Positions 1 through 35,743 of a DNA stretch of 35,743 bases are shown here, in pieces (position 1 is the stretch's first letter; each line of letters begins with the position of its first letter). Made by a program: the position numbers and the translations under genes. Where the stretch lies: contig CALLMA010000106.1 of assembly GCA_938008015.1 (NCBI GenBank), positions 1 to 35,743 on the forward strand, given 5' to 3'. The DNA is from an uncultured Celeribacter sp. (lineage in GTDB: Bacteria; Pseudomonadota; Alphaproteobacteria; Rhodobacterales; Rhodobacteraceae). The notes under the pieces are model-generated. The model was not told where the DNA came from, made no database searches, and saw only the letters and a list, made by a program, of their open reading frames with translations.

Positions 1-419
1 ACTTGCTTAAAGAAATCGATATCAACATCCCTGAAGGCTATCATGCCTATAAAATCGATATCAATCATTCTCATGATGATGGGGGATATGGTGAGACTTC
101 GCAAATCAACTCATATATCGTCGTTGTGGAGGAAGGCACAAATATCAGTGCAAAAGATATCGATGTTGTAAATAAGTTTATTATGGATACGCCGTCTCAC
201 CCAAGTGGCTTTTCTTTCGGGGCCGATGCGATCCAAGTAGACGCTGATTACGCGCAGATTATCTCCATAAATCAATCGCAATCCTATCATGATTATCAAG
301 AAGATGAGCTGTTTACCAAACACAGAGATGTATCTGTGAATATTACGGGGGATGTCACGGAGCTTTCTATCCCTCAGGCCTCTACAACATCTGGTTGGGT
401 TATGGATATGTCAGCTTAA
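1..419 (+). CDS. Hypothetical protein, 5' end cut by the window edge
   Basis: An open frame enters from the left edge and ends with TAA at 417-419, giving at least 138 residues. A TTG at position 3 is in frame but has no visible ribosome binding site, so the gene probably begins outside the window. The protein is acidic and soluble-looking, without a membrane segment or cysteine. Its composition (many D, S, I and alternating hydrophobics) suggests beta-rich folding. I recognise no family. It lies 78 bases upstream of the lipoprotein/Slam pair on the same strand and may belong to the same transcription unit; that link is inference only. Confidence 0.55.
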   Translation, partial: LLKEIDINIPEGYHAYKIDINHSHDDGGYGETSQINSYIVVVEEGTNISAKDIDVVNKFIMDTPSHPSGFSFGADAIQVDADYAQIISINQSQSYHDYQEDELFTKHRDVSVNITGDVTELSIPQASTTSGWVMDMSA

Positions 420-497
420 GAGTATTTTATTGTTTTTGAAGTAAAAGGAGAGCCAATAACAGGTTGGATGAAAGAATATATAGAGAGGCTTTGGGAA

Positions 498-1388
498 ATG
501 GCTGAAACTTTTAGGTGCATAGGTTTAGTATTCGCTCTGATATTGCTTGCGGGTTGCAACTCCTCAACGCGCGGCACAGATGCTTCTGGAGAAGTTGTCA
601 CGACGCCGCCTCCACACGAGCCTTTGATTTATCAAACATTAGAAAGTACCGAGAATGTGGATAGTCAGCTTTCTGGGTCATCGGTGCTTTTAAGCAATAA
701 TAGAATTGAGCAAAATATACTAACAGGTTCTATCGATCACGGCAGTGCACGGCATGAAATTGATGATGGTAGTTTTACATTAGTTGATGCTGACGGGTTT
801 GATAGCAGTGATACGCTTCGAGCGGGTGCTGCGACGCTTCAACGCAGTTCTAGCTTTGAAAATGAAACGTTTGAATATGTATTGCCGTTTACGTTTGATT
901 ATGAATTGAACGCAGGCTCACTTAGTAGCACAGGTGTTGTCGGCATTGTAACGCAGGTTGTTGACGTGCCGATGCTTGGCCTTGCTGAATATAATGGTGG
1001 CGCGGAAGGTTTCTTTTCAAATAGCTCAGGCGCGTACCGCCTTGTTGACGGCACCTCGGAAGTGCTGGTTGATTTTGGCGCAAAAGAAGTCGATATCAAT
1101 TTAACAGGATTTTCAGCCGTTAACCTTGTGACGCAACAATCAACATCTTCTCCGGTCAGTGATATAACGGTTCGTGAGGCCTCAATTTCCGGAAATTCTT
1201 TCACAGGAGGAGATGTGGTGTTTTTTCAAGGTAGCCAAGAGATTAATCATGGTGTAATTCAATCCGAAGGTGCTCAAGGCCATTTTTATGGCTATGACGT
1301 AGACCAATTTGTTCCTGATGAAGTTGGGGGCGTTGTTGTGAAAGATGGCGCATTAGCAAATGGATACGGCATCTTTATTGCGGATTAA
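498..1388 (+). CDS. Surface lipoprotein with TbpB-like C-terminal barrel (putative Slam substrate)
   Basis: I chose ATG 498, preceded by GAGAGG at 483-488, over the in-frame ATG 468. It gives a compact lipoprotein signal peptide ending in the lipobox LAGC with the acylated Cys at residue 20, followed by a Ser/Thr/Pro-rich linker. The last ~120 residues carry features of the transferrin-binding-protein-B beta-barrel domain: a region like 'VLVDFGAKEVDINLTGF', a 'SISGNSFTGG' strand, and a closing 'GHFYGYD...EVGGVV' segment like the GxFYGPxAxEVGG motif of that family. Such proteins are typically solute-binding lipoproteins displayed on the outer membrane. The next gene, 15 bases downstream, encodes a Slam-like translocon, which supports surface export. 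The ligand is unknown. Predicted length is 296 residues. Confidence 0.8.
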   Translation: MAETFRCIGLVFALILLAGCNSSTRGTDASGEVVTTPPPHEPLIYQTLESTENVDSQLSGSSVLLSNNRIEQNILTGSIDHGSARHEIDDGSFTLVDADGFDSSDTLRAGAATLQRSSSFENETFEYVLPFTFDYELNAGSLSSTGVVGIVTQVVDVPMLGLAEYNGGAEGFFSNSSGAYRLVDGTSEVLVDFGAKEVDINLTGFSAVNLVTQQSTSSPVSDITVREASISGNSFTGGDVVFFQGSQEINHGVIQSEGAQGHFYGYDVDQFVPDEVGGVVVKDGALANGYGIFIAD

Positions 1389-1403
1389 AAACATAGAGAT
1401 ATC

Positions 1404-2711
1404 ATGCTCAGGCTTATTGCGATTATTTTTACTTGTTCTGTATTGCCACTTGTGCAGGCAGCTTATGCTCAATCAAACAATGGCGCTCAGATCACCGATT
1501 TACTGAACCGTGGTCAACTTAAATCAGCTGCGGAGCTCTTAGAAAAAAGCAATCCAACGCAATCGGACATTATGTTTTTTAATGCGCGTGTGTTGAAAAT
1601 TCGCGGTCAGCACAGTGAAGCCATTGCTCTGTTTCGGCGTATTCTTCAAGAAAACCCGAATTACATAAACGCACGTCGTGAGTTGGCGCATACTTTGCTG
1701 TTAGATAAGCAATACGGGCCGTCAGAATTTCACTTCAAGGCGCTGCTGAAGGTTGATTCAAATTCTCAAATGAGAATGGGGTATCAAAACTTCTTGAATA
1801 CCATTCATCGAAGTCAACCAATTGGATTTAGTGGAAACTTTTCCTTGTTGCCTTCCACAAATATCAATCGTGGATCATCACACAAAAAAACAAATAGTGA
1901 ATTTTTGGGTAATGAAGACGGCGATATCGACGATGTCTCTCGTGCTAACTCAGGGATTGGGGCTCGGATTGGAGTTTCGGGATTCGCGCGCTATTTGACT
2001 GGGACAAGAAGTAGGGTGTCATTGGATTTTGGTGTTTCTGAGACGATCTATACAAATTCTCTGTATAATAGCACTTTTGGTTTTGCTGCAGTAGGATTTG
2101 ACCAAGTTACTTCATCTGGCAGGTGGGGCATCACTCCATATTTGAGATATACCCAGCGGAATGATCATCCTATTACAACTGAGATTGAAGGTGATAATCG
2201 CGCACTTGGTGCAAGTTTTTATCACACGAGCAGACTTGGCAATCGAAGCGATCTCACATTTCGAATGACACGCGAGCGACGCCACCATTTTACAAAAGAT
2301 TATTTAAATGGAGGTTACAGTTCGGCAGCGCTTAGTTTTGGGCGCAAAATATCGCCAAGCTTGCGGGTCGATAGCACATTGAAATTGGAATCTAGCACAC
2401 CTCAATCAGAACAATCCCAATATCAAGGGCAATCGTTGAAGTTTGCGCTCACGAAATCGTGGAAAGGTGGCCTAAGCACCAACGGTAGTTTAGAGGTCGG
2501 TCAGCGTGACTTCATTGGAGTTTTCTTAGGACGTCCTGAGCCGCGCGATGATAAGTATTTCACACTGGGGATTGGGGTTCAAAACTCCAGTATTTCCGTT
2601 CTGGGATTTGCCCCCAGGTTGCAATGTTCTCACACGCAAAATTATTCGAATGTTAATTTCTTTGATTATGAAGTTTCGGAATGTAATTTCTCAATAACGC
2701 GCAATTTTTAG
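1404..2711 (+). CDS. Slam-like outer-membrane protein (TPR + DUF560 beta barrel), type XI secretion
   Basis: The 435-residue protein begins with a Sec signal peptide (hydrophobic MLRLIAIIFTCSVLPLVQAAYAQ, cleavage after about residue 23). Residues ~30-130 form TPR-type helical repeats ('ARVLKIRGQHSEAIALFRRI', 'NPNYINARRELAHTLL'). Residues ~145-435 alternate polar and hydrophobic residues as in a beta barrel, starting with a 'LLPSTNINRGS' segment and ending 'FFDYEVSECNFSITRNF'. That ending matches the conserved DUF560/Slam C-terminus with a terminal aromatic. Slam proteins move lipoproteins across the outer membrane to the cell surface; the probable client is the lipoprotein just upstream. Two cysteines in the last strands could form a disulfide, which is odd for a barrel. 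Convergent with the LysR gene, 7 bases apart. Confidence 0.82.
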   Translation: MLRLIAIIFTCSVLPLVQAAYAQSNNGAQITDLLNRGQLKSAAELLEKSNPTQSDIMFFNARVLKIRGQHSEAIALFRRILQENPNYINARRELAHTLLLDKQYGPSEFHFKALLKVDSNSQMRMGYQNFLNTIHRSQPIGFSGNFSLLPSTNINRGSSHKKTNSEFLGNEDGDIDDVSRANSGIGARIGVSGFARYLTGTRSRVSLDFGVSETIYTNSLYNSTFGFAAVGFDQVTSSGRWGITPYLRYTQRNDHPITTEIEGDNRALGASFYHTSRLGNRSDLTFRMTRERRHHFTKDYLNGGYSSAALSFGRKISPSLRVDSTLKLESSTPQSEQSQYQGQSLKFALTKSWKGGLSTNGSLEVGQRDFIGVFLGRPEPRDDKYFTLGIGVQNSSISVLGFAPRLQCSHTQNYSNVNFFDYEVSECNFSITRNF

Positions 2712-2718
2712 CGCCGCC

Positions 2719-3957
2719 TCATGTGGCTTGGGTAAGTGCTTGAATAATGCGCTTAACATGTCGGTTTTCCGACATTTCCGATTTCCATATCAGATTGCTG
2801 GCTAAATGCGGGGCATTGGGGATCTCTATAAATGTGAATTCTTCGTGAGGCGAAGCCGATTCTTGAGGTAATATAGAGCAATATCCGCATCTGCTGACAA
2901 GATCTGCAAGCACGGTCATGGATTCCACCTCAATGGCTTTTTTTAAAGATACGGAATGCTTATGGAGCCATTCATCAATGATATTGCGTAGGCTGGATCG
3001 CATGCTCGGCAGCACGATCGGCATCTTTGATATTGTTTCTTGAAAGCTTAACGCGGGACTGGGGGCGCCGCCCGTGGCGAGCATTAAGGGGACGCTGGAT
3101 ATTTGCAAGCTATCAAAGCCGGTGGGAATGGTTGTGCTGTCGACGATTGCGCAATGCAATTCGTTGCGCTTGATGCTCGATAGTAGCCGATCGGTGAGAT
3201 CAGCCGAAATTTTAATGTTTTCATTAGGATAGTGTTCGCTCCAGTGTACACAGATATTCGCAACTCTTTTGCAAAGGGAGCTTCTTCTAGTAAAAGGAGC
3301 GACTGTGCCAAGGTGAGAGGTTGTGACATTTCTTCGAAATAAAAGATCGCCACGTTTGATCAGGCGTTCGCAGATGTCATTTAATTCAAGAGCGCTTTGA
3401 TACAGGATTTTGGCGGATGGTAAGGGTTTGAGGCCTTCGGAGGTGCGCTCGAAAAGCTGAGTGTCTAACAGTGTTTCGAGTTCATGCATCTGCCGTGATA
3501 ATTGCGGTTGTGAGATGCTGAGCGCTTGCGATGCGGCTCGAATGCTGTGAAATTCATAAACCACAATCGCACGCCTAATGAGTTGCGGTGATATTTTTAA
3601 GTCCCTGCAGTTCAATAAAAACTGTTCGAGGAGGGCGGGGTTTTCGAGGTAGTCGGCTGTTTCTTTATGCAAGAAATCCATATCAATCGGGGCGCCTTCG
3701 CTGGCAAAGGAACGTTCGATTTTATGTAAGCCAGCTAATAGATTTAAGGTGAACCTTGTAATGGATTGTGCGTTTTGATTGACGATGATGCCACGTCGAG
3801 AGCGAATGAAAAGCGAGGTGTTCAGCTGATTTTCCAAGCGTTTGATCGCATTGCTTACAGTCGCGACTGAGACGTTGTTTTGCGCCGCCGCCAAGGACAT
3901 GTTTTGGCTTTGCCAAGCACAGAGATAATAGATGAGAGATTTCGTATCTAACGACAT
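2719..3957 (-). CDS. LysR-type regulator with two tandem winged-helix domains
   Basis: At 412 residues this is about 100 longer than a usual LysR protein. Residues ~6-63 form a LysR-type helix-turn-helix ('SLAAAQNNVSVATVSNAIKR', then 'LFIRSRRGI'). Residues ~126-184 form a second one ('SIRAASQALSISQPQLSRQM', then 'LFERTSEGLKPL'). An effector-binding domain follows (~213-408). The gene is divergent from the ergothionase-like operon with a 100-base shared intergenic region, the classic arrangement for a LysR activator of the adjacent catabolic genes. The inducer is probably an intermediate such as thiourocanate or ergothioneine (inference). No clear Shine-Dalgarno precedes ATG 3957. Confidence 0.85.
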   Translation of the reverse strand: MSLDTKSLIYYLCAWQSQNMSLAAAQNNVSVATVSNAIKRLENQLNTSLFIRSRRGIIVNQNAQSITRFTLNLLAGLHKIERSFASEGAPIDMDFLHKETADYLENPALLEQFLLNCRDLKISPQLIRRAIVVYEFHSIRAASQALSISQPQLSRQMHELETLLDTQLFERTSEGLKPLPSAKILYQSALELNDICERLIKRGDLLFRRNVTTSHLGTVAPFTRRSSLCKRVANICVHWSEHYPNENIKISADLTDRLLSSIKRNELHCAIVDSTTIPTGFDSLQISSVPLMLATGGAPSPALSFQETISKMPIVLPSMRSSLRNIIDEWLHKHSVSLKKAIEVESMTVLADLVSRCGYCSILPQESASPHEEFTFIEIPNAPHLASNLIWKSEMSENRHVKRIIQALTQAT

Positions 3958-3980
3958 TATGTGTTCTAACGTATATATCT

Positions 3981-3994
3981 TTTAGTATTTAGTA
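3981..3994. promoter_or_regulatory. Tandem TTTAGTA repeat in the LysR / ergothionase-like intergenic region
   Basis: Within the 100-base divergent spacer (3958-4057) the heptamer TTTAGTA occurs twice head to tail, inside an AT-rich stretch rich in TATAT steps. LysR proteins bind T-N11-A type sites near divergent promoters, and a regulator with two DNA-binding domains could use repeated half sites. Whether this is the operator is inference. No convincing -35/-10 pair was resolved. Confidence 0.3.
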
Positions 3995-4057
3995 TATCGC
4001 TATTGTCAAATCCTTAAAGTAGCAAGAGAAATAAATATTAAGGGTGGTGAGAAAGCA

Positions 4058-5593
4058 TTGAGTAACCTGCATCGTGAAGTAACTTTGGATGGTCGTTCGC
4101 TTACATTAAGTGAATTAGAGATGTTATCATTTTCGGGTCGTAAGATCCGAAGAGCGCCTGAAACCTATAATATCGTAAAATCTGCGCGTCGTACGGTTGA
4201 GCAAACATTGCTTTCTGGGTCTCCTGCATATGGTGTGACGACAAGCGTTGGGGCGTATAAAGATTGCGTTATTTCTGAAGAATCTGAGCTGGAATTTAAT
4301 AAAAGCCTTTTGCGGGCGCATAGTTTTGCGATTGGGGAACCGATTTCAGAAAATGTTGTAAGAGCTGCACTTGCGGTTCGTATCAACTCTGCCTTAACGG
4401 GGCATGCTGGCGTTCAACCAGAGTTGCTGGATGCAATTTTAGATATGTATCATGCTGGCATTGTCCCTGAGGTGCGCCCTATCGGTTCTTTGGGATGTGC
4501 AGATCTTGGCTTGATGGGGCAAATTGGCGCAACGTTGATCGGAGAAGGTTATTGCTTTTTTAATGGGCAACGCCGGACTGCGCAAAATGCCTTATCTGAA
4601 GCAGGGTTGCTGCCTTATATTCCAAAGTCAAAAGAAGGTCTCTCGCTTGTTAGCTCCAATGCGACATCGGTTGCGGCGGCTGTTGTCTTGCTGCGCAAGG
4701 CCTTCCGATTGTTTTATTTGTCGAATGCGGTTTTAGGCGTGAGTTTTGCCGGATTTACGGCCTCGAGAGATCCATGGCAAGCGGCTGCTCGTTTTAAAAA
4801 TGGCCTGACGCCCGATTTGGCGACATTTTGTTTGAACGCTTTCGAGGATGATCGTTGGGCGGCGCCGAAAGCTGTGCATGACCCATTGTCTTTTCGCTGT
4901 GCTATGCAGGTGCATGGAACAATGCTCGAAGCGCTGTGTGCTGCAGGGCAAATAGCAAGAGATACAATCAATTGCAGTGATGATAATCCGATTGTTCTGG
5001 ACGAGAAATTGATGACATCTGGATATTCTCTGCCACAAAGGCTGACGCTTGCCTTGGAGAGTTTGCAGCTCAATATTGCGCATTTGGCTAGAAGTTCGTT
5101 GAACCGTATTTTGGCTTTAGGCAAAAGAGAATTGACGGGTTTGTCTCGTAACTTAACGCCAAGTGATGGTGTGGTTTTAGCATTTGGGCCGCCAGTTAAA
5201 CAGGCTGTGGATTTATTTGCCTCAATTGCTGATCAAAGTTCGGCGGCCTCCATTATCAATGTGACCGTCGCCGATGGTATGGAAGATGAAGAAACATTTC
5301 TTCCGCTTGTGACGAGAAAACTTTCGATGCAATTAGATTATTGGGGCAAATTATTGGCGCATGAAGGGTTTGTGGCAAAGCAAGCTGTCTATTTGCGCGG
5401 TGAGGAGCAGTGCTTAAATGGCTTGGCGGGCGATGTCATTTCCAAGTTAAGTGAAGAACTTTCTCCGATTGATCGCGATCGCATATATTCATACGATTTC
5501 ATGGCTGCAGAAAGGCTGCTTGTTGATGATCAATGGATCGATCAATTAGCACAGAAATATCATTTTCCGGCTTGGGAAGAGGGGCGTAAATAA
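4058..5593 (+). CDS. MIO-less histidine ammonia-lyase homologue, probable ergothionase (ergothioneine trimethylamine-lyase)
   Basis: This 511-residue protein belongs to the aromatic amino acid lyase (HAL/PAL) family: 'YGVTTSVGAY' near residue 58, the segment around 'RCAMQVHG', and 'NCSDDNPIV' match family landmarks. In HAL the tripeptide Ala-Ser-Gly in 'GSVGASGDL' cyclises to the MIO cofactor. Here residues 143-150 read GSLGCADL: one residue is missing and no ASG is present, so MIO cannot form in the usual way. Ergothionase, which eliminates trimethylamine from ergothioneine to give thiourocanate, is a HAL relative that, as I recall, works without MIO. Four downstream genes supply the rest of that pathway. 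The start is TTG 4058 with GGTGAG at 4046-4051. Another betaine or histidine derivative as substrate is possible. Confidence 0.78.
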   Translation: MSNLHREVTLDGRSLTLSELEMLSFSGRKIRRAPETYNIVKSARRTVEQTLLSGSPAYGVTTSVGAYKDCVISEESELEFNKSLLRAHSFAIGEPISENVVRAALAVRINSALTGHAGVQPELLDAILDMYHAGIVPEVRPIGSLGCADLGLMGQIGATLIGEGYCFFNGQRRTAQNALSEAGLLPYIPKSKEGLSLVSSNATSVAAAVVLLRKAFRLFYLSNAVLGVSFAGFTASRDPWQAAARFKNGLTPDLATFCLNAFEDDRWAAPKAVHDPLSFRCAMQVHGTMLEALCAAGQIARDTINCSDDNPIVLDEKLMTSGYSLPQRLTLALESLQLNIAHLARSSLNRILALGKRELTGLSRNLTPSDGVVLAFGPPVKQAVDLFASIADQSSAASIINVTVADGMEDEETFLPLVTRKLSMQLDYWGKLLAHEGFVAKQAVYLRGEEQCLNGLAGDVISKLSEELSPIDRDRIYSYDFMAAERLLVDDQWIDQLAQKYHFPAWEEGRK

Positions 5594-6976
5594 ATGGAGA
5601 TGTCGATGACTAAAATATGCGACCTTGTTGTAAAAGGGACTGTCGTTCTTACAGATCAAATTATTGAAGATGGTTATGTTGCTATTGCAGATGGTGTTGT
5701 CATTGCCATTGGTTCGGGGGATGGGCCGGAAGCGCAAGTGGTTGAGGATTTTTCGCAAGATTACATCTTCCCTGGCGCTATTGATCCACAAGTTCACAGC
5801 CGTTCCCAAAAGGGACAAGAAGGTTTTATTTGGTCAACACGCTCAGCCGCAGCCGGCGGTGTGACGACGATTGTTGATATGCCTTATGATGACGGGCAAT
5901 TGATTTGCGATGCAGCTTCTGTCTTGTCGAAGGTTGATGAAGCTCACCGAGATGCGCGCGTTGATTTTGCTTTATATGGCACATGCCATCCCGAAGTTGG
6001 GCCGGTGAAGGTGGCTGAAATGGTGGCGGCGGGCGTTTGTTCGTTTAAATTTTCAACTTTTGGCACGCATCCCGAGCGTTTTCCACGTGTGCCTCCTCAA
6101 ACGCTTTATGCTTGTTTTAGTGAGGTCGCAAAGCATGGTTTGGCCGCAGGTGTTCATAATGAGAACCATGAAATGGTCATGGCGGAAATAGAGAAAACGG
6201 TTGCAAGCGGGATTACAGGTTACCGCGCGCATGGATTAAGTCGTCCTGAGATTACAGAAACACTGGCTATGGCTGAGATTTACGAGATTGGCGCTGCAAC
6301 AGGCTGCCCCGCGCATGTTGTGCATTGCTCAGTTGGGCGGGGGTATGAAATGTGTGCCGCTTATCAAAAACAAGGTTATAACAGCACAATTGAATGCTGT
6401 ATTCACTACCTAACTTTGAACGAAGAAGAGCATGTTTCAAAACTGGGCGGTAAGGCAAAAATCAATCCGCCTGTGCGCCCCAAAGCTGAAGTTGAAAAAC
6501 TATGGGCGCATTTGCAAGCTGGCAATATCACGATGGTTTCGACGGATCATGTCAGTTGGTCTGAAGATCGGAAAACTGATCCTGATATGTTTAAAAACGC
6601 GTCTGGTGTGCCGGGGTTGGAGGTTATGTATTCGCTGCTGCTCAATGGTTTGGCCGAACGAAATATTTCGTTTACTTGGGCAGCTCGTTTGCTGGCTGAA
6701 AATCCTGCGCAGCATTTCAGGCTGTCTCATCAAAAAGGAGGCCTCAAGATTGGCCGCGATGCTGATATTGTTGTCATGTCAAAAAGCGAAGAGAGCTATG
6801 ATGCGGGTAAGAGCGGGCATAATGTCGTGAGCTGGAGCCCTTATACAGGTATGACATTATCGTATCGTCCATGCGCAACATATTTGCGGGGGCAAAAAAT
6901 ATTTGATGGTCAGGACGTTTTAGCACAACCGGGCAATGGCACGTATGTCACACCGTTGCGGGAGGCACAGGTATGA
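5594..6976 (+). CDS. Hydantoinase / dihydropyrimidinase-like amidohydrolase
   Basis: A 460-residue cyclic amidohydrolase of the hydantoinase, dihydropyrimidinase and allantoinase group. The N-terminal metal motif, normally D-x-H-x-H, reads D-P-Q-V-H, with Gln66 in place of the first His and His68 kept. Other ligands look intact: Lys152 ('SFKFS', the carboxylated Lys), His188 ('GVHNEN'), His244 ('HVVHCS') and Asp318 ('STDHVSW'). The expected role is ring opening of hydantoin-5-propionate to N-carbamoyl-glutamate, the fourth step of ergothioneine breakdown. It starts immediately after the previous stop codon (GAAGAGGGG upstream; ATG 5594, 5600 and 5606 are all possible) and overlaps the next gene by ATGA, so translation is probably coupled. 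Confidence 0.82.
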   Translation: MEMSMTKICDLVVKGTVVLTDQIIEDGYVAIADGVVIAIGSGDGPEAQVVEDFSQDYIFPGAIDPQVHSRSQKGQEGFIWSTRSAAAGGVTTIVDMPYDDGQLICDAASVLSKVDEAHRDARVDFALYGTCHPEVGPVKVAEMVAAGVCSFKFSTFGTHPERFPRVPPQTLYACFSEVAKHGLAAGVHNENHEMVMAEIEKTVASGITGYRAHGLSRPEITETLAMAEIYEIGAATGCPAHVVHCSVGRGYEMCAAYQKQGYNSTIECCIHYLTLNEEEHVSKLGGKAKINPPVRPKAEVEKLWAHLQAGNITMVSTDHVSWSEDRKTDPDMFKNASGVPGLEVMYSLLLNGLAERNISFTWAARLLAENPAQHFRLSHQKGGLKIGRDADIVVMSKSEESYDAGKSGHNVVSWSPYTGMTLSYRPCATYLRGQKIFDGQDVLAQPGNGTYVTPLREAQV

Positions 6977-8250
6977 ATAATCCAGCCTCGAATATGGTCA
7001 TCAATCGTGATCGCCTCTGGAACGATCTTATGGATATGGCTGATATCACGGAAGAAGGGCGCCCTTATACGCGCCGGTCTTTTTCAGAAAAATTCATCGA
7101 AGGGCGGGCTCATCTCGATAAGATTTTTAAAGCAGCTGGATTGAAGACGCGCATTGATGAGAATGGCAATCTGATTGGACGTTTGGAAGGCCGTAGGCCT
7201 GAGTTGGGTGCTATCGCAATAGGGTCTCATTCAGATACTGTTCCTGATGGTGGGCGTTTTGATGGGGTCGCGGGTGTGATTTCCGGCCTTGAGGTGGCGC
7301 GCGCGCTGCAAAATTCGGGCATTGAATTGGCGCATTCGATTGAAATCATTGATTGTCTAGCTGAAGAAATGAGCGAATATGGTATTTCATGTGTTGGTTC
7401 GAGAGGCTTAGTCGGAGAATTAGAGCCTTCGATGCTGGAATATCGTGGTCCAAATGATGAGTTGTTAAGGAACGCAATTGATCGTGTGGGAGGGGCGTTT
7501 TGTGATATCACGCAACACCCTCGAACCGATATCGCAGCGTTTTTAGAAATGCATATTGAACAAGGCCGTGTGCTTGAAGATCAGGGCTTGGATATCGGGG
7601 TCGTGACAGATGTTGTCGGTATCACGCGTATTGAGATCGATGTCGTCGGGCAGCCTGATCATGCGGGGACGACCCCGATGCATATGCGCAGCGATGCGTT
7701 AAGTTTGGCGGCGATGTTATGCTTAGAGATTGAAGCACAAGCGCAGCGCCTCGCGGAGGCAGAGGGTGGATATTTTGTCGCAACAACAGGTGAGTTTAAT
7801 ATCGAGCCTAATGCCGCGAATGTTGTGCCTGGGCGCGTTCGAATGGTCATTGATGCGCGCACGGATAACGCCGACAAACGCGCCGTATTTATTGAAGCGA
7901 TAAAAGGCGCCTCCAAAGAATTTGCGACAATGTCGAAAGCGCATGTAGCAGAGATTAGGGTTCTCTCAGATGCCGCATCAACGAAGTTTGACAATCAGAT
8001 GATTGCGCATTTGCAGGCGGCCTCTGATGATCTTGGGTTGAAGTCGATTAAAATGCCAAGCGGCGCTGGGCATGATGCGGCCTTTTTCTCATATATTGCA
8101 CCAAGCGCAATGATCTTTGTGCCGTGCCGAGAAGGGCGAAGCCATTGCCCAGAAGAATATTCAACCTCCGATCAAATCGGAGCGGGCGCTGATGTTTTGT
8201 TGAATGCGGTTTGCGCAATAGATCAAGAATTAAGCTCAAAGAAAAATTAA
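6973..8250 (+). CDS. M20-family N-carbamoyl-L-amino acid hydrolase (probable N-carbamoyl-glutamate hydrolase)
   Basis: A 425-residue zinc-dependent hydrolase of the hydantoinase/carbamoylase branch of peptidase family M20 (the group that includes allantoate amidohydrolase and beta-ureidopropionase-type enzymes). The dinuclear metal site is visible as 'GSHSDTV', 'GGRFDGVAGV', the pair 'EE' in 'CLAEEMSEYG', 'EMHIEQG' and the C-terminal 'SHCPEEYS'. The dimerisation-domain motif 'GQPDHAGTTPM' is also present. It should remove the carbamoyl group as CO2 and ammonia, giving L-glutamate. ATG 6973 overlaps the upstream stop (ATGA). The substrate assignment rests on operon context. Confidence 0.87.
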   Translation: MNNPASNMVINRDRLWNDLMDMADITEEGRPYTRRSFSEKFIEGRAHLDKIFKAAGLKTRIDENGNLIGRLEGRRPELGAIAIGSHSDTVPDGGRFDGVAGVISGLEVARALQNSGIELAHSIEIIDCLAEEMSEYGISCVGSRGLVGELEPSMLEYRGPNDELLRNAIDRVGGAFCDITQHPRTDIAAFLEMHIEQGRVLEDQGLDIGVVTDVVGITRIEIDVVGQPDHAGTTPMHMRSDALSLAAMLCLEIEAQAQRLAEAEGGYFVATTGEFNIEPNAANVVPGRVRMVIDARTDNADKRAVFIEAIKGASKEFATMSKAHVAEIRVLSDAASTKFDNQMIAHLQAASDDLGLKSIKMPSGAGHDAAFFSYIAPSAMIFVPCREGRSHCPEEYSTSDQIGAGADVLLNAVCAIDQELSSKKN

Positions 8251-8297
8251 ACACCACATTCATATTTAAAGATGTTCACTAGAGAGGAATAGATGTC

Positions 8298-9383
8298 ATG
8301 GGACGCATACTAACAATTGAAGATGTTGAATTCGCGATCTTAGGAGGGTCTGTTTACGCTTGCGGTGGCGGAGGTTGGGCTGAGCATGGGCGCATGTTGG
8401 GGACAGCGGCAGTGAATGCGGGTCAGCCTGAACTCGTGACAATGGATGAAGTTGACGATGCGGCATGGATTGCGACAGCGGCAGCGATCGGCGCGCCAGC
8501 TGGGACGACAGAGTGGCAAATGCTCGGTGTGGATTACGTTAAGTCGGTTCAATTGTTGCAAGAGCGCTTAGGGGCGCCGGTTTATGGCTTGATGGTCGGT
8601 CAAAACGGAAAGTCGAGCACATTGAATGCATGGCTTCCTTCAGCGGTTTTAGGCACAAAAGTGATTGATGCTGTTGGCGATTTGCGCGCGCATCCGACGG
8701 GCGATATGGGCTCGATCGGGATGGCGAATTCACCTGAGGCCATGATTCAAACCGCAGTTGGCGGAAATCGCGCGAATAATTCTTATTTGGAGTTGGTTGT
8801 AGAAGGTGCGACGGCAAAGGTGTCTCCAATTTTGAGAACGGCATCTGATATGTCTGGCGGATTTATTGCCTCATGCCGAAACCCATTGCCAGCGAAATAT
8901 GTCCGCGAACATGCGGCTTTGGGGGGCATCTCAAAAGCGCTCTCTCTTGGAGAAGCGATTACCAATGCCAAGGCAAAAGGCGGGGCGGAAGTTATTGATG
9001 CGATCTGCGCTGAAACAGGCGGCACTATTTTAATCACAGGAAAAGTCGGGGCAAAAAATGTTGCTTATACAACAGAAGCTTTCGATATCGGAACAATCAC
9101 GATTGAAGGCAATGGCGGGCAAAGCACAGTCCATGTCATGAATGAATATATGGCCGTAGATAGCTCTGCTGAGGGGCGCATTGCCACATATCCTGATGTG
9201 ATCGCGGTATTAGATGCGCAAGGTCATCCTTTGAGCGTTCATGAGATATACGAAGGTATCGAGGTTTATGTTCTCCATGTCCCAAAATCAAAGATACCGC
9301 TGAGTTCGAGCGTTATAGATCCGGCTGTTTATCCTTCTGTTGAGGCAGCGATGGGGATTGAACTTGCGAAATATGTTCTTTGA
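8298..9383 (+). CDS. DUF917 family protein, probable thiohydantoin desulfurase
   Basis: A 361-residue DUF917-type protein: a glycine-rich N-terminus ('GGSVYACGGGGWAEHGR', residues ~15-31), 'AALGGISKALSLGEAI' in the middle and 'GGQSTVHVMNEYMAV' near the C-terminal domain. The family was long uncharacterised; I recall that Pfam now links it to thiohydantoin desulfurases of ergothioneine-type catabolism. Here it sits between the carbamoyl hydrolase and urocanase-like genes, where the reconstituted pathway needs an enzyme turning thiohydantoin-5-propionate into hydantoin-5-propionate with release of sulfide. AGAGAGGAA at 8281-8289 sets ATG 8298. Family assignment is good; function is inferred from context. 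Confidence 0.75.
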   Translation: MGRILTIEDVEFAILGGSVYACGGGGWAEHGRMLGTAAVNAGQPELVTMDEVDDAAWIATAAAIGAPAGTTEWQMLGVDYVKSVQLLQERLGAPVYGLMVGQNGKSSTLNAWLPSAVLGTKVIDAVGDLRAHPTGDMGSIGMANSPEAMIQTAVGGNRANNSYLELVVEGATAKVSPILRTASDMSGGFIASCRNPLPAKYVREHAALGGISKALSLGEAITNAKAKGGAEVIDAICAETGGTILITGKVGAKNVAYTTEAFDIGTITIEGNGGQSTVHVMNEYMAVDSSAEGRIATYPDVIAVLDAQGHPLSVHEIYEGIEVYVLHVPKSKIPLSSSVIDPAVYPSVEAAMGIELAKYVL

Positions 9384-9405
9384 GTGAATTGAGGAAGACG
9401 GTATT

Positions 9406-11049
9406 ATGACAAAAAAATTTGATGTGACTTCTGGGACTGAGCTTAGGTGTAAAGGCTGGCGCCAAGAGGCTCTTTTGCGCTTGCTCGAAAATGTATTGGC
9501 TGTGGGGGAGGATCCTGAAAACCTCGTTGTTTACGCAGCTCTTGGTAAAGCGGCGCGAGATTGGGCATCACATGATGGGATCGTTCATGCCCTTAAGACG
9601 ATGGAAGAAGATGAGAGCTTGATTGTTCAATCAGGTAAGCCCGTCGGAATCATGAAAACGCATAAAAACGCGCCCCTGTGTATTATGGCAAATTGCAATA
9701 TTATCGGGCAATGGGCGAAGGCCGAAAACTTTTATGAATGGGAAAAGGAAAATCTCATTTGTTGGGGCGGATTAACGGCTGGGGATTGGCAATATATTGG
9801 CTCGCAAGGTGTGATCCAAGGAACGTATGAAATCTTTAGTCGAATTGCTGAGCGTAATTTTAACGGTGATTTGCACGGCCGCTTCATTTTAACGGCAGGT
9901 CTAGGTGGCATGGGCGGTGCGCAGCCGCTTGCAGGTACCATGGCGAATGCGGCGATTTTGGCGATTGAGATTGATCCAGTACGCATTGCAAAGCGTATGG
10001 AAATCGGCTTTTTGCAACATCAGGCCGAAAGCTTAGATGAAGCCTTGGAGATGATCCAATCTGCAGTTGCGAAGAAAGAGGCAATTTCAGTGGGCTTATG
10101 TGCCAATGCGGCGGAGGTCTATCCTGAGATTTTACGCCGTGGCATTATTCCAGATATCGTGACAGATCAAACCTCGGCGCATGATCTTGTGTATGGTTAT
10201 GTGCCTCACACCCGCACCCTTGATGAAGCTCGCTCTTTGCGCGAAGATCATAAAGATATTTTGATGCACGAAAGCCGAGAGAGCATCGTAGAACATGTAA
10301 AAGCGATGGTGGCCTTCCAAAAGCAGGGTGCTGTTGTGTTTGATAATGGAAATTTGATCAGAACACATGCAAAAGAGGGCGGTGTTGAAGATGCCTTTGA
10401 TATTCCTGTATTTACAGAAGCCTTTTTGCGTCCGCTATTTTGCCGCGCGATCGGCCCATATCGCTGGATTGCACTCTCAAATGATCCAAATGATATTGCC
10501 GTCATAGATGAGTTCTTACTTGAGCGCTTCCCAGACAATAAGATTGTCACAAATTGGGTGAAACTCGCACGTGAGCATGTGCCTTTTGAAGGGTTGCCCG
10601 CGCGGATAGCATGGCTAGGCCATGGGGAGCGTACGGAATTGGCATTGGCTGTGAATGAGATGGTGAAAACTGGCAAGTTGAGTGGCCCAATTGCTTTTAC
10701 GCGTGATCATCTCGATGCCGGCGCGATGGCGCATCCGAACATCATGACAGAAAACCTTAAAGATGGATCCGATGCGATTGCTGATTGGCCTTTGCTCAAT
10801 GCGATGATTAGCTGTTCTTCAATGGCAGATCTCGTGGCAATCCATTCGGGCGGTGGTGGTTATGCAGGGTATATGACATCTGCTGGTATCACTGTCGTTG
10901 CAGATGGAACTGATGATGCGGCGCAAAGGATCCAGCATTCGATAACCAACGATACATCTCTGGGCGTTATGCGCTATGCAGATGCGGGATATGATGACGC
11001 GCAAGATGAGGCAAGAAGCAAAAAGATCGGCTGGATCGAAACGCAGTAG
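9406..11049 (+). CDS. Urocanase homologue lacking the catalytic Cys, probable thiourocanate hydratase
   Basis: A 547-residue protein co-linear with urocanate hydratase (HutU): 'VAVGEDPENLVVYAALGKAA', 'VQSGKPVGIMKTH', 'LTAGDWQYIGSQGVIQGTYE', the NAD-binding 'LTAGLGGMGGAQPLAGTMAN', 'VTDQTSAHD' and 'DGTDDAAQRI'. Urocanases carry an active-site Cys in 'GLPARICW'; here residue 402 is Ala ('GLPARIAWLGHG'). The 'HHGGG' motif reads 'HSGGGG'. Thiourocanate hydratases are known as a urocanase branch with altered active sites, and the operon supplies the other four enzymes. It should hydrate thiourocanate to thiohydantoin-5-propionate using tightly bound NAD. GAGGAAG upstream supports ATG 9406. Last gene of the five-gene operon. 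Confidence 0.82.
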   Translation: MTKKFDVTSGTELRCKGWRQEALLRLLENVLAVGEDPENLVVYAALGKAARDWASHDGIVHALKTMEEDESLIVQSGKPVGIMKTHKNAPLCIMANCNIIGQWAKAENFYEWEKENLICWGGLTAGDWQYIGSQGVIQGTYEIFSRIAERNFNGDLHGRFILTAGLGGMGGAQPLAGTMANAAILAIEIDPVRIAKRMEIGFLQHQAESLDEALEMIQSAVAKKEAISVGLCANAAEVYPEILRRGIIPDIVTDQTSAHDLVYGYVPHTRTLDEARSLREDHKDILMHESRESIVEHVKAMVAFQKQGAVVFDNGNLIRTHAKEGGVEDAFDIPVFTEAFLRPLFCRAIGPYRWIALSNDPNDIAVIDEFLLERFPDNKIVTNWVKLAREHVPFEGLPARIAWLGHGERTELALAVNEMVKTGKLSGPIAFTRDHLDAGAMAHPNIMTENLKDGSDAIADWPLLNAMISCSSMADLVAIHSGGGGYAGYMTSAGITVVADGTDDAAQRIQHSITNDTSLGVMRYADAGYDDAQDEARSKKIGWIETQ

Positions 11050-11329
11050 ATATATTTTTGCAACATTTTGTTTCTACTATTGGTTTGGGTTCGCATGATG
11101 CGGGCCCAATCTTTTTTATAGCTTCTATTTTGCGCGAAAGAATGCGGCACTCTTTCAAGGAAAAAAGCGGCCCCTATCTCATAAGGGGATCAGTCATTTT
11201 TAATGGTGAGTACTTAATTTTAATTGAAAATGTTGCGCCGTCGATACAAAACATTCGACAAGTGAAGACTTAACCTATAGTTTTTTAAAATGTTTGTATG
11301 ATTTTATAAGCTTGGGAGGGCGTCGAGTA
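11050..11329 (+). other. Intergenic region after the catabolic operon, with a weak hairpin
   Basis: This 280-base spacer has no convincing gene; the short frame at 11058-11273 has no ribosome binding site or recognisable product. A small inverted repeat (CCCCT 11171-11175, AGGGG 11184-11188) is followed a few bases later by a short T run (11197-11201). It may be a weak terminator of the five-gene operon. The region upstream of 11330 is AT-rich and probably holds a promoter for the binding-protein gene. Confidence 0.35.
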
Positions 11330-12937
11330 ATGAGTGTTTTGAGAAAAATGTTTCTGGGAATTGTAAGTTGCGCTGTAAGTCTCGTGCTCTTTCCCTATGC
11401 GGCGATCTCTGAAGAAAATGTCCTGAGGATTGGCAGTCACTCAAAGGCAGATAATTTAAATCCCGCAAGTGTTGTCGGGACGTGGAATTATGATGTTTTG
11501 GGAAATATTTTAGAAGGTCTTGTGACGAATGAGGCCGATGGTCAACCTGTCATGGGCCAAGCTCAGTCCTATACGCTTTCAGAAGATGGCCGCGTTTATA
11601 CCTTCACTCTCAGAGATGATGCTCTGTGGTCTGATGGCCAGCCTGTTGTGGCGACAGATTTTACACGAGCATGGCAGGCAGCCTTTAGTGTGGAAGGCGG
11701 TAATCCTGCAACGTATCTCATGGCGGGCATAAAAAATGCGCGCGAAGTTTTAGATGGTGAGATGCCAGTTGATGACTTGGGGATTAGGGCGCTCGATGCG
11801 AAGACAGTCGAGATCGAATTAACAGAGCCTCAATCCTATTTTCTTGCGATCTTGTCGCAAATGTCACTCGCGCCTGTGCCCTTCCACGTTATCGATGAAT
11901 TCGATCCGAATGAGGTTTGGACCTCGGGCAAAGATTTGGTCTTTAATGGACCATATCTGATGAACGGTACGACGAGTGATCAGCCCATCGTTCTCACAAA
12001 AAACCCGCACTACCATAGCGCGGATGAGGTATTCTTCGATCGAGTTGAAGTCGTTGGGACAGGTGGGGATGATGGCCAAGTTATAGGGCAATATTTAAGT
12101 GGTTATCTGGATATCCTTCGTCTCTATGCAAGCCGACAAATCTCTTTGGTTGCAAGCAAAGCGCCAGAAGCTTTGTTTGATGAGGGCGATGCCAGCATGG
12201 TCTATGGTGTTTTTAACCCTTCTGTGGAAAAGCTAAGTGACGTCAATATTCGCCATGCCCTCGCCATGACGGCTCACCAGCAGACACTCGCGAATGCAAC
12301 GACAGATAATGTTGTCGAAACAGAAAACTTCATCCCTCCCACTGTTATCGGATACCCTGAAAATGCGCCTGTCGCCTATTGGACTGGATGGTCCTTGCCT
12401 CAACGGCTTGCAGAGGCGCGCAAAATAATGGAAGGCGCAGGATATAGCGCTTCAAATAAATTGCCTGTCATATTGAAAACGACCACGCATGAATCATTGG
12501 TTGGAATGGGCAATGCATTGGCGCGCATTTGGTCTGAAATTCATGTCGATGTGACGGTGGAGAGCAACCCTGCCGGGCAGCATTTCAGCCCACAGCATCT
12601 GACAAGCGGAAACTTTGAAGTCGCTTTGGCGACTTGGGTTGCTGATTACAACGACATCCATAATTTTCTCAATCTTTTGGCAACAGATCGCTATTATAAT
12701 TATGGAAAATGGTCTAATGCAGAATATGATGAGTTAATAAGGCGTTATGAAAAAGAAACCGATCCAATGTTGCGGTCTGAACTGGTTAGAAGAATGTTCA
12801 CTCTGATTAATGAGTATTCACCAGTTTTTCCTGCAGTGGGCCGACTTACGAGTACTGTGGTAAACCCTGAGCTTGATGGCTACGAACAAAATGCGGTGAC
12901 TTTGCATCCCTTCCGATATATTCGTCGAGAGAACTAA
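11330..12937 (+). CDS. Family 5 (Opp/Dpp-type) solute-binding protein without adjacent permeases
   Basis: Start ATG 11330 follows GGGAGGG (11314-11320) at good spacing and gives a Sec signal peptide (basic 'MSVLRKM', then a hydrophobic core, cleavage near residues 27-29). The mature part matches periplasmic binding proteins of the peptide/nickel family: 'SDGQPVVATDFTRAWQAAFS', 'LTEPQSYFLAIL' and a C-terminal lobe containing 'SNAEYDELIRR'. These proteins capture peptides, opines or similar polar solutes. No permease or ATPase gene is adjacent. It lies between the ergothioneine-type catabolic operon and a membrane sensor kinase on the same strand, so it could feed a transporter encoded elsewhere or act as a ligand-presenting partner of the kinase. 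Ligand unknown; ergothioneine is a plausible guess. Confidence 0.83.
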   Translation: MSVLRKMFLGIVSCAVSLVLFPYAAISEENVLRIGSHSKADNLNPASVVGTWNYDVLGNILEGLVTNEADGQPVMGQAQSYTLSEDGRVYTFTLRDDALWSDGQPVVATDFTRAWQAAFSVEGGNPATYLMAGIKNAREVLDGEMPVDDLGIRALDAKTVEIELTEPQSYFLAILSQMSLAPVPFHVIDEFDPNEVWTSGKDLVFNGPYLMNGTTSDQPIVLTKNPHYHSADEVFFDRVEVVGTGGDDGQVIGQYLSGYLDILRLYASRQISLVASKAPEALFDEGDASMVYGVFNPSVEKLSDVNIRHALAMTAHQQTLANATTDNVVETENFIPPTVIGYPENAPVAYWTGWSLPQRLAEARKIMEGAGYSASNKLPVILKTTTHESLVGMGNALARIWSEIHVDVTVESNPAGQHFSPQHLTSGNFEVALATWVADYNDIHNFLNLLATDRYYNYGKWSNAEYDELIRRYEKETDPMLRSELVRRMFTLINEYSPVFPAVGRLTSTVVNPELDGYEQNAVTLHPFRYIRREN

Positions 12938-12953
12938 CAAAAGGCCAAGCAAG

Positions 12954-15182
12954 TTGGATAATGCATCTAATCGTGACATGAGAGTCTCGACAGTTTCCTA
13001 TACGCGAGACTGGGATCGCCTACGGCCATTGGTTTATAGGTTTATCTCATATATTGGGTGTTTATGTGTTTTGCTCAATGTGGTTTATTTTATCTATAAT
13101 GAAGATAAAATATCGAAAGAGGTAAATGTTATTTTCCAAGAGGTTAGCCGCATTTTGGCAAAGCCTCTTGTGCAATTTAATTACGAACAATCCACGACAA
13201 TCGGAGAGCTTATTTCCTCGCGCACAAATGTGAACGGCGTCAAAATCACCGATCAACTTGGCAGCGTTTTCTTTGAGCGAGATCTAAGAAAGACCTCGCG
13301 CTCTATTATGATCAGCGAAGATGTGCTCCATCATTCCCCAACCAGCGGCCTGGCTCTGGCAGGAGGGCTGGAAATCGATTTTGCGGTGCCTTCCTATTTC
13401 ACATATTTATCGGTTGGGCTGACCACTACTTTCCTAGCTGTCTTGTTGGTCTATTGGCCAACGACACTCTTTTTCCAGCATTATATACGCACATCCATGA
13501 TATCGCCGATCACGGCCTTAGAAAATGCGATTTCTCGAACGATTGATACCGATGAACATGTGACGACCAATTTGCGCAGTGACACAATCGTTGGTTCATT
13601 GGCTGAATATTTCGATAAGATGCAAAATCACCTGCGCGCCTCCCGACAACAGCAACACCTCATGCTAGAAAGTCGAAAAGAAACCTTAGAGCAGCTTCGC
13701 GATGCGAATGAAAATCTACAGCTCATTTCCGATGAGCAGCGCCAGCTCTCCATGATGTTGCAATCTACGATGGAGCTGACGGATCAGTCGGTCGCATTTT
13801 ATGACCGCCAGAAAGGAATGACGACATTTCTAGCGCCTTCCACGCCTGAGCCCATTGCAGAATTTTTATCGAATAAAGCGTTTTCCACGCAAGATGCGAT
13901 CGACTTTTTTACACCAATTTCAAACAGCGTCGAAAAAATTGGGCAAACGCAAGGCGCACTCAATTTGCAAGTGACATTTGATAATGATGTGAGCTGGCAG
14001 CTGCGTTCCATTATGAATGAAGGAAATATACAAGTCGTCATCGCCTCGAGTGTGTCTGATTTATATGTCGCTGAGCAAGAGAGGCTGCGTGGTAAAAAGC
14101 TAGAGGCCCTTGGGCGGCTTACAAGCGGAGTGGCTCATGATATTAATAACATTAATGCGATTATTCTGAATTTTGCAGAGACACTTCTTGATGCCGATTT
14201 AGAGGTCGGCAAAGTTCCTGAAACCGCGCAACAAATCATTCTATGTTGTGAGCGAGCGGGGAGTGTCGTTGAGCAGCTTTTGGTTATCGCACGAGAAAAG
14301 CCTGCGCTTAGAACAGTGCAGCCGGTAAAAGATTTGCTCTTATCGTTGAACTCTTTAGTGCCTGCCATTTTGGGGCCGCAAATCAAGTTTTCTGTCGAAT
14401 GCTATTCATCGGCGCTCATCAATGTAAATGTCGGTCTTTTCCACTCGGCAATCATCAACCTTTCCACGAATGCAAAAAATGCGATGCCCGATGGAGGTAC
14501 GCTAAAAATCATAGCCGAAGATACCGAATATAAAGGCACGCAGGGAGTTAAAATTTCCGTCATCGATGATGGCTGCGGCATTCCGGACAGTATTATCGAA
14601 AAACTATTCGATCCCTTTTTTACAACTCTTGGAGATAAGGGGGGCTCGGGGCTGGGGCTGGCGATGGTTTATAGTTTTGCGACGGAATCGGATGGTCAAA
14701 TAGATTGCGTGTCTGAAGTGGATAAAGGCGCAGAGTTTGTTTTAAAATTCCCATCGGCCTCAAATAAAGCTGTCGTTCCTCATTTCAAAAATAAAAGCGA
14801 AGCCCTCTCTAAGCCACAGAAGATGAAAACAGTCTTGGTTTGCGAAGATGAGCAGATGCTGCTGCGCCTTATTACTTTGGCGTTTGAAAAGACGAATTAC
14901 AATATTATTGGGTGTTCGAATTTATCCTCGGCGATGGAAGAGCTGAGCCAATATGAGGATAGTGATTTTATTAACATCTTAACAGATCACCAATTGCCTG
15001 ATGGCACAGGCGTGTCGCTGATTGAAGAAGCGAGTTCACGATTTAAAAGCGTTAAAGCGATCATGATCAGCGGTAACTATATAAAAACGCCGGATTTTGA
15101 CTCTAACGTAGATATGCGCTCTATCCCTAAGCCCTTTAGCATGGCCTCGCTGATATCCTTGGGAGATGACTTTTTCTACTAA
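12954..15182 (+). CDS. Membrane-bound hybrid histidine kinase
   Basis: About 742 residues. Two membrane helices (~28-48 and ~149-172) flank a ~100-residue periplasmic sensor region; a HAMP-like/coiled-coil stretch (~175-265) and a divergent sensor region (~270-370) follow. The kinase core has the H box 'SGVAHDINN' with His395, N box 'NLSTNAKNAMPDGG', G1 'DDGCGIPD', F box 'FDPFFTT' and G2 'GGSGLGLA'. A C-terminal receiver domain has 'VCEDEQ', phospho-acceptor Asp678 in 'LTDHQLPDG', 'MISG' and 'PKPF'. The start is TTG 12954 (AAAAGG upstream) or ATG 12978. No output regulator is adjacent. It lies 16 bases after the binding-protein gene, so the two are likely co-transcribed and functionally linked (inference). 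Confidence 0.87.
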   Translation: MDNASNRDMRVSTVSYTRDWDRLRPLVYRFISYIGCLCVLLNVVYFIYNEDKISKEVNVIFQEVSRILAKPLVQFNYEQSTTIGELISSRTNVNGVKITDQLGSVFFERDLRKTSRSIMISEDVLHHSPTSGLALAGGLEIDFAVPSYFTYLSVGLTTTFLAVLLVYWPTTLFFQHYIRTSMISPITALENAISRTIDTDEHVTTNLRSDTIVGSLAEYFDKMQNHLRASRQQQHLMLESRKETLEQLRDANENLQLISDEQRQLSMMLQSTMELTDQSVAFYDRQKGMTTFLAPSTPEPIAEFLSNKAFSTQDAIDFFTPISNSVEKIGQTQGALNLQVTFDNDVSWQLRSIMNEGNIQVVIASSVSDLYVAEQERLRGKKLEALGRLTSGVAHDINNINAIILNFAETLLDADLEVGKVPETAQQIILCCERAGSVVEQLLVIAREKPALRTVQPVKDLLLSLNSLVPAILGPQIKFSVECYSSALINVNVGLFHSAIINLSTNAKNAMPDGGTLKIIAEDTEYKGTQGVKISVIDDGCGIPDSIIEKLFDPFFTTLGDKGGSGLGLAMVYSFATESDGQIDCVSEVDKGAEFVLKFPSASNKAVVPHFKNKSEALSKPQKMKTVLVCEDEQMLLRLITLAFEKTNYNIIGCSNLSSAMEELSQYEDSDFINILTDHQLPDGTGVSLIEEASSRFKSVKAIMISGNYIKTPDFDSNVDMRSIPKPFSMASLISLGDDFFY

Positions 15183-15203
15183 GAAGTCGGCCCTGTTGGG
15201 GAG

Positions 15204-15232
15204 GCTGTTGTAAGATAATACAAAACAACAGC
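15204..15232. terminator. Inverted repeat after the histidine kinase gene, possible terminator
   Basis: GCTGTTGT (15204-15211) and ACAACAGC (15225-15232) form a perfect 8-bp stem with a 13-base loop, 22 bases after the kinase stop codon. The flanks (GGGGAG upstream, CCTCTCC downstream) can lengthen the stem with a bulge. A pyrimidine-rich stretch follows rather than a clean T run, so it is only a probable terminator. Confidence 0.45.
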
Positions 15233-15410
15233 AGATCCTCTCCTTTCGCCTTCTTGCTTTGGAGTTTGTCCTCTTTTTCTAATTCTCGGGCTTAGCGTTG
15301 CGCGCGCGAGGTAGGTGGAGATCAAGCGTCTCGCCAAGTCTAACCAGAAAAACTGCATGGCCTGTCAGGTTAGCGTGCAATCTCATCAAGAATAATGACG
15401 GCCGTTGAGA

Positions 15411-15446
15411 TTTAGGCACATTGAAATACCCCTCAATGTGCCTAAA
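15411..15446. repeat. Perfect 14-bp inverted repeat between convergent operons
   Basis: TTTAGGCACATTGA (15411-15424) is followed, after the 8-base spacer AATACCCC, by its exact reverse complement TCAATGTGCCTAAA (15433-15446). A bulged A allows three further pairs. Lying between convergent genes it could be a bidirectional transcription stop or an mRNA-end stabiliser, but neither side has a strong T run. A protein-binding palindrome is the alternative. Confidence 0.6.
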
Positions 15447-15501
15447 CTCTAGCATTTGCATTCAAACAACAAAAAACGCGGCGATTAAGCGGTGCGCGCC
15501 T

Positions 15502-16560
15502 TTATCGCACCCTCGCGCCATTCTCTAGAAATACACGCATCCTGTCTGTCGTAAAGCGCGCCGTCACAGTTGGTGCTTCGGCACTGCGTTTGCGTTGCTC
15601 TACCAACAATGGTTCAGCTCCCGCCCCATCAGCATGCACAAACCGCGTTCCTCCAAGCTCTTCGAGCATAATCACGGAGCGCGTTAACGTTTGCGCTTGC
15701 GGGCTTTCTTCATCCATATCTTCGGGTCGAATGCCAACAAATACTTTCTGGCCCTGAGTAAGTTTGGTTGATAATTCCGGCAAATCAATATCAGTTCCAC
15801 ATATCAACCGCGCACCGGAGCCCGTGACGACAGCCGGAATGAAATTCATCCGAGGAGAGCCAAGAAAGCCAGCGACGAACATATTGTCTGGGTCATCATA
15901 TAGCTCCAAAGGGGCACCGGTTTGCTCAATATGCCCATCACGTAATACGACAATTTTATCCGCGAGAGTCATGGCCTCAGTTTGATCGTGTGTCACATAA
16001 ATCATTGTGTTTGAAAGGCGCTTATGGAGCTGTGAAATCTCTGCACGCATCGTCACGCGCAGCTCCGCATCTAAATTGGAAAGCGGCTCATCAAACAAAA
16101 ACACTTTAGGATCACGCACAATCGCGCGGCCAATAGCAACGCGCTGACGTTGGCCGCCAGATAGATTGGCAGGCTTGCGATCAAGGAGTTCTTCAATCTG
16201 CAATATCGATGCGGCCTGTGCAATGCGTTGGTCAATTTCAGCCCGAGAGTGCCCTGTCATCCGCAGACCAAAAGCCATATTTTTGCGCACGTCCATATGG
16301 GGATATAAAGCGTAGGTTTGAAATACCATCGCGACGCCGCGTTCAGCGGGCTCCATCTCATTGACGACTTGACTGTCAATTGCAATTTCACCTCCTGAAA
16401 TTTCTTCAAGCCCTGCGATCATGCGCATCAATGTTGATTTTCCACAGCCCGATGGGCCGACGAAAACGCAAAACTCTCCTTGTTCTATTTCGAGGTTCAC
16501 CCCATGTAGGACTTCAAGATTACCATAAGATTTTCGAACATCTTTAAGCGTGACGAACAT
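15502..16560 (-). CDS. Sugar ABC transporter ATP-binding protein (MalK/UgpC type)
   Basis: A 352-residue carbohydrate-importer ATPase of the CUT1 class. Walker A is 'GPSGCGKST' (~35-43), the Q loop lies in 'MVFQTYALYPHMDVRKN', the signature is 'LSGGQRQRVAIGRA', Walker B is 'VFLFDEPLSNLDA' and the switch His is in 'YVTHDQTEAM'. The C-terminal third is the TOBE/regulatory extension typical of MalK-like subunits ('FVGIRPEDM'). It energises the two permeases encoded immediately upstream in transcription order, with a 3-base gap. Last gene of the seven-gene sugar operon. Confidence 0.93.
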   Translation of the reverse strand: MFVTLKDVRKSYGNLEVLHGVNLEIEQGEFCVFVGPSGCGKSTLMRMIAGLEEISGGEIAIDSQVVNEMEPAERGVAMVFQTYALYPHMDVRKNMAFGLRMTGHSRAEIDQRIAQAASILQIEELLDRKPANLSGGQRQRVAIGRAIVRDPKVFLFDEPLSNLDAELRVTMRAEISQLHKRLSNTMIYVTHDQTEAMTLADKIVVLRDGHIEQTGAPLELYDDPDNMFVAGFLGSPRMNFIPAVVTGSGARLICGTDIDLPELSTKLTQGQKVFVGIRPEDMDEESPQAQTLTRSVIMLEELGGTRFVHADGAGAEPLLVEQRKRSAEAPTVTARFTTDRMRVFLENGARVR

Positions 16561-16563
16561 GGC

Positions 16564-17403
16564 TTAGCGCCCTCCAAAACTGCCGGCTGTCAGGCCGGAT
16601 ATAAATGATCGATTGCCGAGTATGAAAACAATCAGCACGGGGCCAACTGCTACAATAGATCCCGCCATTAAAAGCGGCCAATCGGTGCTGAACTGCCCAC
16701 GCAGCGATGAAAGTGCGACAACGACGGTTTGCATTTCTGGGCTTGTTGTCGTGATCAATGGCCAAAGAAAATTATTCCATTGAGATACAAAAGCAAAAAT
16801 CGCCAATGCGCCTAATGCTGGCCTTGCTAAGGGGAGCACCACAAAGAGATATATTTTCCAATGTTTGCAACCATCTAATTTCGCCGCTTCGATAAGTTCC
16901 GATGCAATGGTTAAAAAATATTGACGCAGCAAGAATACCCCGAAGCTTGAGAAGGCGAAGGGCAAAATCAAGCCACGGTAGGTGTCAATCCATCCAAAGT
17001 TGCGCACCATAATAAAGTTCGGAATGAGGGTCACTTGCGGAGGCACCATCAGCGCCATTAAAAAGACGACAAACAGCGCTTCTCGCCCTCTAAAGCGTAA
17101 AAAGGAGAAGGCATACGCGGCCATGGAGCATACAATGACTTGCAAAATCGTAATGGATGTCACCACCACTAAGGAGTTGAATATAGCCCGCGCCATAGGC
17201 AATGTGAGAAATAGATCGACATAGTTTCCAGGCTGCGGATTGCTTGAAATCAGCTGAGGTGGATAGGTGAATACTTCTGCATCCGGTTTAAAGGAGGTGG
17301 CTAATGTCCATGCAAAAGGGCCGCAAGTCGCCAAAGCTCCAACCAAAAGCAGAACAAATAGCACCCAATCAACGATGCTTTTCTTTGTTTTTCTACGTAT
17401 CAT
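16564..17403 (-). CDS. Sugar ABC transporter permease, MalG/UgpE type
   Basis: A 279-residue inner-membrane protein with about six hydrophobic segments. The EAA loop that contacts the ATPase reads 'EAAKLDGCKHWKIYLFVVLP'. The short N-terminal segment (first helix ~13-33) and the C-terminal 'FISGLTAGSFGG' are typical of the MalG/UgpE subunit of CUT1 importers. The gene overlaps the end of the other permease gene by 11 bases, consistent with translational coupling and a 1:1 heterodimer. Confidence 0.92.
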   Translation of the reverse strand: MIRRKTKKSIVDWVLFVLLLVGALATCGPFAWTLATSFKPDAEVFTYPPQLISSNPQPGNYVDLFLTLPMARAIFNSLVVVTSITILQVIVCSMAAYAFSFLRFRGREALFVVFLMALMVPPQVTLIPNFIMVRNFGWIDTYRGLILPFAFSSFGVFLLRQYFLTIASELIEAAKLDGCKHWKIYLFVVLPLARPALGALAIFAFVSQWNNFLWPLITTTSPEMQTVVVALSSLRGQFSTDWPLLMAGSIVAVGPVLIVFILGNRSFISGLTAGSFGGR

Positions 17404-18286
17404 AATGTACCCACCTATTTTGGGTTGTGTATTGAACCATAGTAATCAAAAGCACGATCGCGAATAATATCATCGCCGCAGCGCTCGCATAGCCCATTTG
17501 GTAAAACTGAAACCCGTTTTGATAGATATAGTAGACCAAGGTATTGGTTGCATTCGCGGGCCCCGCTTCCGTCATGATGAACACCAGTTCAAATACCTGA
17601 AAGCTACCGATGATCGATATCACAAGGACGAAAAACGTCGTTGGCGAAAGCATCGGCAACGTAATATGCCAAAGCCGAGACCATCCGCTCGCATTATCCA
17701 GCGCGGCGGCATCATAGAGATCGGCGCGAATGTTTTGCAATCCTGCCAGAAAGAGCACCATCGCATAGCCGACATTTTGCCAGACACTCACAATGATCAC
17801 AGCAGGCATCGCCCATTTGGTTGACGCAAGCCATTTCGGCACATTATCAACCCCAATCATCGACAGGCCTGCATTGATCAGCCCATAATTTGAGTTAAAG
17901 AGCCACGACCACACCAGAGCGGCCGCGATGGTTGAGGTGACGGCAGGTAAAAAATAGGCCACTCTAAAGAATGTTTGCCCACGAATGCCTCGGTTGAGCG
18001 CCAAAGCTGCGAGAAGGCCAAGCCCCATTTGCAAGGGTACTGTGGCAAGGACAAAAATTGCCGTGTTTTTCATGACCTTTCCAAAAATAGGATCATGCAA
18101 CAATCGCGTATAATTATCCAAGCCCACCCACGTTGGCGGGCGGAATAAATCCCAATGCGTGAATGAAATGAAGAAGGCCGCAACGACTGGAATGGCCGTA
18201 AAAACCGTAAACAGTATCAAAGCAGGCATTAGAAAAAACAGTGCCGCCCCAATGTCTTTGCCAAATATCCGCCTAATTTTTTTCAT
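17393..18286 (-). CDS. Sugar ABC transporter permease, MalF/UgpA type
   Basis: A 297-residue membrane protein. After a short cytoplasmic tail a first helix (~14-36) is followed by the conserved 'SFTHWDLFRPPTWVGLDNY' periplasmic region found in UgpA-like subunits. The EAA loop is 'YDAAALDNASGWSRLWHITLP'-like with the conserved Gly and downstream Pro. It forms the channel with the MalG-type subunit. ATG 18286 overlaps the stop of the amidohydrolase gene by four bases (ATGA), placing that enzyme firmly in the same operon. Confidence 0.92.
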   Translation of the reverse strand: MKKIRRIFGKDIGAALFFLMPALILFTVFTAIPVVAAFFISFTHWDLFRPPTWVGLDNYTRLLHDPIFGKVMKNTAIFVLATVPLQMGLGLLAALALNRGIRGQTFFRVAYFLPAVTSTIAAALVWSWLFNSNYGLINAGLSMIGVDNVPKWLASTKWAMPAVIIVSVWQNVGYAMVLFLAGLQNIRADLYDAAALDNASGWSRLWHITLPMLSPTTFFVLVISIIGSFQVFELVFIMTEAGPANATNTLVYYIYQNGFQFYQMGYASAAAMILFAIVLLITMVQYTTQNRWVHYDT

Positions 18287-19164
18287 CGGTTGCGATCCAA
18301 TCCAAAAATACGCGCGGCATTTCTATAAAAAATTTGGTCCTGCTCGTCTGCGGTTAATCCCATGTCATCAAAGGCAGCTTTCCAGCGTAGCAGATCCTCT
18401 TTCATGCGTCGATGATCACAATCAGAACCATAAACCAATTTGCGCGGGCTAATTTCTTTACCAATATAACCCCCTTCTAATATGTGGTTATGTACTGTGT
18501 CCCCGCCTGAGACATCGAAATACAAACGTGGACGCCAGCGCGCAACGGCGCAAGCGGTGCGGTAATCGGGCCATCCAAGATGGGCGCCAATAATGAAAAG
18601 TTCCGGAAAATAATAAGCAATTGTATCAAGATAAATGGGCTGCATCCGAGCGGAAGAGAATCCATAAGGTTCACGCCGAATTTCGCGCGAAAGTTTTGTC
18701 ACAAGCGCCTCTTCTGCCTCTCCCTCAGGAATGGCCTTCCAAGAATCTTCATCCCCGCCTGAAAGATAATCAACAGCGCCACCTTGAATGCCGGTATGAA
18801 ATAAAATTGCCAACCCCCGTGAAGCCGCAGCCTCATAATAAGGCATGTAATCTGGGTGGTCGTAATTTTTTGAAACGCCAATGATCTTTAATCCATGGAA
18901 GCCGCGCTGATAACATTCTTCAACGAGGCTGACTGGATCATGATCGAGCCTCAAACGCCCCATGGCTATGACGAGGTCAGGCCGCTTTTCCAAAGCGCGT
19001 GCTAGTATATCATTGCCGCGCCCAGGGTTGGCCAAAAGCGCAACCTTTTCAATGCCTGCATCTTCGCAAACATCTGAGAGGGCTTCTAAATATCCCTCTT
19101 CGGCATTGCGATCGAATAGTTTTTCCCAAAACCCGTAGTGCACATGTGAATCAATCACTCGCAT
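18283..19164 (-). CDS. Amidohydrolase_2 (PF04909) family metal-dependent hydrolase
   Basis: A 293-residue TIM-barrel hydrolase. Metal-ligand motifs are 'DSHVHYG' (residues 5-11), 'LFHTGIQGG' (~137), 'IIGAHLGWPD' (~192) and 'YGSDCDH' (~249). PF04909 includes lactonases, decarboxylases and other hydrolases of sugar-acid and aromatic pathways; a sugar-lactone or dicarboxylate hydrolase role would fit a glycoside operon, but no specific substrate can be read from the sequence. AGAGGGCGG precedes ATG 19164. It sits between the binding-protein and permease genes, an unusual position for an enzyme in a transporter operon. Confidence 0.8.
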   Translation of the reverse strand: MRVIDSHVHYGFWEKLFDRNAEEGYLEALSDVCEDAGIEKVALLANPGRGNDILARALEKRPDLVIAMGRLRLDHDPVSLVEECYQRGFHGLKIIGVSKNYDHPDYMPYYEAAASRGLAILFHTGIQGGAVDYLSGGDEDSWKAIPEGEAEEALVTKLSREIRREPYGFSSARMQPIYLDTIAYYFPELFIIGAHLGWPDYRTACAVARWRPRLYFDVSGGDTVHNHILEGGYIGKEISPRKLVYGSDCDHRRMKEDLLRWKAAFDDMGLTADEQDQIFYRNAARIFGLDRNR

Positions 19165-19203
19165 TGTGGTGCCCGCCCTCTAAATTAATAATATCAATAA
19201 ATG

Positions 19204-19227
19204 AGCGGCGCTAAATTATGCGCCGCC
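19204..19227 (-). terminator. Strong GC hairpin between binding-protein and downstream genes (attenuator or mRNA stabiliser)
   Basis: GCGGCGC (19205-19211) and GCGCCGC (19220-19226) form a perfect 7-bp, all-GC stem with the 8-base AT loop TAAATTAT. On the transcribed minus strand it begins about 9 bases after the binding-protein stop and is followed by an AT-rich stretch with scattered Ts. Such hairpins commonly lower downstream transcription or protect the upstream mRNA, so the binding protein is made in excess over the membrane subunits. Confidence 0.6.
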
Positions 19228-19235
19228 TAAAAATT

Positions 19236-20465
19236 TTACTGCTGAGCCAAAGCGGCCTCAACCTGGTCGGCAATGCTACCAATAGCTGTCGCCGCATCAA
19301 CCTCACCATTCCAAACAAGATCAAGGGCTGGTTGGATATATAGATTTTGCAAATCAACCCATTTTGGGAATTGTGCGGTTAATTTTCCATTGTCCGTTTC
19401 AGAAAGGAAAACCTCTGCAAAAGGAGCTGAAAAAGAGCTTTGAACCATTGGGTTGCCATTCATCGCAGGAACGGCTGGTGCTGCTGCGCTTGCGAAAATA
19501 GCTTGGCCTTCCGCTCCTGAAATATAGGATAAGAAATCCCACGCTGCGTCCATATCCTTCGCATTTGAATTCAGGCCAAAACCTGCTCCACCCACGACAT
19601 TGGAGCGCAAGCCTTGAGGCCCTTTTGGTAGCGGTGCAATCGCCCAATCGAAATCTGCTTTAGCATAAGAGCCAAGACGCGCTGCGTTGGTGATCGACAT
19701 CGCAGCCTGACCACTCAAGAACATCTGCGTTGTTCCCCCGCTTTGGCTTGCTTCAAGATAGCTTGGCATGGATCGGTCAACATTCATCATATCGCCAATG
19801 TATTGGATCGCCTCAATGGCTGCAGGCTCATCCAATTTAAACGTCGTGGGATTAATGCCGTCATCAAAAATTGATCCACCATTTTGGCTGACCCAAACAT
19901 CCCAGTTGTTAGATTCAGTGACGATACCGTAGCGACTGGTCCGACCACCGGAGGACACCGCAAGCGCCTTCGCGGCGTCGCTTAATTCATCCCATGACCA
20001 ACTGTCATTTGGATGCGATAGGTTCGCTGCATCAAAGGCATCTTTATTATAATATAGCACAAGCGTCGCATTGTCGCGCGGTAGCGAATACAGTTGCCCA
20101 TCATAGCTGTGTGGGCGCAAAGCTTCTTGATTATACTCATTTATCGGAAAGTTAGAGGCATTGATATGTGCATCAAGTGGCGCCAAAGCTCCACGCGCCG
20201 CATAACTTGGCACGTTCGTCACAAAAAACACATCAGGGCCTGCGCCCGCGGCAAGCTGAGCATCCAAGCGGGTCCAATAGCCGGACCATGGCGCGTGCTG
20301 CACATCGATGGTGACACCAGGGTTTGCGGCCTCATATTCCGCGACCAAGCGTTCAAAGGGCGGCAATTCGGCTGGGTCGCCCCAATATGCGAAGCTTACG
20401 GTTGTATCGGCCATTATTGGTGTCGCGAGTGCGACCAATGTTGAGGCAAGACTTATAATTTTCAT
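19236..20465 (-). CDS. Extracellular sugar-binding protein (family 1, CUT1 transporter)
   Basis: A 409-residue periplasmic binding protein with a short signal peptide (MKIISLASTLVALATPIMA, cleavage after residue 19). The mature protein begins 'DTTVSFAYWGDPAELPPFE' and continues with 'PGVTIDVQHAPWSGYWTRLD' and 'GAGPDVFFV', all typical of family 1 sugar-binding proteins; the C-terminal part has 'AAWDFLSYISGAEGQ'. It delivers an oligosaccharide or glycoside to the two permeases encoded downstream. GGGAG lies just upstream of ATG 20465. A strong hairpin follows the stop codon. Confidence 0.93.
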   Translation of the reverse strand: MKIISLASTLVALATPIMADTTVSFAYWGDPAELPPFERLVAEYEAANPGVTIDVQHAPWSGYWTRLDAQLAAGAGPDVFFVTNVPSYAARGALAPLDAHINASNFPINEYNQEALRPHSYDGQLYSLPRDNATLVLYYNKDAFDAANLSHPNDSWSWDELSDAAKALAVSSGGRTSRYGIVTESNNWDVWVSQNGGSIFDDGINPTTFKLDEPAAIEAIQYIGDMMNVDRSMPSYLEASQSGGTTQMFLSGQAAMSITNAARLGSYAKADFDWAIAPLPKGPQGLRSNVVGGAGFGLNSNAKDMDAAWDFLSYISGAEGQAIFASAAAPAVPAMNGNPMVQSSFSAPFAEVFLSETDNGKLTAQFPKWVDLQNLYIQPALDLVWNGEVDAATAIGSIADQVEAALAQQ

Positions 20466-20485
20466 GCGGTTTCTCCCTTTTGTGT

Positions 20486-21451
20486 TTAATTCATTGAATG
20501 TTGTGTAAATTGCGAGCCTCGTAAATGCTCTAAAATTTGTTTTGAAATTGTATAGTTATGCTGCTGCGCAAACCTCAAAAGCGCCTCTCCATCTGCTGGA
20601 TTTCCGCCACCAACACGCGTTGCCGCGCAAGCACCAAACAAACATCCCGCCGTGACCGATTCAGCCAAGGACGCCCCAACCAAAGCGCCAACAATAAACC
20701 CACAATTAAAGGCGTCTCCAGCGCCAATCGTGTCTACAGTCTCAATCGCAGGGCTTCGAACGACGCCCCGCTCTGACGAAGATGCATAAATCGCGCCTTT
20801 TTTACCTCGAGTAATGATGACTGTTGGAATTATTTTGGCAAGATCATCGGCAGCGCCTTCTACTGTCGCTCTCTTCGTTAATCGCAGCGCTTCGCTTTCA
20901 TTGGGCGCAAAAACATCCACGACATCGAGCAATCTGCGGACTTCAGGATCATATATCGTTGCATCGCAATCGCGTGCATCGCAAAATATTTTTGCGCCAC
21001 GGGCGCGTGCTTTTTGAGCGGATTCAATCCAATCCGTATTAAAGCGAAAGCTCTGAATAACCCATTGTGGCGCGAGCTCGTCGAAAGGTGCAGGGCGAAC
21101 AGGCTCTAGGCTAGAGCTGATAAAGCCGCGATCATCATCATGCACAAACCCCAAAGAAACGCGCGTCATATCACGTTCAGTTTTTTGAAACGCATCCGGT
21201 AAAATACCCATTTCAACAGCTTTTATACGAACATAATCGCTAAAAAAATCTGTTCCAAATTCACAAGCCCAAGCTGTTGAAACACCTGCTCGTGCGAGCC
21301 CTGCAGCAATATTAAATGTCCCGCCTGGCATCATTTGAAAAGAATCGCCAAATACTTCGCGGCCCGCCTCAGGCAAGCGCTCGATCCGACCGACGATGAG
21401 GTCACAAAAATATTCGCCCGTCACAACGACAGATGGTGTTTTCTGCGTCAT
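20486..21451 (-). CDS. PfkB-family carbohydrate kinase
   Basis: A ribokinase/PfkB-type kinase of about 321 residues. The N-terminal sugar-binding signature region is 'MMPGGTFNIAAGLARAGVST' and the C-terminal catalytic signature is 'DTIGAGDAFNCGF', with the anion-hole GAGD and the catalytic Asp. I chose ATG 21451, which overlaps the glycosidase stop (ATGA) and has AGGTGAG upstream, over the in-frame GTG at 21457. It should phosphorylate the sugar released by the neighbouring GH4 enzyme or a derivative of it. The exact sugar cannot be told from the sequence. Confidence 0.88.
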   Translation of the reverse strand: MTQKTPSVVVTGEYFCDLIVGRIERLPEAGREVFGDSFQMMPGGTFNIAAGLARAGVSTAWACEFGTDFFSDYVRIKAVEMGILPDAFQKTERDMTRVSLGFVHDDDRGFISSSLEPVRPAPFDELAPQWVIQSFRFNTDWIESAQKARARGAKIFCDARDCDATIYDPEVRRLLDVVDVFAPNESEALRLTKRATVEGAADDLAKIIPTVIITRGKKGAIYASSSERGVVRSPAIETVDTIGAGDAFNCGFIVGALVGASLAESVTAGCLFGACAATRVGGGNPADGEALLRFAQQHNYTISKQILEHLRGSQFTQHSMN

Positions 21452-22782
21452 GTCCACTCACCTGTATAAGTGGCGTGGGCTTTTAATAATTTATCAACAA
21501 GCTGAACAGCTTGACGATGAGAAAGGACGAGAGGGTGAGCATTTAACGCATCCACAGCAAGATCACGATCGCGCGTGGCAATGGCGCGCACCGCCATGCG
21601 CTCATAAGTTTTCACAGATTTCACGAGTGGGCTAATCAGTTCAGGCATTGGGCCAACCGCGATAGGCTCGATTCGCCCTTTCGAGATTTTACAGCTCACT
21701 TCAACAACATCATCAGGGGCTAAATCAGGCATCGTTTGACCATTTGGCACATTCAGGCCAGTTCGGATCGTCGCGCCGCCTATCAATGCACTGATGACAT
21801 CAAGAGCCACGCCGGCATAGCCTTCGCCTTCTGGAGGCGCTTCTGGCGCTTGTACGCCAACATCACGGGCTGAAGCCATATAACTGCCTGATCTCTCAGC
21901 TTCATAGGCTTCATATATATCAAGTGCTTGAGAAGATGTGGCTGTTTTTAATTGAGGCAGATAACGCTCGTTTAATGCCTTAATTTCTGCACCACGGCCA
22001 CCTTTGCGGTCTTGAGCGGCCAAAGCAGCATCAATTGCCCAAAAATACCAAAGATATTCGTTTATCCAAAGTCCGCGTCGTGCAACCAAATCAGGGTCAA
22101 AGACCGACATGGAGGTTGTTGCTAAGAAGTCGGTATTGGCTAGCATTTCAGGCAAAACATCTTTGCCTTCATAATGAATGGCTGGCGAAAATGATAAATG
22201 GTTCAGCCCATATAATTGAGCATCAACTGCCTGTGTCGGCACATCTAAATACCGTGCTGCTGAGATTTGCGCCCCATTTGCACTGTCACAAATTCCAATC
22301 ACTTGCTCATGCCCAGCATCTCGCAAAGCTTGCGCGACAAGGCCTGCGGGATTGGTGAAATTAATAAGCCATGCATTGGGGCAGAGTTCACGCATTTGCT
22401 CGGCATAGGCTAAAATCGATGGAATTGAGCGCAGCGCCATAGCAAAGCCGCCAGCGCCTGTCGTTTCTTGCCCCAATACACCGACTTCCATAGCAATGTT
22501 TTCATCTGTGATGCGACCATCGATGTCACCAGGGCGTATGGTTGTCACAACGAAATCCGCGCCACTCAAAGCTTCCGCTGAATCTGTATGGGACGTCACT
22601 TGAACATCAAGACCAGTGCGAGAAACAAGCTCTTGGCAAATAGGGGTGACCATCTCGAGCTGTTGCGCGTTGATGTCCATTAGAGCGATTTGTTTCAGTC
22701 CGATGGCCTCTGCGCGGCGCAAAGCACAATCTATAAAAAGAGGAGCGCGAAGCCCACCGCCACCGATTAAAGCTATTTTCAT
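21448..22782 (-). CDS. GH4-type NAD-dependent glycosidase
   Basis: A 444-residue glycoside hydrolase of the GH4 fold (6-phospho-alpha/beta-glucosidase and alpha-galacturonidase type; related newer families are possible). The NAD-binding N-terminus 'IALIGGGGLRAP' is followed by 'VTTIRPGDIDGR', 'INFTNPAGLVAQAL', the metal-ligand Cys in 'IGICDSANG' and the metal-ligand His in 'GLNHLSF'. These enzymes cleave by an NAD-dependent redox-elimination mechanism with Mn2+. No PTS gene is nearby: import is by an ABC transporter, so the substrate may be an unphosphorylated glycoside. It is the first gene of the minus-strand operon and is regulated from the divergent GntR spacer. Confidence 0.87.
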   Translation of the reverse strand: MKIALIGGGGLRAPLFIDCALRRAEAIGLKQIALMDINAQQLEMVTPICQELVSRTGLDVQVTSHTDSAEALSGADFVVTTIRPGDIDGRITDENIAMEVGVLGQETTGAGGFAMALRSIPSILAYAEQMRELCPNAWLINFTNPAGLVAQALRDAGHEQVIGICDSANGAQISAARYLDVPTQAVDAQLYGLNHLSFSPAIHYEGKDVLPEMLANTDFLATTSMSVFDPDLVARRGLWINEYLWYFWAIDAALAAQDRKGGRGAEIKALNERYLPQLKTATSSQALDIYEAYEAERSGSYMASARDVGVQAPEAPPEGEGYAGVALDVISALIGGATIRTGLNVPNGQTMPDLAPDDVVEVSCKISKGRIEPIAVGPMPELISPLVKSVKTYERMAVRAIATRDRDLAVDALNAHPLVLSHRQAVQLVDKLLKAHATYTGEWT

Positions 22783-22817
22783 TTGAACGCCTATAATTAC
22801 TTACTAATTTATGAATG

Positions 22818-22833
22818 ACTTGTTATAACCAGT
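22818..22833. promoter_or_regulatory. Palindromic GntR/HutC-type operator between regulator and sugar operon
   Basis: ACTTGTTATAACCAGT is a 16-bp palindrome with one mismatched pair, centred on TTATAA. It resembles the ACTGGTCTAGACCAGT-like sites of HutC-type GntR regulators (known for the DasR/NagR group). It lies 36 bases upstream of the glycosidase start and 56 upstream of the regulator start. A TTGACA (minus strand, 22841-22836) directly abuts it, so binding would block the operon promoter. Assignment to the adjacent regulator is inference. Confidence 0.65.
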
Positions 22834-22888
22834 TATGTCAACATTTTTTTACTTGACTGATCAACTCCTTTAGAAGCAAGGAAGCAGC

Positions 22889-23623
22889 ATGCAGATTGAT
22901 AAATCCAGCTCATTGCCACTTTATAAGCAAGTAAAAAACATTTTAATCGACCGCATGATGAGCGATCATATTCTGGTCGGCGGTAAACTTTCGTCTGAGC
23001 GTGAAATTATTGCAGAGCTTGGTGTTAGTCGAATTACCGTACGCCAAGCGCTCAAAGAACTTGTCGTTGAAGGCCATCTTCAAAGCATTCCTGGCAAAGG
23101 GTTTTATCGCTGTCGGCCTGCTAGAAAAAGCTTTGAACTCAATCTAACAAAAAGCTTTACGGAAACCGCGCGCGCAATGGGTAAGACGCCTGGCTCACAA
23201 CTATTATCATGCACAAAAATCAATGCGGGTACGGATATTGCGACATTTTTGAACGTGAAAATAGGCACTGAGCTGACCCACCTGCGCCGAATGCGCAGTA
23301 TCAATGGTTTGCCAGTTGCCATCTGCGATGATTGGGTTTTGACAAGCGCTGCCCCAAATCTAAAGCAGTTAAATTGGCGCGATGGGAATCTATCATTATA
23401 TACCGAATTGACCGAAAAATTTAATCTGAGCCCCACTCATGGGGAAACAAAAATTTCGGCCTGCTTGGCAAATGATGAACAAGCCCAATTATTGCAAACC
23501 AAAGCGCCGATAGCGCTCCTTTGCGTGGAGCAACTCGCTTTTAATAACGAAGATCAGCTCGTCAACGGCAGCAAATCACTACAATTACCTTCCGCATATC
23601 CTTTGAAATTACAACATCAATAA
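22889..23623 (+). CDS. GntR-family regulator, HutC subfamily (UTRA domain)
   Basis: A 244-residue protein: N-terminal winged helix (~8-75; 'PLYKQVKNILIDRM', 'LSSEREIIAELGVSRITVRQ', 'GKGFYRC') and C-terminal UTRA effector domain (~95-238; 'FTETARAMGKTPGSQLLS', 'HLRRMRSINGLPVAICDDW'). UTRA proteins bind sugars, sugar phosphates or urocanate and release the operator on binding. Divergent from the glycosidase gene, it probably represses the sugar operon and itself through the palindrome at 22818-22833. AAGGAAG upstream supports ATG 22889. Confidence 0.9.
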   Translation: MQIDKSSSLPLYKQVKNILIDRMMSDHILVGGKLSSEREIIAELGVSRITVRQALKELVVEGHLQSIPGKGFYRCRPARKSFELNLTKSFTETARAMGKTPGSQLLSCTKINAGTDIATFLNVKIGTELTHLRRMRSINGLPVAICDDWVLTSAAPNLKQLNWRDGNLSLYTELTEKFNLSPTHGETKISACLANDEQAQLLQTKAPIALLCVEQLAFNNEDQLVNGSKSLQLPSAYPLKLQHQ

Positions 23624-23830
23624 GGCTTAAGCGGCTCATCACATCGGCCATGAGCCTCATGCGCTAGCTCAATAGTGCGCTCATGGAGGTCGGCTTTGAT
23701 GTGCATTGCACCATTGAGGGAAAAATAACTGTGCTTACTGTCTGCGCAAAACGCGCATTTCCTCGAAGCCTTTGCTCGTCGCGTAAGCTGCTTTGAGGGG
23801 GGATGTGAAGGGAAAATCAAAGTTATGATT

Positions 23831-23906
23831 TGGTGGAGCCTAGCGGGATCGAACCGCTGACCTCCTGCATGCCATGCAGGCGCTCTCCCAGCTGAGCTAA
23901 GGCCCC
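23831..23906 (-). tRNA. tRNA-Ala (anticodon GGC)
   Basis: On the minus strand the 76-base sequence starts GGGGCCT and ends AGGCTCCACCA, with the CCA tail encoded. The acceptor stem pairs over 7 bp with one G-U pair. The D arm has 'GCTCAGCTGGGAGAGC', the anticodon stem is CCTGC/GCAGG around the loop ATGGCAT (anticodon GGC), and the T arm contains TTCGATC between AGCGG and CCGCT. Confidence 0.97.
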
Positions 23907-23910
23907 ATTT

Positions 23911-23988
23911 GATCTTATTTTAAGATCTGCGGAAGGATGATATCTCACCCTTCCGCTTTTCTAAATTCTTGCATGCGTGCATGCAAGA
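23911..23988. repeat. Three successive inverted repeats beside the tRNA-Ala gene
   Basis: GATCTTA/TAAGATC with a 3-base loop (23911-23927), GCGGAAGG/CCTTCCGC with a 12-base loop (23929-23956), and a near-continuous palindrome with arms TCTTGCATGC and GCATGCAAGA around GT (23967-23988). They fill the space between the FYDLN_acid stop and the tRNA 5' end. The middle one, followed by TTTTCT on the plus strand, is terminator-like. On the minus strand the set could end the upstream transcript or mark processing sites of a tRNA precursor. Confidence 0.5.
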
Positions 23989-24020
23989 GGGAAAATCATT
24001 TAATGAAGAAAAATGGCGAA

Positions 24021-24329
24021 TTATTCGTCATCTTCTGCAGGAACATCGGCGATTTCTTCTAGTGAGACATTGTCATCATCATCATCGAGAAGTTCGTCAT
24101 CGATGTTGAGATCATCTGCATCATCTACAAGAAGATCATCTGCTTCATCCACCACATCCTCAGGAGTTGGCGCATTCTTTTCGCTTATAGAAACTTGAGA
24201 TTTGTTATTCGCATCAAAAGTTACTGTCTCACCTGTGTAAGGCGATACGATTGGGTCTTTATTTAGGTCGTAAAAGCGTTTGCCAGTTGTCGGGCAAACA
24301 CGTTTTGTACCCCATTCTTCATTGGGCAT
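24021..24329 (-). CDS. FYDLN_acid (TIGR02300) family protein
   Basis: A 102-residue protein with the diagnostic N-terminus 'KRVCPTTGKRFYDLNKDPIV' (residues ~9-28) followed by a strongly acidic tail ending in runs of Asp and Glu (~60-102). This family is small, alphaproteobacterial and of unknown function. Many members carry two CxxC zinc-ribbon pairs; here only one Cys remains, with Thr, Ser and Thr at the other positions. AGGGA just upstream supports ATG 24329. It precedes tRNA-Ala on the same strand. Confidence 0.92.
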   Translation of the reverse strand: MPNEEWGTKRVCPTTGKRFYDLNKDPIVSPYTGETVTFDANNKSQVSISEKNAPTPEDVVDEADDLLVDDADDLNIDDELLDDDDDNVSLEEIADVPAEDDE

Positions 24330-24483
24330 GTTTATATCCCTTTCGTCTTACTAATTCATATTCGAAGATCATTGCGCCTTGCCATATAGATCGGAAAGTG
24401 TCAAAGGCTTTTCTTCTATTTCGCTATTGAGATAAGCTTATCTGAGAGTTATTCAATATAAAAATACAAATATCTATTGGTTT

Positions 24484-25188
24484 ATGCGTAAAATGCAAAT
24501 TTTAACCTTGAAGGGTTCTCCAGATATTGAGGTTCAGGTTCGCAATTTGGCGCAAGCTCGGCGGATGTCTTTGCGTGTATCTCATCTTGATGGCCGTGTT
24601 ATGCTTTCTGTACCTAAGCGGGCGAAGCGCTCCGATATTATGGGCTTTCTCTGTGAGAAGGAGGTTTGGGTGAGAGAGGTATTACATACCCTTCCTGATC
24701 GCAGCAAAGTAGGCGTTGGATGCGCAATTCCGATTTTTGGGTATGAGCGAGAGATCAGGTTTGCAAAAGTTCAAGAGCCAGTTTTAACCACGCATGAGCT
24801 GCTTGTGCCTGAGTGTTCAAAAGCAGTTGAGAAGGCTGTTCAATGTTTTTTGAAGGGTCAAGCGCAAGAAGTTTTGACACTGGCGTCAGATAAATATGCG
24901 CAACAATTGGAGGTTTCATATTCGAATGTAAGAATTCGTGATACGCGGTCTCGCTGGGGATCATGCTCTTCGCGAGGTTCTTTGATGTATTCATGGCGAT
25001 TGGTGATGGCGCCAGAGGCAATATATGAATACGTTGCAGCGCATGAGGTGGCTCATTTAATAGAGATGAACCACTCCGCAGATTTTTGGAGCTTGGTTGA
25101 AAAGCTGCGCCCCAGTTACCCTCAAGAACGATTGTGGCTCAAGAAGCATGGTGCGAAATTGCATCAATGGGATTTTAGCGGGGCTTGA
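24484..25188 (+). CDS. YgjP-like (DUF45, M48-type) metallopeptidase
   Basis: A 234-residue protein of the YgjP/SprT-like zinc peptidase group. The zinc motif HEVAH is in 'AAHEVAHLIEMNHSADFW' (~182-199), where the third ligand is the His of 'NHSADFW'; the upstream 'IRDTRSRWGSCSSRGSLMYS' is the signature block of the family. Such proteins are cytosolic with poorly defined substrates. No good ribosome binding site precedes ATG 24484; ATG 24493 is an alternative. The 154-base AT-rich spacer shared with the divergent FYDLN gene presumably holds both promoters. Confidence 0.9.
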   Translation: MRKMQILTLKGSPDIEVQVRNLAQARRMSLRVSHLDGRVMLSVPKRAKRSDIMGFLCEKEVWVREVLHTLPDRSKVGVGCAIPIFGYEREIRFAKVQEPVLTTHELLVPECSKAVEKAVQCFLKGQAQEVLTLASDKYAQQLEVSYSNVRIRDTRSRWGSCSSRGSLMYSWRLVMAPEAIYEYVAAHEVAHLIEMNHSADFWSLVEKLRPSYPQERLWLKKHGAKLHQWDFSGA

Positions 25189-25219
25189 CCTCTTTGCCGT
25201 TTGTGATCACAATCGCGGC

Positions 25220-25873
25220 ATGTTGACCGAAAGCGCAAAAACTCCTGAAACCAACACTGTGGCCCATGATCGCGTGTATAGATTGCTGCGTGCCAAGATC
25301 ATGCATGGCGAAATCAAACCCGGCGAGGCTTTGACCTTGCGGGGCATTGGAAAAATGTTCGATGTTTCTATGACGCCTGCAAGGGAGGGTGTGCGGCGTC
25401 TGGTTGCTGAAGGGGGGCTTTTGCTTTCTGCATCTGGGCGTGTGACGACGGCCTCTCTAAGTAATGAGCGCTTGGAGGAATTGGCTGCGATCAGAGCTCT
25501 TTTGGAGCCTGAGATGGCATCTCGAGCTTTGCCGAGGGCTCATATGGCCTTGATATCGAGGCTGGAGGCGATCAATGCGGTGATCGCTGAAAAAGCGGCC
25601 AAGCACGATGCGATCGGTTATATTCAAGCTAATTTAGATTTTCACCGCACATTATATCGCCGCGCACAAGCGCCTGCTATGCTTGCGATGACAGAGACGG
25701 TTTGGTTGCAAATTGGGCCAACGATGCGGGCGCTATATTCGCGCCTCAATAGAACCGAGCTGCCTTATGATCATAGGCTGATTGTGGCGGCGTTGAAGGC
25801 TGGCGATGAGCCAAGCTTGCGTCTCGCGATTAGGTCGGATGTAACGCAAGGATTGCGATTGTTGATGGTGTGA
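25220..25873 (+). CDS. GntR-family regulator with FCD domain
   Basis: A 217-residue regulator starting at ATG 25220; the longer in-frame extension would overlap the peptidase gene and has no family similarity. The winged helix is at ~15-80 ('HDRVYRLLRAKIMHGEIKPG', 'LRGIGKMFDVSMTPAREGVR') and the FCD ligand domain at ~90-215 ('LEELAAIRALLEPEMASRAL', 'LDFHRTLYRRAQAPAM', 'DHRLIVAALKAGD'). Metal-ligand positions of FCD domains (Asp/His) are represented by 'LDFH' and 'DHRLI'. The target is unknown; the neighbours are housekeeping genes, so it may act elsewhere. Confidence 0.88.
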   Translation: MLTESAKTPETNTVAHDRVYRLLRAKIMHGEIKPGEALTLRGIGKMFDVSMTPAREGVRRLVAEGGLLLSASGRVTTASLSNERLEELAAIRALLEPEMASRALPRAHMALISRLEAINAVIAEKAAKHDAIGYIQANLDFHRTLYRRAQAPAMLAMTETVWLQIGPTMRALYSRLNRTELPYDHRLIVAALKAGDEPSLRLAIRSDVTQGLRLLMV

Positions 25874-25968
25874 GGGATAACAGGGTGCTTTCTTCGTGCG
25901 TTTTACTTGATCTCTATTGATTTATCGCGTTAAACGATGCGAGTGGCAGCCTTGAAGGAGTGCGTTTC

Positions 25969-26580
25969 GTGGCCAATTTTCTTTACCAAAATGACTTACC
26001 TGATGATTTGGACTTAGGACCTGTTGTGGCAATAGATTGTGAAACAATGGGATTAAATCCACATCGCGATCGCTTGTGTCTTATTCAAATGTCTGGCGGT
26101 GATGGAAATGCGCATTTAGTGCAGGTTCATAAGGGGCAGAGCGCTGCTCCAAATCTTTGCAAAATGTTGCAAAACCCAAATGTATTAAAGCTCTTTCATT
26201 TCGGCCGTTTTGATATTGCGGCAATGTATCATTGCTTTGGTGTTTTAACAGCGCCGGTCTACTGTACTAAAATCGCTTCAAAATTGGTGCGCACTTATAC
26301 AGATCGTCATGGGTTGAAAAACCTATTGTCGCAACTTCTTCACGTTGATATTTCGAAGTTTCAGCAGATGAGTGATTGGGGTGCGGCTGAGTTGAGTGAT
26401 GCGCAACTTGATTATGCCGCCTCAGATGTTCTTTATTTGCACCAATTGCGCGAGAAATTGAATGAGATGCTCGAAAGAGAAGGGCGCACCGCAATTGCTC
26501 AATCTTGTTTTGATTTCTTGCCTATTCGCGCCCAGCTTGATTTAGAGGGCTGGCCTGAAATTGATATTTTTTCTCACTAG
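25969..26580 (+). CDS. rnd: Ribonuclease D
   Basis: The start is GTG 25969, eight bases after AAGGAG (25955-25960), giving 203 residues beginning MANFLYQNDLPDD; the GTG at 25960 lies inside the ribosome binding site. DEDDy exonuclease motifs are 'IDCETMGL' (Asp/Glu), 'LFHFGRFDIAAM' (Asp) and 'DYAASDVLYL' (Tyr/Asp). This is the short alphaproteobacterial form without HRDC domains. The enzyme trims tRNA and other RNA 3' ends. It is followed after 15 bases by kdsD. Confidence 0.93.
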   Translation: MANFLYQNDLPDDLDLGPVVAIDCETMGLNPHRDRLCLIQMSGGDGNAHLVQVHKGQSAAPNLCKMLQNPNVLKLFHFGRFDIAAMYHCFGVLTAPVYCTKIASKLVRTYTDRHGLKNLLSQLLHVDISKFQQMSDWGAAELSDAQLDYAASDVLYLHQLREKLNEMLEREGRTAIAQSCFDFLPIRAQLDLEGWPEIDIFSH

Positions 26581-26595
26581 CGTTTGGAGATAAGC

Positions 26596-27549
26596 GTGTC
26601 CCAATTTGAAATTACTGGCCGTCGGGTCATTTCTGAAGAAGCATCGGCCCTTAAAGAATTGCACGCGAGTGTTGGTTCTGATTTTACAAAAGCGGTCCAA
26701 TTAATTTTGGACGCCCCTGGTCGTATTATTGTGACGGGCATGGGGAAGTCCGGGCATATTGCGCGTAAGATAGCAGCCACAATGGCATCGACGGGCACGC
26801 CAGCGCATTTTGTGCATCCTGCTGAAGCGAGCCATGGTGATCTAGGTATGATCAGCGAACAAGACGTCTGCATTGTGCTGTCAAATTCTGGCGAAACACC
26901 GGAGTTGGCAGATGTGATCGCCTTTACGCGCCGCTTTAAGATACCGATGATTGGCGTTGCTTCTGAGCGTTCAAGCTCTCTCATTCGGGCCTCAGATGTG
27001 GCTTTGGTTTTGCCTAAAATTGGCGAAGCTTGTGGTCATGGTGTGGTGCCGACTATTTCAACGACGATGACTTTGGCACTTGGTGATGCGCTCGCGATTG
27101 CTTTGATGGAGCACCGCTCCTTTGGCCCTGATAATTTCCGCATGCTCCATCCTGGTGGTAAATTGGGATCGCGCTTGATGAAGGTTCAGGATTTAATGCA
27201 TCGGGCGATGCCTGTGGTGCATCAAAAGGCCATGATGTCAGAAGTTGTTGATGAAATTTCGGATAAGGGCTTCGGCGTTGTTGGTGTGCTTGATGATAAC
27301 AAAAGCTTGGTCGGCATCATCACGGATGGGGATATTCGTCGTCATTTGAATGGTCTGTTAGAGAAGACGGCCGAAGATGTCATGAGTGCGAATCCTCTAA
27401 CAATCGCCTTTGATTCTCTAGCCGAAAAGGCCGTGGCACGAATGGATGAGTTGAGCATCACATGTCTTTTCGTACGTGATCCTGAAAATGAAAACTGCCC
27501 CATTGGAATTTTGAAAATTCAAGATTGTTTGCGTGCGGGTGTGATGTAG
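26596..27549 (+). CDS. kdsD: Arabinose-5-phosphate isomerase (KdsD/KpsF/GutQ family)
   Basis: The start is GTG 26596, seven bases after GGAG, giving 317 residues. An N-terminal SIS domain (~35-180) has 'IIVTGMGKSGHIARKIAATM', 'FVHPAEASHGDLGMI' and 'LSNSGETPELADV'; two CBS domains (~200-315) include 'GIITDGDIRRHL'. It converts ribulose-5-phosphate to arabinose-5-phosphate, the first step to Kdo of lipopolysaccharide. Position directly before lptC-lptA-lptB matches many proteobacteria. Confidence 0.94.
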   Translation: MSQFEITGRRVISEEASALKELHASVGSDFTKAVQLILDAPGRIIVTGMGKSGHIARKIAATMASTGTPAHFVHPAEASHGDLGMISEQDVCIVLSNSGETPELADVIAFTRRFKIPMIGVASERSSSLIRASDVALVLPKIGEACGHGVVPTISTTMTLALGDALAIALMEHRSFGPDNFRMLHPGGKLGSRLMKVQDLMHRAMPVVHQKAMMSEVVDEISDKGFGVVGVLDDNKSLVGIITDGDIRRHLNGLLEKTAEDVMSANPLTIAFDSLAEKAVARMDELSITCLFVRDPENENCPIGILKIQDCLRAGVM

Positions 27550-27557
27550 CGCGGGAT

Positions 27558-28160
27558 ATGGCTCAATATTCTAATCAACATAGTAAGATCGTTGCTATAG
27601 CGAAGTTGGTTTTGCCAATGATAAGTTTATTATTGTTGGCCACTCTCTTCTTTTTTTCAAGAGAACAAGAATATGACCTCTCAGAGCTTTACTCATCTGT
27701 TGATATTGAAACCATTGCGCGTGAGCAAAGAATCGAAGCCCCAGCCTATGCTGGGGTGACGCAAAAGGGAGAAGAGGTTGCGATTATAGCAGGCCTCGTT
27801 CGCCCGAATCTCAGAGATTCTAACGTTGTTAATGTCGATGTCGTTTCTGCCTCTCTCGGGCTGTTAGAGCAGGGAGCGATTGAAGTTCGAGCGAATGATT
27901 TTGTCCTTGATGGTCCAAGTCGGATCGCTGAGTTTTCGGGAGATGTCGTTATCGAGAGCAGCAATGGGTATAGTATTTCTTCTAAAAAGATCTCCTCTAT
28001 GTTAGATATAGTGCATATGGAAAGTTTAGAAGGTGTGACAGCTTTTGGCCCTGCTGGGCAAATTAAAGCGGCGACGTTTGAACTTAAGGAAAAGCCAGAA
28101 GGCCAATCCTACCGGCTATTTTTTAGCGGCGGTGTGCACTTGGAATATAAGCCAGAATAA
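27558..28160 (+). CDS. lptC: LPS export protein LptC
   Basis: The start ATG 27558 (MAQYSNQHSK) lies 9 bases after kdsD and gives 200 residues; the longer frame would overlap kdsD. A single membrane anchor (~14-33; 'AKLVLPMISLLLLATLFFFS') is followed by a periplasmic beta-jellyroll of the LptC family ('VDVVSASLGL', 'FSGDVVIESSNGYSI'). It links the LptBFG transporter to LptA in the periplasmic bridge. Confidence 0.86.
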   Translation: MAQYSNQHSKIVAIAKLVLPMISLLLLATLFFFSREQEYDLSELYSSVDIETIAREQRIEAPAYAGVTQKGEEVAIIAGLVRPNLRDSNVVNVDVVSASLGLLEQGAIEVRANDFVLDGPSRIAEFSGDVVIESSNGYSISSKKISSMLDIVHMESLEGVTAFGPAGQIKAATFELKEKPEGQSYRLFFSGGVHLEYKPE

Positions 28161-28170
28161 GGAGAATGGT

Positions 28171-28671
28171 TTGCAATTATTTGACAAAAAGAAAATGAAT
28201 AATTTTTGCGTCGCAACCATTTTTGTTTGTTGTGGAACGTCCCTCGCGTCACAAACGGCTCAAATTCAGTTTGGAGATTTGAACCATGATGCCAAGTCTG
28301 CAATAGAAATTACATCAGATAGTTTGAGTATAGATCAAGCGACTGGGGCGGCGGTCTTTTTGGGGAATGTGAATATAGCGCAAGGGCCTTTGAGCCTTAT
28401 GGCTGAAGAGGTTGAAGTGATTTACGAAGCAGGGGGCGAAGCGATCGACCTGCTTAAAGCGGGTGGCGGCGTTTCCATCTCAAATCTAGGTGACTTGATT
28501 GAAGCTGATAATGCGATTTATGATCTTTCAGAATCAGAAGTGAGCCTCGTCGGCAATGTATCTCTAAAGCAAACGGGCGGTATATTATCAGGCGATAAAA
28601 TGCTGATCGATTTGCGCTCAGGCTCTGGTTATATAGAAGGGCGTGTAAAGACGATTTTGCAGCCAAAATGA
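28171..28671 (+). CDS. lptA: LPS transport periplasmic protein LptA (OstA-like)
   Basis: I place the start at TTG 28171, six bases after AAGGAGA (28159-28165); ATG 28195 is possible but lacks a binding site, and the long upstream extension overlaps lptC. The result is 166 residues with a signal peptide (basic 'DKKKMNN', hydrophobic 'FCVATIFVCC', cleavage near 'SLAS'). The OstA/LptA jellyroll shows 'ITSDSLSIDQATGAAVFLGN' and 'IEADNAIYDLSESEVSLVGN', repeated strand motifs of the family. It forms the periplasmic bridge carrying LPS to the outer membrane. Confidence 0.87.
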   Translation: MQLFDKKKMNNFCVATIFVCCGTSLASQTAQIQFGDLNHDAKSAIEITSDSLSIDQATGAAVFLGNVNIAQGPLSLMAEEVEVIYEAGGEAIDLLKAGGGVSISNLGDLIEADNAIYDLSESEVSLVGNVSLKQTGGILSGDKMLIDLRSGSGYIEGRVKTILQPK

Positions 28672-28681
28672 GCTTAGAACT

Positions 28682-29410
28682 ATGAATGAGACAGGTTTAA
28701 AAGTACGCAATCTGCGTAAAGGATATAAAAAGCGTATAGTCATTAGAGATGTCTCTTTGGATTTGGCGCGCGGCGAGGTTGTTGCCTTGTTGGGCCCGAA
28801 TGGTTCGGGGAAAACAACCTGCTTTTATTCTATTGCCGGATTGGTTGTGCCTGAAGCGGGTGATGTGTTTGTCGATGGGCATGCGGTCACGCGTCTTCCG
28901 ATGTATCGGCGTGCTAAATTGGGCATTGGATACCTGCCGCAAGAAGCGTCGGTTTTTCGTAGCATGTCTGTTGAGGATAATATCATGGCCGTGCTTGAAG
29001 TGGCCGAGCGCGATCGGCATGTACGCCGAGAAAAGCTGGAAAGTTTACTGGCTGAATTTTCAATCACCCATATCAGAAATGCAACAGCATTAGCGCTTTC
29101 TGGGGGTGAGAGGCGGCGCGTTGAAATAGCGAGATGTTTGGCCACCAATCCCTCTTACGTGCTGCTCGATGAACCCTTTGCAGGCGTTGATCCAATCGCT
29201 GTTGCCGAAATTCGCGGATTGGTCTCTGATCTGAAACGGCGCGGTATCGGAGTGCTCATCACAGATCACAACGTGCAAGAAACGCTTGGTATAATTGATC
29301 GCGCATATATTTTGCATGATGGAAAAGTCTTAATGTCGGGGACGACACAAGAGATTATTGATGATGAGATGGTCCGCAAAGTATATCTAGGCGATAATTT
29401 CCGTGTTTGA
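28682..29410 (+). CDS. lptB: LPS export ABC transporter ATPase LptB
   Basis: A 242-residue ATPase with Walker A 'GPNGSGKTT', Q loop 'YLPQEASVFRSMSVEDNI', signature 'LSGGERRRVEIARCL', Walker B 'VLLDEPFAGVDPIAV' and switch 'ITDHNVQETL'. The 'LPMYRRAKLGIGYLPQE' segment and C-terminal 'VYLGDNFRV' are LptB hallmarks. It powers LptFG, which are not in this window. It starts 10 bases after lptA. Confidence 0.96.
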   Translation: MNETGLKVRNLRKGYKKRIVIRDVSLDLARGEVVALLGPNGSGKTTCFYSIAGLVVPEAGDVFVDGHAVTRLPMYRRAKLGIGYLPQEASVFRSMSVEDNIMAVLEVAERDRHVRREKLESLLAEFSITHIRNATALALSGGERRRVEIARCLATNPSYVLLDEPFAGVDPIAVAEIRGLVSDLKRRGIGVLITDHNVQETLGIIDRAYILHDGKVLMSGTTQEIIDDEMVRKVYLGDNFRV

Positions 29411-29726
29411 AGAAACACTTCGTTAAGATATTGTTTTTTTATAGTATTCACAATTTTTTGAAAGATTTTTCACGAGTTTGGCTTGACAAGTGTATGTGTT
29501 TTGCCGCCAAATGTAATGGATGTATGCGCATGTATTCTTAAACACTTATTTTCTTCTCTTTCGCGTCGCGAACGATCGAAAGTTTATTTTTTGTAAATGC
29601 CTTCCGATTAGTTCTCTACCAAGACTGAAGAAAATGCTCATACATTCTTTTCAGTATGAAAAAAATAATCCGCATAAGAATGAAAGACTATTCTTTCATT
29701 TGATTGCATAACAACAAGGAGATCCT
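29411..29726 (+). other. Intergenic region between lptB and hpf
   Basis: This 316-base, AT-rich stretch has no convincing gene; the 63-residue frame at 29520-29711 has no family resemblance or binding site. It contains a TTGACA at 29483-29488 that may be a -35 element, although no matching -10 was found at normal spacing, and a terminator-like hairpin (listed separately). In many other proteobacteria rpoN lies between these genes; it is absent here. Confidence 0.5.
29558..29592 (+). terminator. Possible intrinsic terminator of the kdsD-lpt operon
   Basis: CTTTCG (29558-29563) pairs with CGAAAG (29577-29582); the 13-base loop contains further self-complementary bases (CGCGTCGCG). The stem is followed at once by TTTATTTTTT. 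It lies about 150 bases after the lptB stop, so it could end the lpt transcript or attenuate the leader of hpf. Confidence 0.4.
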
Positions 29727-30302
29727 ATGAGATTCCAAATTAGTGGTAAGCAAATCGATATTGGTACAGCTCTTCAAACGCATGTAAAAGATGAGTTGAC
29801 AGTTGTTGCAGATAAATACGCTGAGCGACCGACTGATGCGCAGATTGTTTTTTCAAAACGAGGGCCTGAGTTTAACTGCGAAACCACTATTCATCTTTCG
29901 ACAGGGTTAACCGCTCAAGCGAATGCTCAAGCACATGAAATCTACGAAGCTTTTGATAAATGCTCCGCGAAAATGGAAAAGCAGTTGCGCCGCTATAAAA
30001 GGCGTCTCAAGGATCATCATAGAGAGCGCGTGCAGCCGGTTGAGCTTGGAGGCGCTTCGCAGTATATTCTCGCTAGAAGTGAGCATGAAGAGGATCAAGA
30101 GCCAGAAACATTGCAGCCAATTATTGTCGCTGAAATGGAAACGAAGATACAAACGCTTTCTGTCGGTGAAGCTGTGATGCAGATGGAATTGTCAGAAGCG
30201 CCTTTGCTTGTGTTTAAAAGTGAAGGAAATAAACAAATTAATGTTGTGTATCGTCGCAATGATGGCAATATTGGGTGGATTGATCCAAGTAACGCTAAAT
30301 AA
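29727..30302 (+). CDS. hpf: Ribosome hibernation promoting factor, long form
   Basis: A 191-residue protein. The N-terminal S30AE domain (~1-100) starts 'MRFQISGKQIDIGTALQTHV' and contains 'YEAFDKCSAKMEKQLRRYKR'; after a Glu-rich linker the C-terminal dimerisation domain (~130-188) has 'LSVGEAVMQMELSEAPLLVF' and 'INVVYRRNDGNIGWID'. Long HPF dimerises 70S ribosomes into 100S particles in stationary phase. AAGGAG upstream supports ATG 29727. It is followed by ptsN, a usual pairing. Confidence 0.95.
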   Translation: MRFQISGKQIDIGTALQTHVKDELTVVADKYAERPTDAQIVFSKRGPEFNCETTIHLSTGLTAQANAQAHEIYEAFDKCSAKMEKQLRRYKRRLKDHHRERVQPVELGGASQYILARSEHEEDQEPETLQPIIVAEMETKIQTLSVGEAVMQMELSEAPLLVFKSEGNKQINVVYRRNDGNIGWIDPSNAK

Positions 30303-30333
30303 AGCAACCCCATAAAGCTAAATTAGGAATACC

Positions 30334-30801
30334 ATGATGGACGTCTTATCAATTCTCGATAGGAAAGCAGTTAAAGTCGTTGGAAAACTCTCGAGTAAAA
30401 AGAGACTTTTCCATGATTTAGGTGAGGCTGCGGCTATCAATTATTCCTTAGATTCACAAACTGTGACAATGGCCTTGCTCGATCGGGAGCATTTGGGGCC
30501 AACGGGCGTTGGGCAAGGCATTGCTTTGCCCCATGCTCGCATACCCGGCTTAGAGCGCGTTTGTGGCGTGTTCTTGAAGCTGGAGACGCCGCTGAATTAC
30601 AATTCACTGGATGGGCAGCCGGTAGATCTCATTTTTGCGCTTTTCGCGCCAGAAGAAGCCGGTGTTGCGCATCTGCAAGCCTTAGCCTTGGTTTCGCGTA
30701 TTCTACGCAACCGTGAGCTTTGCGAAACTTTGCGTGCGAATTCAGATCCGGCGACATTGCTTGAAATTTTGTCGTCATCAGTTGAAGCCATCGCAGCCTA
30801 G
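30334..30801 (+). CDS. ptsN: Nitrogen-regulatory PTS EIIA protein PtsN
   Basis: A 155-residue EIIA-Ntr protein. The phosphorylated His lies in 'GIALPHARIPGLERV'. Other landmarks are 'TGVGQGIALP', 'LDGQPVDLIFALFAPEEAGV' and 'HLQALALVSRILRN'. It is the terminal acceptor of the nitrogen PTS and regulates potassium, nitrogen and envelope functions. ATG 30334 or the adjacent ATG 30337 is the start, with AGGA upstream. It converges with the sulfotransferase gene, 18 bases away. Confidence 0.95.
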   Translation: MMDVLSILDRKAVKVVGKLSSKKRLFHDLGEAAAINYSLDSQTVTMALLDREHLGPTGVGQGIALPHARIPGLERVCGVFLKLETPLNYNSLDGQPVDLIFALFAPEEAGVAHLQALALVSRILRNRELCETLRANSDPATLLEILSSSVEAIAA

Positions 30802-30819
30802 GGCGGCATCTTCTCTATT

Positions 30820-32238
30820 TTATTGGCTGTAATAGGTGCTCCAAGGGGCATAACCAAACATCATATAATCTCTTTGATATGCGCGCCGGACTGCTTTTTC
30901 TACATCGTCGTTATAGATATCATTTAAGGTATAAGGCGTGTCTGGATCTTGTGTTATTGATGTCGTTTCTTGTGGAATAAGATCTGATAAATCCTTTTGA
31001 AGGGTCTCTTCTCTTAAAATGACATCTGGCAGAGTTATTTCTGTAAAGCCCTTGATAATCTCGCTTTGCGACGCCCATGCCCCATCACATCTAATCGAAG
31101 TCTGATTGTTTAAATTGCCTTTAATGAAATTGGCAAAGTTAATAAACGCAGCACGATGATCTTCGAGTGAATAGTTTTTAAAATTACCTTCTTTTGGCAC
31201 GCCAACTTTATATGGCCCGCGCAAGGTTTCGCGGATGCCTGTATAAGTGTCGGCGTTGATGTTCACAATGTAATGACAAAAACTGCGGTGGAGCCTTTGA
31301 ACGGGGTGAGAAATCACTGTAAAGCTACGATGATTTTTATGCTGCCTTTTCCATTGCTTTATTTCTTGCTGGTTGAGGCCCGTTTCTACTGAAGAGGGAT
31401 CGATCGCATTGAGCCAATCAAGCGTCGTTTTTTCTGGGCTGCCCTTAATGGGCATGTAAACGAGTTTATGCGCGCTTGAAGTATGATAACTCGGCACAAT
31501 AGGCCCGCGGCGCGGCTCGAAATTAGGCGTGTTTGAGAGGTTGAAATGGTCGATTGATCCAAGCTCATCTTTCATCTTGTCGAAATTAATAATTTTTTCT
31601 TCTAAGCGTGAAGGATTTTGAACCTTTGTCTTTTGCACTGTGGCTTTGATCTTTTCTGTCACGCCTAAGAATTTTGTGAGACCATTGATAACATCGATAT
31701 TATTGAGGTCTTCGTAATTGATATAATATCCTGTCTGACCGGAAGTTTGGAGGCCGCGCAAGATTTTGAATTGAAAATCTCTTATTTTTTCAAGCGTTTG
31801 CAAAAACTCAGCGCGATCAAATTCAATTTGCGACGTTTTAGAGTCTTTGAGATCTTTTAACCGCCACTGACCTGTTTTAGCCGCAATTTTGCGTGAGACA
31901 TAGCTTTCTAACGGGTTGCGCGTAAGGATTATTTTTGCGCATTTCGGATCTTGCATCGTTTCTTCAAAGATGCGTTGATCATGATCATGAAAGAAACGAA
32001 ATCCAGCCAATCCATCTGTTTCATCTTGTAGTTTCTTAAGAAACTTAACTGGATTTTTCTCTCGTGCATCTAAGTCAAAGCCGAACAGCTCTTTTTTCTT
32101 GGAATGGCAGATGAATGTTGGATTGAACGCTTCTCCCCAGCAGTTTAGCCCCGTGTAAGAATTTATATTTTCTTCAAGAAAATTCGATCCTGTTCTCATC
32201 TCGGCATAAATTACGAAATACTCAAATGTTTTTTGCAT
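30820..32238 (-). CDS. Protein with two tandem sulfotransferase-like domains
   Basis: A 472-residue cytosolic protein. Residues ~5-230 resemble NodH/Stf0-type sulfotransferases: a 5'-PAPS loop 'IYAEMRTGSNFLEE' (~10-23) and 3'-phosphate motif 'KIILTRNPLESYVSRK' (~102-117). Residues ~256-470 look like a second, Sulfotransfer_2-like domain: 'LVYMPIKGSPEKTTLDWL' (~259-276) and 'FTVISHPVQRLHRSFCHYI' (~306-324). Sulfotransferases move sulfate from PAPS to a hydroxyl or amine; here the target is probably the glycan built by the upstream genes. In domain 2 the loop has K-G-S rather than a fully canonical K-x-G-x-T-S pattern, so its activity is uncertain. It overlaps the GT14 gene by 17 bases. Confidence 0.78.
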   Translation of the reverse strand: MQKTFEYFVIYAEMRTGSNFLEENINSYTGLNCWGEAFNPTFICHSKKKELFGFDLDAREKNPVKFLKKLQDETDGLAGFRFFHDHDQRIFEETMQDPKCAKIILTRNPLESYVSRKIAAKTGQWRLKDLKDSKTSQIEFDRAEFLQTLEKIRDFQFKILRGLQTSGQTGYYINYEDLNNIDVINGLTKFLGVTEKIKATVQKTKVQNPSRLEEKIINFDKMKDELGSIDHFNLSNTPNFEPRRGPIVPSYHTSSAHKLVYMPIKGSPEKTTLDWLNAIDPSSVETGLNQQEIKQWKRQHKNHRSFTVISHPVQRLHRSFCHYIVNINADTYTGIRETLRGPYKVGVPKEGNFKNYSLEDHRAAFINFANFIKGNLNNQTSIRCDGAWASQSEIIKGFTEITLPDVILREETLQKDLSDLIPQETTSITQDPDTPYTLNDIYNDDVEKAVRRAYQRDYMMFGYAPWSTYYSQ

Positions 32239-33931
32239 TTTGGCTCACTAAATACGGGCGTTGGATTGCTGGATTTTCTTTCATCGGCTGGGGTAGAAAT
32301 TCGCCGATGAGATGTGGATCCATCCCTTTGTTTTTAAGTTTAAAAAGAAATTTATCAAAGTCGGTCAAATCATGCATTTCAGGGGCTTCTGATAAGCGCC
32401 TAATATTGCGTGGGCCAACTTGGTCTATAATTTTTTGCAAAATAGGAAGCGGGTCTTCGACAAATTCGGCCAAGCTCCAATGCGAGACTTGTGCTGATGC
32501 ATCCTTCTGTTTAAGGATTTGTAGGTGGTCTTGCTCTATCTTTTGTAACTTGGCGGCTTCTTTTCGGATGTCGTCAAAATCTTTGCCGGTGCGATATAAA
32601 GGCATCGCCCAAGCGCCGGTGATTACATAAATATGTGCGCATTTATCTTGGGCTAAATATTCCGAGATTTTTTGATTATCTCTCGGGCCAAATTGGAAAC
32701 ATTGCTTTTCGCCTCGCGTATTCCAAATGAGCGATTGTAGAAACCCACTGGGATTATAATCCCTGAGCCTAGCATTGGAACTTAAATTTCCTGCGAAAAT
32801 ATTTTTGTTTTCCGAAAATTCTGCTTTTTGTGGTGCAAAGAGATGTCCGTGAACACGAAGGCCTGTGACTTGTGCCAACCATTGTTCGAAATTGACGAAT
32901 ATCTCGGAAAAGCCTTCAAAAATGGAATAATCATCATAAGATTTGGCGCTATATTGTTTGTGAATAGGGAAACGGCTTTGCATATAAAGACCTTCACGGC
33001 CTAGAATTCTTCTCTCAACGGCCTTCGCGAATATTCGATCGATCTTCCCTGCATTCGGTTCGCCAGCTTTAATGTAATCGGTGGGTTCGTGCAAAAATGT
33101 TTTATAAAGCTTGTCAGCTTTTCGCCAAATCTTGCGTGCAACAAAGCAATCTGTACGGCGCAGTAATTGAAGGTGATCATCATAAAAAGTGTAGGGTTTT
33201 CCATGATAATCGAACTTTGAAAGCGTCAATGATCGGCTTTGTATGTCGTCAGAATGTAGACGCACCAAAGTTTGAAAATAACTTTCGTCAGGAATCCATA
33301 CTTTTTTGAAATACGTATCATATTTCTTCCTGTTAGGATCGTTGAGAATTTTTGAAAGCGTATTTCTTGTTAAACACCACCATTGTGATCCCAAATGCGG
33401 AACTATTCTTTCGGGTATTCGGCGCGAAAAGCGAAGTGCGCGCTGCAATTCGACATAGAGGTCAAAAAGCTTGCGGTGTTTGCGCCATGAAAATGGAAAG
33501 CGCAGTAAAAACCTCTCATAGCTTAGTCCGCCAACGGTCCAAGTTACATCATGTGTGTTGACGCTTTCGATAAAATTTGTCGTCGGATGCCTTAAAAGAA
33601 AATGCTTTAATTCTTGGACGGGGCGCAGGGGCAAGCAGGATCCGGATGCCAAGAAAACATGCTCAATATCAGGGTGTTTGTCGAGCAAAAGTTGCGATGC
33701 AATTTGTGCCGCCTCAACAAGAGACCATGTCCCCCACTCGCATTTCACTCTTTGACTTAAACTTACATTCTCGCAGTCAGCGATTGCAGCTTGGAAGCTG
33801 GCGAATCTCTTCTGGCTGACTTGTTTGTCAACATGTATGACAACAGGGCTGCCGCCAGCCGCCCAATGTTTTGCAATTTGTTCTGCTCGATCTAAAGCTG
33901 TGTGAACAAGCATGACAACGCCAAAACTCAT
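32222..33931 (-). CDS. GT14 core-2/I-branching-type glycosyltransferase with extra C-terminal domain
   Basis: The start is ATG 33931, which overlaps the GT2 stop (ATGA) and has AGGGA upstream; it gives 569 residues. The N-terminal ~270 residues match the GT14 branching beta-1,6-N-acetylglucosaminyl/xylosyltransferase fold: 'VVMLVHTALDRAEQIAKHW', 'VVIHVDKQV', 'CEWGTWSLVEAAQ', 'FLASGSCLPLRPVQELKHFL', 'GSQWWCLTR' and 'WIPDESYFQTL'. The C-terminal ~280 residues ('EGLYMQSRFPIHKQYSAKSY', 'GHLFAPQKAEF') form a domain I know only as a roseobacter-type uncharacterised extension (DUF5928-like, from memory). It probably adds a sugar branch in capsule or exopolysaccharide synthesis. Confidence 0.82.
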   Translation of the reverse strand: MSFGVVMLVHTALDRAEQIAKHWAAGGSPVVIHVDKQVSQKRFASFQAAIADCENVSLSQRVKCEWGTWSLVEAAQIASQLLLDKHPDIEHVFLASGSCLPLRPVQELKHFLLRHPTTNFIESVNTHDVTWTVGGLSYERFLLRFPFSWRKHRKLFDLYVELQRALRFSRRIPERIVPHLGSQWWCLTRNTLSKILNDPNRKKYDTYFKKVWIPDESYFQTLVRLHSDDIQSRSLTLSKFDYHGKPYTFYDDHLQLLRRTDCFVARKIWRKADKLYKTFLHEPTDYIKAGEPNAGKIDRIFAKAVERRILGREGLYMQSRFPIHKQYSAKSYDDYSIFEGFSEIFVNFEQWLAQVTGLRVHGHLFAPQKAEFSENKNIFAGNLSSNARLRDYNPSGFLQSLIWNTRGEKQCFQFGPRDNQKISEYLAQDKCAHIYVITGAWAMPLYRTGKDFDDIRKEAAKLQKIEQDHLQILKQKDASAQVSHWSLAEFVEDPLPILQKIIDQVGPRNIRRLSEAPEMHDLTDFDKFLFKLKNKGMDPHLIGEFLPQPMKENPAIQRPYLVSQNAKNI

Positions 33932-34938
33932 GCCCAATTCCCTTTCGACAGCAAACCAAGTATTTCGAGTTGCCTCCAGTTGATATAGCGCTCGGACATT
34001 GGGCTCCATAAGGCGTTGCTATCATTTATATTATTGGCATAGGCGGAGTATTCGCGCCCCCCTGCATAATGCTCTTTACGCATGTTTTCATTTTGGGCCT
34101 TTGAGCTGAAATCATCAAGAAATTTAGCATGCAATAAAGCGCCTGAGGCTTTTTCGCCTCCATTGGTTTCATAGGTTAAGTTTAATCCACGCGGCAGAAG
34201 CATATGGGTGGATTGCATATAGGCATATGATCTATGCCATTTGACGAGGGGAATTTTATTGAGCGAAGGGGCTTCTTCTGGCTTATTTTTGAAGAATACC
34301 CGAGCTCGCGGTCCCCCCTGAATCCACAGATTGTAATATTCGGGATTATATTTAATGGAGTAATTACCACTGTCGAACCATTGGGCAATTTCCAGTGGGT
34401 TTTGCCCCTCTAAGTAACTATCTTGTTCTGGAATCTCTTTCGGATACATATCTATCAGCATTGCGGAAAAGCTTGAAATTCCAGTATCATCGAGCCAGTC
34501 CGTGAGCGCGCCAATGGGGCGTGTGTCACAAAATGGAAAGATAAAAAACTCATCAACATCAACCGTCAAAACCCAATGATTATGACAGTACCTACGGGCA
34601 AGCCAATTCATCCAGTGCACCCCAAATGCAGCTTTTTTATAGCTTGCTTTTGTATGCCACAATGAAACGTCCGGCTGCTCTTTTAAATACTTAGCTGTAT
34701 CATCTGTACTGTTATTATCTATGCACAGGAAGTGATTTACGCCAAGGTCGCGGTAGTACGATAAAAAATAAGGGAGTCGTTTAAATTCATCTTTACAGGT
34801 ACAAATCAAAATAACATCATTCTTTTTAATGTTATTCGTGCGGTTGCGTATTCTTTTTAATTGGCGACGTTTTTTGAAAGCACGCCATAGGGCCAGCTTA
34901 CGTCTGAGTCTCAGCCGATATTGTAAACGCCACTTCAC
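33928..34938 (-). CDS. Glycosyltransferase family 2 protein (Glyco_tranf_2_4 type)
   Basis: A 336-residue protein with a basic, Arg-rich N-terminus (~1-35) followed by a GT-A fold: 'VILICTCKDEFKRLPYFLSY' (~40-59), 'DNNSTDDTAKYL' and the metal-binding 'LTVDVDEFFIFPF'. Downstream are 'NLWIQGGPRARVFF', 'KIPLVKWHRSYAYMQSTHML' and the C-terminal 'LEILGLLSKGNWA'. It is cytosolic or membrane-peripheral and probably transfers a sugar in surface-glycan assembly. The partial gene upstream encodes a close paralogue. An AT-rich 132-base spacer precedes it and may hold a promoter. Confidence 0.88.
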   Translation of the reverse strand: MKWRLQYRLRLRRKLALWRAFKKRRQLKRIRNRTNNIKKNDVILICTCKDEFKRLPYFLSYYRDLGVNHFLCIDNNSTDDTAKYLKEQPDVSLWHTKASYKKAAFGVHWMNWLARRYCHNHWVLTVDVDEFFIFPFCDTRPIGALTDWLDDTGISSFSAMLIDMYPKEIPEQDSYLEGQNPLEIAQWFDSGNYSIKYNPEYYNLWIQGGPRARVFFKNKPEEAPSLNKIPLVKWHRSYAYMQSTHMLLPRGLNLTYETNGGEKASGALLHAKFLDDFSSKAQNENMRKEHYAGGREYSAYANNINDSNALWSPMSERYINWRQLEILGLLSKGNWA

Positions 34939-35070
34939 TTAATTTTTGTCCCTATGTTGAACCATTGAGTACAGTATGTAGTTAAATATATAAATTATAT
35001 TTAAATCTCATCCGTTCTATCTTAAAATTTCAAAATATATATACGTAAATCTACTAATTTATTGAATAAC
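34939..35070 (-). promoter_or_regulatory. AT-rich spacer between the two GT2 genes, possible promoter
   Basis: This 132-base gap is far richer in A and T than its surroundings, with long runs of TATA and AAAT steps. No gene or clear hairpin is visible. It probably carries a promoter for the downstream three-gene segment, but no -35/-10 pair could be fixed. Confidence 0.3.
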
Positions 35071-35743
35071 TCAAGGCATCCATGCCCCTTTATTCATGAG
35101 CCCGAGCTCTTCGAGAGTTTCCCAGGAGTGCAATTCTTTCGAATTTGGGCTGTAGAGAGCAGGGTTTTGCGCTATGTTTGAGTAATAATCGACAAAATCA
35201 TCAGGTTTGCCAAAATGCTGCTTCCTTTTTAGCTCTTCAAGAGATTTGTCGATAATAGAGGGTAAAAATTTCGTGTGGAGTAAAACGCCGGAGCATTCAT
35301 TGGTATTTGGGCCATTATATTCATCGTTGAGATGGCGTGGCAAAAGGGAGTGAGTTGAGTTGATATAGGCATAGCGCCAATGCCATTTTATCAGTGGTAA
35401 CTTGTTTAACGTCGGCCCTTTTTCAGGCGTCGTAGGAAAGAACACTCTTTCTCTAACACCGCCTTGAACCCAAAGATTGTTTTTAGGCTCTTGGCGCGTG
35501 GCGCGATAGGGGGCGCTGTCAAAATATCTTAATGTGTCGAGCGGATCATCGCCATGCTGAAAGCTGTATGAGTTGAGGGAGCCTTGAGTATAAAGATCGA
35601 GCAGGAGTGCGCCAAAGGCCTGTTTTTTTTGCGTTTCTAGGTGTTGGCTTAAGTCATAAAGGTCATGAGTATTCATATGGGGGTACGTAAATATTTCATC
35701 TACATCTAAGATGAGGCACCACTTATTGTTGCCGTATTTCGAT
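35071..35743 (-). CDS. Glycosyltransferase family 2 protein, 5' end beyond the window
   Basis: The minus-strand frame is open to the window edge. Upstream of the in-frame ATG at 35676 it continues with residues reading 'WCLILDVDEIFTYPH', the DxD-containing motif of GT2 enzymes, so ATG 35676 is internal, not a start. The rest closely parallels the neighbouring GT2 protein: 'NLWVQGGVRERVFF', 'KLPLIKWHWRYAYINSTHSL' and the end 'LEELGLMNKGAWMP'. At least 224 residues are in the window. It is a tandem paralogue in the same surface-glycan cluster. Confidence 0.88.
   Translation of the reverse strand, partial: SKYGNNKWCLILDVDEIFTYPHMNTHDLYDLSQHLETQKKQAFGALLLDLYTQGSLNSYSFQHGDDPLDTLRYFDSAPYRATRQEPKNNLWVQGGVRERVFFPTTPEKGPTLNKLPLIKWHWRYAYINSTHSLLPRHLNDEYNGPNTNECSGVLLHTKFLPSIIDKSLEELKRKQHFGKPDDFVDYYSNIAQNPALYSPNSKELHSWETLEELGLMNKGAWMP

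Follow-up and report, generated by a model that had tools for sequence, protein, structure and literature searches.

A candidate five-gene ergothioneine catabolic operon in an uncultured Celeribacter sp., with an MIO-free lyase of a separate clade

The DNA analyzed here, referred to as the window, is a stretch of 35,743 nucleotides from an uncultured Celeribacter sp., in which five co-directional genes occupy the plus strand within positions 4058-11049, in the order lyase, ErtD, ErtE, desulfurase and hydratase (Table 1). All five open reading frames (ORFs) listed in an earlier note on this DNA were found on the strand and at the positions where it had placed them, with lengths of 511, 460, 425, 361 and 547 amino acids, respectively. 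The start codon of the lyase is TTG, with a purine-rich AAGGGTGGTGAG a short way upstream, and the ErtE ORF overlaps that of ErtD by 4 bases. A LysR-family gene is divergent from the operon across a gap of 100 bp, and a terminator-like hairpin lies on the 3' side, although such hairpins were not in excess in the scanned region (8 found vs 11.4 expected in shuffled DNA). An SBP_bac_5 gene and a hybrid kinase located downstream (11294-15182) were considered as operon members and rejected, as a terminator-like hairpin intervenes and none of the 99 loci compared had an ORF scoring > 60 bits against either gene.

Table 1. Features of the locus, with predicted functions and the evidence for each
Feature	Position	Strand	Basis
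Candidate LysR-family regulator	2719..3957	-	HTH_1 x2 (about residues 16-63, 137-178) and one LysR_substrate domain, Pfam
Ergothionase (ergothioneine trimethylamine-lyase), MIO-free, 'CAD' clade	4058..5593	+	PDB sequence and fold match, motif, tree
ErtD, hydantoin-5-propionate amidohydrolase	5594..6976	+	NF058538
ErtE, N-carbamoyl-L-glutamate amidohydrolase (M20 family)	6973..8250	+	NF058540
Thiohydantoin desulfurase (DUF917 / S-Me-THD family), would release the sulfur as sulfide	8298..9383	+	NF058529
Thiourocanate hydratase (HutU paralogue)	9406..11049	+	NF058530; PDB 7ned; A402 at urocanase Cys column
Terminator-like hairpin 3' of operon	11085..11109	+	11 pairs, then TCTTTTTTAT

With a probability of roughly nine in ten, these five genes form an operon for the known five-step breakdown of ergothioneine; our computations show which genes are present and the families, clades and residues of their products, and we infer activity, substrate, regulation and uptake. 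The earlier note had proposed a complete five-enzyme ergothioneine degradation operon, which is the best reading of the sequences, given that four curated equivalog cut-offs were exceeded, together with the evidence on the lyase. The reaction steps are taken from the named families and the published ergothioneine pathway, and a five-step ergothioneine catabolism was reportedly described by Beliaeva, Leisinger and Seebeck in 2021 (ACS Chem Biol 16:397). The MIO-free lyase would convert ergothioneine, an antioxidant, to thiourocanate and trimethylamine, the HutU-like hydratase would turn thiourocanate into a thiohydantoin, and the DUF917 enzyme would replace the sulfur of the thiohydantoin, with release of sulfide. 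ErtD would open the hydantoin ring to yield N-carbamoyl-glutamate, and ErtE would convert this to glutamate, carbon dioxide and ammonia, for overall products of trimethylamine, sulfide, ammonia, carbon dioxide and glutamate.

The family matches of the five proteins lie well outside what chance would give. Both hydrolases passed their Ert models, with ErtD scoring 764.6 bits against NF058538 (cut-off 600) and ErtE 563.8 bits against NF058540 (cut-off 520). The best non-Ert model for ErtD was allantoinase (284.7 bits, under that model's cut-off), and for ErtE it was 'Zn-dependent hydrolase', which was also exceeded (536.5 vs a cut-off of 486); in view of these models, the term 'uracil-type metal hydrolases' of the earlier note is loose. 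All of its enzyme assignments withstood such tests as can be made on sequence. The desulfurase, called as such in the earlier note, scored 597.1 bits against NF058529 (cut-off 440), and the hydratase 1034.3 bits against the thiourocanate hydratase model NF058530 (cut-off 930). These scores also bear on an S-methyl-ergothioneine pathway, with the same chemistry acting on an S-methylated substrate and methanethiol being released. Its enzymes are homologous, and the NCBIfam S-methyl models do match both proteins, but each match falls below its cut-off (hydratase, NF058531, 756.3 vs 880 bits; desulfurase, NF058532, 277.7 vs 450 bits) where the plain-thio models pass, and we rejected this route on these cut-offs as barely credible.

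A histidine utilization (hut) operon, with the lyase as HutH, the hydratase as HutU and the hydrolases performing HutI/HutF-like steps, would account for the presence of PF00221 and urocanase domains, and the hydratase does exceed the HutU model TIGR01228 (714 vs 375 bits). Since it passes both NF058530 and TIGR01228, the latter alone cannot separate thiourocanate hydratase from HutU. The best PDB match of the hydratase was 7ned, which we take to be the Paenibacillus enzyme of Beliaeva, Leisinger and Seebeck 2021, at 820 bits, compared to 620 bits for the urocanase 1x87. In a tree of 44 of the 121 rows, the hydratase grouped with 7ned outside the urocanases (98% branch), and not with true HutU. 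The PDB label of 7ned reads 'Urocanate hydratase'. At the urocanase Cys column, presumably that of the active-site Cys, the window hydratase carries A402, and Cys occurs in none of 95 cluster rows (A 88, G 6, S 1), as opposed to 24 of 26 reference urocanases (Met in the other 2). Taken together, the model score, the 7ned clade and the lost Cys support the original call of a putative thiourocanate hydratase.

The lyase scored 291 bits against PF00221 (cut-off 27.3), exceeded no lyase model among the NCBIfam 20.0 profiles, and reached only 225.7 bits against the HutH model TIGR01225, whose cut-off is 539.15. Its best PDB sequence match was 6s7j (206 bits; HutH 7tqr, 161 bits), an entry which, along with 6s7q, is the Treponema denticola ergothionase, reportedly that of Maurer 2019. 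The predicted structure (pLDDT 90.3) returned 6s7j at ranks 1-3 of a fold search (best E 9.7e-33, TM 0.90/0.93), and the first HutH at rank 4 (E 3.6e-29, TM 0.87/0.88). By TM-score, the fold match parts ergothionase from HutH only slightly (0.90 vs 0.87-0.88).

The lyase alignment kept 126 of 145 lyase-like segments (at least 330 aligned residues) and comprised 128 rows with the window and T. denticola enzymes. The MIO-forming Ala-Ser-Gly triad is absent from the lyase, which reads GSLG-CA-DLG where MIO-type lyases have GSVGASGDL; we use CAD, EAD and MIO as our own labels from this motif, and 5 of the 128 rows fit none of them (4 'other', 1 'ESD'). The lyase keeps Y58, K68, K381 and E409, which are identical in all 79 CAD and EAD rows. 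Among the 44 MIO rows, K68 is found in 2 and K381 in 0, so that both discriminate, whereas Y58 (42/44) and E409 (41/44) do not separate MIO-free from MIO-type lyases. Four residues are said to be essential in the T. denticola ergothionase. Across the same 79 and 44 rows, 13 residues discriminate MIO-free from MIO-type lyases, and all 13 are present in the window lyase. In the lyase tree (74 of 128 rows, after dropping those > 80% identical or < 380 residues), the CAD clade (18 rows) had 100% support and the EAD clade (20 rows) 99%, and the branch uniting the two had an SH-aLRT of 79% under a midpoint root, with the window lyase on a long separate branch; no grouping with true HutH was seen. 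The identification of the lyase as a candidate ergothionase is consistent with its sequence and fold matches, its motif and the 13 residues. New here is that the lyase lies in a second MIO-free clade, with the same conserved hydratase and desulfurase encoded downstream of it.

The true HutH and HutU of the order fall into clades apart from those of the window lyase and hydratase, and the placement with true HutH/HutU that the earlier note had named as refuting its reading was not seen in either tree. The window's own genome is 85.7% complete, and in it we found no other HutH-like or HutU-like gene and no HutI above cut-off; the sole protein match of the HutI search had a TRZ/ATZ-type amidohydrolase model as its best in NCBIfam, at a score below cut-off. 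No HutI was present among the ORFs read in the window either, in line with the earlier note, which had considered histidine utilization unlikely because both Hut-like proteins lack the key cofactor or residue and because it saw no HutI or HutF/G. With the lyase below the HutH cut-off, the MIO triad and urocanase Cys both lost, the trees, and no HutI above cut-off in the genome, we rejected the hut operon as having next to no likelihood. In the same 85.7%-complete genome, no EgtD-type methyltransferase match was found for ergothioneine biosynthesis, and no FMO-like match for a trimethylamine monooxygenase; at that completeness, these two absences are weak.

The ergothioneine operon has a close counterpart in Thioclava indica DT23-4 (L066), where all five genes recur in an identical arrangement (identities of 73, 79, 66, 81 and 89%). 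There, an OsmF-type betaine ABC importer lies directly 3' of the cluster, whereas that of the window's genome is on another contig, and a contig end cuts off the upstream side, where a LysR would sit. In the DNA examined around the cluster, 60 of 80 named relatives had an MIO-free lyase (34 CAD, 26 EAD), 1 had an MIO-type lyase alone, and 19 had none passing the length filter, by which the lyase fragment of one locus (L091) was dropped. Downstream enzymes in some genomes where the MIO-free lyase was not detected would fit cross-feeding on thiourocanate. By desulfurase over cut-off, seen in 2 of 292 genomes with the window's included, such a route is uncommon in the order, and the locus places a complete one, from ergothioneine to glutamate, in one of its genomes.

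The separation of the lyase clades could mirror a different main substrate, i.e. a relative of ergothioneine such as ergothioneine sulfonate or selenoneine, as the CAD clade stands well apart from that of the T. denticola enzyme and a pathway for ergothioneine sulfonate has been published for bacteria. Two loci of Rhizobium rhizogenes (L100 and L128), of which Agrobacterium radiobacter K84 is presumably a member, carry CAD lyases. PMC13405746 cites Yan 2022 on the ergothioneine sulfonate pathway for A. radiobacter. Nevertheless, the hydratase passes the thiourocanate model and the desulfurase the thiohydantoin model, and hydratases and desulfurases are closely similar whether the lyase of the cluster is CAD or EAD, which makes such a substrate very unlikely.

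For the operon as an ergothioneine system, the position of the divergent dual-HTH LysR suggests that it probably controls the five genes. The two HTH domains of this LysR are also new here, as is the importer described next. LysR relatives of the same architecture lie beside a minority of such clusters, and a second one of the same family adjoins an OsmF-type betaine ABC importer on another contig (C12) of this genome. Of 80 relatives, 11 carry an importer of this type within the cluster or next to it, and uptake here probably relies on the C12 counterpart. At somewhat less than even odds, the dual-HTH LysR family marks a dispersed alphaproteobacterial ergothioneine regulon (here the operon and the C12 importer) using a second, deeply separate MIO-free trimethylamine lyase clade that is interchanged with the characterized one ahead of an unchanged, conserved hydratase-desulfurase pair. 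When 40 further genomes from the order were searched at 1e-12 for dual-HTH LysR relatives, no full-length and 1 partial match resulted, which does not show rarity, as the same search missed the C12 LysR. Among the papers listed by a literature search, which is weak evidence, none dealt with this architecture by title or start of abstract, and for thiourocanate hydratase, thiohydantoin desulfurase, ErtD and ErtE, only unrelated papers were among the matches listed.

The expectation that automatic annotation would miss the pathway is borne out in older records and, today, by the lyase, but not for the four genes that NCBIfam 20.0 (June 2026) names above cut-off, the lyase alone being unnamed. 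Deposited plasmid records carry vague names, e.g. 'urocanate hydratase', 'DUF917 family protein' and 'amidohydrolase family protein'. The ergothioneine pathway is already in print and modelled in NCBIfam, and the locus adds a further good case to it, its fresh parts being a less studied form of the first enzyme, a regulator with two HTH domains and a probable importer. Three of its parts have no assay that we know of, namely the CAD lyase clade, the dual-HTH LysR (likely an ergothioneine sensor) and the betaine-type importer. The window lyase and the T. denticola ergothionase both lack the MIO triad and have the Y, K, K and E columns in common, with 29-30% identity over the fold alignment, but the lost MIO site reads 'CAD' in the former and 'EGD' in the latter, whose clade (T. 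denticola/Burkholderia) is apart from the CAD clade in the tree. Compared to the pathway of Beliaeva, Leisinger and Seebeck 2021, the same five enzyme types are found here all in one operon, with a lyase clade apart from that of T. denticola and, in addition, a dual-HTH LysR.

The earlier note had read five contiguous genes as an ergothioneine degradation operon; all five are present and co-directional, and the identification proved right, the operon adding one more case to a pathway already in print. The window corresponds to contig C106; its assembly amounts to 2.01 Mb in 137 contigs and is 85.7% complete. Gene 2 starts at the base directly after the stop of gene 1, gene 3 overlaps gene 2 by 4 bases, the other intergenic gaps are 47 and 22 bases, and a purine-rich stretch precedes the TTG start of the first gene. 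Pfam assigns the products to Lyase_aromatic, Amidohydro_1, Peptidase_M20, S-Me-THD (DUF917) and Urocanase, and four of the five are matches above cut-off to curated NCBIfam (20.0) pathway models: ErtD (764.6; cut-off 600), ErtE (563.8; 520), thiohydantoin desulfurase (597.1; 440) and thiourocanate hydratase (1034.3; 930), the last two scoring below cut-off with the S-methyl versions (277.7 vs 450 and 756.3 vs 880). As the lyase has no such match, present-day annotation would name the pathway minus its first step. The mechanistic steps are taken from known enzymes, and the activities encoded here are predicted. Candidates for laboratory study are the lyase clade, the dual-HTH LysR and the importer.

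Features of the window and of contig C12 of the same genome (fetched as locus L232)
Feature	Position	Strand	Content and reading
TbpB-barrel and Slam genes	468-2711	+	TbpB-barrel protein, weakly like Slam-dependent lipoproteins, then Slam (SlipAM) outer-membrane protein; the two may form a pair for exporting surface lipoproteins in this alphaproteobacterium
LysR	2719-3957	-	Divergent from operon; two HTH_1 domains, then one substrate domain
Operon	4058-11049	+	Lyase, ErtD, ErtE, thiohydantoin desulfurase, thiourocanate hydratase
Hairpin with T-run	11085-11109		3' of last operon gene
Binding protein and kinase	11294-15182	+	Family 5 (OppA-like) solute-binding protein gene, 16 bp, then hybrid histidine kinase with receiver domain; adjacent permease ORF of that transporter not seen; the two may be a sensory pair
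Transporter region	15502-22782	-	ABC transporter, family 4 glycosidase, amidohydrolase (Pfam basis for latter two and one permease); putative 'sugar' label and PfkB-like kinase
C12 LysR	L232:9033-10244	+	Dual-HTH; divergent from OsmF-type betaine ABC importer

The window lyase exceeds no NCBIfam model (the top ones are HutH models, far under cut-off), and neither do the lyases of the Thioclava and Burkholderia arboris clusters. Its top PDB match is the T. denticola ergothionase 6s7j at 206 bits, with a HutH at 161 bits. With a structure predicted from 17 input sequences (pLDDT 90.3, pTM 0.91), Foldseek placed 6s7j at ranks 1-3 (best E 9.7e-33, TM 0.90/0.93), ahead of the top-scoring HutH (rank 4; E 3.6e-29, TM 0.87/0.88); the fold is thus common to both and the margin modest. 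At the site of the HutH MIO triad, 128 lyases comprise the window and 45 others with 'CAD' (one 'AAD'), 33 with an 'EAD-like' motif, including T. denticola, 44 with the triad and 5 with none of these. Thirteen columns distinguish the 79 MIO-free rows (CAD and EAD) from the 44 with the triad; at all 13 the window lyase has the same state as that of T. denticola. In a tree of 74 rows, one branch delimits the CAD clade (18 rows, 100%) and another the EAD clade (20 rows, 99%); the two lie together to the same side of the midpoint root, a placement supported at just 79%. The window lyase clusters with those of Thioclava (G673) and Cohaesibacter (G663).

The hydratase exceeds the HutU model too (714; cut-off 375), which speaks against relying on that model alone. 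Its PDB match to 7ned (labelled 'Urocanate hydratase') scores 820 bits, above the 620 bits of urocanase 1x87. The urocanase Cys column, which holds Cys in 24 of 26 reference urocanases and Met in 2, is A402 in the window and never Cys in 95 cluster rows, window and 7ned included (A 88, G 6, S 1). Cluster rows and 7ned form a 98% branch separate from urocanases in a 44-row tree, except for two rows of genome G141 on the urocanase side. The Rhodobacterales cluster of G141 (L057) has two hydratase paralogues 52% identical to the window, an ErtD at 63% and a desulfurase at 275.6 bits, under the thio cut-off; it possibly represents an S-methyl-type route.

Scores over the desulfurase cut-off came from 2 of 292 genomes in the order and 6 of 398 in the phylum, own genome included in each. 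A scan of named genomes confirmed 483 stretches, of which the best 80 were retained; these are all Proteobacteria by title except L101 (titled Bacillus subtilis SK6B4), whose layout is like Pseudochrobactrum and which is probably contamination or a mislabelled assembly. Within the fetched DNA of these best 80, the lyase is CAD in 34 (all alphaproteobacterial), EAD in 26 (beta- and gammaproteobacterial, four Pseudochrobactrum, and L101) and MIO-type alone in 1; a Paracoccus denitrificans plasmid cluster (L063) has an EAD lyase as well. Median identity to the window in CAD and EAD loci is 70% and 67% for the desulfurase and 73% and 75% for the hydratase; the same two enzymes beside two distant lyase clades argue for one reaction in both. 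ErtD (63% vs 44%) and ErtE (50% vs 44%) diverge further from the window in most EAD loci, and there their genes often lie on the opposite strand.

No lyase passing the length filter was found in the fetched DNA of 19 of the best 80 loci, of which 10 are < 19.4 kb and one (L091) has a lyase fragment. We searched 14 genomes for lyases, 12 without one in the fetched locus and those of L066 (Thioclava indica) and L101 as positives; completeness values are given for a minority only. A MIO-free lyase lies elsewhere in five of the 12 (G241, G663, G667, G671, G672), that of G663 probably on the same contig as its cluster, the two contigs being equal in length. The searches yielded only other lyases in G566, G664 (Terasakiella), G665 (Acinetobacter), G668 and G670 (Pandoraea), one MIO-type lyase and three ungraded fragments in G666, and no lyase with both K columns in G669. 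Lyase-less genomes may use thiourocanate produced by others. PMC13405746 reports thiourocanate cross-feeding among gut bacteria. The fetched DNA of Thalassospira marina (L047) has a cluster that lacks a lyase; a UbiD-family decarboxylase and a TRAP transporter come after it and may offer a different way into the pathway.

The dual-HTH layout of the divergent LysR recurs in 8 of the best 80 loci, always no more than about 0.32 kb from a cluster gene and always in one of the 49 alphaproteobacterial loci, and in 9 of 19 other loci read (L047-L065; eight within 0.3 kb, L055 at 3.2 kb). One also adjoins a separate Cohaesibacter lyase (L217), at 40% identity to the window LysR. A second layout (HTH, ~300 residues, HTH, substrate domain) was seen at 10 of the best 80, near lyase-less or EAD-type clusters (L067, L068, L072, L073, L084, L101, L110, L112, L119, L139); most of these LysR-like ORFs are about 570-675 aa with HTH domains some 290-340 residues apart, and in the two proteins run against Pfam just one substrate domain is seen. 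Most loci have neither layout. A search for dual-HTH LysRs in other genomes is no measure of how rare they are, since its control overlooked one in the own genome. The C12 LysR is only 22% identical to that of the window, with two HTH_1 domains in each, and its best relative in the set examined (40%) lies by the Paracoccus denitrificans cluster.

The Thioclava operon is followed 3' by an OsmF-type substrate-binding protein (NF049931, 491 bits; cut-off 400), two permeases and an ATPase. Counterparts of all four occur in 11 of the best 80 loci, Thioclava counted, two of which (L075, L080) have EAD lyases, with the binding protein at 49-51% identity and ~8 kb from the lyase; others adjoin the separate lyases of Cohaesibacter and G241. 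The own-genome counterparts are on C12, where the binding protein, named glycine betaine binding protein by the NCBIfam model (481 bits), is 67-69% identical to that of Thioclava. The characterised ergothioneine importer EgtU is likewise a quaternary-amine type transporter (PMC9732360). We infer that ergothioneine is the cargo of the C12 importer.
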